Shown: positions 1-64,000 of the stretch, in pieces
Position numbering within the stretch: position 1 is the first letter of the stretch
Layout of the letters: every line of letters begins with the position of its first letter
DNA from: Bacteroidota bacterium
Lineage (GTDB): Bacteria > Bacteroidota > Bacteroidia > Chitinophagales > JADIYW01
Direction of reading: 5' to 3'
NCBI GenBank assembly: GCA_963169645.1
Contig: CAUJCO010000008.1
Span: 1 to 64,000, forward strand
Length of the DNA stretch: 64,000 nt
Notes under the pieces: model-generated
What the model was told of the DNA's origin: nothing
The model's input: only the letters and a program-made list of their open reading frames with translations
The model's database searches: none
Translations under genes and position numbers: made by a program

Positions 1-133
1 GAGTATAGAGTATAGAGTATAGAGTATAGAGTATAGAGTATAGAGTATAGAGTATAGAGTATAGAGTATAGAGTATAGAGTATAGAGTATAGAGTATAGA
101 GTATAGAGTATAGAGTATAGAGTATAGAGTATA
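1..133. repeat. Perfect heptanucleotide tandem array (GAGTATA)x19, probably continuing beyond the left window edge
   Basis: Direct reading: gagtata repeated without interruption from base 1 to 133. Confidence 0.97.
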
Positions 134-151
134 GAGATAAAACTTAATAAC

Positions 152-264
152 CAAGTCTCCAATCTTAGATCTCCAATCTTAAGTCTTAAGTCTTAAGTCT
201 TAAGTCTCAAGTCTCAAGTCTCAAGTCTCAAGTCTCCAATCTCCAATCTTAAGTCTCCAATCGC
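152..264. repeat. Second, degenerate heptanucleotide array, units AAGTCTT / AAGTCTC / CAATCTC / CAATCTT
   Basis: Direct reading: 7-bp periodicity with a YAATCTY/AAGTCTY-like consensus, ending at the stop codon of the minus-strand ABC1-kinase gene. Confidence 0.92.
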
Positions 265-265
265 T

Positions 266-1969
266 TCACGATTTGAGTGCTAAAATAAATCCTAAAGCTA
301 ATAGAGGTGTAAATACAAACCATTGCAATCCAGCAGCGGCTAATATAGAGCCACCCACAATGCAACAGCCACCAAAAATGGTATTTTGCAAGCCGGTTCC
401 AATAGGTTTTTTCTTCTCTACTAATTCTGTTTCAAAGCGTTTAAAAGCCTCTGATAATACTAATGGTGATCGGGTAACGATATCTAATATTTCCGGTGCA
501 TTTTGTAATTGTGTTTTTACCAAATCCAGCGGATTTACTTCGCCCAATACCATTTTGCGAATATGTTTTTTGGTTACTTTTTGGATGTCAAAGCCAGGAA
601 GAATTACGTTTCCGACACCTTCATACGTTATAATTGCTTTTACCATTAAAACTAATTCTAATGGATAATACATGCGATATTTGGATCCTAATGCAACGGA
701 TTCCAAGATTAATTTGGCAAGTGAAAATTCTTTAAAATTAGGTGCTTTCAACCATTTATTCCCGATGGCAATAAATTCTTTTCTAAAGCCTTCTATGTCA
801 CTATCTTTTCCTTTTCTTGCTAATAAAGTTAAGTAACGTGCTGCTCCTTGTGGATCGCCCATTACTAAACTGTTGAAATAATATAGCATGGTTTTTCGGG
901 TACTGTCTTCAAATCGTCCAACCATTCCTAAATCTATAAATCCTACTTGTGGTCCGTTTGGTCCATCCATAATCATTAAATTTCCAGGATGTAGATCAGC
1001 ATGGAAAAATCCATCTTGATACAACATCTGAATAATAGCATACGCACCATAATCTACAATTTTAGCACGTTCTGCTTCGTTATATCTTTCATATGCTCTG
1101 TGGTCGGGTTTGATACCTCTGATGAACTGCATACATACCACATCGCTAGTAGAATATTCTCTGTAAATTTTTGGGAAATGTATTTCCGGATGTTTGGAGA
1201 AATTAACCGCAAATTCTTCTGCATTATCAGCTTCTAAACGAAAATCAACTTCGCGATTGGTATAATCGCAAAATTCCGTAAACATATTCTTAGGTTGTAA
1301 CTGTGGCACAAATAATTCCAATACAGTTCCCATTCCTTTGATGATTTTACTGTCTGTTTGAATTAATTCGCGCGTGCCCGGTTTTAATAATTTTAGTACG
1401 ACTTCTTCACCGGTTCTCAGCGTTGCTCGATGTGTTTGTGCAATTGATGCAGAGCCTAATGGGTTTTGCTTAATTTCGGTAAATACGCGATGTACAGGTT
1501 GTTTAATTTGCTCTTCCACTAATTCAATAAATCGCTCGTATTTTACAGCAGGTAATGCATCTAACAATTTTTTTAATTCATCGGTAATGTCTTTGGGCAA
1601 CATATCTTCTCGCAAACTCATAATTTGTCCGAGCTTGATATAGGTTGCACCTAACATCTCTAATCTTCTTCTTAATTGTACTGAAAAAGGTTGTTTGATT
1701 AATTTCTTTTTTAATAAAGGCCAATGTAACCAAAGGAACAAACGCAATAAGATATCTTGTACAAAACTGAACTTTGCTTTTGTTTCTCTTCTATGTCTTA
1801 AATAGGCATAGCCACCACCTAAAAGTAATCCGATGAGATGGCGATTTGTAATTAGAAAGCGAACAAAAAGTGAACTTGGTTTTTTCTCTATGTATTCTTC
1901 GAATACGCGGTTGGCATCCTGATCTTGTGGATGAATATCTACATTTTCTTCTATTTCTGTGGCTTCCAT
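266..1969 (-). CDS. ABC1 atypical kinase family protein (UbiB/AarF-like)
   Basis: Motifs KLGQIMSLREDMLP, GSASIAQTHRA, FHADLHPGNLMI and VGFIDLGMVG; C-terminal TM pair. The track start at 2002 is a TTG; the first ATG is at 1969 (MEATEIEEN). Confidence 0.9.
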   Translation of the reverse strand: MEATEIEENVDIHPQDQDANRVFEEYIEKKPSSLFVRFLITNRHLIGLLLGGGYAYLRHRRETKAKFSFVQDILLRLFLWLHWPLLKKKLIKQPFSVQLRRRLEMLGATYIKLGQIMSLREDMLPKDITDELKKLLDALPAVKYERFIELVEEQIKQPVHRVFTEIKQNPLGSASIAQTHRATLRTGEEVVLKLLKPGTRELIQTDSKIIKGMGTVLELFVPQLQPKNMFTEFCDYTNREVDFRLEADNAEEFAVNFSKHPEIHFPKIYREYSTSDVVCMQFIRGIKPDHRAYERYNEAERAKIVDYGAYAIIQMLYQDGFFHADLHPGNLMIMDGPNGPQVGFIDLGMVGRFEDSTRKTMLYYFNSLVMGDPQGAARYLTLLARKGKDSDIEGFRKEFIAIGNKWLKAPNFKEFSLAKLILESVALGSKYRMYYPLELVLMVKAIITYEGVGNVILPGFDIQKVTKKHIRKMVLGEVNPLDLVKTQLQNAPEILDIVTRSPLVLSEAFKRFETELVEKKKPIGTGLQNTIFGGCCIVGGSILAAAGLQWFVFTPLLALGFILALKS

Positions 1970-2032
1970 AGGGTAATTAAAAAATATTCTTGTAAGATAC
2001 AATTTCGAGTTTAATCTTCCAATTTTTTTTCA

Positions 2033-2065
2033 CAAAAAAATAGCCTTGCATTTAAGCAAGGCTAT
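2033..2065 (-). terminator. Rho-independent terminator of the PorP-OmpA gene
   Basis: Stem ATAGCCTTGC/GCAAGGCTAT followed by a T-tract when read on the minus strand. Confidence 0.75.
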
Positions 2066-2090
2066 TCTATTGTTTTTTATTCTTTATATA

Positions 2091-3815
2091 TTATTTCTTT
2101 TCTATTCTAACGCCTACAATTTCTACTTTGCGTTGTTTAGAAGCGGCAATGCTATAGATAGATTTAGCAATATCTTTTTTGCTGTCGCTGATTTCTTTTG
2201 GAGACATGCTTTCTCCGAAAGGAATGGTAGTAGCCGTTTTTGCTAATACTTTAACATTGTCTCCTAAGTTGTTTTCAATAAAGTTCACAATACTATTAAT
2301 ACGACGCTCAGATAGTTTTTTATTGTATTCTTCAGATGCTAAAGGTGATGCATAACCTCTAAATTCTAACGTAACTATATATCCGCCATCTACTAATTTA
2401 GATAGTTCTTTTAATACCCTATCTACACGGTTAAAGTTGTCATCAATTTGACTAAAGAATGCAGATACGTTCTGGCTGCTATCAGCGGATGCTTTGGTAA
2501 ACGTATTTGCTTTTGATTTATATTGTTGATATAATGTTTGATAATCTGCTGTGTTATTTTGTTTTGGAATATCATTATCAAAATATAATTCAATTGGTAA
2601 TAACGTTAATACTTTTTCTGATGTATTATCTATATTGATAACTTCCGGTTTTTCCGCTTTTAATACAATTGCCGGAACAATCACTTCAATAGAATCTATA
2701 TATTCACCTTTAATCGTGTTTGGTTCAATAGTTCTGTTTATAATAGTATCTACGAAGTTGTTTGAAGAATCTTCATATTTAACACGTACTTTCGTAATTA
2801 CCTCAGCCGGAACATAAACCGGACAAGGTTTTGCTTTTTTCGTTTCACCGAATTCATAGTTCAATACTAATTCAAAAGCTCCTTGTGCTTTTGTAGCTTT
2901 TCGCAAACCGGAAACATTAAAGTCGTATGCTGCTCCTACGCGTAAGGTTTTGTATAAAAAGGATAAATAGGTAATGGCAGCATCGTTGTCCATTGCTCTA
3001 TATCCTAAACCAAATCCTAAACCAAAATCATTTTTCTCTTTAAATCGAACTTCTGCGATGGCATTAACCAATATTTCGTTTGCTTTACGTTGATTTTGAA
3101 AATAAAATCCGGGTTGTACATTCCAATTATCTTTGATGGCCACTTTTGCTTTGGCATAAGCGGAATGTCTTGATGGTAACTCAGAAGAAGTGAGATACAA
3201 GAAGTTTTGATTTGGAGTGTGTAAATTGGATGTTGTCGCACCAATATCTAAAATTGATTTCTCTTTTATTTTTGTTCTGAAGTTTAATCCTAAAGTGAAA
3301 TTTGGATAGGAAATATTGTTGTTGGAAAACGATTCGCCATTTGGAATATTAGGATCAAAAGTGGAACCATTGTATTGGTTGTCGAAGGTTAATCCTTGTT
3401 GATCCAATGATTTAATGGTGATGCCTGCTGTAATACCGATAGTCAATAATTGTTTTTCCTTATTAAAATATTTCCCAAAGTTCATTGTCAAATTGGGATT
3501 GAAAATACTTAAGTTTCCATCTCCGGCTTTATCGTATAAAAAACTAACGCCACCACCGATTAGCCAACCTTTGTTGAATTTTTTAAGCAAACGATCATAA
3601 GATGCCGTCGTTGTTGAATAAGGAACCGGCAATGTTCTCCATTGATCTCTATATAATCCGGCAATACGATTGAGTTTTCCATACTCAGTAACACCAGCAA
3701 ACGCCGGATTTAAATATAAAGGATTGTATTGGATTTGACTAAAATGTGGATCTTGTGCAACAGCAACTTTACATAAAAATGCAAACAATAATCCCAAAAT
3801 TAAACTTCTTTTCAT
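2091..3815 (-). CDS. PorP/SprF family type IX secretion membrane protein fused to a C-terminal OmpA-like domain
   Basis: N-terminal QDPHFSQIQYNPLYLNPAFAG...YRDQWRTLP is typical of PorP/SprF; C-terminal EFRGYASPLASEEYNKKLSERRINS is typical of OmpA. Confidence 0.92.
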   Translation of the reverse strand: MKRSLILGLLFAFLCKVAVAQDPHFSQIQYNPLYLNPAFAGVTEYGKLNRIAGLYRDQWRTLPVPYSTTTASYDRLLKKFNKGWLIGGGVSFLYDKAGDGNLSIFNPNLTMNFGKYFNKEKQLLTIGITAGITIKSLDQQGLTFDNQYNGSTFDPNIPNGESFSNNNISYPNFTLGLNFRTKIKEKSILDIGATTSNLHTPNQNFLYLTSSELPSRHSAYAKAKVAIKDNWNVQPGFYFQNQRKANEILVNAIAEVRFKEKNDFGLGFGLGYRAMDNDAAITYLSFLYKTLRVGAAYDFNVSGLRKATKAQGAFELVLNYEFGETKKAKPCPVYVPAEVITKVRVKYEDSSNNFVDTIINRTIEPNTIKGEYIDSIEVIVPAIVLKAEKPEVINIDNTSEKVLTLLPIELYFDNDIPKQNNTADYQTLYQQYKSKANTFTKASADSSQNVSAFFSQIDDNFNRVDRVLKELSKLVDGGYIVTLEFRGYASPLASEEYNKKLSERRINSIVNFIENNLGDNVKVLAKTATTIPFGESMSPKEISDSKKDIAKSIYSIAASKQRKVEIVGVRIEKK

Positions 3816-3839
3816 CTATTCTCATTTATTTTTTCTCCA

Positions 3840-3880
3840 TAAAATAGCTTGTTTCTTGTAATAAGCTAGTTGCTATTTTA
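3840..3880. promoter_or_regulatory. Nested inverted repeat in the leader of the PorP-OmpA gene
   Basis: TAAAATAGC (3840-3848) pairs with GCTATTTTA (3872-3880); inner AGCTT/AAGCT. No T-tract follows on the minus strand. Confidence 0.4.
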
Positions 3881-3967
3881 TTCGTGCTAATATAGTTTAT
3901 TTATTTTATAAATTCTTATTCCGTTCCAATATGACTATGCTAAAAATGAAAGGAATTGTATTTGTAT

Positions 3968-6900
3968 TTATCTTAATAAAGTAATATTACCTTTTAGAAC
4001 AATGTTTTTTCCTTCTAAGCAAGTGCCTTTAAAATAATAACCGTACACTTCGGCCGGCAATGCACTTCCTTTATAGGTGCCATCCCAGCCATCATTAATA
4101 GAATTTGATTCGAATACTTTCAAACCCCAACGATCAAAAATTTCTATATGCATTTCTTTTAAATTTTCAGAACGAACATATAATACATCATTATTGCCAT
4201 CATTGTTAGGTGTGAATGCATTGGGAATATAGATGTACATATTCGTGCATGGTAAATATTGAATATTTACTAAAACAGAATCACTGTTACTACAATTGGT
4301 GCGTTGATTGGTTGCAACAACAGTAAATAATGTAGTGGCCTGAATTTGTGCTATTGGATTTTGGATGTGTGCATTGTTTAATAAATCAGATGGCGACCAA
4401 TGATAAGATAATGTTTCGTTGCTTATTACATTTAGTTGTATGTCTTCATTCGGTAAAGCTTGACTTTTATCTGCAGTTGCATCTATGATAGGAAGCGGAT
4501 TGACGGTCAAATTAAGATGCACAATACTGTCGCAGTTTTCGGCTGAAGTTAATTTTATTTCGTACGAACCTGCTTGTGAAAATGTTTGATTTCCAATTTG
4601 AATAGTTTCACCTTGGCAAATAGTACGTGACAAGGTTTCTTCCTTAATCGGAATGGTTCGCAATGTAATATTTATAAGACTATCGCAACCGATAGATGTT
4701 TTTAGATGTATAGTGTAATTTCCTGTTTCTTTTAATATTTGATTACCAATAACCAAACTGTCTCCGGAGCAGATAGCAGCATTCATTTGTACTTTAACCG
4801 TATCTATCACTTGCAATATTAATTGTATCATACTATCGCAACCACCACTTGCCGGAATGTGAACGGTATAAATCCCATTTTCTGTAAATGATTGATTACC
4901 GATGTTTACAAAATCACCTTTGCAAATAGTTTGTTGAATAATTGATTGGAGCGTATCTGTTACTGTTAATTGTAATGTAATAATTGAATCGCAACCGGAA
5001 TTGGATTGCACAGTGTCTGTGTAAATTCCCGATTGTGTGTAGGTGTGATTCCCAAAGGTATAAGATTGTCCGCTACAAATTGCTTTTTGAATGGATGTAT
5101 GTTTTAATGGAATAGTAGTAAGATGAAGTGTAATAATGGAATCGCAACCGGCAACAGACATTAATGTAATTTGATAGGTTCCATTGGTGTAAAATGTTTC
5201 ATGTCCAATTGTGATAGAATCACCTTCGCAAATTTGTTCTTGTATTGATGCTGTTTTTGGAAGCCCAACTTCAACGGTAATGGTTGATGAGTCTATCGGA
5301 TTGCAATTTGTGGAATCTTTTAAATAAAAATGAACTGTGTACGTTCCGGTATTGCTATAAATATGAGTTGGATATTGTGCGGTTGATGTGCTTCCGTCGC
5401 CAAAATCCCAATGCCATTCATTGCCCGGTTGCGTGGAAGTATAACTGAATTGTGTTGTGAGTGGCTGACATCCTTTAGATGGTGTAGCCGTTGTTGTAAT
5501 AATTTGTAATCCGGTTAGTTTAAAGTCGAATTTAAAACCAGCCATATTGCAATTGTCTGCATTGTTATTTGGTCCAATTACGCCGGCAGTGGTCGGGAAT
5601 TCGTTGGTGCCGGCACAGCTGGCACATACTGCTTGATAAACAATTCCATTTTTATCGAATCTGCTCGTACCACCATCAACGTGATCGCCAATGCCTCCGG
5701 TTTCACCAAAATAGGTAGCATACACTAAATTAGCAGCATTTGTATTGAGGTTGATTAAATAGAAATCACTACCATCTGTAGAATCCATTGCAGCATCTGG
5801 TGTAACCGGCATATCAAAAGTGTTTCCATAATTATTAATAAATCCACCCCAACCTACGGCGTAAATATTATTACAAACATCCACTAATAAAGCAGTTGGC
5901 GTGATATTGATTTGCTGTGCATTTTCTGTTCCGAATACGGTAGAAAAAACAGTTGTATTAAGTGTATTATTTAATTTATGAATAAATTGTGGTGCACCTA
6001 CATTATTGTAAACACCATTGCTCACCGGATAAGCACCTAAGGTTTGTCCGAATAAAAATATATTATCATCTAAATCTAAATCCAAAATAAATGCTTGGTC
6101 ATAACCATCCGTTCCTATGTAAGAGGCTGCTTGTACGGCATTTCCATCGTTATCAAAAGATGCAACAAATCCATCCGCATCACCTCCGCGATAGCTTGTA
6201 TTTAATCCATTGTTGGTGTGCGGTAAATCAGTACTGGTGGTGCCACCGCAAATGAAGATATTTTTTTGTTTATCCATGCCAATACTATAAGATGCATCAT
6301 CTCCAGAGCCACCATAATAGGTAGCCCATTTTAAAGACGATAGGTCGGCATTAAATTTTGCTAAAACACCATCGAAACCACCGCCATTGTTAGCTTGTGC
6401 TTTTCCGGCAGTACCCAAAATATCAGAAGAGTTGGTGGTTGAGGTAATATAAATATCACCCAATTCATCAACAGCTATATCACTTCTAGAATCATCGCCA
6501 TAATTATAATTGGTGCTGACACTTGCGTTTAGGCCATCATTACCCGTGCCACCAAAAAAAGTAGAGCCAACCAATGCTGAGCCTGCTGCATTTAATTTTG
6601 TAATGGCAATATCAGAACCATTCGGGTAAAGAATGGAGTTAGACATCGCAAAGGTAAAGTTGCCACCATTGTATGTTTTATTATATGCATTTGCAGTTGT
6701 TGGAAAATCCATAGAGCTGGTTGCCAATACTGCAATTAAATCATTATTGGACGTGCAATATAAACTGGCTAATAATTCATTGGAGCTACCGCCTAAATAA
6801 GTAGAATAAATTTTTGCTGTACCGGTTGCATTGAATTTTGTAATGGCAATATCTGTTGGCTCAGCACCATCGCCACCGTTAAAACTTGTTTGAAATGCAC

Positions 6901-7747
6901 CTAACGAAGTTGGGTATGCTGCACCCAAGGCAATACCACCTAAAAACATATTTCCTGTGTTATCGTGTGTTGCCGATGAACCCCAATTATCTGAAAAACT
7001 GCCGGAATACGTAGAAAATACTAAAGTAGGGTCGATGATTAAATCTTCATTTTTGTTATACGCATTTGGCAGTGAAAACGAGAGTACGTTTTCATTTAAA
7101 ACATATTTACAAGGCACTTCATATTGTTTCCCATTTATATTTTGATATGCATACGGTTTAAGTTCATATATCGTGTTGATTGATGTTTTTATCATTAATC
7201 TACCATCCGTTGTAATAGAGAGTGCATCTACTCCATTATATTGAAATTGTAAATTTTGTACATTTCCATTTTTATGAACAATATAATCTGTTTTTAAAGC
7301 ATTTGCATCTCCATATACCTTAAAATCGATATTTGGATATATATCTTGATATAAAACAGACCCAAATATACTAACATTTGATTTCCATTTTTTTGAATCT
7401 TTTCCGATGAAATAATTGTTGTAATAATTTCGATTATCGGAACTGCTGATAATAACATTGGTATTTGCATTCAACCATTTTACTTCGTAAGCATGTCCTT
7501 TTATTTTTTCTTCTTTTGAGTGTTGTTGTTTTCCTGAATGATGTAAATGTGCTGCATCGATAAATTTATAGGTTAATTTATTTTTTTCTAAAAACACCCA
7601 ACCACCGGATAAATCCGCTTTATAGAGAATAGGAGCTTCCCATTGTCCTTCATTTTTTACATAGTCAATCTTATTTTGTACAATGGATTTTGCACCTACA
7701 TGAGAAAATGCCATCAAAATAAATAGAGATAAGATAAATGTTCTCAT
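3968..7747 (-). CDS. Large secreted T9SS type B (gliding-motility-associated C-terminal domain) cargo with SBBP-like beta-propeller repeats, PKD domain and five ~50-aa two-Cys repeats
   Basis: C-term YIPNAFTPNNDGNNDVLYVRS...IEIFDRWGLKVFES...WDGTYKG...; PKD WHWDFGDGSTSTAQYPTHIY; STYLGGSSNE-like repeats; signal peptide. Confidence 0.92.
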   Translation of the reverse strand: MRTFILSLFILMAFSHVGAKSIVQNKIDYVKNEGQWEAPILYKADLSGGWVFLEKNKLTYKFIDAAHLHHSGKQQHSKEEKIKGHAYEVKWLNANTNVIISSSDNRNYYNNYFIGKDSKKWKSNVSIFGSVLYQDIYPNIDFKVYGDANALKTDYIVHKNGNVQNLQFQYNGVDALSITTDGRLMIKTSINTIYELKPYAYQNINGKQYEVPCKYVLNENVLSFSLPNAYNKNEDLIIDPTLVFSTYSGSFSDNWGSSATHDNTGNMFLGGIALGAAYPTSLGAFQTSFNGGDGAEPTDIAITKFNATGTAKIYSTYLGGSSNELLASLYCTSNNDLIAVLATSSMDFPTTANAYNKTYNGGNFTFAMSNSILYPNGSDIAITKLNAAGSALVGSTFFGGTGNDGLNASVSTNYNYGDDSRSDIAVDELGDIYITSTTNSSDILGTAGKAQANNGGGFDGVLAKFNADLSSLKWATYYGGSGDDASYSIGMDKQKNIFICGGTTSTDLPHTNNGLNTSYRGGDADGFVASFDNDGNAVQAASYIGTDGYDQAFILDLDLDDNIFLFGQTLGAYPVSNGVYNNVGAPQFIHKLNNTLNTTVFSTVFGTENAQQINITPTALLVDVCNNIYAVGWGGFINNYGNTFDMPVTPDAAMDSTDGSDFYLINLNTNAANLVYATYFGETGGIGDHVDGGTSRFDKNGIVYQAVCASCAGTNEFPTTAGVIGPNNNADNCNMAGFKFDFKLTGLQIITTTATPSKGCQPLTTQFSYTSTQPGNEWHWDFGDGSTSTAQYPTHIYSNTGTYTVHFYLKDSTNCNPIDSSTITVEVGLPKTASIQEQICEGDSITIGHETFYTNGTYQITLMSVAGCDSIITLHLTTIPLKHTSIQKAICSGQSYTFGNHTYTQSGIYTDTVQSNSGCDSIITLQLTVTDTLQSIIQQTICKGDFVNIGNQSFTENGIYTVHIPASGGCDSMIQLILQVIDTVKVQMNAAICSGDSLVIGNQILKETGNYTIHLKTSIGCDSLINITLRTIPIKEETLSRTICQGETIQIGNQTFSQAGSYEIKLTSAENCDSIVHLNLTVNPLPIIDATADKSQALPNEDIQLNVISNETLSYHWSPSDLLNNAHIQNPIAQIQATTLFTVVATNQRTNCSNSDSVLVNIQYLPCTNMYIYIPNAFTPNNDGNNDVLYVRSENLKEMHIEIFDRWGLKVFESNSINDGWDGTYKGSALPAEVYGYYFKGTCLEGKNIVLKGNITLLR
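4500..5260 (-). repeat. Five tandem ~50-aa protein repeats (IC.GDsi.IGnqtf...G.Y.i.l....GCDSii.L.L.v)
   Basis: Visible in the 1259-aa translation; each unit carries a conserved Cys pair. Confidence 0.85.
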
Positions 7748-7945
7748 AGTTGAATCTTGTTTGAAACTATTATTATGGGTTTTGTCTGTCTCCGCTCTTA
7801 GGCGTCTTAATAAATACTTTCATTACTAAGATACGATTATATCTTTCAAAAATCTATTCCTGTTTTAGAGAACCAACTAATTTCCTATTTTCGGTTTGTG
7901 CGTTCAAAGATAGAATATTTCATAATTCCCTAATTTGATATTCCG

Positions 7946-7953
7946 TAATTTTG
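7946..7953 (+). promoter_or_regulatory. TAATTTTG, exact match to the Bacteroidota -7 motif TAnnTTTG, 17 nt upstream of the prfC ATG
   Basis: Motif match only; no clear -33 TTG at canonical spacing. Confidence 0.35.
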
Positions 7954-7970
7954 CCTATTAAATCTTTAAA

Positions 7971-9572
7971 ATGTCGATAACGGAAGAAATAAAGAGAAGA
8001 AAGACCTTTGCTATTATATCGCATCCGGATGCCGGAAAAACCACGCTAACGGAAAAATTTTTATTGTATGGTGGTGCTATCCAAACGGCTGGTGCGGTAA
8101 AATCTAATAAAATAAAAAAATCGGCTACTTCCGACTTTATGGAAATTGAAAAACAAAGAGGTATTTCGGTGGCAACATCGGTGATGTCATTTGAATATCA
8201 AAATACCTTAATCAATTTGTTAGATACGCCCGGTCATAAGGATTTTGCAGAAGATACGTACCGCACACTCACAGCAGTTGACAGCGTAATATTAGTAGTA
8301 GATTGTGTAAAAGGCGTGGAAATGCAAACAGAAAAATTGATGGAAGTTTGCCGTATGCGTAATATGCCTGTGATTGTTTTTATTAATAAAATGGATAGAG
8401 ATGGTAAAGATCCATTTGATTTGTTAGATGAGCTGGAACAAAAATTATTTATAAAAGTTCGTCCACTTTCTTGGCCAATCGGAGGTGGAAAATTATTTAA
8501 AGGTGTATATAATTTATTTGAAAAAAGACTGAATTTATTCAGGGCATCCTCAACCAAAGTGGAAGAAGAATATGTACAAATAAACGACATCGAAGATGCA
8601 GAATTAGATAAACAAATAGGTGAGCGAGACGCGGCAAAGTTGAGAGAAGATATTGAATTATTAGACGGTGTGTATGAACCATTTGACGAAGAAAATTATA
8701 AGTCGGGCGAAATAGCTCCGGTGTTTTTTGGTTCCGGTGTCAATAATTTTGGCGTAAGAGAGTTGTTGGAAACATTTATTCAAATTGCACCATCGCCACG
8801 AGGCAGAAATACCGACAAGCGAGTTGTAATGCCGACAGAGGAAAAACTTTCCGGGTTTGTTTTTAAAATACATGCCAATATTGACCCAAATCATCGCAGT
8901 AGAATTGCCTTTTTACGTGTTTGTTCCGGAAAATTTGAACGCAATAAATTTTATTATCACACCCGATTAAAGAAAGAATTGCGATTTAGCAATCCGGTTA
9001 CCTTTATGGCATCAGATAAAAATATTGTTGAAGATGCCTATCCGGGCGATGTAATAGGCATGAACGATACCGGTAATTTTAAGATAGGTGATACGCTTAC
9101 GGAAGGTGAAAATATGTTTTTTAAAGGAATTCCAAGTTTCTCACCGGAAATTTTTAAAGAAATGGTAAATACCAATCCAATGAAAACAAAACAATTGGAA
9201 AAAGGTATCCAACAATTAACGGAAGAAGGTGTGGCACAGTTGTTTACAGTGCATACCACACAAGCTAAAATTGTAGGAACGGTGGGCGATTTGCAATTTG
9301 AAGTTATCCAATACAGGTTATTACATGAATATGGTGCATCTTGCCAATTTAAACCGTTGCAATATTATAAAGCATGCTGGGTTACATCGGAGAATGTGGC
9401 TAAATTGAATGAATTTATCAGAACAAAATCCAATTATATTGCGTTTGATAAAGAGCAACAACCGGTATTTTTAGCAAGCTCAGAATGGATTTTGCGATTA
9501 ACACAACAAGATTATCCGGAAATACAATTTCATCTTACTTCAGAGTTTACAAAAGATGAAGTAATAGCATAG
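7971..9572 (+). CDS. prfC: Peptide chain release factor 3
   Basis: GTPase motifs [23 protein letters not shown]; 533 aa collinear with RF3. Confidence 0.96.
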
Positions 9573-9585
9573 ATATAAAAATTTA

Positions 9586-10029
9586 ATGAGTATGAATAAG
9601 CGCGTCGAATTTTTTAAAAGTCAAATTGGTCAAGAGAAATGGCAATATGAATATCCGTTGATGGATTGGTTGAAAACCAAAGTAGTGGCTGCGGAAGAAG
9701 GAAATGTGAAAATGCAATTTGTAGTAGAAAAATATATGCTAAATCCGATTGGGATAATGCATGGCGGAATTATGGCTACAATATTAGATGAAGTGATGGG
9801 AGCAGCCAGTTTTACATTGGGACGGCCACATGGGTTTGCTACCGTAAATATGAATATAGACTTTCTTAATCCGGCAAAAGCAGGTGCGGTAATTTATGGA
9901 GAAGGTACCGTTTTAAGAGCAGGGAAGACGATATTACATATAAAAGCGGAACTCTACGATGAAAACAATACGTTATTTGCTAAGGCTACTTCTAATATGA
10001 TCCGCACAGCGGTGGAACTTCCCATATAG
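9586..10029 (+). CDS. PaaI-family hotdog thioesterase
   Basis: NPIGIMHGGIMATILDEVMGAA...ATVNMNIDFLNPAKAG, hotdog thioesterase signature. Confidence 0.9.
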   Translation: MSMNKRVEFFKSQIGQEKWQYEYPLMDWLKTKVVAAEEGNVKMQFVVEKYMLNPIGIMHGGIMATILDEVMGAASFTLGRPHGFATVNMNIDFLNPAKAGAVIYGEGTVLRAGKTILHIKAELYDENNTLFAKATSNMIRTAVELPI

Positions 10030-10109
10030 AAAAATTGATAAATGATAATTTATTTTAATTTGTTTTGCTAAAAAGTAGCGGAATTGCCTATTTTTTTGTT
10101 TCTTAGAAT

Positions 10110-10146
10110 TGGAGAAAAAAAGTACGGAGTGGCGAAACCACTCCGT
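10110..10146 (-). terminator. Rho-independent terminator of the IVDPTGGN-repeat ORF
   Basis: ACGGAGTGG-CGAAA-CCACTCCGT perfect stem; minus-strand reading continues into a T7 tract. Confidence 0.8.
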
Positions 10147-10196
10147 GTAAGAACTAAACTACTAACTATTTATTATAGTGGGGGAGAAAAAACAAA

Positions 10197-10418
10197 TTAA
10201 TTACCACCGGTTGGGTCAACGATTCTATTGCCACCAGTTGGGTCAACAATGTTACCGCCAGTCGGATCAACGATTCTATTACCACCAGTTGGATCAACAA
10301 TGTTACCACCAGTTGGATCTACTATCATTTTATTACCACCAGTTGGGTCAACGATGTTTCCGCCTGTTGGATCTACGATTCTTAATAATGCGATTAAAAG
10401 TGCTACTATGATTCCCAT
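10197..10418 (-). CDS. 73-aa protein: hydrophobic N-terminal helix plus seven IVDPTGGN repeats; unknown function
   Basis: ATG at 10418 gives MGIIVALLIALLR(IVDPTGGN)n with R or KM linkers; stop TAA directly after the last GGN; terminator-like hairpin 51 bp downstream. Confidence 0.7.
   Translation of the reverse strand: MGIIVALLIALLRIVDPTGGNIVDPTGGNKMIVDPTGGNIVDPTGGNRIVDPTGGNIVDPTGGNRIVDPTGGN
10198..10380 (-). repeat. 24/27-bp tandem repeat encoding IVDPTGGN(R)
   Basis: Seven CCACCAGTTGGATCAACAAT-like units with mostly alternating 24- and 27-bp spacing. Confidence 0.93.
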
Positions 10419-10865
10419 GTTTGTTGTTTTTATTAACACAAAGATGAGAAGTTAATATTAAGAATTATTTACAGATTTAACAATAAAGTGACATATCATA
10501 ATTTATTTGTATATGAGCTTATGAATGTCAAATAGATTGATTATCACACAGTTATATGTAATTTTGTTGGGCTTTTATTTCATTTTTGTGACAAAGGTTT
10601 TAATGTTGGGTTCTTAAAATAAAATAAATATGAATTGATTTTCTGAATAATTGATACCAAATACCATTGTTTTCTTCTGAAAACACATGAGTTCTCAATT
10701 CTTCCATCTATTCAAGTGCAAAGTTGAACGAAATACTAGTTACGTTCATAGTCGATTTATTTTTTAGTTGTGACTTTAATAATTATGCATTATATTGCCA
10801 ATTACAAGCATAAAATATTTATTATTAGATATTTGTATTAAAATAATTATAAAACTTGTGACATT

Positions 10866-12371
10866 ATGGATACGTTGAAAGAGTTACTAAAAATTGTTAA
10901 TCGGAAGCGATTATCCAAAGTAGATGTTTTTGACAAGACTTTTTTTAATCAAAATCATACGAACTTATATTTAAAACTTTACGAAGGATTGGAAAAAGGT
11001 ATTATTACGAATGATGAGACGGCAGCAGATTATATTTATGGAAATGCAGATAAAGATGCCAAATTTCGAAAGCTCAAATCTCGATTTAAAGTAAAAATGC
11101 AAAAGACCGTTCTGTTGTTAGACACAGACGAAGTATTTATAAATCCGCAGAGTAGAGCCTTTTATGAATGTACATTAAATAACCAAATCATTGAAATTAT
11201 TATTAAAATTTCCGGTACAACGAAATTAGTGTATGAGTTGGTAAAAGAAAATTATGCCAAGGCGGAGCAATTCAAATTCTATGATATCTTAAAAAATTAT
11301 TCCTATTATTTATTAAGTTATTATGCACTTAGTGGAAATATAAAAGAATTCTCGAAAGAACAAGAATTGTATTTAAAATATATTGAATTGGCACAAAAAG
11401 AACAATATGCTAAATTTTTATATTTTAAAGCGTCAATACAATTTGAAAACCAAGCACCCATTACAGATGCATTGTTGGATGATGTGTTTAAGATTTTAAA
11501 CGAGTTTAAATTATTAAAAACGGAATTAAGGAATACAGAAATTGAGTTCTTTTATTACTACCTATCTTTAGAGTATTTGCAAAAAAGTAACAAGATTAAT
11601 GAATTAATTGATATTTGTAATGATGCGGATAATTATATGATTATGAATCCGGCTTCGTTTACAAATACTCGTAAGGTTATTATACTTATTTATAAGCTTT
11701 CAGCCTTACTTTCCGCAAAAAAATATGAGGATGGCATTCAGCTTATCCAAAATGAGGCACATTTAGATTTACCCGAAAATAATTTTAACTGGTTTTTATT
11801 AAAAGAAATTCAATTTAAATTGTACCTACAACACCACGATATTGAACAGGCTACAAATGTGTATGATGAAGTGTTACAAAATAAATCGTTTAAAAGACAA
11901 TCGGAACGCTTAATAGAAAGATGGAAAATATTATACGCATATTTAGTGTTTATGGATTATTATTTAAACAAAGGTGCGTATAAATTTAGTTTGGCAAAAT
12001 TCTTGAACGAAGTTCCGGTGAATTCAAAAGATAAATCCGGTTTTAATTTCGCCATTCGTATGTTGGAAGTGTTATTTCATGCCGCTAAAAATGACTTTAA
12101 TCTTATTTTTGCTAAAATGGATGCATTGCGTTCCTACCGATCACGCTATTTGAACGATAACACCTATAAGCGAAATCACCTCTTACTCAGTTTGATGCTA
12201 AAAGCAGAAAAATCCGGATTTAATTATAAAGATTTAAAAAATGCAGACTGGTACGAAATAGCAGAACTTCGAAAACCCAATCAATATATCATTGCTGAAT
12301 GGGAAATAATTCCGTACGAAGTTTTATGGGATATTTTTGTATCGTTTGCACAAGAAAAACGCACGGAGTAG
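10866..12371 (+). CDS. Hypothetical helical (TPR-like) protein, 501 aa
   Basis: Intact long ORF with Bacteroidota codon usage; no catalytic motif recognised. Confidence 0.75.
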   Translation: MDTLKELLKIVNRKRLSKVDVFDKTFFNQNHTNLYLKLYEGLEKGIITNDETAADYIYGNADKDAKFRKLKSRFKVKMQKTVLLLDTDEVFINPQSRAFYECTLNNQIIEIIIKISGTTKLVYELVKENYAKAEQFKFYDILKNYSYYLLSYYALSGNIKEFSKEQELYLKYIELAQKEQYAKFLYFKASIQFENQAPITDALLDDVFKILNEFKLLKTELRNTEIEFFYYYLSLEYLQKSNKINELIDICNDADNYMIMNPASFTNTRKVIILIYKLSALLSAKKYEDGIQLIQNEAHLDLPENNFNWFLLKEIQFKLYLQHHDIEQATNVYDEVLQNKSFKRQSERLIERWKILYAYLVFMDYYLNKGAYKFSLAKFLNEVPVNSKDKSGFNFAIRMLEVLFHAAKNDFNLIFAKMDALRSYRSRYLNDNTYKRNHLLLSLMLKAEKSGFNYKDLKNADWYEIAELRKPNQYIIAEWEIIPYEVLWDIFVSFAQEKRTE

Positions 12372-12406
12372 TATTTTTTTATATTAGTTTTAATTTAGCC
12401 AGCTAG

Positions 12407-13075
12407 ATGAGTATAAATAAAATTGGACAAAACATTGTAATTCTATTAGAAAAATTTCTGTTCTTATTAGATGAAGACAAACCGATACACGCTTTGTCTG
12501 AGTATAGCTTTTTAAGCACGATAGAATCGAATTACCTGGATATTAAAACGGAAATTGAAAACTTCAATCAAGTGTCTTTCAGAAATATGGAAGATTTATC
12601 TGCTGAACAACAACGAATTGTAGAACGAAATAAATGGAAAACATTTTTCTTGCGAGTAGCCGGAAAAGATATTGAAAGGAATGCTGCGTATTTTCCATTA
12701 ACCATGAAATTATTAAATGAAAAATCGATTAAAACCGTATTTTTTTCCATCATGGAACCAAACACACACATTACACCACATCGTGGTGTATATAAAGGTT
12801 TTTTGCGATATCATTTGGGTTTGATAATGCCCAATGAAAAAAATAAAACAGCCATAAAGATTGGCGATGCCATTTATTATTGGGAAGAAGGAAAAGCATT
12901 TTTATTTGATGATACGTTTGAACACGAAGCGTGGAATAAAACCAACGAGCAACGCATTATCCTATTAATTGATATAGAAAGAAAATTTACATTTCCATTC
13001 AATTTGTTGAATAAATTGATTTTATCGTTGATTAGTATATCACCTTTGGCAAGAGGTGTTTATAAAAAAGCATAA
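12407..13075 (+). CDS. Aspartyl/asparaginyl beta-hydroxylase family dioxygenase
   Basis: EPNTHITPHRGVYKGFLRYHLGLIMP...FDDTFEHEAWN (HxG and distal His pattern). Confidence 0.88.
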   Translation: MSINKIGQNIVILLEKFLFLLDEDKPIHALSEYSFLSTIESNYLDIKTEIENFNQVSFRNMEDLSAEQQRIVERNKWKTFFLRVAGKDIERNAAYFPLTMKLLNEKSIKTVFFSIMEPNTHITPHRGVYKGFLRYHLGLIMPNEKNKTAIKIGDAIYYWEEGKAFLFDDTFEHEAWNKTNEQRIILLIDIERKFTFPFNLLNKLILSLISISPLARGVYKKA

Positions 13076-13078
13076 GCT

Positions 13079-13816
13079 TTAAACAAGTGCAAGAAAGTTA
13101 TAATTTATAGAAGTTACTTTGCAGCCTAATCTGTTGTATTTATTGATGAGTGCTATGTTATCTGCTCTAGTACCAAATGTAATTGCATTTATTTGATGTG
13201 TATAGTTGTAATGTATCATTGCATAAATTAACTTTTCATATACTTTTACATTTCTTTTATTGAAAATTATTCCGGTGTAGGGTCTGTATATTTGGTTGTT
13301 GCTATTGATAGTATAAGAAGAGAAACCAACTATTTCATTTTCTTGTTGATTTTTATATAATTGAATGCCACTATTGGGTTGATTAAATAAGTCGAGTATA
13401 TAACTTTGTAAGGCTTGCAATTCCATTTTTGATGAAATCTTATCTTTTAGAAATGGAATAGTAGCGTACCCAAAAGTAGCATTTTCAAAAACATCTTTTA
13501 TTAATTGAGCTATCATTTCTTTATCATCGAGTGTAGCTTCCTTTAATTCGTAATCTAAATCGAGCGGAAAATCTTCCACTTGTGAAGTGTCTTTTTCGTA
13601 ATTAAAAATGGCATTTATAAAAGTATATTTTTTAAATGCACGAAACTCATTTGATAAGTCAAAATTGGTAGATGGTAAAGCAAAACGTACTAAGTCAACT
13701 TGGTTGTCAGATAAAAATTGTTGTTGTTGCTCAAGCGTATTTTGAAGGAGAAAATCTGCGGTAGCTCTGTAAAAATTTAATTGATATACGTTGGATTCTA
13801 TTTCGGATTTAATCAT
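13079..13816 (-). CDS. GNAT-like N-acetyltransferase family protein
   Basis: GNAT-like architecture: DKEMIAQLIKDVFENA...ENEIVGFSSYTINSN...NIALINKYNRLGCK. Confidence 0.6.
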   Translation of the reverse strand: MIKSEIESNVYQLNFYRATADFLLQNTLEQQQQFLSDNQVDLVRFALPSTNFDLSNEFRAFKKYTFINAIFNYEKDTSQVEDFPLDLDYELKEATLDDKEMIAQLIKDVFENATFGYATIPFLKDKISSKMELQALQSYILDLFNQPNSGIQLYKNQQENEIVGFSSYTINSNNQIYRPYTGIIFNKRNVKVYEKLIYAMIHYNYTHQINAITFGTRADNIALINKYNRLGCKVTSINYNFLALV

Positions 13817-14157
13817 AATGTTTATAGTTTATCGAATTTGTATCACCCCTAATTACCTACCGGTTTTTAATGGAATGATTGCTAAGAAAAACTAAAATAA
13901 CTATTTTTTTTTCATGTAATATATTTCATATCGCACAAACCGTAAAGTTTTTCAAATTTCTTCATTACGTATGATTAAAAAGCGAAATTTCCTTTCTTCC
14001 ATATTGTTAAATGAAAAAAGAACCGAATGCTCTCTTTTTTTAGTTCAATTCTATATGAAATTTATTATTGATTTATTTTTGAATTGTATTTCTGGTCTGA
14101 TTATTGAAGAATTGTATGTTGTATTTATTTTCTTTACATTTGAATAAAAAAATCAGT

Positions 14158-15099
14158 ATGAAACATTTTCTATTCAGCTTGGTCGTATTTTTTATTTTCT
14201 TTTTTCAACCTTCAATACACGCATCCGATTTTTCGAGTCATAGCTACGAAGCAATGCTTGGAGATTCGTTGTTGAAAAAAATACCATCAGATACACTGTT
14301 TAGGTTTGTAAAAAAATATGGAAAAGATTCGTTGATTCATCAACTTGATGAAAGAATTAAGGCTGCTACTCATTTCATGGGAAATACAATTTTTGATATA
14401 GAAAGCGAATCTCATTTTAGAAAATTAAGTATGATAAACCAAAAATTTAATTTAGGTTTGGATTCTCAGATTGTTGCACGTGAACGATTAAATAGCGAAT
14501 ATCTCTTTAGCTTATATGGTAAATATTTTAAGGATATTTCAAGATTGGATGAAATAGATAAAGTTGTTAAAGAAACTTCAAATCTTGATTCTTTATTGGA
14601 AGCATCATCCTACAAATCAGTGGAACGAAATTTTATGATTACATTTTGTCATCAATTACCATGGCACAAAAAATTAATAGATAAAATGTATGACTTTTCA
14701 CAATTAACCATTCAACTAAGAAATGAATTTTATTGGCAGTTTTATGAATTGGCTTCTAAAAATTGTGTTGTAGATAGTGTAGCTCATTTTGAGTATCTAA
14801 GAAGTCAATTAAAAATAGATGCATTAAATATCGCTTCGTATAAAGATACGTTATTGTTAACAGACCATACCAATTATATAGAACCGATAAAATCACTTGC
14901 ATATGCATTATATTCGAATGATTTTACAATAAAAGATGGTGCTCCAATTGGATTGTTGTTATCTACACAAAGAGTTGATGGCGGATTCCCAAAAAATCTA
15001 CTGGAAGAGAACGGGCAAATAATATCTACTTTATTTGGATTGTGGGCTCTTTGTGAAATTAGAGATGAATGCATCGCAACAAAATTTCCCAAAAAATAA
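14158..15099 (+). CDS. Secreted hypothetical protein with a C-terminal prenyltransferase/squalene-cyclase-like helix repeat
   Basis: Signal peptide MKHFLFSLVVFFIFFFQPSIHA (start refined from 14104); C-term LLLSTQRVDGGFPKNLLEENGQIISTLFGLWALCEI resembles one alpha/alpha-toroid repeat. Confidence 0.6.
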   Translation: MKHFLFSLVVFFIFFFQPSIHASDFSSHSYEAMLGDSLLKKIPSDTLFRFVKKYGKDSLIHQLDERIKAATHFMGNTIFDIESESHFRKLSMINQKFNLGLDSQIVARERLNSEYLFSLYGKYFKDISRLDEIDKVVKETSNLDSLLEASSYKSVERNFMITFCHQLPWHKKLIDKMYDFSQLTIQLRNEFYWQFYELASKNCVVDSVAHFEYLRSQLKIDALNIASYKDTLLLTDHTNYIEPIKSLAYALYSNDFTIKDGAPIGLLLSTQRVDGGFPKNLLEENGQIISTLFGLWALCEIRDECIATKFPKK

Positions 15100-15113
15100 A
15101 TTTCATTTCCTTT

Positions 15114-17081
15114 TTAGTAATTATTATTTGTGTTTTGTAGATATGGTTCAAATTGCTGATACATCGTTGTATCGCGTTTGGATTTATAGAAATTAAAATA
15201 AAGATTTGCATAAGCAGTGGATTGCATTCCTAATTGGAAGGCACGCAACATATATTTACCGGAAGCAGCTGTGTCGCCTAAATGTAAATAATTATATCCT
15301 TTAGTTTCATACGAGATACTTAATGAAGGTCGTCTTTGAATAATGCTATCACAAAATCGAAATGAGCCGTCTATTCTACTTAAATTGTGTAAGGTAGAAA
15401 TTAATTTGTAGTAACCTATATCAGTAATGGTATCAATGGTTAGCAGTTTATGATAAAAATAAGTCGCAGTATCGTACGATTTTCTTTTGTAAAATAAATC
15501 GCCCAACATATTTGATGTAAGTGCACTTGAGTCTGTAATAGAATTAATATATGCAAAAGTAGTATAGGCAGAATCTTTATTTCCTAACCCGAGGTAACTC
15601 AATGCCTTTGATTCTAAAATAAAAATATCGTCTTTATAAACAGCGTCCGCATTTAAAGCACAATTGAGCGCTTTGGAGTATAATGTTTGTGCTATTTCTG
15701 CTTGTTGTTCATTTCGTGCGGCATTTAAGTAGTGTGTAGCACCTATTCTATTGCCTTGAAATGAGTTAGTTAATTGAGGAATGTCTTTATCCATTAAACT
15801 AATAATATCTTTCCACGCTACATTTCTACTCCAAGTAAATGGTAAATAAATAAATGATATCAATAATGCAATTAAAATAGATAGTTGATGGATAGATAAT
15901 CCCTTTTGCTGTTTTTTATTTTTAGACTTATTCTTGGTATACTGTATATATTTATCAGTACACCAAATTATAAACCATGCGACAAATAAACAGAATCCTA
16001 ACGAAGCAATGAATGCATATCTGTCTGCAACAATACCGGCAACAAGTACATACATGTTACTACAATAGTATAGGGTTGCATAAAAAAATAAAATAGCATA
16101 AGCTCCCATTTTTTCTTCTTTCTTATATAAGATAAAAGCTCCTAAAAGAATACTGCAATGTAATAACAAGTATAAAATTTGTTGTATATTATTGATAGGC
16201 AACAATGGAATCATATCGTATCCAAAATAGAAATAATAACCTTGCGGAATTATCATAAATTTTAGATAAGTTGTATATGTACTTATAGCTTGACTTAGTT
16301 GATAAAAGAACGTGGTTTTTTCTACGATAGGATTTTCAGTATAAATGATGCTATTTCCTATAGAGTATTCATGGGGCAAATAAAAATTTAGTATTATACT
16401 TAAAATTAAAACAAGTATAATAATTGGAGTTAAGCCCTTTAAAATTTGCTTTATCGAAGCTAAATTGTAGATTATTAACGTCAAAGGAACAATTAAGAGC
16501 ACATTGTAATTATCTCTCTTGGTGCTAACGGCTAATAAAAACAATAGGATTCCAAAACAATAGCCTTTAAGTTTCTTTTTTGTTTGTTGACTTGTTGCAT
16601 AATACGTAAAATAATAAATACTCCAAATACTAAGTAACATACCTAAAATAGTATCTCTGCTTTTTAAATTACATACTGCATTTGCATGTATCGGATGTGC
16701 TAAAAAAAGAATCGAACAAATGAGTGCAATAGCAGTTGCATGTTTTTCCGGTAATTGTTTAATAAATATATAAATTGAAAAACATAAACTTACAAATAGG
16801 ATTAAATTTATCAAATGAGAAATAGTCGGATGAATTTCACCTAGAAACCATTGTTCAAGTGCAAAAGTAAACATGGCAACAGGCCTATAATCTACAAAGT
16901 CATAACGTTGCTTAAAAACTTTAAAACAACTCATAAAATTACTTCCTACTTCCGGAATCTGCTGAAAAATATAACTATCATCAAGTGCAAATCCGTTTTT
17001 TATAGAATTACCATAAAATAGAATAGACAACACACATAAAAGAAGGAAAACAGCCGTATTTGATATGTTTTTTTCAGTCAT
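15114..17081 (-). CDS. TMTC-like (DUF1736 + TPR) integral-membrane protein, putative polyprenol-P-mannose-dependent O-mannosyltransferase
   Basis: LDDSYIF, DYRPVAMFTFALEQWFLGEIHPTISHLINL, LAHPIHANAVCNLKSRDTILGM, VADRYAFIASLGFCLF; C-terminal TPRs. Confidence 0.8.
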   Translation of the reverse strand: MTEKNISNTAVFLLLCVLSILFYGNSIKNGFALDDSYIFQQIPEVGSNFMSCFKVFKQRYDFVDYRPVAMFTFALEQWFLGEIHPTISHLINLILFVSLCFSIYIFIKQLPEKHATAIALICSILFLAHPIHANAVCNLKSRDTILGMLLSIWSIYYFTYYATSQQTKKKLKGYCFGILLFLLAVSTKRDNYNVLLIVPLTLIIYNLASIKQILKGLTPIIILVLILSIILNFYLPHEYSIGNSIIYTENPIVEKTTFFYQLSQAISTYTTYLKFMIIPQGYYFYFGYDMIPLLPINNIQQILYLLLHCSILLGAFILYKKEEKMGAYAILFFYATLYYCSNMYVLVAGIVADRYAFIASLGFCLFVAWFIIWCTDKYIQYTKNKSKNKKQQKGLSIHQLSILIALLISFIYLPFTWSRNVAWKDIISLMDKDIPQLTNSFQGNRIGATHYLNAARNEQQAEIAQTLYSKALNCALNADAVYKDDIFILESKALSYLGLGNKDSAYTTFAYINSITDSSALTSNMLGDLFYKRKSYDTATYFYHKLLTIDTITDIGYYKLISTLHNLSRIDGSFRFCDSIIQRRPSLSISYETKGYNYLHLGDTAASGKYMLRAFQLGMQSTAYANLYFNFYKSKRDTTMYQQFEPYLQNTNNNY

Positions 17082-17141
17082 AGAAATGACAAGGTAAGAT
17101 TTTTCTTTTCAGTATCAAAAAAGTTTTAGTAGTTTTATATT

Positions 17142-18035
17142 ATGGCTTTTCAGCAGCTATTTAGTTTAATCTTGAGTCTATTATTTATAAGTAGTACGTT
17201 GCCATCATTTGCACAAGTTATGGATATAAGTGATTATAATACATATACAGATTTAGAAACTGCCTCCAAACAACCGAAGAAAGTTTATGCACTTTCATTA
17301 GAAAGTCAACAATTAAAATCAGTTCCTGATGCTATACGAAAATTTTCTAATCTTCGTTTTCTGTCTTTAGATAATAATCAAATTGAACAATTGCCGGGTT
17401 GGTTTGCAGAATTAAGTAATTTAAAGGAATTAAGATTGAATTATAATTGCTTCAAAGTATTTCCCTCTCAATTGTTTAGTTTGGAAGAACTTACTAATCT
17501 ACAAATGCAATATAATCAATTGGAGCGAATTCCAATGGGTATCATAACACTCAGTAAATTAGAAAAACTAGATGTTTCTGATAATAATATTTCTGTAATA
17601 GAAAATGGATTTTACGCTTTAAATAACTTAAAATTAGCTCGATTTAGAAATAATAAATTAGTTTCGATAGACCCTCAAATTCAGAACTTAAACCAATTAG
17701 AAGTTTTATGTTTCGCTCGTAATGATATCCATTCAATTCCTATTCAATTGTTCAATCTTACTAACCTTAATTATTTGTCGTTATGGGATAATGAAATTAC
17801 TCAGTTGCCCGATCAGGTATGTAAACTTAATAAATTAGAATGGATTGGATTGTTTTCGAATAAATTAACTGAATTTCCGCTCTGCGTATTAAGCCTGCCA
17901 TCCATAATAACTATTAATATGGGTGATAATTTGTATGATAGTACATTTATCTCTAATGTTAAATCTGCACTATATCAGTACCCCAAACTGAATATTTTTT
18001 TTGATAAAAAGCAAAATATGGATTTTTTCCATTAA
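17142..18035 (+). CDS. Secreted leucine-rich-repeat protein
   Basis: Signal peptide; about nine 23-aa LRRs such as LSNLKELRLNYNCFKVFPSQLF and LTNLNYLSLWDNEITQLPDQVC. Confidence 0.9.
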   Translation: MAFQQLFSLILSLLFISSTLPSFAQVMDISDYNTYTDLETASKQPKKVYALSLESQQLKSVPDAIRKFSNLRFLSLDNNQIEQLPGWFAELSNLKELRLNYNCFKVFPSQLFSLEELTNLQMQYNQLERIPMGIITLSKLEKLDVSDNNISVIENGFYALNNLKLARFRNNKLVSIDPQIQNLNQLEVLCFARNDIHSIPIQLFNLTNLNYLSLWDNEITQLPDQVCKLNKLEWIGLFSNKLTEFPLCVLSLPSIITINMGDNLYDSTFISNVKSALYQYPKLNIFFDKKQNMDFFH

Positions 18036-18115
18036 ATTTACCTTAGCATAAGATTATTAATACTATTTCTAAGGGTTTAGCAATAGCACGTTTTATTAAT
18101 TTGTAAATTATTTAT

Positions 18116-21100
18116 ATGTATAAATTTATACACTCTATTCTCATTTTTATTGGTTTAAGTTTAGTATCATTAGATGCTAATGCCCAAACAGTATCAATTA
18201 ACATAAATAACGTTTCAGTTGGTATGTATAGTGGCTCCGGCTCCGATTGTGGGGACTGTATAAGCTCACCCGATGTTTACATCGATGTCCGTTTTAAACA
18301 CAGCGGTACAGGTACATGGGGCGGTGGTGGCTCCTCTCGTCGTGATAACGTAGGTTGTGATAATTATGGCGGTGTCGGTGGGTATTCTACAAGTGGCATT
18401 GCTTGGTCTAGTGCTACAATTCAAATTCAAATTGATTCATGGGAAGATGATGGCGGTGTTTGCGGTGGTGCAGATGGAGATTGTGCCGGTGGGTATGGTG
18501 ATCCTAATAATGGAACAAACAATTTGACAATTGTGGCACAGCCTTCTTGTGGAACAAATAATGGAGTTTATTATTCTGAACGAATTAATTGTTCTTCGGA
18601 TGGTTCTACCAATGATTACAGAGCAAGATGGTATTATCAATGGTGGTGGGATGCAGGAAGTATAAGTGCTTCAACTACAGCAGGTGTAATTGGTGGCAGT
18701 GCAACTGTTTGTAGCGGTGCAAATATTACAGTTACTAATACTACAAATGGAAGTCTATATCCTCGTGGTACGGTAGTTTTTCAGCAAAGATTTAATGGTG
18801 GTGCTTGGACTGATGTTGGTTCTGCAACGACAAATACCGCAAGTTCTGCATCAACTGTAAGTCAAACATATAGCGCAACTTTATCAACTGCCGGAACGTA
18901 TGAATATAGAAGAGTAGTTAGATATTGTACAAATAGCAGCGGAGGAACAACACAATATGAAAGTAATATTGTCACTATTGTCGTGGTGCCGGATCCATCC
19001 TTTACAACCAGTCCGACTAGCTCTACCCCTGTTTGTACGGGTGGTACAATTCCTAATTTAACAGTTAGTTCGGCTAATGGAACTCCATCCAGAACACACC
19101 AATGGTATAGTAATACCTCCAATAGTTACACAGGAGCAACATCAATTTCAGGGGAAACAGGTACAAGTTATGCACCACCAACAGGGACTGCGGGTAATAT
19201 GTATTATTTTTGCACAGTTTCGTCTGCTGGTTCTGGGTGTACTTCTACAAATAGCTCTATAGCACAGGTACAAGTTGTTTCACAACCTTCGGCATCAGCA
19301 CCTGCATCACCAACAATATGTTTGGGTGGTTCTGCAAACATAACATCTAATCGCTCAGGAGGCACCGGTTTGTTTGATATAAATTGGCAATACTCTGCAG
19401 ATGGAAGTACAGGTTGGGCAAATGTCGTAAACGGTACACCTGCCGGCATCTCATATAGCAATGCCAACACAAGTACAATGACAGTTATTGGTGATGGTTC
19501 AGAGGCATTAGGTGCAAAATATTATCGAATGGTGGCAACTTCTGTTGACCCAAATATTAATTGTGCAGCAATATCTACTAATTCTGTTGTTACCACTATT
19601 GCAGATCCAACTTTATCAATTCCATCAAGTCCTACAGTTTGTGTAGGTGGCTCGGCAAATATTACATCAACTGTATCTGGTGGAACAGGCCCAATGTCTC
19701 GTCAATGGCAATATTCTTCAGACGGTATGTCGTGGGCTTCAGTAACGAATGGTACTCCGTCCGGAATTTCATACGCAGGTGGTACAGGAGGTACCTTAAC
19801 GGTAACCGGAGACGGTTCTGAAACTTCAGGTACATGGTACTATAGATTAAGATATTATCCTACGAGTGGTACTTCCGGCTGTGAAACATATTCTTCTGCA
19901 TCTACGTATACAGTTGTTCTGGAGCCAACTTTGAGTGCTCCTGCTGCCTTAACAACTGTATGTAGTGGTGGAAGTGCTTCATTAACGTCAACTGCTTCCG
20001 GTGGAACAGGTGCCTTTACTTATAGATGGCAATATTCTGCTGATGGTAGTACCGGTTGGGCAAATGTTGTAAATGGTACGCCAGCAGGTATTACCTATGT
20101 AGGTGGTACAGGAACAACGTTGACAGTTTCAGGTAATGGTACAGAAGCAAATATTTCAAAATATTATCGTTTAGTGCTTTCGTCTACTACTATATCAGTA
20201 GGTTGTGATGCTATTTCATCAACTGCCGAAATTAGTACTGTAGCAGATCCAATTATTAATTTACCAACACCGACATCACAAACCGTTTGCCAAAATGGTG
20301 CACCAACTGATTTGTCTACTTCAGCTAGTGGTGGTACTGCAAGTGCTTATACTTATAATTGGTATAGAAATGGAAGTAATTCAACTTCAGGTGGAACTTT
20401 AGTTGGTTCCGGAATAAATTATACTGCCGTTACAAGTGCAATCGGTACTTTATATTATTATTCGATAGTTACTCAACCCGAGTCAGGTTGTGCGGCAACG
20501 ACAGCATCTACTGCTTCTGTAACTATTGTGTCCTTACCAAGTTCCGGTACTTTATCGAAAACACCGAATGTAACAACAGTATGTGAAGGACAGACAGTAT
20601 CTGCAACTGCAACTGCCGGATCTGGTGGAACTGGTACCATTACGGATTATCTAGAATATCGAACAGATGCTGGTTCCGGATATAGTGCGTGGGCTTCTTA
20701 TACTGCTGGAACTCCAATTGCTACAACAGGCTTAGTGTCGGTAGAAATTCAAACATACCGAACAGCAACAGGATCTGGTTGTACCTCAAGTACGCCAACA
20801 GTCGCATCTTGGACAGTAGTTCCTCAACCTCAACCAGGTACACTTGCAAAAACACCAAATGTCACAGATGTGTGTGATGGGGATAATGTATCAGCCGTTT
20901 TCACTGCAGGAACAGGTGGAACTGGAGTTGTTACAGATATATTGCAATATAGATATAATGGAACAGGTGGATGGTCGAACTATACATCCGGTACTAATTT
21001 GTCAACTACAGGAAGAACAATGGTGGAAATTAGAACGTATAGAACATCTACAGGAACAGGATGTAATACAAGTTCGATTAATACAGTTACATGGAATGTT

Positions 21101-22474
21101 AGTACATTACCAAGTGCGACACCTATTATTGATTATATCAGTACATGCGATCAAACAGCAAGTATTTCCGCAACAGCTATTTCATCCGGTGCAAGTGTTT
21201 CTTGGTCTAGAGTATCCGGAAGTGGTACGCCTACATCTTCTACAGATAATCCTTTAGCAGTAAGTTCACTCACTCAAGGTGCTACGTCAGTTTATGAATT
21301 ATTTGTATCTAATGCAGGTTGTTCTAATATTAGTGCAGGAACGCTGAGTTTAGTATTGCCGGTAAATAACGCTTCAAATATAGCATCTTCAAATTCATGT
21401 GCTTATTGTGTTATAACAGATGGAAATACAAGAAATTATTTTAATAGTTCAGGTGAGATTATTGCTACAATTCATGATGATGGATTAACTACGCCAGCTC
21501 AACTCAGCTTTACAGAAGTATGTGTTGGTATCGATGGTAGTGTACAAACAGTTACGGATAACATAGGTGAACAACAACCTTATTTGCAACGAAAATGGAC
21601 TATTAGTCCTGCAAGTAATACAAATGCATTTATTACACTTTATTTTACAGCATCAGAATTAGCAGCACTTACATCGGCGGCAACATCAACTAGATATCAA
21701 TTCTCCGGTTTGGATTTATGGATGACTAAATTCTCCGGTGGAGGAAATGGTTCGTTTACACCACCATGTACTGGTGGTACAGGAGGATGCATGCCAACAA
21801 CCGGTGTAAATGTACCGGCTACATTTAGTAGCTATGGATCTAATTACAAAGTAGATATAGAAGTAAACTCATTCTCTACTTTCTATATTCATCCTGCTAT
21901 ATATGCATTTTCACCATTACCGGTTGAGTTAACCTCATTTACCGGTTGGAATCAAGGAAGTGTAAATAGATTACAATGGGTAACTGCATCTGAATTAAAT
22001 ACTAAAGTATTTGAAATTCAAAAAAGCACAGACGGACGCAATTGGATTACAATTGGTGAGAAAATAGCAGCCGGTAATTCTACACAGCCAATTACATATG
22101 ATTTTGTAGACAACCAACCTGTAATCGGTGATAATTATTATAGATTGAAAATTATAGATCTTGATAATTCATTTAGCTTTAGTAACTTCATAAATATTAT
22201 TTTGTCAGATGCCGTACAAAATAGCTTTACAGGTATTTATCCTAATCCGACAAGTAATATTTTGAATATCGAAATACAATCTATTAGCAATATAAATACA
22301 TCGTTAATCGTGTATGATGTATTAGGAAAATCTATTGTAACTCAACCTACCACATTGGTGAAAGGGTTGAATAAGCTTAAAATGGATTTTTCTACTTTAG
22401 CGAATGGTGCTTATATTCTACAGTTTGTTGATGCTGAAGGAAAAACGCATAGTACTAAATTTGTAAAAGATTAA
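18116..22474 (+). CDS. Giant T9SS type A-sorted surface protein with Ig-like repeats
   Basis: Signal peptide; repeats (CxGGSANITS...GGTG...WQYSADGSTGWANVVNGTPAGI); C-term LPVELTSFTGWNQGSVNRLQWVTASE...IYPNPTSNILNIEIQ...KFVKD. Confidence 0.92.
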   Translation: MYKFIHSILIFIGLSLVSLDANAQTVSININNVSVGMYSGSGSDCGDCISSPDVYIDVRFKHSGTGTWGGGGSSRRDNVGCDNYGGVGGYSTSGIAWSSATIQIQIDSWEDDGGVCGGADGDCAGGYGDPNNGTNNLTIVAQPSCGTNNGVYYSERINCSSDGSTNDYRARWYYQWWWDAGSISASTTAGVIGGSATVCSGANITVTNTTNGSLYPRGTVVFQQRFNGGAWTDVGSATTNTASSASTVSQTYSATLSTAGTYEYRRVVRYCTNSSGGTTQYESNIVTIVVVPDPSFTTSPTSSTPVCTGGTIPNLTVSSANGTPSRTHQWYSNTSNSYTGATSISGETGTSYAPPTGTAGNMYYFCTVSSAGSGCTSTNSSIAQVQVVSQPSASAPASPTICLGGSANITSNRSGGTGLFDINWQYSADGSTGWANVVNGTPAGISYSNANTSTMTVIGDGSEALGAKYYRMVATSVDPNINCAAISTNSVVTTIADPTLSIPSSPTVCVGGSANITSTVSGGTGPMSRQWQYSSDGMSWASVTNGTPSGISYAGGTGGTLTVTGDGSETSGTWYYRLRYYPTSGTSGCETYSSASTYTVVLEPTLSAPAALTTVCSGGSASLTSTASGGTGAFTYRWQYSADGSTGWANVVNGTPAGITYVGGTGTTLTVSGNGTEANISKYYRLVLSSTTISVGCDAISSTAEISTVADPIINLPTPTSQTVCQNGAPTDLSTSASGGTASAYTYNWYRNGSNSTSGGTLVGSGINYTAVTSAIGTLYYYSIVTQPESGCAATTASTASVTIVSLPSSGTLSKTPNVTTVCEGQTVSATATAGSGGTGTITDYLEYRTDAGSGYSAWASYTAGTPIATTGLVSVEIQTYRTATGSGCTSSTPTVASWTVVPQPQPGTLAKTPNVTDVCDGDNVSAVFTAGTGGTGVVTDILQYRYNGTGGWSNYTSGTNLSTTGRTMVEIRTYRTSTGTGCNTSSINTVTWNVSTLPSATPIIDYISTCDQTASISATAISSGASVSWSRVSGSGTPTSSTDNPLAVSSLTQGATSVYELFVSNAGCSNISAGTLSLVLPVNNASNIASSNSCAYCVITDGNTRNYFNSSGEIIATIHDDGLTTPAQLSFTEVCVGIDGSVQTVTDNIGEQQPYLQRKWTISPASNTNAFITLYFTASELAALTSAATSTRYQFSGLDLWMTKFSGGGNGSFTPPCTGGTGGCMPTTGVNVPATFSSYGSNYKVDIEVNSFSTFYIHPAIYAFSPLPVELTSFTGWNQGSVNRLQWVTASELNTKVFEIQKSTDGRNWITIGEKIAAGNSTQPITYDFVDNQPVIGDNYYRLKIIDLDNSFSFSNFINIILSDAVQNSFTGIYPNPTSNILNIEIQSISNINTSLIVYDVLGKSIVTQPTTLVKGLNKLKMDFSTLANGAYILQFVDAEGKTHSTKFVKD
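19280..21110 (+). repeat. Tandem Ig-like protein repeats of two subtypes (about 4 + 2 copies)
   Basis: e.g. GWANVVNGTPAGISY near 19412 and GWANVVNGTPAGITY near 20054; second subtype SGTLSKTPNVTTVCEGQ / PGTLAKTPNVTDVCDGD. Confidence 0.85.
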
Positions 22475-22494
22475 ATCTATTATTTTTTAAAGAA

Positions 22495-22532
22495 AGAGCT
22501 ATGATAACTTTTTTGTCATAGCTCTTTTTTTT
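22495..22532 (+). terminator. Rho-independent terminator of the first giant T9SS protein
   Basis: AGAGCTATGA...TCATAGCTCT stem followed by T8. Confidence 0.85.
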
Positions 22533-22566
22533 GTATTTTCAAATTCTATAGTTTGATAACATTAAG

Positions 22567-23721
22567 TTGAATATTCTACTTTTAAATTATGAATATCCGC
22601 CATTAGGCGGAGGTGCCGGAATTGTTACACAACATTTGGCATCTTGCTTTATTAATACACATCACGAAGTAACAGTTGTAACCACTTGGTTCTCCGGCGA
22701 ATCTGAATTCTTTTCAGAAAATAGGTTGACGATTATCCGATTAAAAGCAAAAAGAAAAGTTTCTTTTCAATCTAATCCGTATGAAATGTATGATTGGATG
22801 ATGAAAGCAAAAGAATACTGTTTGTCACATTTTTCTTCGACTGATTTTCAAATTTGCTTAGCCAATTTTTCATTGCCGGGTGGTTACGTAGCGAATGCAT
22901 TAAATCAAAAATGGAAACTGCCGTATGTGATTTTATCACACGGACATGATATTCCATGGTTTAGTCCGAAACAAATGTTTTTCTGGCATTTACTCTTATA
23001 TTTTCCAATAAAAAAACTACTGAAGCATGCTGCAAAAATTGTTGTATTAACCAATCAATTAAAACCGGCAGCATCAAAAATTATAGGAAGCCAACACGAA
23101 AATAAAATAGAAGTAATTCCGAATGGCATATTGCCACTGCAAACCAGAAAATCGTTTAACAAAGAAGATGCTATTTTAAAAAGTGTTTTTGTCGGCAGAT
23201 TAGTGCAACAAAAAGATCCATTAACAGTATTAAAAGCACATGCAGTCTTATTGCAGCAACAGATTCCGGTACATTTAACTTTTATTGGTGATGGTGAATT
23301 AAAATCAAATTTAGAAGCGTATATAAAGAAACATAAAATTACAAATGTAGAATTTGTAGGAAAGGTTAGCCAAAGTCAGGTGTTGGAAATTTTATCAAAT
23401 TCACATGTACTCATCGCTCCGAGCAAAGAGGAAGCAATGTCTATGGCAGTATTAGAAGCGATTTCGTCCGGATTATATGTATTTGCAACACCAATAAGTG
23501 GAAACAAAGAGCTGATTGATGATGGTGTAAATGGGAATTTCGTCGAATATGGAAATGTTAACCAAATTGCACATAAAATATCAGATTTCTATTTTCAGAA
23601 ATTTCTACAAAATTATTCGTACCCTACAGCTCAATTGGGGCATACTTTTCAAGAAAATACATGGGAACACATCGCACAAAGATATATCCAATTATTTACT
23701 GAAATTTTAAAAGATAATTAG
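22567..23721 (+). CDS. Glycosyltransferase family 4 (TTG start)
   Basis: NYEYPPLGGGAGIVTQHL...FVGRLVQQKDPLTVLKA...VLIAPSKEEAMSMAVLEAISSGL. Confidence 0.9.
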   Translation: MNILLLNYEYPPLGGGAGIVTQHLASCFINTHHEVTVVTTWFSGESEFFSENRLTIIRLKAKRKVSFQSNPYEMYDWMMKAKEYCLSHFSSTDFQICLANFSLPGGYVANALNQKWKLPYVILSHGHDIPWFSPKQMFFWHLLLYFPIKKLLKHAAKIVVLTNQLKPAASKIIGSQHENKIEVIPNGILPLQTRKSFNKEDAILKSVFVGRLVQQKDPLTVLKAHAVLLQQQIPVHLTFIGDGELKSNLEAYIKKHKITNVEFVGKVSQSQVLEILSNSHVLIAPSKEEAMSMAVLEAISSGLYVFATPISGNKELIDDGVNGNFVEYGNVNQIAHKISDFYFQKFLQNYSYPTAQLGHTFQENTWEHIAQRYIQLFTEILKDN

Positions 23722-23728
23722 TTCCGTT

Positions 23729-24493
23729 CTATTCATTTTTTGCTAAGATGAATTGGTATATCAAACAACAAAAAAAGATAGAAAATATAAACGCCGAAGT
23801 AAGAGTGATAATGATAAAATCAATGGCAAAATTTGCCTCTCGTTGTGTAAGTAGATATTTGGCTAATGTAAATAGACACATTGTTATTACAACGAAAAAC
23901 CAAAATTGAAATTGTTTTTTCGTGAGTACGTAGTTGGACATAATTTTATATTCCGGAGCAGCATATTTATAGAGCAAATAGAATCCCAAAATACTTAATA
24001 TTATTGGAACAAAATAGATTGCCATATAATAGAAAATCTGTGCGACAAATATAGAATTAGTTAGGGCGAATATCATTAAATAAACCGTGTGTGCATCTAA
24101 TACATGACAGATAAAATCGAGTATAAGATGTAAGTAAATGGCAAAAATTATGGAGTAAATAATTTTAATGAAATTATTTTTTAAATATGATGTAACGTCG
24201 ATGGTTAGAAATGATTTCCAATATACACGCAAGTTATTGGGTATCATCTGTAGGATAATACGTTGACAAATAAGATGAAATCCAACCAAGCTGAAAAATG
24301 CGAGTGGTAGCACAATAAAAAACACACACGCAAAATCATAATCAAAAATATGTTGTCTATTATTCGTGAATCGAAACAAGATGTCGTAATCGGGTGCTAT
24401 GCTTCCAAATAACAAACCGGAAAAACTAAATTTTTCAGTCCATCTTCTTTTAATGGGCACCACGTAACCAATATGTGCAAAAGTGAACGGCAA
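23729..24493 (-). CDS. DUF4184 family membrane protein
   Basis: MPFTFAHIGYVVPIKRRW...LLFGSIAPDYDILFRF, typical DUF4184 N-terminus; several TM segments. Confidence 0.82.
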   Translation of the reverse strand: MPFTFAHIGYVVPIKRRWTEKFSFSGLLFGSIAPDYDILFRFTNNRQHIFDYDFACVFFIVLPLAFFSLVGFHLICQRIILQMIPNNLRVYWKSFLTIDVTSYLKNNFIKIIYSIIFAIYLHLILDFICHVLDAHTVYLMIFALTNSIFVAQIFYYMAIYFVPIILSILGFYLLYKYAAPEYKIMSNYVLTKKQFQFWFFVVITMCLFTLAKYLLTQREANFAIDFIIITLTSAFIFSIFFCCLIYQFILAKNE

Positions 24494-24633
24494 CTTTAAT
24501 TAGATTGAATTCTGTAAAATAGTATTATTTTAGTATAACACAAATTAAACGAGTAATTTATTATTTTTTGTATTTACTGAAATGATAAGTTCATTTTTTA
24601 TGATTTGTAATACTAAACCATAGAGCTATTAAT

Positions 24634-26472
24634 ATGAAACCAAAAGTAAAATTTACACCTAAAAATAAATCATCTAATTCAATATCAATCGTAGATAAAC
24701 ATCCTATGTTTTTTACCTCTACGCTTTTGGGAATCTTAGTATTTGCTTTGTATGGTTGGACTTCTACTTTTGGTTGGGGCTTAGATGATATTACGTTTGT
24801 TTATTCAACGATAAAAAAGATAGACTCCAATTGGGACGGGCTCAGCACACTCTTTTTACAAAAGTATGGCCAATATGACTATCGCCCTGTTACGATGACA
24901 ACCTTCTGGTTGGAATATAAATATTTTGGAGATATTATTCCTGGAAAAAGCCACCTGATAAATGCAGGTTTATATGCAATTTTAGTGATACAGCTTTTTC
25001 GGTTTGTTGTTATGGCAGACTTCTTAAAAACTACAGAAAAGAATTATGCATTAGCAATTTTAGCCGTATTCTTTTTTATAATTCATCCCATACATGTTGG
25101 AGTGGTTGCAAATATAAAAAGTAGAGATAATTTACTGAGTATGTTATTGGGTGTTACAGCGCTTATTCAGTTTGTTCTTTTTTTTAAAGATAGAAAATGG
25201 TATCGTGTTTTTTTAGTAGTACTCTTTTTACTATTGGCCTTATTTTCGAAAGCTGATGCATATGCATTTTGGGCAATTATGCTCTTGTATTTTTTTGTGT
25301 ATAAGGCAGACTATAGAAATTTTTTTACGAAATCCAATCTGTTAATAGTACTGTTAAACCTACTATTAGTGGTATTTATTTTAATACTGGATTCAATGAT
25401 TCGGAACTCTGTAACCGCTTCTGATCCAATTCAAAGAATATACAATGATTCTCCTTTATTTGAGAATGATTCATTTGTCAATCATTTGTCATTTTCATTT
25501 ACCACCATGCTACTTTATCTAAAATTCTTATTAATACCACACGGTTATTATTTTTATTTTGGATATAATCAAATTCCATTAGTATCCTTATTTAGTTTGC
25601 AGAATATTATTTCGTTTCTGGTGTATGTGTCAATATTTATCTATAGTGTCAAACAATTTAAAACCAACAAAATCTATCTTTTTTCCTTTTTCTTTTTTTT
25701 GCTTTCTATTGCATACGCAGCAAATTTATTGGTGATTGTATCCGGAATAATGATGGATAGATATTGTTTTATCGCTTCGTTTGGTTTCTTTTTAGGTATA
25801 GCAGCCTTTCTAATGGAGAAGCTTCAAATATCCAATTGGAAAATTATGCTTGATAAAAGGCTCTGGATTGTATTTGCCGTATGGATAGTTGCTACCTATT
25901 ACAGAACTTCGGCTTGGAAAGATGTAGATACACTCTTTAATAGAGATATTGCATCGTTGCAACAGTCCGCACAAGCCAACGCCATGTTTGCAGGTTATCA
26001 AATTAATACAGCACTATTTAATAACTTATCCAATTCGGATAAAAGTAAGAAAATGGAATTAGCAGAGACGTATGTAGATAAAGCACTACAAATAAACAAT
26101 AAAAATAAATTTGCATTAGAGTCAAAGGGTATCTGTCGGACCTTTTTCAATGACGATATTCATGCTATTCCGTTTCTTTTAAAGGCAATCAACGTAGATT
26201 CAAACTATACAGGACCTTATAATAATTTAGGAATTGCATATCGAAATATTTCTAAGATAGATTCAGCATTGTACTTTTTTGGAATCGCAATGAATAAGGA
26301 AGATGCTTTCTCATATCCTGCAAATAATTACGTAAAAATGCTTTCAATTAAACAAGAATATACTTCTATTGATAGTGTTTTTAGTGTTCTGTTAAAACGG
26401 TTTCCTAATGATGAACGTCTAAAAATAAAAATAGATAAGTGGGATTCCTATAAAATTTGGGAGTACGATTGA
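24634..26472 (+). CDS. Second TMTC-like (DUF1736 + TPR) integral-membrane protein, paralog of 15114-17081
   Basis: LDDITFVY, DYRPVTMTTFWLEYKYFGDIIPGKSHLINA, IHPIHVGVVANIKSRDNLLSM, MMDRYCFIASFGFFLG; C-terminal TPRs. Confidence 0.8.
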   Translation: MKPKVKFTPKNKSSNSISIVDKHPMFFTSTLLGILVFALYGWTSTFGWGLDDITFVYSTIKKIDSNWDGLSTLFLQKYGQYDYRPVTMTTFWLEYKYFGDIIPGKSHLINAGLYAILVIQLFRFVVMADFLKTTEKNYALAILAVFFFIIHPIHVGVVANIKSRDNLLSMLLGVTALIQFVLFFKDRKWYRVFLVVLFLLLALFSKADAYAFWAIMLLYFFVYKADYRNFFTKSNLLIVLLNLLLVVFILILDSMIRNSVTASDPIQRIYNDSPLFENDSFVNHLSFSFTTMLLYLKFLLIPHGYYFYFGYNQIPLVSLFSLQNIISFLVYVSIFIYSVKQFKTNKIYLFSFFFFLLSIAYAANLLVIVSGIMMDRYCFIASFGFFLGIAAFLMEKLQISNWKIMLDKRLWIVFAVWIVATYYRTSAWKDVDTLFNRDIASLQQSAQANAMFAGYQINTALFNNLSNSDKSKKMELAETYVDKALQINNKNKFALESKGICRTFFNDDIHAIPFLLKAINVDSNYTGPYNNLGIAYRNISKIDSALYFFGIAMNKEDAFSYPANNYVKMLSIKQEYTSIDSVFSVLLKRFPNDERLKIKIDKWDSYKIWEYD

Positions 26473-26595
26473 TGGATAATTTTAAATAATATTACAAATC
26501 ATTTTCTTTTATATTTTATAAAAAAATCAAGATTTAACATTTTTATAGTTGCGGTTTTAATACATATATGTTAACTTGTATCAAAACTATAAATT

Positions 26596-29500
26596 ATGAA
26601 TATACTCTACTCCCAAGTAAAGAGAATATTATTTCTATTACTTACCTTACTTTTCACTTCTCACGCAGTTTTTTCGCAAGTAAACGTCAATATTTCTACC
26701 CAAATTAACGGCTTTAGGCATAATTGGGATTGTAATAATGATGGTATAAATAACAATGAGCCGGATATCCGCTATAAAGTATGGATGGGATGGAATGGTG
26801 GTAATTTTGCTCAAAGCACCAATGGACCGGGTTTATTTTGTGGAGCGGCAAATTACACCTACGGTATAGATAGCAAAGTATGTAGTGAATGGAATCCGGG
26901 GTTAATAACCGGACCCTCATTTTCAAACGTTGCAGCTACAACGCTTAATGTAGATATGCAAAGCTGGGAAGAAGATGAAAGTGGTACGCCTAATGTTTGG
27001 CCCTTTGACCAATGTCCACACGATAATTGTAATCCTAATAATAACACATGGTGTGCCAATAATGATGACACGCGTTGTGGACGATTACGTATTGGAGATA
27101 TCGGGTTTTCAACGTATGAACCTTGTTCTACAGTCGTATATACCGGACAATTTACAAGTGGTAGTTTCTTATCTATGACCGGCCGATGTGGTGACAATAA
27201 TGGCGGAGGATTTGGATTAGATAAATTAAATGTCAATTGGAATTTTGCATCAGCTCCCACTATTGTAACACAACCCAATGACGCATCTTATGGAGGAAGT
27301 ATCAGAGATGTTTGTACCGGTTTACCGGTTACATTAACCGTTGTATGTAATGCATTTGGTGCCGGAAATTGGACTTTAGGTCGTTGGGTAAAATGGCAAT
27401 CCTCAACGGATAACTCTAATTGGACAGATATATCAGGAACATTGAATGGTACTGCTTATTTAAACCAAACTACTTTTACCTATAATTTTACGCCAGGTAC
27501 ACCTGGTACAATGTATTATAGAGCAGTATTAAGTTCCTTATGTACTTCAGGTTTTGGCTCTCAAACCACCAATTCAGCATCCGTTCAATTTGTAATACAT
27601 GATGCATCAAGTGATCCATTTTGTACCGCACCAACTTGTAATGTAGCCTATGTAGATCCAACAATTGCTTCAGAAGTAGGTGCTACAGGTTCACCATCGA
27701 ATCCATATAAAAATATTTCAACGGCAGCTGCTACAGCACCAACTTATATACGTGTAGCCAAATGTGCAAGTGGATGTACAGACCCTGTTATGGTGTCAAT
27801 TCCCAATAATTGCGTGATAGAAGGAGGGTATGTACGTAGTGGTTCTTCCGGAGAATTATGGAGAAAATCATCTGCATCTGCAGATCAAACAATAATTACA
27901 TTTTCAGGAGATTATGCTCCGAATGGTACCAATCGGCAAATTGTTGCCTTTCATTCAGCTTCAAGATCTGGTTGGACTGTCAAAGATTTGACTATCTATA
28001 CTGCTAATACACCTTCCGGACAATATGCTACAACAGGCAGAGGTATGAGTAATTATGGCTTTTTAATATCAAGTAGTTCCGGATATAAAATTATTAGATG
28101 TAATATCTACGTAGGAAATGCAGGTGCTGGAAGAGATGGTACAGCAAATACCAACCCAGGTGGTGGAGTAAATGGAAGTGCAGGCAGCACCGGAAGTGCA
28201 GGCAATTCAGGGCAATGTAATACTTCAAATGGTGTAGCAAACGGAAATGGTGGAAGCGGTGGAAATGGTGGAAATGGTACAGCAAATACTTCAAATCCAG
28301 GCTCAAATGGAGCTCAAGGCACAGGTGGTGCAGGATATGGAACAGATAATGGTAATTGTATAACTTATTGTGCTAATACGAATGGTAATGCGGGTGGTAA
28401 AGGTGGAAATGGAGGAAATGGTGGTTCATGGACTGCCGGAAATAGACCGTCTGCACCTATTACTAATGCTGCCTATTATGCAGTAGCAGGAGCAGCAGAG
28501 AATGGTGGTCATGGCGGTGGCGGCGGTGGCGGTGGCGGCGGTAGTGGATCAAGAGGTGGGGAAGTGGCATGTATTGATTGCGACGGTTTTGCTGGTGCAA
28601 CCGGAAGAGCAGGTGGACAAGGAGGTGCCGGAGGTGCCGGAGGCTTTGGTGCCGGAGGTTCATTTGGTATTTGGCGATACAACTCGAATGGAGGTACACC
28701 ACTAATAGAAGAAGTAGATGTAACGGTAGGCAGTGCAGGTACGGGTGGAAGTGGACAAAATGGAAGGCCGGGAGTTACTGGAGGTGGTGCAACCAGTGGC
28801 CAATGTAACAATTGTGTAAGACAACGATGTTCTGGAAATGGAGGTGCCGCCGGAAATGGAGGTGCCGGCGGAAGAGGAAGAGATGGTGCGAACGGTATCT
28901 CAGCAGAATATGTAGTGGATGGTAGTAGTTCCAACTTAAATTTTACAATACAATACCCTTCTACTATTACCTTAGACAACTATAGTCAACGCAGTAATAT
29001 CAGTGGTAAAATGTGCAACAATTCAGAAATTGATATGTCAAAAACAAGTGGTACTTGGTCGTTATCATCCGGTTTGTCTTATGTAAATAATTTAACATCA
29101 TCTACTTCATCTTATAACAATAGTACTAATACTGTAAAAGTAACAACGAATAATTATAATACGTTCTTTGATATAAGCAACGGCACAAATCTAAATAGAT
29201 TTTTATACACTGCTAATGAAAATCGTAGCTTACCAACTGTTGTAAAAGGAAGTACCTACATCTGTAATGGAAGCACAATGGCACTTTCTACCAATAATAA
29301 TTACGATGTAGGAAACATTCAAGAATATGAATACGTTGTGTTTGCAGATGGAAGTAATGCGAACTCGCCATTTAGTGGCGGTACTTATAACTCAAGTGCA
29401 GCGAATTATACTACACCGTCGTTTACCACCAATGGAAGATATTGGGTACGTTATAGAGAACGTCATAATTGTTGTGGATGGTCACGTCCGGTATTCGATT

Positions 29501-30954
29501 ATTTTGATGTAATAGACATACCAAACACACCTGCATCAATTAATATAGTCGGCGGACCATATTGTTACAATGGTAGCGGACATTCATTTACTATAACAAT
29601 ACCTGGAAGTTCGTTTGCGTTTCCTACGTATGATACTTGGAAATTATATGACGTAGATCCAACATTTGGAACACCAACGCCAATACAAAGTAGTAACAGT
29701 CCAACGCCAAGTTTTGGTGTTACACCATCACAAACGACTACTTATTATGTTAGAGGTGAAAATGCATGTGGCGTTTCAACGGCATTAAGCGTTACAGCTT
29801 ATATTTCAGGCGATGCCAATCCATTTGGTGTAATTTCTACTGCTACAAGTTCAAAAACGTGTGTTGTAAATGATAATAATTGGCATTATTTCAGAAATAC
29901 ATCAAATGAGATTATTGCAGCTATCAATAGTAATGGACAAAACTTAGGAAATGTAACTATGACAGTAACTGTTGAAACAGTACCGCACGATGGAAGTTAT
30001 CTATCGCCAAAACACGGAAATGGTGGTATTGGAAACGCAAAAGTTTGTTTAGGTCAACCGGAATTATCGATGCGTAGATGGTACACAATTACACCTCAAT
30101 TCCAACCGACAGCAGGTAATCCAAGTACTATTCGTTTGTTCTTTACAGCAGCAGATTACTTAAACTATAGTACAGAAGTAGTTAGTTGGACTTCTTATAT
30201 TGCAAGTAATTATCCAAATTGCTATGGTTATACCAATAGCGCCATTGATTTAGCGGTTTCTAAAGATGAACTTGCCGATATTACTCCAAATAGTGTTGGT
30301 TTAACTGCAGGACCAAATAGCACGACTCAATATGAGTTATCCGTTCCATCTTTCTCTACTTTCCGTTTCCATACAAGTGGCGGATATGGAGAAGCGCTTC
30401 CGGTGGAATTGACTTCATTTACTGGTTGGAATGAAGGTGCAGTAAATAAATTGAGATGGGTTACAGCTTCTGAACAAAATTCAGATAAATATGATATTGA
30501 GAAAAGTACCGATAATGGTCAATGGTCAAAAATTGGAGAGTTGCCGGCAGCCGGAAATTCTACTTTACCAATAACATACGACTTTACCGATAATAACCCA
30601 ATAGTTGGTGATAATTATTATAGATTGAAAATGTGGGATAAAGATGCAACGTTTGAATATAGTAACGTAATTAATATTCCATTAGCAGAAGCAATTACAA
30701 ATGGTTTCACTAATATTTATCCAAATCCAACGAGTGGCGATTTAAATGTGGAGTTGCAATCAACACAAGCATACGATACTCGAATTATGGTATATGATGT
30801 ATTGGGTAAGGAAATTTACAATCAAGCATCTACCTTAATAAAAGGCATCAATAGATTTACATTTGATTTTGCACACTTACCTAAAGGAGTTTATTTAATT
30901 CAATTCTCCGATAAAGAAGGAAAAACTCATATTGCGAAATTTGTAAAAGATTAA
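26596..30954 (+). CDS. Giant T9SS type A-sorted surface protein with beta-helix-like segment and Gly-rich domain
   Basis: Signal peptide; SNPYKNISTAAATAPTYIRVA (DUF1565-like); Gly-rich 28.1-28.9 kb; C-term LPVELTSFTGWNEGAVNKLRWVTASE...IYPNPTSGDLNVELQ...KFVKD. Confidence 0.9.
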   Translation: MNILYSQVKRILFLLLTLLFTSHAVFSQVNVNISTQINGFRHNWDCNNDGINNNEPDIRYKVWMGWNGGNFAQSTNGPGLFCGAANYTYGIDSKVCSEWNPGLITGPSFSNVAATTLNVDMQSWEEDESGTPNVWPFDQCPHDNCNPNNNTWCANNDDTRCGRLRIGDIGFSTYEPCSTVVYTGQFTSGSFLSMTGRCGDNNGGGFGLDKLNVNWNFASAPTIVTQPNDASYGGSIRDVCTGLPVTLTVVCNAFGAGNWTLGRWVKWQSSTDNSNWTDISGTLNGTAYLNQTTFTYNFTPGTPGTMYYRAVLSSLCTSGFGSQTTNSASVQFVIHDASSDPFCTAPTCNVAYVDPTIASEVGATGSPSNPYKNISTAAATAPTYIRVAKCASGCTDPVMVSIPNNCVIEGGYVRSGSSGELWRKSSASADQTIITFSGDYAPNGTNRQIVAFHSASRSGWTVKDLTIYTANTPSGQYATTGRGMSNYGFLISSSSGYKIIRCNIYVGNAGAGRDGTANTNPGGGVNGSAGSTGSAGNSGQCNTSNGVANGNGGSGGNGGNGTANTSNPGSNGAQGTGGAGYGTDNGNCITYCANTNGNAGGKGGNGGNGGSWTAGNRPSAPITNAAYYAVAGAAENGGHGGGGGGGGGGSGSRGGEVACIDCDGFAGATGRAGGQGGAGGAGGFGAGGSFGIWRYNSNGGTPLIEEVDVTVGSAGTGGSGQNGRPGVTGGGATSGQCNNCVRQRCSGNGGAAGNGGAGGRGRDGANGISAEYVVDGSSSNLNFTIQYPSTITLDNYSQRSNISGKMCNNSEIDMSKTSGTWSLSSGLSYVNNLTSSTSSYNNSTNTVKVTTNNYNTFFDISNGTNLNRFLYTANENRSLPTVVKGSTYICNGSTMALSTNNNYDVGNIQEYEYVVFADGSNANSPFSGGTYNSSAANYTTPSFTTNGRYWVRYRERHNCCGWSRPVFDYFDVIDIPNTPASINIVGGPYCYNGSGHSFTITIPGSSFAFPTYDTWKLYDVDPTFGTPTPIQSSNSPTPSFGVTPSQTTTYYVRGENACGVSTALSVTAYISGDANPFGVISTATSSKTCVVNDNNWHYFRNTSNEIIAAINSNGQNLGNVTMTVTVETVPHDGSYLSPKHGNGGIGNAKVCLGQPELSMRRWYTITPQFQPTAGNPSTIRLFFTAADYLNYSTEVVSWTSYIASNYPNCYGYTNSAIDLAVSKDELADITPNSVGLTAGPNSTTQYELSVPSFSTFRFHTSGGYGEALPVELTSFTGWNEGAVNKLRWVTASEQNSDKYDIEKSTDNGQWSKIGELPAAGNSTLPITYDFTDNNPIVGDNYYRLKMWDKDATFEYSNVINIPLAEAITNGFTNIYPNPTSGDLNVELQSTQAYDTRIMVYDVLGKEIYNQASTLIKGINRFTFDFAHLPKGVYLIQFSDKEGKTHIAKFVKD
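28110..28900 (+). repeat. Gly/Ala/Asn-rich low-complexity coding repeats (GGxGGAGG, GGNGGNG, poly-Gly)
   Basis: Runs of GGN codons; local GC elevation; includes GGGGGGGGGSGSRGG. Confidence 0.9.
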
Positions 30955-30970
30955 AGATTAATTTTAAAAA

Positions 30971-31006
30971 AAAAAGAAGAGCCACTAAAAGGTGGCTCTT
31001 CTTTTT
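30971..31006. terminator. Bidirectional terminator between convergent genes
   Basis: AAAAAGAAGAGCCAC-loop-GTGGCTCTTCTTTTT. Confidence 0.88.
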
Positions 31007-31051
31007 GTTATCAATTAGACAAAGTGTAAAATATAGTGGTTTTAAACAAAC

Positions 31052-31792
31052 CTATTTTTTCTTATAAAAAAACTTATTGCTAAGGCTTTGCCATTTCATT
31101 TGGATAACGCCAATCATTGCTTCTTTTATTATTCCACCATGCATTTTGGAAACGCCAACTTCGCGATCTTTAAATAAAATGGGAATTTCGATAATAGATA
31201 AACCACTTAACCAAACCGCAAATTTCATCTCTATTTGAAATGCATATCCAATGAATTTTATTTTATCAAAATCTATTTGTTGTAGTATAGCATTTTTATA
31301 ACAAACAAATCCTGCTGTGGTATCTTTTATTTTCATTCCTGTGATAATGCGTACATATATGGAAGCAAACCATGAAAGAAATAATCTGTCAAACGGCCAA
31401 TTAACAACACCACCACCTTTTACGTAACGAGAACCAATAGATAAGACCGCATTTTTTTGTTCGCACGCGGCTAATAATTCGATTAGTTTTTCCGGTGGGT
31501 GCGAAAAATCTGCATCCATCTCAAAAATATATTGATAGCCTTGCTCTAATGCCCATTTAAAACCGGTGATGTAGGCAGTACCTAATCCTAGTTTTCCACT
31601 TCGTTTTATTAAATGTACTTTGTTAGGAAATTGGATAGCTAAATTTTGAACTACATCCGCAGTGCCGTCCGGAGAACCGTCATCAATAACTAAAATCTCA
31701 AATCTATTTGAAAGTTGCAACGTGTAAGGAATTATTTGAGCAATATTTTCCTTTTCGTTATAAGTTGGTATAATGATTATGCAATCTTTCAT
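31052..31792 (-). CDS. Polyprenol monophosphomannose synthase-like GT2
   Basis: IIIPTYNEKENI, LVIDDGSPDGTADVV, FEMDADFSHPPEKL, SRYVKGGGVVNWPFDRLFLSWFA; ATG start refined to 31792. Confidence 0.88.
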   Translation of the reverse strand: MKDCIIIIPTYNEKENIAQIIPYTLQLSNRFEILVIDDGSPDGTADVVQNLAIQFPNKVHLIKRSGKLGLGTAYITGFKWALEQGYQYIFEMDADFSHPPEKLIELLAACEQKNAVLSIGSRYVKGGGVVNWPFDRLFLSWFASIYVRIITGMKIKDTTAGFVCYKNAILQQIDFDKIKFIGYAFQIEMKFAVWLSGLSIIEIPILFKDREVGVSKMHGGIIKEAMIGVIQMKWQSLSNKFFYKKK

Positions 31793-31799
31793 CAATATA

Positions 31800-31807
31800 C
31801 AAAAGTA
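31800..31807 (-). promoter_or_regulatory. TACTTTTG, -7-like motif 7 nt upstream of the GT2 start
   Basis: Exact TAnnTTTG match on the minus strand. Confidence 0.4.
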
Positions 31808-31891
31808 CGTATAATCATAGTTAATATGTTCATGTATTAACGGTTTTTAATAATTTATTGACTATATAAATAAAAAGCTAACGAATGTAAA

Positions 31892-33241
31892 CTATACAGG
31901 TATAAGTGAAATACCGCCTAAGTTGCCGGAGCTCATCCACAATACCACACAATTTTCAGTTATTTCTTCATTTACTTTTTGTTGTAGCCAATTTGCTTGT
32001 TTTAATACTATAATTGCTTCGTCTGCAAATTGAGTTTTTAACCAACTTTCATCTAAATCTTGTTTGTTTTTTATTTTCAGTGCTTCTTCGTCTAAAAATA
32101 AAATTTTTATATCCGCTTTGTCTAAACTATGTGCATATTGTTCGATGAAATTTTCTTGTAATGAACTATACGTGTGCAATTCAAAAACTGCTATAATTTT
32201 TCTGTCAACGTAACGTTCTCGTACAGCATTTACGGTTGCTTTTACTTTGCTAGGTGCATGTGCAAAATCTCTAAAAATAGTTCTTTTACTTTTGGTATCG
32301 TCGTAAATTTTTTCTAATCGCTTGGCGGCTCCTTTAAATGATTGAAAACTTTGCAATATATTTTGTTCCGGAATTTCTATGATTTTTCCAACTTCAAAAG
32401 CTGATTTTAAATTGGCAAAATTATGTGTTCCAAAAATCGGAATCGGATATGCAGTTCCATTATACAATAAAATACTTTCATCATTTTCTGTCTTAAAATC
32501 AAATGCACGATACGGTATTAAATGAATATCTGTATTTAAAGAATCAACCATTTTTACTAATGCTTCGTCTGCTGCATTGTAAATTAAATAACCACCTTTT
32601 TGTATGCTTAAAATAAATTTTCTGAAAGTTTCTAAATACGATTCATAAGTTGGAAATACATTGATATGATCCCAAGCGATGCCGGTAATAATGGCAATAT
32701 GCGGATGATAATGCAAAAACTTACTGCGTAAATCTAAAGGTGATGTTAAATATTCATCGGCTTCAAGTACGATAACAGGTGCATCTTCGGACGTTTTTAC
32801 CATAAAATCAAAGCCCTCTAATTTGGCCCCAACTAAGTAATCAAATGTTTTTTTATTGTATTGCAATAAATGCATTATCATAGCGGTGATAGTGGTTTTG
32901 CCGTGGCTTCCGGCAACGGCTATTCGCGTTTTATTTTTGCATTGTTCATATACAAATTCCGGAAATGAATACACTTTAATGCCCAAAGATTGTGCTTTCA
33001 ATAACTCTGGATTATCTTGCTTTGCATGCATTCCCAAAATAATGGCGTCTATATCGGTGGTTATTTTTTCCGGAAACCATCCAATCTTTTCCGGCATCAA
33101 TTCTAATTTTTCTAAATTAGATTTTGCAGGCTCAAAAATGGCATCATCCGAACCCGTTACTTTGTTTCCTTGGTTTTTTAAATGTGCTGCTAATTGATGC
33201 ATGACGGCACCTCCAATAGCGATAAAATGAAAATGTTGCAT
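31892..33241 (-). CDS. mpl: Mur ligase family protein (Mpl-like, UDP-MurNAc-tripeptide recycling ligase)
   Basis: FHFIAIGGAVMHQLA, RIAVAGSHGKTTITAMI, VLEADEY, DFAHAPSKVKATV. Confidence 0.82.
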   Translation of the reverse strand: MQHFHFIAIGGAVMHQLAAHLKNQGNKVTGSDDAIFEPAKSNLEKLELMPEKIGWFPEKITTDIDAIILGMHAKQDNPELLKAQSLGIKVYSFPEFVYEQCKNKTRIAVAGSHGKTTITAMIMHLLQYNKKTFDYLVGAKLEGFDFMVKTSEDAPVIVLEADEYLTSPLDLRSKFLHYHPHIAIITGIAWDHINVFPTYESYLETFRKFILSIQKGGYLIYNAADEALVKMVDSLNTDIHLIPYRAFDFKTENDESILLYNGTAYPIPIFGTHNFANLKSAFEVGKIIEIPEQNILQSFQSFKGAAKRLEKIYDDTKSKRTIFRDFAHAPSKVKATVNAVRERYVDRKIIAVFELHTYSSLQENFIEQYAHSLDKADIKILFLDEEALKIKNKQDLDESWLKTQFADEAIIVLKQANWLQQKVNEEITENCVVLWMSSGNLGGISLIPV

Positions 33242-33244
33242 ATC

Positions 33245-33252
33245 CAAAAATA
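33245..33252 (-). promoter_or_regulatory. TATTTTTG, -7-like motif 3 nt upstream of the mpl-like ATG
   Basis: Exact TAnnTTTG match. Confidence 0.35.
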
Positions 33253-33416
33253 GAGAACTATTTAGTTCATCTTTCTTGATTTTATTAACACAACGTCAAA
33301 TTATTTGTATATTGAGTATGAAAATAGATTAGTTAAATTGTTAAAAATAGTAAATGTAGCCCTGACACTACAATAAAATATGTAATATTGCATTCTATTA
33401 ACAAACGTAAACAACA

Positions 33417-33560
33417 ATGAAATTTATTAAAAAATCTGTATTAGCATCTATGTGCTTATTCTTAGCAGTTGCAACTACATCATGTGCAAGAAAAAATTCT
33501 ACAGGATGTCCGGGTTGGTCTAAAATTAAATACGAACAAACTATCAAAAAACACGCATAG
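33417..33560 (+). CDS. 47-aa predicted lipoprotein, not in supplied ORF track
   Basis: ATG..TAG reads MKFIKKSVLASMCLFLAVATTSCARKNSTGCPGWSKIKYEQTIKKHA; lipobox TTSC; 5 bp before the next gene. Confidence 0.75.
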   Translation: MKFIKKSVLASMCLFLAVATTSCARKNSTGCPGWSKIKYEQTIKKHA

Positions 33561-33565
33561 TTTTT

Positions 33566-33880
33566 ATGAAATGGGAAAACCTTACATCTGAACAACAATT
33601 TTCAGATTTAGTACAACAAGAAAACCCGTTTGCCGTATTTAAACATAGCACTCGTTGCTCTATCAGTTCTATGGCTAAAAATAGAGTTGAACGCGAGTGG
33701 AATTTAGCTATCCCAATTTATTATTTAGATTTATTGAACTTTCGTTCCGTATCAAATTTAATTGCACAATTATCCGGAGTGGAACATGCATCACCACAAC
33801 TAATTGTTTTCCAAAATGGGAAACCTATTTATGATGCTAGCCACAATGCCATTGCACCTTCCGAAATTAAAATAGGATAG
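33566..33880 (+). CDS. ytxJ: YtxJ family (bacillithiol-system, monothiol thioredoxin-like) protein
   Basis: FAVFKHSTRCSISSMAKNRVEREW...YYLDLLNFRSVSNLIA...HASPQLIVFQNGKPIYDASH. Confidence 0.88.
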   Translation: MKWENLTSEQQFSDLVQQENPFAVFKHSTRCSISSMAKNRVEREWNLAIPIYYLDLLNFRSVSNLIAQLSGVEHASPQLIVFQNGKPIYDASHNAIAPSEIKIG

Positions 33881-33886
33881 TTACGC

Positions 33887-34294
33887 TTATTTAAATACGA
33901 TTTCTATTTCTTGTTTTATAGCTGCATCTAAACTTTTTGCAACCGGACAAGTGTGTGCAGCATTTATCAAAAGTTGTTTTTCTTTATCTGTTAATGCTGC
34001 ATCCGGCACTTCGATGTGTACAATAATTCCACCAATGCGTCTTGGCTCGCTGTACATTACTTTAGTAATCTCTACTGTTGTGCCTTTGATGTTTTTTTGC
34101 ATCGCTTCTGCTTTAATGCCCATAATGGTGAGCATGCAAGAGCCTAAAGCAGTAGCCACTAAATCAGTTGGAGAAAATGCTTCTCCTTTTCCTTGGTTAT
34201 CAGTAGGTGCATCCATAATAATCATGTTGCCACTATTTAAATGCGTAGCTTCTGTACGCAATTCACCTAAATATGTTATTTTTGACGTAGGCAT
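33887..34294 (-). CDS. OsmC family protein
   Basis: GEAFSPTDLVATALGSCMLTIMGIKAE...AAHTCPVAKSL. Confidence 0.93.
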   Translation of the reverse strand: MPTSKITYLGELRTEATHLNSGNMIIMDAPTDNQGKGEAFSPTDLVATALGSCMLTIMGIKAEAMQKNIKGTTVEITKVMYSEPRRIGGIIVHIEVPDAALTDKEKQLLINAAHTCPVAKSLDAAIKQEIEIVFK

Positions 34295-34349
34295 AAAAAA
34301 TATGTTTAACTTTTAAACTAAATTAATCAATTTAGCGTCTTAATAGAAA

Positions 34350-35141
34350 GTGAATAATTTGTACAAGATAATAGGATTTTTTTGTTGCACATTTATCTTT
34401 TTGTGCACACATGCACAACGTAGAGAAGATTCTAATCTAAATAGAGATTCTGTTCTGTATAAAAAAAGCTGGGCAGCCGGTGCAAGACTTAAAAGTGACG
34501 GTTTCTCATTAGCGGCAGAATTTACCAAATCAAAACGATATAAAAGAAGCATATTAATTCAAACACAATTTTCCTATTTCTTACATCCAAAACAAACCAA
34601 ACAACCTTCTCGCTATGGTGGAAGCGGACTTTTTGGAGATGGTTTTAAACCTTTTGTGTACGGCAAACAAAATACCTTATTCACGCTGTATCTAGGAGCT
34701 GGTCAAAAATTTTTAGTAGCAGAAAAAGGAAAACGACACGGCGTGCAAATCTTTTTACAATATGCAGGTGGCATTACACTTGGATTATTAAAACCTTATT
34801 ATGTAAAAGTAATTCCCAAACCACTTACCACAGCAGATATTGAAGATTTGGTGGATGTAACATACGAAGAAGGTGTAGATAATAGTTTCTTAGATTACGA
34901 CCGAATTGTAGGAGGCTCAGGCTTTGGAAAAGGATGGAAATTAAAAGCACAACCGGGCTTGCATTTGGAAGTAGGAATGCAATTTGATTTTGGTAAAAAT
35001 GATAGTTTTCTCAAAGCGTTAGAAGTTGGTATCGCATCTGATTTTTATTATAAAAAAGTTCCGGTGATGGTAGATAAAAATAAGATAATTTATCCGAGTG
35101 TTTATGCCGGATTTATGTTGGGAAAACGAAAAGAAAAATAA
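34350..35141 (+). CDS. Secreted/outer-membrane hypothetical protein (beta-barrel-like), GTG start
   Basis: Signal peptide; alternating amphipathic strands; C-term [13 protein letters not shown]. Confidence 0.7.
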
Positions 35142-35152
35142 TTAATAGTTGT

Positions 35153-36019
35153 GTGATGGATGCAGTAGAAATAAAACAACCCAAAGTAAGAAAACCGGAA
35201 TGGTTAAAAGTACGAATTCCGATAGGAGAGAATTATAAAAAAGTTAGAAATTTAGTAGATACCTATAAATTACATACTATTTGTGAAAGTGGTAACTGCC
35301 CGAATATGGGTGAATGTTGGGGTGCCGGAACAGCTACTTTCATGATTTTAGGGAATGTGTGCACACGTTCGTGTTCGTTTTGTGCAGTTGCCACCGGAAG
35401 ACCAATGCACGTAGATTATGATGAACCTAATCGCGTTGCAGAAGCCATTGCATTAATGCAAGTAAAACATGCCGTAATTACTTCTGTAAATAGAGATGAA
35501 TTACCAGACAAAGGAGCCGCTATATGGCATGCAACAGTACGTGCAGTGAAAGAACGAACACCTGATACAACCATAGAAACATTAATTCCGGATACTAAAT
35601 CAGATTGGAATGCATTGGAAACAATGATTAGTGCCGGACAAGAAGTGGTTTCGCATAATATGGAAACAGTAAAAAGTTTATACCGCAAAGTCCGACCTCA
35701 AGCTAAATATGAACGGAGTTTAGAACAAATTCTTCGAACAAAACAATATGGAAAACGCACTAAAAGTGGCATCATGTTGGGTTTAGGTGAAACGGAAGAA
35801 GAAGTATTTGAAATATTACACGATTTAAAAAATCATGGATGTGATGTAGTAACGTTAGGACAATATTTACAACCCACCAAAATGCATATTGAAGTTGCCG
35901 AGTTTGTGCATCCTGCTCAATTCGCAAAATACAAAGAATACGGATTGTCAATTGGAATTCCGTATGTAGAAAGCGGACCAATGGTACGTTCCTCTTATCA
36001 CGCAGAAAGACATATTTAA
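35153..36019 (+). CDS. lipA: Lipoyl synthase
   Basis: [36 protein letters not shown] radical-SAM and auxiliary cluster motifs. Confidence 0.97.
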
Positions 36020-36173
36020 GGTTGATATTGAAAGGTGATTCATAGCACTTAATAAAAAGACAAATGGAGTTGTAAGTAGAAAGTCGTAAGTAGTAGGATG
36101 AAATCTACTTTTCAATTATTAACATTCACATTTATTCACAACGATATTATCTTTAAAAACTGCTTATTTTTTC

Positions 36174-36181
36174 TATTTTTG
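36174..36181 (+). promoter_or_regulatory. TATTTTTG, -7-like motif 15 nt upstream of the DUF2723 ATG
   Basis: Exact TAnnTTTG match. Confidence 0.35.
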
Positions 36182-36196
36182 CACAAAATCGATTGA

Positions 36197-39100
36197 ATGA
36201 GTAAACAATATAAACTGATAAATACCATCATCGGATTTATCGTTTTTGGAATTTCAACTTGGCAGTATGCATCTACAATGGAGTCGGCAGGCAGTTTATG
36301 GGATTGCGGCGAGTTCGTCTCTTGTGTCTATAAATTACAAGTAGCACATCCACCGGGAGCACCATTCTTTATGATTTTAGGCCGTTTGTTCACCTTACTC
36401 AATCCGAGTAATCCGGTAATAATGGTGAATTTGATGTCGGCTCTAATGTCTTCATTTTCGGTATTGTTTTTATATTTCACCATTGTGATGGTCGCCAAAA
36501 GATTAATCATGAAAGAAGGGGAAGCATTATCTTTAGGTGCATTTATAGCGATAGTTGGTTCCGGTGCTGTTGGAGCATTAGCTTGTTCCTTCAGTGATAC
36601 CATGTGGTTTTCGGCAGTAGAAGGTGAGGTATATGCTTCTTCTACCTTCTTTATTTCTATCGTAATTTGGGCTGTTGTGAAATGGAACGATGAAGCAGAT
36701 AAACCACATGCCAATAGATGGTTAGTGTTTGCAGCTTTTATGATAGGTATTTCATTGGGTGTTCACTTATTGTCGTTATTAGTAATACCAATTGCTGTTA
36801 TCGTTTATTATTTTAGAAAATTCCAGCCTACTGTTTTAGGATTCTGTGTTGCATTCTTAGTCGGTTTTATATTTTTAGGAATTGTGCAAGTCGGTGTGGT
36901 GCAAATGGCCGTTAAAATTGCAGGTAACATTGAATTGTTTGCAGTAAATACGCTAGGTTTACCGTTTAATGTAGGTTTTATTTTAGCTTGGATAATTTTA
37001 TTTGCCAGCTTAATTTATATCATTTATTATGCACACAAAAAAAATCATGCTGATTTACAATTGCTGACTATTTGTTTATTGGTGATTTTTATCGGTTTCT
37101 CATCGTATGCTATGGTGCCGATTCGCTCTTCAGCTAATCCACCTATTAATATGAATGCACCCAAAGACCCATTTAGTTTATTGTCCTATCTAAACAGGGA
37201 ACAATATGGTTCACGTGCTTTAGTCAAAGGCCCTCTTTTTGATGCTCAGCCTATTGATTATATTGTTACAGGAAAAGATTATTATAAAAATCTAACTACC
37301 AAAAAATACGAAGTAAAAGGAGAGAAAATAACCTATAAATATAATCCGGAAGAAGAAATGCTGTTCCCAAGAATGGGACCAACCAATGATGGAGAAAGTG
37401 CTGCTGCCTTTTATCAATATTGGACAGGATTTCAAGGTAAGCCAACATTTGGTGACAACTTAAAATATTTCTTCCATTACCAATTGCGTTATATGTATTG
37501 GCGTTATTTTATGTGGAATTTTGCCGGAAGACAAGACGATTTACAAGGAACGCCGGCGAATGAACGTATGAATGGTGATTGGTTGAGTGGAATTTCGGTA
37601 GTAGATAATATGCATTTAGGAGGCACGCAGGAAGGCTTACCGGAAGTATTATTGAAAGAAAAAGCAAGAAATAAATTTTATTTATTACCACTTTTATTAG
37701 GTTTAATTGGCTTGATATATATGTATAATAAAGATAAACAACAAACCATTGTATTTGGTCTTTTATTTTTTGTTACCGGTATTGCATTAATCATCTATAC
37801 CAATCAACCACCACGCGAACCACGTGAACGAGATTATGTATTAGTAGGTTCGTTCTTTACCTATTGCTTGTGGATAGGTTTAGGTGTATTAGCAATTTTT
37901 GATTTCTTACGTAAAAAACTTCCGGCCATCCCAATAGCAGCAGCCGTTACAATTTTATGTTTGTTTGTTCCATTTATAATGGCAAAAGCCGGTTGGGATG
38001 ATCACAATAGACACGGACGATTTATGGCACGCGATTTTGCAGCGAATTATTTAGAAAGTTGTCCGCCAAATGCTATCTTATTCACACAAGGCGATAACGA
38101 CACATATCCATTGTGGTATGCACAAGAAGTAGAAGGAATTCGTCCGGATGTACGTATTGCCAACCTAAGTTTATTAGGTGTAGATTGGTACATTGATTAT
38201 TTACAACGTGCAGCCAATAAATCGGCTCCGGTTCCATTCTTTAAAGATTTTACACCGGATAAATACAGAGGAAATACACGTGATGTAATAAATTATAATA
38301 ATCAGTCAAACTTTGCAAACTCAGTTGATTACTACGATATACAAGGAATTATGAGTTTTATTTTGAGTGATAACAGAGAATATAAAGCTCAAACTTCTAG
38401 AGGTGAAGAAGTCAATTATTTGCCAACTACCAAATTAAGATTAAAAGTAGATAAAGCAGCAATTGAAAAATATCAAGTTGTTCCAGAGCAATATAAAGAT
38501 AGAATCGTAGATGAAATTGTTTGGGATTTAGGTAAATCCAGAATTATTAAGTACGACTTAGCCATGCTTGCCATGGTAGCTGCCGCAGATTGGAGCAGAC
38601 CAATTTGTTTCTCTAATACAGTAGATGCATCTTACTACAATGGCTTAGATAAATACTTAGTACAAGAAGGTCAAATATTACGATTCGTTCCATGTAAATT
38701 TGAAGAAAATCAACGTGGTTATACTGCCTTCAATACACAAAAAAGCTATGATATTTTGATGAATAAATTCAAATATGGTGGTTTGGGTGAGCGTGAAATG
38801 TTTGTAGATGAAAATTCAAGCAGAATAATGAATACATTAAAAAGTGTACATTTTGGTATTGCAGATGATTTAATCAGACATAATAAAAATGCAGAAGCGA
38901 TAAACGTTTTAGAGCGAGCAAGAAAAGAATTCCAAAATGTAAACGCACCCTATTATTCACCAAATAATCAGTATTTCAATATCTTAAATGTTCAGTGGAT
39001 AGATTTGTATTATAAGGCCGGCGCACCGGATAAAGCGAAGCCTATAAAAGATGCTTTATTAAAAGACTTAAAAGATTGTATTCGTTTCTATAATTTACCA

Positions 39101-39289
39101 AACGATTTTGCAGCCTTATATAGCAGAGAAAAGAAATCATCAGAAGAGTTAGTGAAAAGAATGGAATATATGGCAATAATGTATAAAGATGAAACATTCC
39201 GTAAACAATTAATAGATGCGTTTCCAACTTTAGTTCAAACGTCATCTGTTGATTCAAATAGTTTGCTGCCGGCACAAATTTTTAAATAA
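36197..39289 (+). CDS. DUF2723 (PF11028; TMEM260-like) integral-membrane protein
   Basis: ESAGSLWDCGEFVSCVYKLQVAHPPGAPFFMILGRLF signature; multi-TM N-half, soluble C-half. Confidence 0.92.
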   Translation: MSKQYKLINTIIGFIVFGISTWQYASTMESAGSLWDCGEFVSCVYKLQVAHPPGAPFFMILGRLFTLLNPSNPVIMVNLMSALMSSFSVLFLYFTIVMVAKRLIMKEGEALSLGAFIAIVGSGAVGALACSFSDTMWFSAVEGEVYASSTFFISIVIWAVVKWNDEADKPHANRWLVFAAFMIGISLGVHLLSLLVIPIAVIVYYFRKFQPTVLGFCVAFLVGFIFLGIVQVGVVQMAVKIAGNIELFAVNTLGLPFNVGFILAWIILFASLIYIIYYAHKKNHADLQLLTICLLVIFIGFSSYAMVPIRSSANPPINMNAPKDPFSLLSYLNREQYGSRALVKGPLFDAQPIDYIVTGKDYYKNLTTKKYEVKGEKITYKYNPEEEMLFPRMGPTNDGESAAAFYQYWTGFQGKPTFGDNLKYFFHYQLRYMYWRYFMWNFAGRQDDLQGTPANERMNGDWLSGISVVDNMHLGGTQEGLPEVLLKEKARNKFYLLPLLLGLIGLIYMYNKDKQQTIVFGLLFFVTGIALIIYTNQPPREPRERDYVLVGSFFTYCLWIGLGVLAIFDFLRKKLPAIPIAAAVTILCLFVPFIMAKAGWDDHNRHGRFMARDFAANYLESCPPNAILFTQGDNDTYPLWYAQEVEGIRPDVRIANLSLLGVDWYIDYLQRAANKSAPVPFFKDFTPDKYRGNTRDVINYNNQSNFANSVDYYDIQGIMSFILSDNREYKAQTSRGEEVNYLPTTKLRLKVDKAAIEKYQVVPEQYKDRIVDEIVWDLGKSRIIKYDLAMLAMVAAADWSRPICFSNTVDASYYNGLDKYLVQEGQILRFVPCKFEENQRGYTAFNTQKSYDILMNKFKYGGLGEREMFVDENSSRIMNTLKSVHFGIADDLIRHNKNAEAINVLERARKEFQNVNAPYYSPNNQYFNILNVQWIDLYYKAGAPDKAKPIKDALLKDLKDCIRFYNLPNDFAALYSREKKSSEELVKRMEYMAIMYKDETFRKQLIDAFPTLVQTSSVDSNSLLPAQIFK

Positions 39290-39337
39290 AAATTGATGTA
39301 AGTCAATAATAATTACTATTTTTATAAAGCTTTTTAA

Positions 39338-39763
39338 ATGCGTAATATGGGAATGCTGAAAGAATTTAAAGAATTTGCAATCAAAGGAAACTTAATTGAT
39401 ATGGCAGTCGGTGTCGTAATGGGCGGTGCTTTTGGTAAAGTAGTTTCATCTTTTATAGATGGGATGGTGATGCCTGCCGTTGGAATGATTTCCGGTGGTG
39501 TAGATTTTACTCAAAAGAAAATTATTTTAAAAGATGCCGTTGCCGCATCTGCAGATGGTGCTACACCTGCGGTTGCAGAAGTAGCTATAAAATACGGCGA
39601 TTTTATTTCACAATGTATTACTTTCTTTGTTGTGGCTTTAGTTGTTTTTATCGTAATTAAAGCTATCAATAAAATGAAAAAAGAAGAAGCCGCAGCCGCA
39701 CCACCTGCTCCTTCTGCTCAAGAAGTATTATTAACAGAAATCAGAGATTTATTAAAGAAATAA
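39338..39763 (+). CDS. mscL: Large-conductance mechanosensitive channel MscL
   Basis: LKEFKEFAIKGNLIDMAVGVVMGGAFGKVVSSFIDGMVMP. Confidence 0.97.
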   Translation: MRNMGMLKEFKEFAIKGNLIDMAVGVVMGGAFGKVVSSFIDGMVMPAVGMISGGVDFTQKKIILKDAVAASADGATPAVAEVAIKYGDFISQCITFFVVALVVFIVIKAINKMKKEEAAAAPPAPSAQEVLLTEIRDLLKK

Positions 39764-39795
39764 TGCCAAAACCCCATTGGTCTAGAACTATCTCG

Positions 39796-39827
39796 CTGTC
39801 CCGTTTTTACGGGACAGTTTTTGTTTT
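39796..39827 (+). terminator. Rho-independent terminator after mscL
   Basis: CTGTCCCG-TTTTTA-CGGGACAG followed by TTTTTGTTTT. Confidence 0.9.
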
Positions 39828-39856
39828 AATTTAATCGTATCTTGCAACATAATTAC

Positions 39857-40600
39857 ATGGAAAAACAACAACTTATAGTAGGCCGAAATCCGGTTTTAGA
39901 ACTGTTGCAATCAACTCAAGAAGTAGAAAAGGTATTAATTGCTCGCAATGCAAGTGGTGAGGTGGTAAAACAAATTATACAATTATGTAGAGATAAAAAT
40001 ATTTATTATCAATTAGTTCCTGAAATAAAAATCAATTCTTTATCCAAAGCAAATCACCAAGGAATATTAGCATTTTCATCATTAATAGAGTATCAAGATA
40101 TCCAAAAAATTATTGATTATACATTTGAAAAAGGCGAAGAACCACTCTTGCTTATTTTAGAAAATATTACGGATGTTAGAAACTTAGGTGCCTTAGCACG
40201 TACGGCATTAGGTTTGGGCGTGCACGCCATTGTTTTTCCCAAAAAAGAGAGTGCTGCCGTAAATGATGTGGCTGTGAAAATTTCTGCAGGTGCATTGCTC
40301 AAAATTCCGGTTTGTAGAGTAGATAATTTAATTGCTACATTGAAAGATATAAAAAATAATGGCATTCAACTCATAGGATTGGATGGAACTGCTGAAACAT
40401 ATATGCATGAAGTGGATACAAAAATGCCGTTAGCATTAGTGGCCGGTTCAGAAGATGATGGAATATCGCTTCAAGTAGTACGTTTGTTAGATAGGATAGC
40501 TAAATTGCCTATGCAAGCAAGCTTAGAATCTTATAATGTTTCGGTTGCTACCGCGATGGCATTGTACGAAATTAATAGACAAAAAGTTAAAGGTGCTTAA
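39857..40600 (+). CDS. rlmB: 23S rRNA 2'-O-ribose methyltransferase, SpoU/TrmH family (RlmB-like)
   Basis: VGRNPVLELLQ, ILENITDVRNLGALARTALGLGVHAIVFPKKES, SLESYNVSVATAMALYE. Confidence 0.92.
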   Translation: MEKQQLIVGRNPVLELLQSTQEVEKVLIARNASGEVVKQIIQLCRDKNIYYQLVPEIKINSLSKANHQGILAFSSLIEYQDIQKIIDYTFEKGEEPLLLILENITDVRNLGALARTALGLGVHAIVFPKKESAAVNDVAVKISAGALLKIPVCRVDNLIATLKDIKNNGIQLIGLDGTAETYMHEVDTKMPLALVAGSEDDGISLQVVRLLDRIAKLPMQASLESYNVSVATAMALYEINRQKVKGA

Positions 40601-40601
40601 A

Positions 40602-42050
40602 TTAATTTTTAAGGCTTCTTAAAAATTGCTCAAAAAACCAGATAGAACGATGGTAACTATCCATACTTACGCGTTCATCAATTCCGTGAAATCCGATTGG
40701 ATCTACCATAGGACTAAACTTAATAATATTGTCTGAAACCTCTGTGAAATGGCGTGAATCTGTTGCTCCAATTAATAAAAACGGTGCAGACACAACACTG
40801 TCATAACTACTTTTTACAATACTATCTATGCGCAAAAACGCCACGCTTTTGGTTGGTGTCGTTGCGGATGCTTCTGAAATATTTTTGTCGTAATGCTTAA
40901 TGCGTACACGTTTGTCATTAATAATTTCTTGCACTTTATTAAATACAAATGAAGCAGAATCTCCGGGCAATAATCTAAAGTTGACAACTGCTGTTGCCAG
41001 CGTTGGAATGACATTATCTTTGATGCCGGCTTGTATAATTGTGGGCACTGCTGTCGTACGTATCATAGCATTTCCGGCACCTTGTTTTTCATAGCTATTT
41101 ACAATTAAACGTTTAAATAAAGTTGGATTTGCAAATGCCATATTGTTTGGAAATTGCATACTGGGTCCAAGGTATTGCATAAATCCTTGCATCGGTTCTG
41201 TAAATCTTGCTTCAAAAGGTTGTTTGCGTAATTTCACCAATGCTTTATTTAAAATATCGATGGCTGTTTCTTTGTCGGGTTGTGAGGAATGTCCACCTTT
41301 TTTATTGACCGATAATTCCAATGACATATATCCTTTTTCTGCAGTGCCAATCAGTGCTACGGGTTTGTGTATTCCCGGCACTTTTTCACGTGTAATGATG
41401 CCACCTTCATCCATTATTAAATCAGCTTTTATGTTGCGTGCTTTAAATAATTCAGCAACTTTTACGGCTCCTTGTTTGCCTCCAATTTCTTCATCGTGAC
41501 CAAATACAAAATATACGGTTCGTTTTGGTTGGTAATTTTCTCGCAAAAGTTTTTCTGCACTTTCAAAAATGGAAATCAAGTTTATTTTATCATCTGTTGT
41601 GCCTCTGCCCCAAATATATCCATCTTTTATAGTGCCGGAAAATGGCTTAAAAGTCCATTGCTTGCGTGTGCTTTCTTCAATCGGTACCACGTCTTGGTGT
41701 GCCATTAAAATAAATGGAGCTAAGTTTAAATTAGTACCTTGCCATTTATATACTAACGTATATTGACTAATAATTTCTCGTTCTAATTTTTGATGAACAA
41801 AAGGATAGGTTGTTTCTAAAAAATGCCTGAATTGAATAAATGGAACAGAATCCCATTTTTTTGCATCATCATACGATATTGTTTGGAAGGAGATAGCTTG
41901 TTGAAAATGTAGTATAGCACTATCGCTTAAGTTAGGTGGTAACTTGGCTTTTATATTGCGTTGTAAATTGGGTGCTGTAATGGTAGTATATGCTAAATAA
42001 CCAACTAATATTACCAATACCATCAATATAATAATTCCGATTTTTTTCAC
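40602..42050 (-). CDS. M20 family metallopeptidase (PM20D1-like), membrane-anchored
   Basis: LMAHQDVVPIEE, WGRGTTDDKINLI, GHDEEIGGKQGA, MDEGG; N-terminal TM. Confidence 0.9.
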   Translation of the reverse strand: MKKIGIIILMVLVILVGYLAYTTITAPNLQRNIKAKLPPNLSDSAILHFQQAISFQTISYDDAKKWDSVPFIQFRHFLETTYPFVHQKLEREIISQYTLVYKWQGTNLNLAPFILMAHQDVVPIEESTRKQWTFKPFSGTIKDGYIWGRGTTDDKINLISIFESAEKLLRENYQPKRTVYFVFGHDEEIGGKQGAVKVAELFKARNIKADLIMDEGGIITREKVPGIHKPVALIGTAEKGYMSLELSVNKKGGHSSQPDKETAIDILNKALVKLRKQPFEARFTEPMQGFMQYLGPSMQFPNNMAFANPTLFKRLIVNSYEKQGAGNAMIRTTAVPTIIQAGIKDNVIPTLATAVVNFRLLPGDSASFVFNKVQEIINDKRVRIKHYDKNISEASATTPTKSVAFLRIDSIVKSSYDSVVSAPFLLIGATDSRHFTEVSDNIIKFSPMVDPIGFHGIDERVSMDSYHRSIWFFEQFLRSLKN

Positions 42051-42074
42051 TAGCTTATTTTATATCAATTGAAA

Positions 42075-42584
42075 TTAAAATCCTTTTAAAAGTGCCGTTT
42101 TCATTTTAGCATCTTTTGGTTTTTTGCCTACATACATTCCAAAAATTGCTTGAGCAAAAAGTTTTCCATCTTTATTGTGATAAATTTCTTCTTCGTTTTT
42201 ATATAACTTGAGTTCTCCTTTTTTGGTATAATAAATGTCTACAGAATCTTGATATTGAACACCTGAGTTTTCGACCACATTTTTAATGTCATCTACTAAA
42301 TCTTTTTGTGCTTTATACAAACTACCAAGTCCATCTCGCATACCACTTTGGATACTTTCACTTACGGCTTTTCCGGTAGCCAAAGGTGTAATAATAAACA
42401 TTCTCAAGCAACGTTCTATGTCGCTATCAATCGCTTCATTTTCATCCGTGATGGCTTTCTCTGCGTATAGACCGATGATATAAGTTTGTACAAAAAATTT
42501 TGAGCGTACAGCAGCTCCGTTTAAGAATAAATCTACTTTATTCAATTTTATTTTAGGTGTGAGTTCATATCCTGCAAGTTTCAT
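42075..42584 (-). CDS. Chalcone isomerase-like family protein
   Basis: LNGAAVRSKFFVQTYIIGLYAEKA...DIYYTKKGELKLYKN...ALLKGF; start refined from 42656 to 42584. Confidence 0.75.
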   Translation of the reverse strand: MKLAGYELTPKIKLNKVDLFLNGAAVRSKFFVQTYIIGLYAEKAITDENEAIDSDIERCLRMFIITPLATGKAVSESIQSGMRDGLGSLYKAQKDLVDDIKNVVENSGVQYQDSVDIYYTKKGELKLYKNEEEIYHNKDGKLFAQAIFGMYVGKKPKDAKMKTALLKGF

Positions 42585-42613
42585 AGTATAGTTTATCTTT
42601 AAAGTTATATTTT

Positions 42614-43195
42614 TTATTCCATATTTTGAATGCCTTTTACAAAACAGGCTCTGCATCTGGGTTCGTAGCTTTCTTTTTCACCTAAAAGCACCTTGTTTTC
42701 ATTTTCGATTAAACGAAATGAGTGATTGGCTAATGCTCCGCAACGTACACAAATAGCATGTACTTTGGTTATATATTCGGCTTTTGCCAACAATGCTGGT
42801 ATCGGACCAAATGGCCTTCCTAAAAAATCCATGTCTAATCCGGCAATAATTACGCGTATTCCACGAGCTGCTAACTGTTCACATACTTCCGGAAGTTCGT
42901 CATCAAAAAATTGTGCTTCATCAATACCTACAACTTCTACATCGTTAGATAGTAATAAAATGGCTTGTGAACTGGCAACCGGTGTACTTAAAATAGAGTT
43001 GGAATCGTGCGAAACAACAGCTGTTTCGTGATATCTGGTGTCAATTTGAGGTTTAAATATTTCCACCTTTAAATTGGCAAATTTTGCTCTTTTTAAACGT
43101 CGAATCAGTTCTTCTGTCTTACCGGAAAACATGGAGCCACAGACAACTTCAATCCAGCCTGTTTTAGACTTATTAACATTTGGTTCTAAAAACAT
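42614..43195 (-). CDS. tdk: Thymidine kinase
   Basis: [25 protein letters not shown]...[16 protein letters not shown]; zinc Cys pairs; start refined to MFLEPN. Confidence 0.95.
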
Positions 43196-43247
43196 GTATG
43201 AAATTTGTTTTTTACAGTATAAATTCGACATCAAATTACAAAAACAG

Positions 43248-44651
43248 ATGGAAATAAGAAATGCTTTGCAAAAAATAGAGAACTACCTTACCGTAGTTTC
43301 TAATCTAAATAGAACTATTTTGTCGGAAGGTACGATGTCAAGAGATGAATTACTCTTGATGAAAAAATACTTGTACACAAGTATTGATAGAATTGAAGAT
43401 ATTGAACGTCTGTTGATGATAGACCAAAATGACAATAAATCTTTTGTTCCTACTGCATCAAAAGTAGAAAATACCGTTACAACTCCAAAAGAGAAAGAAA
43501 TTGTAGCAGTGCAAGAAACCGAACACATTGCTGATGTAGAGTCGAGTTTAAGTGTAGAGCAACAAGTTGAAATGGATGATTTAGTAGAAGAAATTCATGC
43601 GGAAATTGCAGAAGAGAAAATTGAAGTAATTGGTGAAATTAAATCCGTAAAGGAAGAAACGGTTGTTGTAGAAAAAATAGAAGCACCAGCTTTAGTAGCT
43701 CCGATAGAAAATACGATTATTACGGAAGATTATGCCATTAATAAATTAGATGATGTGCAACAATTAGTACAACAAGAAAAAGTGGAACAAAAGGTAAATG
43801 AAACGTCCAGCTTTGTTGATAGTATCATCACGGAAGATTATTCGTTGAATAATTTATTTGCAACTCCAAATGAAGAAAAAACAGTATCATTTGAAGCAGT
43901 GAAATTGGAAGAGAATACCGTATCGGATGAAACAGCTTCGGCAATTTTGGATAACAAAACAGTAGTAGAAGAAGAAGTGTTTGTTATGAAATTAGTAGAA
44001 GAAACACCTTCTTTTGCAGATAATTTAGTAGCAAAAACGAATGTGTTGGTAGATACTTTAGAGGATGAAAACTCGAATACTTTAACTGGATTATTTCAAC
44101 AAAATAAAAAGGAAGAGGATTCTATTTTAAATCAATTCAATCTGAAAAATAACGACGTTCAAGCAACTACTTTATTTGAAAATAAAAATGATGAACCCGT
44201 TAATAACTTATTTGATACAGCTGTAAACACAGAGGTTTTAAACACGAAATCAGAAAATCAGTTGGGTTCTTATACCGCTTCGTACGAAAAGAATGACTTA
44301 GTGTTGGTAGATGAAACAGAAGAAGTAGAAACAATAATCGATGTTATAAAACCTTCTTCTTTAAACGATTTCCTAAAACCTAAAACGGTTTCGGAGGTTT
44401 TAAATAATAAATCGTATAAAACATTTGGTGAGTCTATTACTTTAAATGATAAATTTATTTTTGTGCGTGAATTATTCAGTAATCAATTTTCTGAATACGA
44501 TGCCGCATTAAAACATATTGATACCTTAGAAAATTTACAAGTTGCAGAACACTATTGTAATCATACACTCTGGAATAAATTTAATTGGACTGAAAAAGGT
44601 TCAGCAGCAGCTCGTTTCTTAGATTTATTGAAAGCAAAATTTGATAAATAA
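43248..44651 (+). CDS. Acidic low-complexity hypothetical protein with conserved helical ends
   Basis: Start refined to [14 protein letters not shown]; upstream part of the track ORF is antisense to tdk; C-term [32 protein letters not shown]. Confidence 0.8.
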
Positions 44652-44670
44652 TCTCACTGTATGTAAATAT

Positions 44671-44697
44671 AAAAGAGGCTTACGGCCTCTTTTTTTA
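44671..44697. terminator. Bidirectional terminator between convergent genes
   Basis: AAAAGAGGC-TTACG-GCCTCTTTTTTT. Confidence 0.85.
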
Positions 44698-45885
44698 TTT
44701 AAATGGTATCGAATTTAAAATACGTTCTGAAGTTTGGTCATGATTGGTAAAATAAGTAGCTATTTTTAACTTATTACTATTTTGTTTTCTATACGTATTA
44801 TGATGTAGAAGTGTAGTTTCTAGTGCCGAATATTCTTGTATTGAAGTGGCACTTTTTATTTTTATCAATTCGTTTGCTTCTTCAAATGCTTTGTATTCCG
44901 GACCAAAGAGAATGGGAATTTCATAAACAGCAGCTTCTAATGTGTTGTGCAACTTACCGGAAAAACCACCACCAATAAATGCAATATCTGCATATTGGTA
45001 AATATATTTTAAAATACCTTTTTGATTGACAAACAAAATATCCGATGCTACGGGATTGTTGATTTGTAAATCAGTGTACAAAAGAATTTTTGTATCAAAA
45101 GCTTGTTCAAGCTCAGCTTGCTTTTTTTCGTCATACTCGTGCGGAGCAAGTATAATTTTTAAATCCGGTATGTGCTGTTTGTTATTTTTATAAAATTTAG
45201 CCAACAATGTATCTTCCTTTAGCCAACTGCTTCCGGCTACCAACACAAAGCTGCCTTTGCAAAATGCTTCGACAAATTCGTCCTTTTTTGATGATTCCTT
45301 TTTATTCCATAAAGCTTGTTCCACTTTTGTATTACCTATCTCATGTGTGTAAAAAATCTTTGTAAATAATGGATAGTTTTGTTTTATATACCAATCATAA
45401 ATGAAAGAACGTTTTTGAAAAGCATTCGCATTAACGAGAAAAGTTGGGATATTATTTTGATTTAATTGATGTAATAAATTCCACCATATTTCATATCGAA
45501 TAAAAAAAACATAGGTTGGTTGTAAAATCTCAATCAAACACTGTGCATTTTTGGGTGTATCTAAAGGCAAATAAAATAGTAAATCTATTTCAGTAGAATC
45601 GACGTACAAATCAAATCCAGAAGATGAAAAAAAACTTACTGCAATTGCATATTTATGATTGTATGCTTGTTTTATTTTTCTGATTAATGGTCGTGCTTGT
45701 TCAAATTCGCCGGCAGAGGCACAGTGGAACCAAATATATTTTTGTTGAGGTAATGTTTTGTTTTTTAGTTCAATATCCCAATTTTGTCGCACACTATCCC
45801 ATTTTTTTATCTTCTTATTTAAGATGGAAATAAATGGTAATAGTGTTCCAAATAAGCGAATAAGTACCGAATAAAGGTGCCGCAT
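44695..45885 (-). CDS. waaA: 3-deoxy-D-manno-octulosonic acid transferase
   Basis: WFHCASAGEFEQARPLI, PHEYDEKKQAELE, AFIGGGFSGKLHNTLEAAVYEIPILFGPEYKAFEEANELI; start 45885 or 45921. Confidence 0.92.
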   Translation of the reverse strand: MRHLYSVLIRLFGTLLPFISILNKKIKKWDSVRQNWDIELKNKTLPQQKYIWFHCASAGEFEQARPLIRKIKQAYNHKYAIAVSFFSSSGFDLYVDSTEIDLLFYLPLDTPKNAQCLIEILQPTYVFFIRYEIWWNLLHQLNQNNIPTFLVNANAFQKRSFIYDWYIKQNYPLFTKIFYTHEIGNTKVEQALWNKKESSKKDEFVEAFCKGSFVLVAGSSWLKEDTLLAKFYKNNKQHIPDLKIILAPHEYDEKKQAELEQAFDTKILLYTDLQINNPVASDILFVNQKGILKYIYQYADIAFIGGGFSGKLHNTLEAAVYEIPILFGPEYKAFEEANELIKIKSATSIQEYSALETTLLHHNTYRKQNSNKLKIATYFTNHDQTSERILNSIPFK

Positions 45886-45983
45886 AGATTGGAAATTTAC
45901 ATTTTGATTGTGAGATATCAAAAAAAATTGGAAACTTATTATTAGATAACGGTTTATACAGAAAAATTAACGTATTTTTTTTG

Positions 45984-45991
45984 TAGATTTG
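45984..45991 (+). promoter_or_regulatory. TAGATTTG, -7-like motif 11 nt upstream of the UDP-sugar dehydrogenase ATG
   Basis: Exact TAnnTTTG match. Confidence 0.35.
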
Positions 45992-46002
45992 GCATTTCGT
46001 AA

Positions 46003-47316
46003 ATGAACATGACAGACTCGCAACAATTTATCTCTGCTTTCACTCGAAAAGAAAAGTTATTAGGCGTTATAGGACTTGGATATGTAGGTTTGCCTATCGC
46101 TTTAGAATTAGCTAAGAAATTTAAAGTTATTGGTTTTGATATCAACCAAAAACGTGTGGAATTAATGCAGCAACACATCGACCCAAGTAATGAGTTGCCA
46201 ACTTCAGCTTTCGAGCATTGTGATATCGAATTTACTGCCGATACCGAAGTGCTTAAAAAAGCTAGTTTTTATATTGTAGCCGTGCCAACTCCGGTAGATG
46301 AACACAATGTTCCGGATTTAAAACCACTTTTAGGTGCATCAACCACAGTTTCTAAAGTAATTAAAAAAGGCGATTATGTCGTTTTTGAGTCAACCGTTTA
46401 TCCGGGCTGTACAGAAGAAGATTGTGTTCCGATTATTGAAGAAAAATCCGGATTGAAATTTATAGAAGATTTTAAAGTAGGATACTCACCGGAACGTATC
46501 AACCCGGGAGATACCTTACATACCTTAACTAAAATTACTAAAATTGTAGCCGGTTGCGACGAAGAAGCATTAGAGCATATTGCAGCAATATATGGTTCTA
46601 TTATTGAGCCGGGTGTGTACAAAGCAAGCTCTATCAAAGTAGCAGAAGCCGCAAAAGTAATTGAAAATACACAACGCGATTTAAATATCGCATTGATGAA
46701 TGAGTTGTCTCAGATTTTTAGTTTAATGGATATCAACACGTATGATGTGTTAGAGGCTGCCGGAACAAAATGGAATTTCTTAAAATTTCAACCCGGTTTA
46801 GTAGGCGGCCATTGCATCGGTGTCGATCCGTATTATCTTACCTATAAATCCAATGAGTTAGGATATAAACCTCAAATTATTTTAAGCGGCAGAAGTATCA
46901 ACGATGGTATGCCAAACTACATTGCTAAAAAAGTCGTTCAACATTTATTAAAAATTGGAAAAAATCCGGCACAATGCAGAGCACTCATCATGGGTGCTAC
47001 CTTTAAAGAAAATGTTACAGATATCCGAAATTCAAAAGTATTTAACTTACATAAAGAATTAAGAGATTTTCATTTAGATGTAGAAATGGTAGATGTATAT
47101 GCTGATGCACACGAAGTGTTGGAAGAATATAACGTTGCGTTACATCAACAGGCTACCGGAAAATATGATGTGATAGTTGTGGCAGTGGCACATGATGCGT
47201 ATAAAAAATTAGAAGAATCGTATTTCCAAAATATCGCAACAGATAACGTGATTTTGGTTGATATAAAGAATTTATATAAATCAAAAATTTCCAATCTGAC
47301 ACATTGGACATTATAA
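46003..47316 (+). CDS. Nucleotide sugar dehydrogenase (UDP-HexNAc dehydrogenase-like, WbpO/TviB type)
   Basis: VIGLGYVGLPIALELAKKFKVIGFDIN, ESTVYPGCTEE, PGLVGGHCIGVDPYYLTYKS, MGATFKENVTDIRNS. Confidence 0.93.
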   Translation: MNMTDSQQFISAFTRKEKLLGVIGLGYVGLPIALELAKKFKVIGFDINQKRVELMQQHIDPSNELPTSAFEHCDIEFTADTEVLKKASFYIVAVPTPVDEHNVPDLKPLLGASTTVSKVIKKGDYVVFESTVYPGCTEEDCVPIIEEKSGLKFIEDFKVGYSPERINPGDTLHTLTKITKIVAGCDEEALEHIAAIYGSIIEPGVYKASSIKVAEAAKVIENTQRDLNIALMNELSQIFSLMDINTYDVLEAAGTKWNFLKFQPGLVGGHCIGVDPYYLTYKSNELGYKPQIILSGRSINDGMPNYIAKKVVQHLLKIGKNPAQCRALIMGATFKENVTDIRNSKVFNLHKELRDFHLDVEMVDVYADAHEVLEEYNVALHQQATGKYDVIVVAVAHDAYKKLEESYFQNIATDNVILVDIKNLYKSKISNLTHWTL

Positions 47317-47332
47317 TTTATAGAGCAAGAAT

Positions 47333-48385
47333 ATGAAAACAATTTTAATTACAGGCGGAGCAGGTTTTATTGGTTCACATGTAGTTCGATTATTTGTTAC
47401 TAAATATCCGGATTACAAAATCGTGAACTTAGATAAATTAACCTATGCCGGTAATTTAGAGAATTTAAAAGATATCGAAAATCAACCTAATTATACGTTT
47501 GAGAAAGTGGATATCGTAAATGAAGATGCTGTAAATGCACTTTTCGCAAAATATCAGTTTGATGGCGTTATTCACTTAGCGGCAGAATCACACGTAGATC
47601 GTTCCATCCTAAATCCATTAGAATTCATTATGACGAATGTACTCGGCACAGTGAATTTATTAAATGCAGCTAAAAATAATTGGAAAGATAATTACAACGG
47701 AAAATTGTTTTATCATGTTTCTACGGATGAAGTATATGGAAGTTTAGGCGAAACCGGATTTTTTACTGAGACTACGGCATACGATCCACGTTCGCCGTAT
47801 TCTGCATCTAAAGCAAGTTCCGATCATTTTGTACGCGCCTATGAAAATACCTATCATTTACCAATAGTGATTTCTAATTGTTCTAACAATTATGGTTCCT
47901 ACCAATTTCCGGAAAAATTAATTCCATTATTTATCAATAATATCCGAAATAATAAGCCACTTCCCGTTTATGGAAAAGGTGATTATACAAGAGATTGGTT
48001 GTATGTAGAAGATCATGCAACAGCCATCGATACAATTTTTCACAATGGAAAATTAGGGGAGACGTATAATATCGGCGGATTTAATGAATGGCAAAATATA
48101 GACTTAATTCGATTGTTATGTACCATAATGGACAAAAAATTGAATCGAAATACCGGTGAATCAGAAAAATTAATTACCTATGTAACCGATAGACCGGGAC
48201 ACGATAAACGATATGCTATAGATGCCACAAAATTAAATACTGAATTAGGATGGAAACCATCTTTGCAATTTGAAGAAGGATTAGAGAAAACAGTAGATTG
48301 GTATTTGGAAAATGAAGCATGGTTGAATAATGTTACATCAGGCGAGTACTTACAATATTATATAAAACAATATCAGGTTGGATAA
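47333..48385 (+). CDS. rfbB: dTDP-glucose 4,6-dehydratase
   Basis: ITGGAGFIGSHVVR, HLAAESHVDRSI, FYHVSTDEVYGSLG, YSASKASSDHFVRAYENTYHLP, VTDRPGHDKRYAID. Confidence 0.96.
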   Translation: MKTILITGGAGFIGSHVVRLFVTKYPDYKIVNLDKLTYAGNLENLKDIENQPNYTFEKVDIVNEDAVNALFAKYQFDGVIHLAAESHVDRSILNPLEFIMTNVLGTVNLLNAAKNNWKDNYNGKLFYHVSTDEVYGSLGETGFFTETTAYDPRSPYSASKASSDHFVRAYENTYHLPIVISNCSNNYGSYQFPEKLIPLFINNIRNNKPLPVYGKGDYTRDWLYVEDHATAIDTIFHNGKLGETYNIGGFNEWQNIDLIRLLCTIMDKKLNRNTGESEKLITYVTDRPGHDKRYAIDATKLNTELGWKPSLQFEEGLEKTVDWYLENEAWLNNVTSGEYLQYYIKQYQVG

Positions 48386-48440
48386 TGAATAGATGCGGTA
48401 AAACAAATTCAATATTCAATAAAAAAAATAAAAATAAAAA

Positions 48441-51179
48441 ATGAAAAATTTGATGAAGTTTCTTGTGTTGTGTATGTTGGCAACTTTTTCTAAAGTTTCC
48501 ATAGCACAATTTATCATTCCACCTATTATTCCACCTGCCAATGCCGATCCTACAATTAATGAAATCTTCAAAAAAATTGAAGACACATTACGCATAAAAC
48601 AAGGTGAAATTAAAGTAGAAGAAGTAAAAAAATCGCAAGATTTAGCAAAAGGTTTTACACCAAGACAAAAAGATGCGGATGAAGAAGCTGGAGCGATAGG
48701 AAATGCCACAAATGCAACAGAGGTTAAAGGAAATAAAAACGAACCGGATAAGTTATTAAAAGAAGCACAAAAAGCGTCCGAAACCGTAGAGAAATTAACC
48801 GCTACAGCTACACGTGAATTGCGCGAAAGATTGGATTCAGTAGATATTTACGGATTCAATTATTTTCGACAAAAAAATGTAAAAATTTTTAACAATGCCG
48901 TAGATATTAAACCACCCGGAAACTACGTGTTAGGTGTGGGCGACCAAATAGTAGTTTCTATTTGGGGTTACGCCGATTATAACCGATTATTTTATATTGA
49001 TAAAGATGGGTATATACAACAAGAAAATATCGGTCGTATTTATTTAAAAGGATTGACACTCGACCAAGCAAAAAATTTGTTACGTACACGTTTCGCAAAT
49101 GCTTATATGATTGATAAATCTGATTTTGATGTGTCGATTAACTATTCACGTGTCATCACGATTAATGTGGTTGGTGATGTTGAAAATCCGGGTTCATATA
49201 CGTTTCCGGCCATCAATACAGCATACAATATTTTAGCGTATGTAGGCGGACCAACCAAGTCAGGATCTATCCGTAATATCCAAATTAAAAGAGACGGTAA
49301 AATAATTCGTCAATTTGACTTGTATAAATTCTTATTTACACCCGAAAAACAAGATGATATTTTCTTAGATAATAACGATTATATCTACGTGCCGGCACAA
49401 AAAAATATTGTTCGAATAGAAGGCGCTGTAAATAGAGAAGGAAAATACGAAATGCTACCTGGAGAAACATTCGATGATTTATTAAAATATTGTGGTAATT
49501 ACAAACCCGATGCCTTTACGAAAGTAATTCAAATTAGACGCTTTGAGCAAAATAAACAAATCTTAATTGATTTTGATTTAGACAGCATTAAAAAAGCCGG
49601 CGGTAAAATTGATTTAAGAAATGGTGATGTCGTAGGTGTGCGTTCTATACCGGAAAAAGTGAAGAACTATAACGAAGTATTTGGTTCTGTATTATTACCG
49701 GGAAAATATCAATGGATAGAAGGTGATCGCGTGTTAGATTTAATTAAAAAAGCTCAAGGTTTAAAAGAAGATGCCTACTTAGATGAAGCTTATTTAATAC
49801 GCACCAATTACGATGATTTTAGAAAACACTCTTTTCGTATCAACTTGCAAAAAATAATAGAAGATCCGAATTCGGAAGAGAATATGTTGTTGACTTTTAG
49901 AGATGTATTGGAAGTATATTCCAAAACAGACTTCTTTGATCGTTTTGATATAGAAGTGAAAGGTGAAGTACGCAATCCGCGTAAATTTGAATCAGAAAAA
50001 GGAATGTCACTTCGAGATGCGTTAATTATGTGTAATGGCCTAAAAGAAGAAGCGCTCTTAGATAAAATTATCATCTATCGTGTCAATGACGATTTAACTG
50101 AGAAGTTGATTTCTTTTAGAATCGATACCACAAATAACTTTGCCGCATTAGATACATTTAAATTGAAAAAACGTGATAAGATTTATGTGTTAAAAGATTT
50201 GCGAAGAATTGATAAATACTATGTTGAGGTAAATGGTATGGTGCGTAAAAATGATACGTTTCCATATATGGAAAATATGACCTTGGCTGATGCCTTAATC
50301 TTAGCACAAGGTTTTAAAATGGAAGCAGCTTCTAACAGAATTGAAATTGCGCGTATTGCTAATTACGATAAAGCTATTTCACAATCTGTGCCTACTCAAG
50401 TTACCATCTTAAACTTTAGTATCAGTAAAAATATAGGGAAAGATCCGGTTGCCAATTCCATTAAATTGCAACCGTACGACCAAATCTATGTTCGACCAAC
50501 ACCAGAGTTTGAATACCAAATGAAAGTAACGTTGAAAGGTGAGGTGCTCTATCCGGGACAATACGTATTGACGACTAAAGATGAACGCTTGTCATCATTA
50601 ATTGAAAGAGCCGGCGGATTAACTCGTTTTGCGTATGCAGAAGGTGCAAAATTAACCCGCGAAAAAGATGGTGTTGGTAGCATCTTAACCGATTTAGATA
50701 AAGCAATAAAAAACAAAAATTCTAAATTTAATTACATCTTAAAAGCAGGCGATGTGATTGAAATTCCTGCTGTAAAAGATTTGGTTGCTATTCGTGGTGC
50801 ATTCAATTATCCAAATGCCGATAAGCCGGAAAATTTATATGTTCCATACACAGAAGGAAAAGATGCCAAGTTTTATATCAATAAATATGCAGCCGGATTT
50901 AGTGATACCGCTTTCAGAAGAAAAACATACGTGATTCGCCCGAATGGTCAAATATTAAGTACACATCGTTCTATGTTTGGTAAAAATTATCCGAAAGTAG
51001 AAAAAGGTTCCATTATTGTAATTCCTGCAAAAAATGAGAAAACGAAAAAGAAAAGAACCGGTGTTTCCGGAGATACAGGACAAAAATTACATAAAGTAAT
51101 ATCCGGTACGATTGGAACTATTTCGTCTATCCTAACGCTGTATTTACTTTATTTAACCGTAAAAAATACGTCTAAATAA
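48441..51179 (+). CDS. SLBB-repeat polysaccharide export protein (Wza-like)
   Basis: YVLGVGDQIVVSIWGYADYNRLFYIDKDGYIQQENIGRIYLKGLTLDQAKNLL plus multiple SLBB units; C-terminal TM. Confidence 0.92.
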   Translation: MKNLMKFLVLCMLATFSKVSIAQFIIPPIIPPANADPTINEIFKKIEDTLRIKQGEIKVEEVKKSQDLAKGFTPRQKDADEEAGAIGNATNATEVKGNKNEPDKLLKEAQKASETVEKLTATATRELRERLDSVDIYGFNYFRQKNVKIFNNAVDIKPPGNYVLGVGDQIVVSIWGYADYNRLFYIDKDGYIQQENIGRIYLKGLTLDQAKNLLRTRFANAYMIDKSDFDVSINYSRVITINVVGDVENPGSYTFPAINTAYNILAYVGGPTKSGSIRNIQIKRDGKIIRQFDLYKFLFTPEKQDDIFLDNNDYIYVPAQKNIVRIEGAVNREGKYEMLPGETFDDLLKYCGNYKPDAFTKVIQIRRFEQNKQILIDFDLDSIKKAGGKIDLRNGDVVGVRSIPEKVKNYNEVFGSVLLPGKYQWIEGDRVLDLIKKAQGLKEDAYLDEAYLIRTNYDDFRKHSFRINLQKIIEDPNSEENMLLTFRDVLEVYSKTDFFDRFDIEVKGEVRNPRKFESEKGMSLRDALIMCNGLKEEALLDKIIIYRVNDDLTEKLISFRIDTTNNFAALDTFKLKKRDKIYVLKDLRRIDKYYVEVNGMVRKNDTFPYMENMTLADALILAQGFKMEAASNRIEIARIANYDKAISQSVPTQVTILNFSISKNIGKDPVANSIKLQPYDQIYVRPTPEFEYQMKVTLKGEVLYPGQYVLTTKDERLSSLIERAGGLTRFAYAEGAKLTREKDGVGSILTDLDKAIKNKNSKFNYILKAGDVIEIPAVKDLVAIRGAFNYPNADKPENLYVPYTEGKDAKFYINKYAAGFSDTAFRRKTYVIRPNGQILSTHRSMFGKNYPKVEKGSIIVIPAKNEKTKKKRTGVSGDTGQKLHKVISGTIGTISSILTLYLLYLTVKNTSK

Positions 51180-51180
51180 T

Positions 51181-52278
51181 ATGCCTGAAAACGAACATAT
51201 AGATTCCACAGAAGTTGCAACAGACCAAGAAGTTGTTGTCAACGAAGAAGAGGATACTACCGATCAAGGACTCGTACAAGTTTTACGTGTAGGTAAGGAA
51301 TTGTGGGGCATTGTAAAAAAATACGCACTGTTTTTTGTTATTCCTATCATACTTACTGGATTATATGGTTATTATGAGGGTAAAAAAGAGAAACCTACTT
51401 ACACAGCACAAATCACTTTTTTCTTATCCGAAGAAAGACCTCAAATTCCGGGATTCGGAGGTGGGAATTTCTCTAATTTATTACAATCTACAAATGCAAG
51501 TTTTGGTAATCCCAAAAAATTAAAAGAATACTCTTTTACCGAGCGTGTTTGTGCTAAATTAATTTTTAGAAAAGCAGTTTTTAGAGGTAGAGAAGATTAT
51601 ATTGCCAATCATTATTTGCGTTTAAATTCCGGTTATAAAAGCAGTTATTTTTCTGATTTTACCTCTGTGAGAGATATGAGTATTCCGGATTATTTAGTAT
51701 TTAAACAAATATTGACGAACCTTAAGAAAATTGTTGCTATTGATTATAACGAAGCAGAGATTTACTCTATCACCATCACAACCGGAGATGAAGAATTTTC
51801 TAAATTATTGTGCGAAGCTTTCTATGATAACCTTACGGATTATTATGTAGAACGTGCCACTAAAAAAGCAAAAATCACCGTTGATTTCTTGGAAGAAAAA
51901 TTAGCAATGGTAAAAGCTCAATTAGAAAACTCTGAATTTAACTTAGCCGACTATAAAGATAGAGCTAACAACTTAGTTACCTTCAAAGCAGATTTGAATG
52001 AAACTCGTTACATGCGTAATAAAGGATTGTTAGAAGCATTGTATGCAGAAACCGCTAGAGGTTTAGAAACTTCTAAAACAAATTATGCCTCCATTATGCC
52101 ATTATTTCAAACTATTGATGAGCCTCATTTACCGCTGAAGAAAAATGTAGTTTCTACCCGTAAACAATTTATTATGTTTATGTTTTTAGGTGTATTTATT
52201 GATATTATTGCAATTGCAGTAATTTATATTAGAAGACATTTTTGGTCAGGAATTAAACAGACAATTAAAAGCGCATAA
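51181..52278 (+). CDS. Wzz-like chain-length determinant protein
   Basis: Two TM segments flanking a long periplasmic coiled coil; no kinase Walker motif. Confidence 0.82.
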   Translation: MPENEHIDSTEVATDQEVVVNEEEDTTDQGLVQVLRVGKELWGIVKKYALFFVIPIILTGLYGYYEGKKEKPTYTAQITFFLSEERPQIPGFGGGNFSNLLQSTNASFGNPKKLKEYSFTERVCAKLIFRKAVFRGREDYIANHYLRLNSGYKSSYFSDFTSVRDMSIPDYLVFKQILTNLKKIVAIDYNEAEIYSITITTGDEEFSKLLCEAFYDNLTDYYVERATKKAKITVDFLEEKLAMVKAQLENSEFNLADYKDRANNLVTFKADLNETRYMRNKGLLEALYAETARGLETSKTNYASIMPLFQTIDEPHLPLKKNVVSTRKQFIMFMFLGVFIDIIAIAVIYIRRHFWSGIKQTIKSA

Positions 52279-52289
52279 TAAGTTTATAA

Positions 52290-52847
52290 ATGGAAATTTT
52301 AACTACGCCGCTTCAAGATGTATATATTTTAAAACCTACTGTTTTTGCGGATAACAGAGGTTTCTTCTTTGAAAGTTTTAATGATGGTAAATTAAAAGAA
52401 GCCAATCTGCATTATAACTTTATTCAGGATAATCATTCTAAATCATCTTATGGTGTGTTACGTGGTTTGCATTATCAAAACAACCCATTCGCACAATCAA
52501 AATTAGTGCGCGTGGTGCAAGGTAAAGTTTTAGATGTGGTAGTGGATATCCGCAAAGGTTCGCCAACTTATTTACAACATTACGCTATAGAATTATCGGC
52601 AGAAAATAAATTACAACTTTTAATTCCTCGCGGTTTTGCACATGGCTTTGTGGTGCTTTCTGAAACATGTGAGTTTTTGTATAAATGCGATAATTATTAT
52701 AATAAAGCATCGGAAGGCGGTATTGCATACAACGATCCAATGTTAAAAATTGATTGGACAATTCCGGAAACAGCTATCATTTTAAGTGATAAAGACCGAG
52801 AAAATCCAACCGTAGAACAAGCAAATTTTAATTTTATCTATTCCTAA
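52290..52847 (+). CDS. rfbC: dTDP-4-dehydrorhamnose 3,5-epimerase
   Basis: FADNRGFFFESFNDGK, GVLRGLHYQNNPFAQSKLVRVVQG, IPRGFAHGFVVLSE. Confidence 0.96.
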   Translation: MEILTTPLQDVYILKPTVFADNRGFFFESFNDGKLKEANLHYNFIQDNHSKSSYGVLRGLHYQNNPFAQSKLVRVVQGKVLDVVVDIRKGSPTYLQHYAIELSAENKLQLLIPRGFAHGFVVLSETCEFLYKCDNYYNKASEGGIAYNDPMLKIDWTIPETAIILSDKDRENPTVEQANFNFIYS

Positions 52848-53618
52848 ATGATTCAACAAATAATCGAGATAGCTGTAGCTGCCGGAAATGCTATTTTAGA
52901 AATTTATAGCCAAGATTTTAATGTAGAAATTAAAAGCGATAATTCTCCACTTACAGTTGCCGATAAAAAGGCAAATGAAATTATTGTAGTCGGTTTAAAA
53001 AAGATAGATAGCACCATACCTATTATTTCTGAAGAAAATAAACTCACCGATTTTTCAGAACGCAAAAATTGGACACGTTGTTGGATGGTTGACCCATTAG
53101 ACGGCACTAAAGAATTTATCAAGAAAAATGGCGAATTTACCGTAAATATTGCATTGGTCGAAAATGGAATTCCTATTTTAGGCGTAGTACACGTGCCGGC
53201 TCAAAATATAACGTATTATGCAGAAGCAGGAAAAGGTAGTTTTAAAATTGTTGACCAACAAACCAAACAATTGCATATACGAAAATTGGCTGAGGATAAC
53301 GTTTTAAAAATTGTCGGCTCTCGCTCTCATCAAACACCGGAATTATTAGAATATGTAGAACAACAAAAAAAATCTTTTTCAGCAGTAGATTTCGTAGCAG
53401 CAGGCAGCTCACTCAAATTTTGCTTGTTAGCTGATGGAAAAGCGGATGTTTATCCACGCTTAGGGCCAACAATGGAATGGGATACTTGTGCCGGACAAAT
53501 TGTTGCTACAGAGGCCGGTGCAACTGTCTTGCGGTTCGATAATCAGCAACCGTTATTGTACAATAAAGAGAATTTGCTGAATCCGTATTTTATCGTAAAA
53601 AATCCTGAATTGCAATAA
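52848..53618 (+). CDS. cysQ: 3'(2'),5'-bisphosphate nucleotidase CysQ
   Basis: ISEEN, WMVDPLDGTKEFIKKNGEFTVNIAL, GSRSH, EWDTCAGQIVATEAG. Confidence 0.93.
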   Translation: MIQQIIEIAVAAGNAILEIYSQDFNVEIKSDNSPLTVADKKANEIIVVGLKKIDSTIPIISEENKLTDFSERKNWTRCWMVDPLDGTKEFIKKNGEFTVNIALVENGIPILGVVHVPAQNITYYAEAGKGSFKIVDQQTKQLHIRKLAEDNVLKIVGSRSHQTPELLEYVEQQKKSFSAVDFVAAGSSLKFCLLADGKADVYPRLGPTMEWDTCAGQIVATEAGATVLRFDNQQPLLYNKENLLNPYFIVKNPELQ

Positions 53619-53623
53619 ATATT

Positions 53624-54535
53624 TTACAAGTCGCCTACATCAAACGACATATTTTTTGAGTAAAATTCTTCTTTAGCGGCACTTAATGTGTTTTGCAATA
53701 ATGAAGCAACCGTCATTAAACCAACGCCACCCGGAACAGGTGAAATATAGGAACATTTTTTACTTACATTGTCAAAATCTACATCGCCAAACAAGCGGTA
53801 TCCGGATTTTCTGCCGGCATCTTCCACCCGTGTGATACCTACGTCAATCACCACGGCACCCGGCTTCACCATGTCGGCTGTTAAAAATTGAGGTTTCCCT
53901 AATGCAGCAATTATAATATCAGCCTCTAAGGTATATTTCGCTAAATCATTGGTTTTGCTATGGCAAATTGTAACCGTACAATTTCCGGGTTTACTTCTGC
54001 GCTGCATCAATAAACTCATCGGCAAGCCTACAATATTACTTCGTCCAATTACCACGCAGTGTTTGCCTTCCGTTTCGATATGATATCGATTTAACATTTC
54101 CAAAATTCCTTTCGGCGTTGCAGAAATATAACTCGGTAAGTTTAATGTCATTCGTCCAACATTCATCGGATGAAAGCCATCCACATCTTTTTCAGGAGCA
54201 ATTGCTAAAATTATTTTTTCTTCGTCAATGTGTTTGGGCAAAGGCAACTGCACAATAAATCCATCTACCGAATCATCATTATTTAAGGTGTTGATTTGTG
54301 CCAATAATTCATGTTCCGTGATATCTTTTTCTAATCTAATTAATGTCGATTTATATCCAACTTCTTCACAAGATTTTACCTTACTGCTTACATACGTTTG
54401 GCTGGCACCATCATTACCTACTAAAATGGCGGCTAAATGCGGTGCTCTTTTACCGCTAAGTACCATTTTTTTTACTTCTTCCGAAATCTCATTTTTTATT
54501 TCTGCGGATAATTTTTTGCCATCTAATAATTGCAT
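53624..54535 (-). CDS. folD: Bifunctional methylenetetrahydrofolate dehydrogenase/cyclohydrolase
   Basis: [60 protein letters not shown]; start refined from 54715. Confidence 0.96.
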
Positions 54536-54551
54536 GTCGAAAATTTGTATC

Positions 54552-54559
54552 AAAAATAG
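54552..54559 (-). promoter_or_regulatory. TATTTTTG, -7-like motif 16 nt upstream of the folD ATG
   Basis: Exact TAnnTTTG match. Confidence 0.35.
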
Positions 54560-54608
54560 GTAAGATAAATTCGTTTCATTAGTTTTGAGGAATATTTTTT
54601 TAAACAAC

Positions 54609-55247
54609 ATGACAAATAGACCATTTATTATTGGAATATCCGGTGGAAGCGGAAGCGGTAAAACAACCTTTGTGAAAGAATTATCAAGTACTTTTTCACC
54701 CGAACAAGTTTGCATTTTAAGTCAAGATAATTATTACAAACCACGAACAGAGCAACAAATTGATGCTAATGGTGAAATTAATTTTGATTTGCCCGAATCG
54801 TTTCAAGAAGAAGCTTATTTAAACGATGTACTAAAGTTAATAAATGGAGAAGATGTTGTTTTAAAAGAATATACCTACAACAATCCATTGGCAGAACCTA
54901 AAATAATTACCTATAAATCGGCTCCGATTATAATTATTGAAGGTATTTTTATTTTCCATTTTAAACAAGTTTCCGATTTAATGGATTTTAAAATTTATAT
55001 TGATGCAGACGAACACATCAAATTAATTCGTAGAATTCAACGCGACAGAATAGAACGGAATTACCCGATTGAAGATGTTTTGTATCGCTACCAACATCAC
55101 GTTTTTCCATCTTATCAAAAATTTATTTTACCCTATAAACCACATTGCGATATTGTCGTTAACAACAATAGCAGCTTTGAAAACGCATTGAATACGGTCA
55201 ATTTATTTATCAAAGAGAAATTAGACGCAAATAAAGCTAACGCTTAA
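54609..55247 (+). CDS. udk: Uridine kinase
   Basis: [34 protein letters not shown]; start refined to 54609. Confidence 0.92.
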
Positions 55248-55252
55248 TGCAT

Positions 55253-55909
55253 CTAACGCAAAAAAGGATTGTGTTTGCGTTCATCACCAATGGTGGTGCT
55301 TGGTCCATGCCCGTTGTGAATCGTTGTCGCATCATCCAAAACCAATAATTTCGTTTTGATAGATTGAATAAGTGTGTCATAATCGCCACCGGGTAAATCT
55401 GTTCGTCCAATGCTACCGTTAAATAAAACATCACCTACAATTGCATATTGTTCTACATCATTATAAAAACAAATGCTTCCGGGTGAATGTCCGGGTGTAA
55501 ACAAAATTTGAAAAGAGGCATCTTCCAATTGTAAAATATCACCTTCGTTAATAAAGTAAGCCGGCTCACATTTTTCCGGAATTTTTACACCAAATAGTCG
55601 AGCACCCATTTCGGCACGTTGCAATACGGGTAATTCTTTCTCATGAATGCCAAGCTCTAATTGATACTCATTGGCAATAAACTTATTTCCATAAATATGG
55701 TCTAAATGGCAATGTGTATTTAATAGCTTTTTCGGTATTAATTCATTTTTTTCGATGTATTGTGTGATTTGTTTTTGTTCTTGTAATGTATAACAACCCG
55801 GATCTATTATCCAACACGCTTTGTTAGGATGAGCTATAATATAGGTGTTTTCTTGAAAAGGATTAAAACAAAATACCGCAATATTTGTCTTTATCTTTGC
55901 GTTATCCAT
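55253..55909 (-). CDS. MBL-fold metallo-hydrolase (glyoxalase II-like)
   Basis: NTHCHLDHIYG, FTPGHSPGSICFY, VGDVLFNGSIGRTDLPGG, NGHGPSTTIG. Confidence 0.93.
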   Translation of the reverse strand: MDNAKIKTNIAVFCFNPFQENTYIIAHPNKACWIIDPGCYTLQEQKQITQYIEKNELIPKKLLNTHCHLDHIYGNKFIANEYQLELGIHEKELPVLQRAEMGARLFGVKIPEKCEPAYFINEGDILQLEDASFQILFTPGHSPGSICFYNDVEQYAIVGDVLFNGSIGRTDLPGGDYDTLIQSIKTKLLVLDDATTIHNGHGPSTTIGDERKHNPFLR

Positions 55910-55977
55910 AAGATTTATTTACTTTGTAAAAGTAGTAAATCATCGGTATTTAAAAGAATTCGATTCGAGAATAAAAT

Positions 55978-58900
55978 ATGAATAAAATCTACTATCAACA
56001 TACTATCCATTTATTTAAAACGTCATCCGGATTTTTGAATACGTTGCTGTTTTTTTTATTTGGATTTTTGTTGCATTCAAACATTCGAGCACAAACGACA
56101 CAAGTGCAATTTGGACAAAATAGAGTACAATATCATTCGTTTGATTGGTTGTATTATAATTCAGCTAATTTTACAATTTACTATTATCCGGGCGGTCAGG
56201 AAATAGGAAAGTTTGTTTGGACAACAGCCGAAAAAAAATTAAGCGAGCTAAATAAACAAATGGACTTCAATTATCGTTCTCAAATAGATATTTTAGTGTA
56301 TAACGATATTAGTGATTTAGCACAAACCAACATCGGTTTAGGCCAAGAAGATTACAATATTGGTGGCACAACTGTGTTTAGAGATAATAAGCTTTTTCTG
56401 CATTACAACGGCAACCATCGAGATTTACAACGCGATTTGATGAAAGGATTAGCAGAACTGTATATCCGACAAATGATGTCGGGTAATAGCTTCGGGCAAA
56501 AAATTCAAAATGCCATTTTTATTGTGATGCCGGATTGGTATCGCAGTGGCTTGTCTTCTTATATCGGCGAATCGTGGAATACACAATTAGATGCTACGCT
56601 AAAAAAATATTTTGAAACAAATAAAAAAAATGATTTCAATCGCTTGGTAAGTCAAAATCCAACATTAGCCGGTCAGTCGTTTTGGTATATGATTTCGGAA
56701 GTGTATGGCAAAGATGCTATACCCAATATTTTATATTTAACACGTGTAAACCATAATATCAATAAAGGTTTTGTATATGGTGTAAATGCCGGCATTGAAA
56801 TTTTAATGAAAGATTGGGAAACATTTTATAAACAACGTTTTGAAGCCGATAAAGCAAACAGAGATGCTATAAATGATTTAACAGCTATCAAAATTAAAAA
56901 ACGAAATAATACCGAAGTTAATCAGTTGCAACTTTCTCCTGATGGAAAATATGCAGCGTACGCCGCTTTTGATGGTGGATTTTACAAAGTATTTGTGCAA
57001 GATATCCATGCTAAAAAAAGTAAGAAAGTATTGAAAGGTGGTTTTCGTTCCGATCAATATCCGTTCGATCAATCTTATCCCATTTTAAGTTGGGCAAAAA
57101 CAGGTCATAAATTAGCCATTATCTCTGAAAAAAAAGATGTAATCCGTTTAACTCAAGTTGATATGGATAACCATAAAACGACCAAAGCGAAAGTATTAAA
57201 ATTCCAAAAAATTCATGGTGCAGATTTTACAAATGACCCGAATATGCTGCTTGTTTCCGGACAAAATAAAGGACAAACAGATTTGTATCTATACAATACA
57301 TTAAACAGCACAACAACGCAATTAAATAACGATACGTACGACGATTTATTTCCAAAATATATTTCAACTAACGGCAACGAAGGTGTGTTGTTTTCGTCTA
57401 ATAGAACTGTTCCGGAATTCTTTCTATCACCAAACGATTCGGTTTTGCCTACCAATACTTTAGATTTGTTTTTTTATGATTTGAATAAAAAAGGAACCAC
57501 ATTGGCAACCATTACCGAAACACCGTTTGCCAATGAAAAAGCAATCGGAAATTATAGCCAACCTTACTATTCATTTCTTAGCGATGAAAATGGAATTTAC
57601 AATCAATATGTTGGAACGTTGGATAGTTTTTACATAGGGAAAGATACCGTACTTACTGAAATCAACGAGTGGACAGACTCTGCACGAACAGTTAAAACAA
57701 TCGTAGATGCGTATAAATTAAAAGGAAACACATTCCCGAATACTAATTTTTCCAATAGCATTTTGCAAGCTGCATCAACAGCACAACAATCGTATTTTTA
57801 TTTTGGAAAAAATAAACGTAAATCCTACTATTATGCAAAACCAAATTTATCGGAAGAACAATTAATTGCCCAAAAATCGTTTGGATTAAACAATACTTCG
57901 TATAGAAATCATTATAAAGATTGGAATTTCTATACGGAATCAGCATCCAAAAAATCTGAAATCATTTCGGTGAATGTAAACAAGGAAGCCGCCTCAATCG
58001 GTAAAGAATTCACGATTGATAGCTTGTTAACGCAACCATCCAAATACACATTTGAGTCCGATTTTAATACCACCATTCAACCGACATTTGTAGCTAATCA
58101 ACCGACATCTAAAACAGATACGAGCACCCTTATTGCAAATAGTGATTCCTTACCTGCACCTAACAACGCTAAAGTGGATGATGTAGATGCTCCACCATTT
58201 TTGCAAAACACACCGGTTCCATCCAACATAAATGTAGAAAGCACAACCGGACAAAAAATACGCATTTTGCCGTATCGTGCTCGCTTCACATCTGATTATG
58301 TTGTTACACAATTAGATAATAGTATTCTTACTCAAAGCTATCAAAGTTATAATCAAAATTTAGGTAGTTATAATTTTCCGAATTTGGGTGGAATGATCAA
58401 TTTTGGCATTAGTGATTTAATGGAAGATCATAAAATAATTGGTGGGTTTCGCGTGCCTTTTAATTTTAAAGGATTTGAAACATATATCAAATACATCAAC
58501 CTAAAAAAGAGAATAGATAAAAGTATTTTATATTACAGACGTTCCGATAAAACAGAGTTTAATGTGCAAGATGCCAACGGCAATATTTTACCGTATACGT
58601 ATGTTGGCAAAACAAGAAGCAATTTCTTTGAAACTCAATTTAGTTATCCATTTGATGTAACCAAGAGTTTGCGCTGGTCTATTTCGTACAGAAACGAACG
58701 CTTAGATGTTTCTTATACAGATGACATCAGCATGTTATTAGAAGATGTGAAAGAAAATTGGATTTCCGGTCGACTAGAATTTGTGCATGATAACTCCAAA
58801 GAAATACAATACAATATTTACAACGGGTTTCGTTACAAACTATACGCAGAATATTTTTACAATGCCAACGAGAAAAACTCACATTTAGCCAATGTTGGTT

Positions 58901-59502
58901 TCGATATTCGACATTATCAAAAAGTTTATAGAAATATCATTTGGGCAAATCGTTTTGCCGGAGCATCTTCTTTCGGTCCTAAAAAAATATTATATTTTTT
59001 GGGTGGTGTAGATACTTGGCTTAATCCGAAATATGCGAATGATATTCCGGTTGCTACCGACCAAAATTATGGTTTGCAAACTTCTGTTACAAACATGCGT
59101 GGCTTGCAACAAAATATTAGAAACGGAAATAACTTTTTATTGTGGAACTCCGAATTGCGTATTCCAATTTTCTCATTGATTGCCAAAAAACCGTTGAAAT
59201 CTTCTTTCTTAAAAGATTTTCAATTGGTAGGTTTCTTTGACGCAGGTATTGCCTATAATTTCGCCAACCCATTTGATCAACGCAATTCACTTAGCACAGA
59301 AGTGGTTACACCAAATCCAAATTCTAATCCGGTAGTGGTTACGGTTAATTACTATCGTAATCCGTTTGTATTTGGCACAGGTGCCGGATTTAGAACCAAT
59401 ATTTTAGGCTATTTCTTGCGTTTAGATACCGGATTTGGTTATGATGGATTAGAATTCAGCAAAAAACCAATTTGGCATTTTTCTTTAAGTAAAGATTTTT
59501 AG
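55978..59502 (+). CDS. Large envelope protein: peptidase-MA-like N-terminus, TolB-like propeller, C-terminal outer-membrane beta-barrel
   Basis: NEVQLSPDGKYAAYAAFDGG-type propeller motifs; C-terminal strands ending FRTNILGYFLRLDTGFGYDGLEFSKKPIWHFSLSKDF. Confidence 0.82.
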   Translation: MNKIYYQHTIHLFKTSSGFLNTLLFFLFGFLLHSNIRAQTTQVQFGQNRVQYHSFDWLYYNSANFTIYYYPGGQEIGKFVWTTAEKKLSELNKQMDFNYRSQIDILVYNDISDLAQTNIGLGQEDYNIGGTTVFRDNKLFLHYNGNHRDLQRDLMKGLAELYIRQMMSGNSFGQKIQNAIFIVMPDWYRSGLSSYIGESWNTQLDATLKKYFETNKKNDFNRLVSQNPTLAGQSFWYMISEVYGKDAIPNILYLTRVNHNINKGFVYGVNAGIEILMKDWETFYKQRFEADKANRDAINDLTAIKIKKRNNTEVNQLQLSPDGKYAAYAAFDGGFYKVFVQDIHAKKSKKVLKGGFRSDQYPFDQSYPILSWAKTGHKLAIISEKKDVIRLTQVDMDNHKTTKAKVLKFQKIHGADFTNDPNMLLVSGQNKGQTDLYLYNTLNSTTTQLNNDTYDDLFPKYISTNGNEGVLFSSNRTVPEFFLSPNDSVLPTNTLDLFFYDLNKKGTTLATITETPFANEKAIGNYSQPYYSFLSDENGIYNQYVGTLDSFYIGKDTVLTEINEWTDSARTVKTIVDAYKLKGNTFPNTNFSNSILQAASTAQQSYFYFGKNKRKSYYYAKPNLSEEQLIAQKSFGLNNTSYRNHYKDWNFYTESASKKSEIISVNVNKEAASIGKEFTIDSLLTQPSKYTFESDFNTTIQPTFVANQPTSKTDTSTLIANSDSLPAPNNAKVDDVDAPPFLQNTPVPSNINVESTTGQKIRILPYRARFTSDYVVTQLDNSILTQSYQSYNQNLGSYNFPNLGGMINFGISDLMEDHKIIGGFRVPFNFKGFETYIKYINLKKRIDKSILYYRRSDKTEFNVQDANGNILPYTYVGKTRSNFFETQFSYPFDVTKSLRWSISYRNERLDVSYTDDISMLLEDVKENWISGRLEFVHDNSKEIQYNIYNGFRYKLYAEYFYNANEKNSHLANVGFDIRHYQKVYRNIIWANRFAGASSFGPKKILYFLGGVDTWLNPKYANDIPVATDQNYGLQTSVTNMRGLQQNIRNGNNFLLWNSELRIPIFSLIAKKPLKSSFLKDFQLVGFFDAGIAYNFANPFDQRNSLSTEVVTPNPNSNPVVVTVNYYRNPFVFGTGAGFRTNILGYFLRLDTGFGYDGLEFSKKPIWHFSLSKDF

Positions 59503-59562
59503 AAAATGCTTTCGTAGCGTTTTTTGTTTCTTGAAATCATAAAAAAATAAATCATATTCAAC

Positions 59563-60435
59563 ATGCTCTATTCAATGACAGGTTACGGAAAATCGACTTT
59601 TACTTTAGGTGGTCGAAATTATGTCGTAGAAATAAAAACACTCAACAGTAAATCCTGTGATTTGAATTTTAAAGCAGCGGCTGATTTACGCGGAAAAGAA
59701 ATTGAAATTCGCAAACATATTGCTTCCCAATTAATTCGCGGAAAAATAGATGTATTTTTTCAAGAAGATAAAAATTCGGGCGTTACTTCCGGTTTAAACT
59801 TGACATTGCTTGAGAATTATTATAAGCAATTGCAACAGTTTTCGCAAGAAAAAAATATTCCATTAGGCGATATAGTGCCCGCCATATTGCGCTTTCAAGA
59901 TATTGCCAAAGCAGAATTTTCCGAGTTAAGTGATGCCGATTTTTTAGCACTTCAAGATGCAATAAATAAAGCTTCCATAAAGGTTATTCAATTTAGAAAA
60001 GATGAAGGCATACAATTGGAAACTGATATTTTAAATCGGATTGTATTGATTCAGCAATATAAAAATGCGTTAATTCCGCACGAGCAACAACGCATAGAAC
60101 GCATTAAAGAAAAATTACATCAAGATTTAATTGTCTTATCGGAAAAAGTTACCTTAGATAAGAATCGGTTTGAAGAAGAATTGATTTATTATTTGGAAAA
60201 AATTGATATCAATGAAGAAAAAGTGCGTTTAGAGTCGCATTGTTCCTATTTTTTAGAGATTGTTCAAGAAAATGGTATTGAAAAAGGTAAAAAATTAGGT
60301 TTTGTAGCTCAAGAAATTGGACGTGAAATTAATACCATTGGTTCAAAAGCCAACGACGCTGCTATGCAAAAAATTGTCGTGCAAATGAAAGATGAGCTGG
60401 AAAAAATAAAAGAACAATTGATGAATATCTTGTAA
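59563..60435 (+). CDS. YicC family endoribonuclease-like protein
   Basis: SMTGYGKSTF...VEIKTLNSKSCDLNFK...EKGKKLGFVAQEIGREINTIGSKANDA. Confidence 0.95.
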   Translation: MLYSMTGYGKSTFTLGGRNYVVEIKTLNSKSCDLNFKAAADLRGKEIEIRKHIASQLIRGKIDVFFQEDKNSGVTSGLNLTLLENYYKQLQQFSQEKNIPLGDIVPAILRFQDIAKAEFSELSDADFLALQDAINKASIKVIQFRKDEGIQLETDILNRIVLIQQYKNALIPHEQQRIERIKEKLHQDLIVLSEKVTLDKNRFEEELIYYLEKIDINEEKVRLESHCSYFLEIVQENGIEKGKKLGFVAQEIGREINTIGSKANDAAMQKIVVQMKDELEKIKEQLMNIL

Positions 60436-60494
60436 ATAGCATTTTCTTTACAAAAAAATTGCATTTGTACTACGCACTACTCACGTTGAAAAGT

Positions 60495-60502
60495 TATCTT
60501 TG
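60495..60502 (+). promoter_or_regulatory. TATCTTTG, -7-like motif 3 nt upstream of the gmk ATG
   Basis: Exact TAnnTTTG match. Confidence 0.35.
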
Positions 60503-60505
60503 CAC

Positions 60506-61075
60506 ATGCAAAAAGTCATTATACTTTCAGGACCTTCCGGCGTAGGAAAAAATACATTAGGTGATTTTTTGTTGCAACAATTTCCCGAACTTTCTTATTC
60601 TGTTTCTGCAACTTCACGTCCAATACGTAAAGGTGAGCAAGATGGCGTGGATTACCACTTTATGAATAATGAAGAATTTGAATTGAAAATTAAAGAAGAT
60701 GAATTGCTCGAATGGCAAGAAGTATACGATGGTACGTATTACGGAACACTAAAAGAAGAATTAGATCGCATTAATAAATTAAATAAATTTCCACTTTTAG
60801 TAATTGATGTGTTTGGTGCAATAAATATTATGAAGAATTTAAAATTCAAACCATTGTCTATTTTTATACAAGCACCAGGTTTGGATATTTTGGAAAAAAG
60901 ATTGCGTGACCGCGCTACAGATTCAGAAGATAAAATTCAAAAACGTTTAGAAAAAGCATCCGTTGAAATGCACGAATCGGCACAATTTGATTTAACTATT
61001 ATCAACGACGATTTAAAACAAGCACAATTGCAATTGCAAACGGTTGTAGATTATTTTTTAAAACATCCGTTGTAA
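60506..61075 (+). CDS. gmk: Guanylate kinase
   Basis: IILSGPSGVGKNTLGDFLL, SVSATSRPIRKGEQDGVDYHFM, GTYYGTLKEEL. Confidence 0.96.
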   Translation: MQKVIILSGPSGVGKNTLGDFLLQQFPELSYSVSATSRPIRKGEQDGVDYHFMNNEEFELKIKEDELLEWQEVYDGTYYGTLKEELDRINKLNKFPLLVIDVFGAINIMKNLKFKPLSIFIQAPGLDILEKRLRDRATDSEDKIQKRLEKASVEMHESAQFDLTIINDDLKQAQLQLQTVVDYFLKHPL

Positions 61076-61138
61076 GTTTTTTATACTTTTAGAAACCTTT
61101 TTTGCTGATTTTTCGTTATATTTACTATTGTAGCAAAT

Positions 61139-61525
61139 ATGTTTACAGCAGTAACACATAATATAAAAGTAAGCGTAGAAACGTTTTTCCAACCGGATTA
61201 TTCTTATCCGATGAGTCAGCATTTTATGTTTGCCTATCGCATTACAATTGAAAATAACAGCACCGATTCTATCCAGCTTTTGCGTCGGCATTGGTATATT
61301 GTAGATGCTTTTGGAAGTAGGCGAGAAGTAGAAGGCGAAGGCGTTGTTGGCGAGCAACCTATTATTAAACGCAATGAACGTTATCGCTATGTTTCGGGTT
61401 GTGATTTAAAATCGGATATCGGAAAAATGCACGGCACTTACTTGATGGAAAACCTACATAACGGAAAATTATTTCATGTTATCATTCCGGAATTTATCAT
61501 GACAGCACCACTTCGTTTAAATTAA
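61139..61525 (+). CDS. apaG: ApaG domain protein
   Basis: FAYRITIENNSTDSIQLLRRHWYIVDAFG...VEGEGVVGEQPIIKRNERYRYVSGC. Confidence 0.95.
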   Translation: MFTAVTHNIKVSVETFFQPDYSYPMSQHFMFAYRITIENNSTDSIQLLRRHWYIVDAFGSRREVEGEGVVGEQPIIKRNERYRYVSGCDLKSDIGKMHGTYLMENLHNGKLFHVIIPEFIMTAPLRLN

Positions 61526-62745
61526 AAAGTTCGTTTTAAACAAGCCATAAAAAATCCATCACCATCATAGGTAGTGGGTAAAAGTTGTTGTGTTTTTTCT
61601 ATACTGAAAGTTGTATTTTGTTCCAGGAAAAATTGAATTGCTTGTTCGTTTTCTTGTGGTAAAATACTACAGGTTGCATAAATTATTTTCCCATTTTTAT
61701 GCAAGCAATTTTTATATTCTTGTAATAAACTACGTTGGATAGCACTGTATTCATTTACTTTTTCCGAATTTATTTTGTATTTCAAATCAGCTTGCCGTTT
61801 AAATGTTCCTGTGCCACTGCATGGTGCATCTATCAAAATGCAATCTATATTTTTTAGTTTTTTAGCTTCTTTAAAATCAATGATTTCTATGTTTTTACAG
61901 CCGGCTTGTTGAGCACGCAAAGCTAAATTTTTCACTCTTGATGCTTGGTAGTCGGTTGCATAAATTTTCCCATTATTTTTCAGTAACGCCGATATCTGCA
62001 ACGTTTTTCCGCCGGCTCCGGCACATAAATCTAAAATAGTAATCGGGTGTATTTGTTTTATGTTCTGAATTGTATTCATCAAAAAAAGCCCGATAGTTTG
62101 TGAACCGATATCTTGAAATTCAAATAAACCTTGCTTGTAATAAATGCTATTTTTTAAATTATTTTTAGATAGAATTTTTATGCAATTTTCAAGCTGTGTT
62201 GGTTCGTAATCTATAGCTTCTTTTTTTAGTAAATCAATGAAATCTGCAGATGTTGTTTTAAGCGTGTTGACACGAATATAGATAGTTGGTTTGTTATTTA
62301 AAGCAACTGCTATTGCGTGCCATTGCTCTCCAATGTGTTCTAAACAAAAATTATAAAATGCTTCCGGATAGGATTGTGTGATATGATTTTCCGAAATAGG
62401 TAATGTAATTACATTTTCTAATTCTTGAATTTCTTTTTCTGTTACTTCAAATATTTCCGGATTTTTTATTTTATATTTTCTATTTAATAAACTCATTAAA
62501 ACTAAATGTGCATACTTCGTATATGCTGGATGGTAAACACCTAATTGATGACTGTATTTTAATTTCCATCGCACAATGTCGTACACGCTTTCTGCAATCA
62601 TACTTCTATCTCGTGCACCAAAATTTTTATTTTGTTTCAGTATAAAACCTACTTCTTTATCGGCAACTTTTTGTTCTTCAAAAATCGACTTTAAACAAGC
62701 AATAATTGTTTGCAGAATGGATGCGTGTATTTTTATCTCTTGCAT
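61522..62745 (-). CDS. RsmB/NOP-family rRNA m5C methyltransferase
   Basis: ILDLCAGAGGKTLQISALL, DAPCSGTGTFKRQADLKYK, IIYATCSILPQENEQAI. Confidence 0.93.
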   Translation of the reverse strand: MQEIKIHASILQTIIACLKSIFEEQKVADKEVGFILKQNKNFGARDRSMIAESVYDIVRWKLKYSHQLGVYHPAYTKYAHLVLMSLLNRKYKIKNPEIFEVTEKEIQELENVITLPISENHITQSYPEAFYNFCLEHIGEQWHAIAVALNNKPTIYIRVNTLKTTSADFIDLLKKEAIDYEPTQLENCIKILSKNNLKNSIYYKQGLFEFQDIGSQTIGLFLMNTIQNIKQIHPITILDLCAGAGGKTLQISALLKNNGKIYATDYQASRVKNLALRAQQAGCKNIEIIDFKEAKKLKNIDCILIDAPCSGTGTFKRQADLKYKINSEKVNEYSAIQRSLLQEYKNCLHKNGKIIYATCSILPQENEQAIQFFLEQNTTFSIEKTQQLLPTTYDGDGFFMACLKRTF

Positions 62746-62746
62746 G

Positions 62747-63190
62747 TTATCGAGTCAGTTTTTGTATGATTTCGGTATGTTGAGGAAATTGTTCCGATAA
62801 TTGTTGTCGGTTGGCTAATTCAAAAAAATCAAATTGAAATTCCGGAACAACAGTGCAACCACACAATGCAAAACCGTGTTCGCCCATGCATTCAGCAGCA
62901 AACCAATTTCCGGCACTAACTACATGTTGGAACTGCATATTGTTATTGGAAAGTATTGTTTTTTTATAGCTTCCTCTTGCATCTATTTCATGAATAGATA
63001 TAGCATCACCGAGATACCAATTCCATTGTTCATCCGCATTTATTTTATGAAAGGCAGAAAAATTATCTTGCAACATCAAATATAATATTGCCGAAAAAGC
63101 CTGATTGTTGGCGGTATAAGTACGTTTGTAGTAGCCACCTTCCGGATGTGGTATTAATTGTAGCTGTTCAATAATGGAATCTGCTGTCAT
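62747..63190 (-). CDS. Cupin domain (DUF985) protein
   Basis: PHPEGGYYKRTYTANN...AFHKINADEQWNWYLGDA...VSAGNWFAAECMGEHGFALCGCTVVPEFQFDFFELA. Confidence 0.93.
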   Translation of the reverse strand: MTADSIIEQLQLIPHPEGGYYKRTYTANNQAFSAILYLMLQDNFSAFHKINADEQWNWYLGDAISIHEIDARGSYKKTILSNNNMQFQHVVSAGNWFAAECMGEHGFALCGCTVVPEFQFDFFELANRQQLSEQFPQHTEIIQKLTR

Positions 63191-63312
63191 GTGATAAAAA
63201 TAAGACTCTTAATGGATTTAAGTTGAATGCAATAAATCATTCAACTAAATTTAAACTTAAATTTTTAAACAACTCCAAAATTAGTATTACTTTGGATAAA
63301 TTAATTTTTTAT

Positions 63313-64000
63313 ATGCAAAAACCTATTTTGGTTTTCAAAATCGGAACAGCTTCCATTACGGATGATAAAGGTAATTTAGATGAATTGGTCGTGAAAAACA
63401 TTGCCAAACAATTAGCTGTTTTAAATAAAGAATATTGTGTGCTGATAGTATCATCCGGTGCGGTGGGAAGTGGCAAAAAATACATCAAAAATTATAGCGG
63501 AAAAATAGAAGAACGCAAAGCGGCGGCAGCTATCGGAAACCCGTTGTTAATACAAAAATATTCCGAAGCGTTTGCAAAATATAAAATTCCAATTGCGCAG
63601 AGTTTATGTGAACGCGGTCATTTTTCAGATAGAGAAAAATTTTTACAATTACGTGCTACATATAATGAACTTTGGAAAAATGGTATTATTCCGATTGCCA
63701 ATGAAAACGATGTTGTTAGCTCGCGCGAATTAAAATTTTCGGATAACGATGAATTGGCTACTTTATTAGCATTGGGATTTGGTGCTAAATTATTGCTCAT
63801 TGCTACATCGGTTCAAGGTGTGTTAGATAAAGAAGGAAAAGTAATTCCAAAAATCGAAAAATTTAATGAGCAAGTACTGTCATTAGCTACTAAAGAAAAA
63901 TCTAAAACCGGATTAGGTGGTATGATTAGTAAGTTGACTTTTGCTCATTTGGCTACCAATTTAGGCATCAAAGTAATCATCTTTTCCGCCAAAGGAACGA
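63313..64000 (+). CDS. proB: Glutamate 5-kinase, truncated by window end; missing from ORF track
   Basis: ATG at 63313: MQKPILVFKIGTASITDD...VSSGAVGSGKK...PIANENDVVS...FSDNDELATLLALG...KTGLGGMISKL. Confidence 0.92.
   Translation, partial: MQKPILVFKIGTASITDDKGNLDELVVKNIAKQLAVLNKEYCVLIVSSGAVGSGKKYIKNYSGKIEERKAAAAIGNPLLIQKYSEAFAKYKIPIAQSLCERGHFSDREKFLQLRATYNELWKNGIIPIANENDVVSSRELKFSDNDELATLLALGFGAKLLLIATSVQGVLDKEGKVIPKIEKFNEQVLSLATKEKSKTGLGGMISKLTFAHLATNLGIKVIIFSAKGT

Follow-up and report, generated by a model that had tools for sequence, protein, structure and literature searches.

How are two TMTC-like membrane proteins related to the two giant T9SS proteins encoded beside them? The earlier note on this DNA, a stretch of 64,000 nucleotides that we call the window, had read the locus as a candidate protein O-mannosylation system in which TMTC-type enzymes, with a DPM1-like synthase nearby, transfer mannose or another polyprenol-P-linked hexose to a pair of paralogous giants.

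Layout of the locus

The window encodes two TMTC-like GT-C proteins, each beside a giant. w1 (655 aa; 15114..17081, minus strand) is paired with G1 (18116..22474, plus strand; 28% Ser+Thr), and w2 (612 aa; 24634..26472, plus strand) with G2 (26596..30954, plus strand). The reading frames are as the earlier note had given them, with both giants exactly 1452 aa long and G2 downstream of w2 on the same strand across a gap of 123 bp. Pfam detected Por_Secre_tail in G1 and G2 (E 2e-13 and 3e-13), and PF18962 and TIGR04183 scored above cut-off in both, which identifies them as T9SS type A cargo; the sorting domains span 22235..22462 in G1 and 30715..30942 in G2 (both plus strand).

Several neighbours recur elsewhere. 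A 331-aa protein with no family assigned (14104..15099, plus strand) also adjoins w1-type genes at loci L035, L036 and L053, and a leucine-rich-repeat protein between w1 and G1 (17142..18035, plus strand) occupies the same place in L035. A GT4 glycosyltransferase (22567..23721, plus strand) also adjoins genes of clade III, the enzyme group defined below, in L035, L036 and L037; a DUF4184 membrane protein assigned by Pfam (23729..24493, minus strand) adjoins w2-type genes in L049 and L161 as well. Beyond G2 lies the polyprenol-P-sugar synthase-like (DPM1-like) GT2 (31052..31795, minus strand). Pfam recovered the GT4 and GT2 domains that had been described, and the best solved relative of the GT2 protein is dolichol monophosphate mannose synthase (5mlz, E 2.6e-34), in keeping with its earlier assignment. 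Promoter and terminator scans were at chance level overall. Absent from the earlier note are a TMEM260-like GT-C gene outside the cassette (36197..39289, plus strand; PF11028, E 2e-67), which is a core gene, and two further TMTC-like genes in the genome.

Family, fold and active site of the TMTC-like enzymes

w1 and w2 are 32% identical across 506 columns. Their identification as TMTC proteins stands in part. Against PF08409, w2 scored 13.5 bits, below the cut-off of 27, and w1 had no match (Pfam); a PF08409 search of the window's own genome gave no match, and neither did the control searches, so this negative is uninformative. In an alignment of 61 relatives, 29 have a PF08409 match at E <= 0.1, the best at 4e-8, and 17 have one to PF13231 (PMT_2), which ties the family to TMTC/PMT-type transferases. 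The TMTC relation of w1 and w2, a sequence-based assignment, rests on this wider family and on the motifs.

The predicted structure agrees with the GT-C topology and TPR tail that had been proposed, as do the family matches. An AlphaFold model of w2 (mean pLDDT 91.9, pTM 0.91) places a membrane part at about aa 24-430 ahead of a TPR tail at about aa 446-611, the order expected of TMTC/GT105 proteins. Foldseek matched the model to TPR superhelices and to the GT-C oligosaccharyltransferases AglB and PglB (E 7e-4, TM ~0.36-0.39 over the whole chain). Topology was taken from the model helices and the positive N-terminus rather than from a topology predictor: w2 has some 11 membrane helices, and its N-terminus is Lys-rich, which would put the TPR tail on the periplasmic side. 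Together these data give good support to w1 and w2 as predicted GT-C-type membrane enzymes with a TPR tail, in an assignment that draws partly on sequence.

The number of TMTC-like genes per genome ranges from 0 to 8 across 61 genomes. The window's own genome has four; the third is flanked by two T9SS giants, roughly 2750 and 2980 aa long, and the fourth has no T9SS gene nearby.

The enzyme tree separates three groups: an order-wide, canonical clade I of 31 sequences, a clade II of 12 with the long-branch L102 included, and a clade III of 18, all from the window's family and including w1 and w2, which is divided from the rest by a branch with SH-aLRT 100. Seven TMTC motifs have been defined, with metal, phosphate and mannose roles assigned to their sites by modelling (PMC7801869). 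Asp52, Arg84 of YRP, Lys206, Arg376, Arg424 and Trp428 (w2 numbering) are invariant or nearly so in all 61 sequences. The Asp-Asp of M1 in the first outer loop (EL1) is kept in 18/18 clade III members, its second Asp in 61/61; this candidate catalytic acid pair is Asp51-Asp52 in w2 (24784..24789, plus strand) and aa 34-35 in w1. Of the acidic residues that the earlier note asked about, clade III retains those of EL1 and has lost two proposed metal ligands, the Glu of M4 and the Asp of M5.

At M4, every clade III member keeps the Lys, lacks the Glu that follows it and has an Asp two residues after the Lys; in w2 this reads K206-A-D208 (25249..25257, plus strand), the Asp standing one residue later than the lost Glu. 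At M5, Asp is replaced by Tyr or Phe in 18/18, with Tyr308 in w2 (25555..25557, plus strand). Both acidic residues are present in 31/31 clade I sequences. Clades II and III lack these two residues, which are proposed as metal ligands, and clade III does not show the M4 Lys-Glu/M5 Asp-Trp arrangement of the proposed phosphate and metal site. The remaining motifs are altered in part: clade III keeps only YRP of M2 SHKSYRP, preceded in 18/18 by Asp (w2 Asp82, in DYRP at aa 82-85; 24877..24888, plus strand) where most canonical members have Arg; M3 RxD in the second outer loop has become Arg with Asp directly next (R-D) in all 18, with K-R-D retained in 18/18; and in M7 ERxxY the Arg is kept and Glu is replaced by Asp in all 18, with Tyr mostly Phe.

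The kept EL1 Asp pair, YRP, K-R-D, Lys206 and Arg376, together with the invariant new acidic residues, argue for an active site in clade III that is altered and retained. Because the site roles in TMTC proteins are themselves modelled, the changes indicate an altered donor site and no specific donor. Clade III alters the very sites assigned to mannose, metal and phosphate binding (PMC7801869), and mannose, the first choice of the earlier note for the transferred sugar, is unsupported. When 85,462 species genomes were scanned with two peptide patterns, an approach that is not exhaustive, clade III-like genes turned up in Chitinophagales or not-further-named Bacteroidota assemblies, nearly all of the window's family, and in no other lineage.

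Recurrent pairing with T9SS giants inside one family

We counted a TMTC-like gene as paired if a giant, here a protein with a sorting domain and a length of 900 aa or more, was encoded within 2.5 kb. In the window's own genome, three of the four TMTC-like genes adjoin T9SS giants (p ~5e-5 or less, a rough gene-count estimate). Across the window's family of uncultured Chitinophagales (f1), pairing holds for 14 of 25 TMTC-like loci; a looser count of 16/25 adds L049, where the contig ends within the giant, and L037, where the giant is 3.1 kb away. No giant lies beside any of the 11 TMEM260-like control loci of the family (p 0.003 for 13/25, lower for 14) or beside any of the 119 genes of control loci, some of which are on short contigs. 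Loci of related genomes lack independence, so the p value carries less weight than the reappearance of the pairing at separate loci and in distinct clades. L161, found later in the 85,462-genome scan and belonging to a genome outside the set in which the pattern was found, has the order DUF4184, TMTC-like gene, small lipocalin-like gene, giant. Not every clade III gene has an adjacent giant (L040, L043, L051 and L059 do not). In the rest of the order there is no enrichment, with giants within 2.5 kb of 3/40 TMTC-like versus 2/20 TMEM260-like loci. The conserved neighbourhood that the earlier note asked for across Bacteroidota is thus found in the family and not elsewhere in the order; inside that one family, gene order establishes a recurrent pairing of these predicted GT-C enzymes with T9SS giants.

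Enzymes and giants do not visibly diverge together: Mantel rho was 0.12 (p 0.10), or -0.09 without near-identical loci, which gives no evidence of co-divergence beyond orthologous pairs.

The giants themselves are less alike than had been supposed. The bodies of G1 and G2 differ, which rules them out as full-length paralogues; common to both are the end that holds the sorting domain and an N-terminal domain that has diverged (18185..18700 in G1 and 26674..27249 in G2, both plus strand). This unannotated domain, which G1 shares with other TMTC-paired giants, follows the signal peptide directly in most paired giants with a known start and ends in W-E-x-D and then an x-W-x-W-like pattern. A first profile, from three domains only, recovered three members only. 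A second, with 14 rows aligned by eye from TMTC-adjacent giants, found 18 clear members genome-wide in the family, 15 of which adjoin a TMTC-like gene, the rest being unpaired or on a short contig. As the profile was built from paired giants, the domain is partly selected by adjacency, and this count lends support but is not independent evidence. Other families have weaker members with no TMTC-like neighbour, and the giants with the domain and no adjacent TMTC-like gene comprise L146, L148 and the order-level L149-L153. G1 also carries six detected repeats of about 95-108 aa each (18695..21169, plus strand), which align with repeats of the L044, L045 and L053 giants. A model of the G1 repeat reached pLDDT 88 and resembles immunoglobulin domains (TM 0.6-0.7), and the repeats are accordingly modelled as Ig-like domains. 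The body of G2 is partly Gly-rich.

Neither giant carries the motif of general Bacteroidota O-glycosylation. D-S/T-[AILVMT] sites number 0 in G1 and 0 in G2, against 6.5 and 4.3 expected from shuffling; among the control motifs, those based on N, S and G show no depletion in G1, and those based on T are depleted in G2. By a crude classifier, the exported and membrane proteins of the same genome hold the motif at about 1.9- and 2.7-fold above expectation. Other T9SS giants are also depleted, and gingipains have been reported likewise (PMC8729774); depletion is therefore a cargo-wide trait and no proof of TMTC targeting. Sequons were also compared between genomes with and without a TMEM260-like gene, where the samples are too small and the classification too crude for inference.

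A model of dedicated glycosylation and its alternatives

Because TMTC-like enzymes recur beside giants, they probably attach sugar to these giants. Our best reading, to which we give an even chance, is that they are substrate-dedicated periplasmic O-glycosyltransferases acting on the neighbouring giants. w1 and w2 would face the periplasm and, using a polyprenol-linked sugar donor, glycosylate Ser/Thr residues of the T9SS giant that each adjoins, ahead of its export across the outer membrane. Recruitment of the giant would fall to the periplasmic TPR tail, perhaps via the giant's N-terminal domain or Ig-like repeats. Inferred here are a protein acceptor, the identity of that protein and of the sugar, and the order of events. 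A more specific version, in which several diverged GT-C/TPR enzymes are each dedicated to one giant, recognize it by its N-terminal or Ig-like domains, and use a rearranged site and a non-mannose donor, is possible but doubtful.

The enzymes might instead decorate a lipid or LPS glycan, for example the LPS that anchors T9SS cargo, and a shared surface role would then explain adjacency. ArnT, the closest solved TMTC relative (PMC7801869), acts on lipid A; LPS-linked sugars are attached to T9SS cargo (PMC11969387); and the w1 cassette conserves a GT4 gene. Yet several diverged enzymes per genome, each with its own giant, are better explained by substrate dedication than by a single LPS step; a TPR tail points to a protein partner; and of the 43 T9SS cargo genes in the window's own genome, 39 are not among the TMTC-paired giants. 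We consider an LPS role unlikely.

Clade III proteins could also have lost transferase activity and serve the giants as TPR-bearing periplasmic chaperones or docking factors. The absence of the M4 Glu and M5 Asp throughout the clade would fit, as would fast divergence of the enzymes, L033 and L039 being 31% identical beside giants that keep 84% of self score. A protein freed from catalysis is nonetheless hard to square with an EL1 Asp pair, YRP, K-R-D, Lys206 and Arg376 present in 18/18 and with new acidic residues that are invariant, and we judge loss of activity quite improbable. Least probable of these explanations is a shared neighbourhood with no functional link, such as co-inherited surface-gene islands. 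It would account for the missing enrichment outside the family and for the unpaired members among both enzymes and giants. Against it, pairing appears at several separate loci per genome and in separate clades, giants elsewhere in the same genomes (L137-L140) are weakly or not detectably similar to the paired ones, and the gene order recurs in the independent genome of L161.

Dedicated glycosylation of the giants would have both parallels and distinguishing features among known systems. Dedicated adhesin glycosyltransferases (serine-rich-repeat Gtf/Sec cassettes, HMW1C and TibC) likewise have their gene adjoining that of a large secreted substrate; they use nucleotide sugars in the cytoplasm, whereas the system here would use polyprenol-linked sugar in the periplasm. 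ArnT (PDB 5ezm/5f15) is a GT-C enzyme with a polyprenol-P sugar donor, but its acceptor is lipid A and it has no TPR tail. With human TMTC1-4 (GT105), the O-mannosyltransferases of cadherin domains, w1 and w2 share a GT-C-type membrane part, the EL1 Asp-Asp, YRP, the Lys, the Arg of ERxxY, the TPR tail and, as the target proposed here, Ig-like substrate domains. They differ in scoring below the PF08409 cut-off, in having lost the M4 Glu and M5 Asp, in the Glu-to-Asp change of M7, in an M2 without SHKS, and in the pairing of the enzyme gene with a putative substrate gene. TMEM260 (PF11028; GT117) is a human GT-C with TPRs that acts on Ig-like IPT domains and has a homologue in the window; here it is a separate single-copy core family, unpaired with giants. 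Human TMTC1-4 and TMEM260 add single mannoses to Ig-like domains, and their TPRs are thought to be used for that (PMC11292533).

If dedicated glycosylation is correct, bacteria too would have GT-C enzymes that glycosylate Ig-like domains under TPR guidance, as human TMTC1-4 and TMEM260 do, and with the enzyme gene adjoining that of its substrate, specificity would be directly open to study. Such glycosylation would also be an O-glycosylation route apart from the general Bacteroidota system. Both would act on exported proteins in the periplasm, but G1 and G2 lack the D-S/T-X motif, so theirs would be a separate specificity.

The DPM1-like GT2, serving the whole cell, would likely be the donor synthase. 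Its sequence makes it a likely candidate for donor supply and not for the cassette membership once assigned to it, as it is a single-copy core gene in 60/61 genomes. That distribution rules out a specific co-occurrence with TMTC-like genes. The TMEM260-like gene is present in 57/61 genomes, nearly always in one copy, and at least five genomes with no TMTC-like match carry both. The general Bacteroidota O-glycan begins with mannose in most species, and its oligosaccharyltransferase is undiscovered (PMC12871550); together with the core distribution, this makes the DPM-like/TMEM260-like pair a candidate for the oligosaccharyltransferase role in general O-glycosylation.

A conserved enzyme pair and a candidate O-glycosylation role

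The TMEM260-like GT-C (PF11028; window 36197-39289, plus strand) and the DPM-like GT2 (31052-31795, minus strand) are each single-copy core genes across the order. The transferase of the general Bacteroidota O-glycosylation system has been reported as undiscovered (PMC12871550); this pair is a candidate for that system, with the TMEM260-like GT-C as initiating O-mannosyltransferase and the DPM-like GT2 as donor synthase.

Giants and their adjoining TMTC-like enzymes

Across three related loci (L033, L052 and L039), the adjoining giant, a large T9SS surface protein, retains 82–90% of its self score between species, whereas the TMTC-like enzyme encoded in the corresponding position falls to 31% identity with L039. 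This disparity suggests that the enzyme changed rapidly or was replaced next to a conserved giant. Long terminator-like hairpins lie 3′ of both window giants, G1 (22489-22531) and G2 (30971-31006), suggesting that each terminates its own transcript. One giant (L041:11756-17635) apparently carries its N-terminal domain in two tandem copies.

Small secreted proteins and membrane neighbors

A secreted lipocalin-like protein of ~174 aa lies immediately before giants with the N-terminal domain (L049:3893-4414, L161:7291-7815, L152:7977-8489, L153:10398-10925), an arrangement seen also in other families. A second small secreted family, with the pattern YYQxI...PCxC and no Pfam match, precedes or flanks the largest giants (L034:11620-12156, L039:10958-11476, L052:11880-12470, L146:4262-4819).

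Beside genes of the w1 type (the TMTC-like gene at window 15114-17081), the stretch from 13079-13816 to 15099 includes a conserved neighbor, a 331-aa product (14104-15099) that returned no match in a Pfam search. In relatives, HTTM, vitamin-K-carboxylase-like and LMF1-like membrane proteins adjoin w1-type genes (L035:8034-9524; L036:5070-6540; L037:6547-8007 and 8017-9612).
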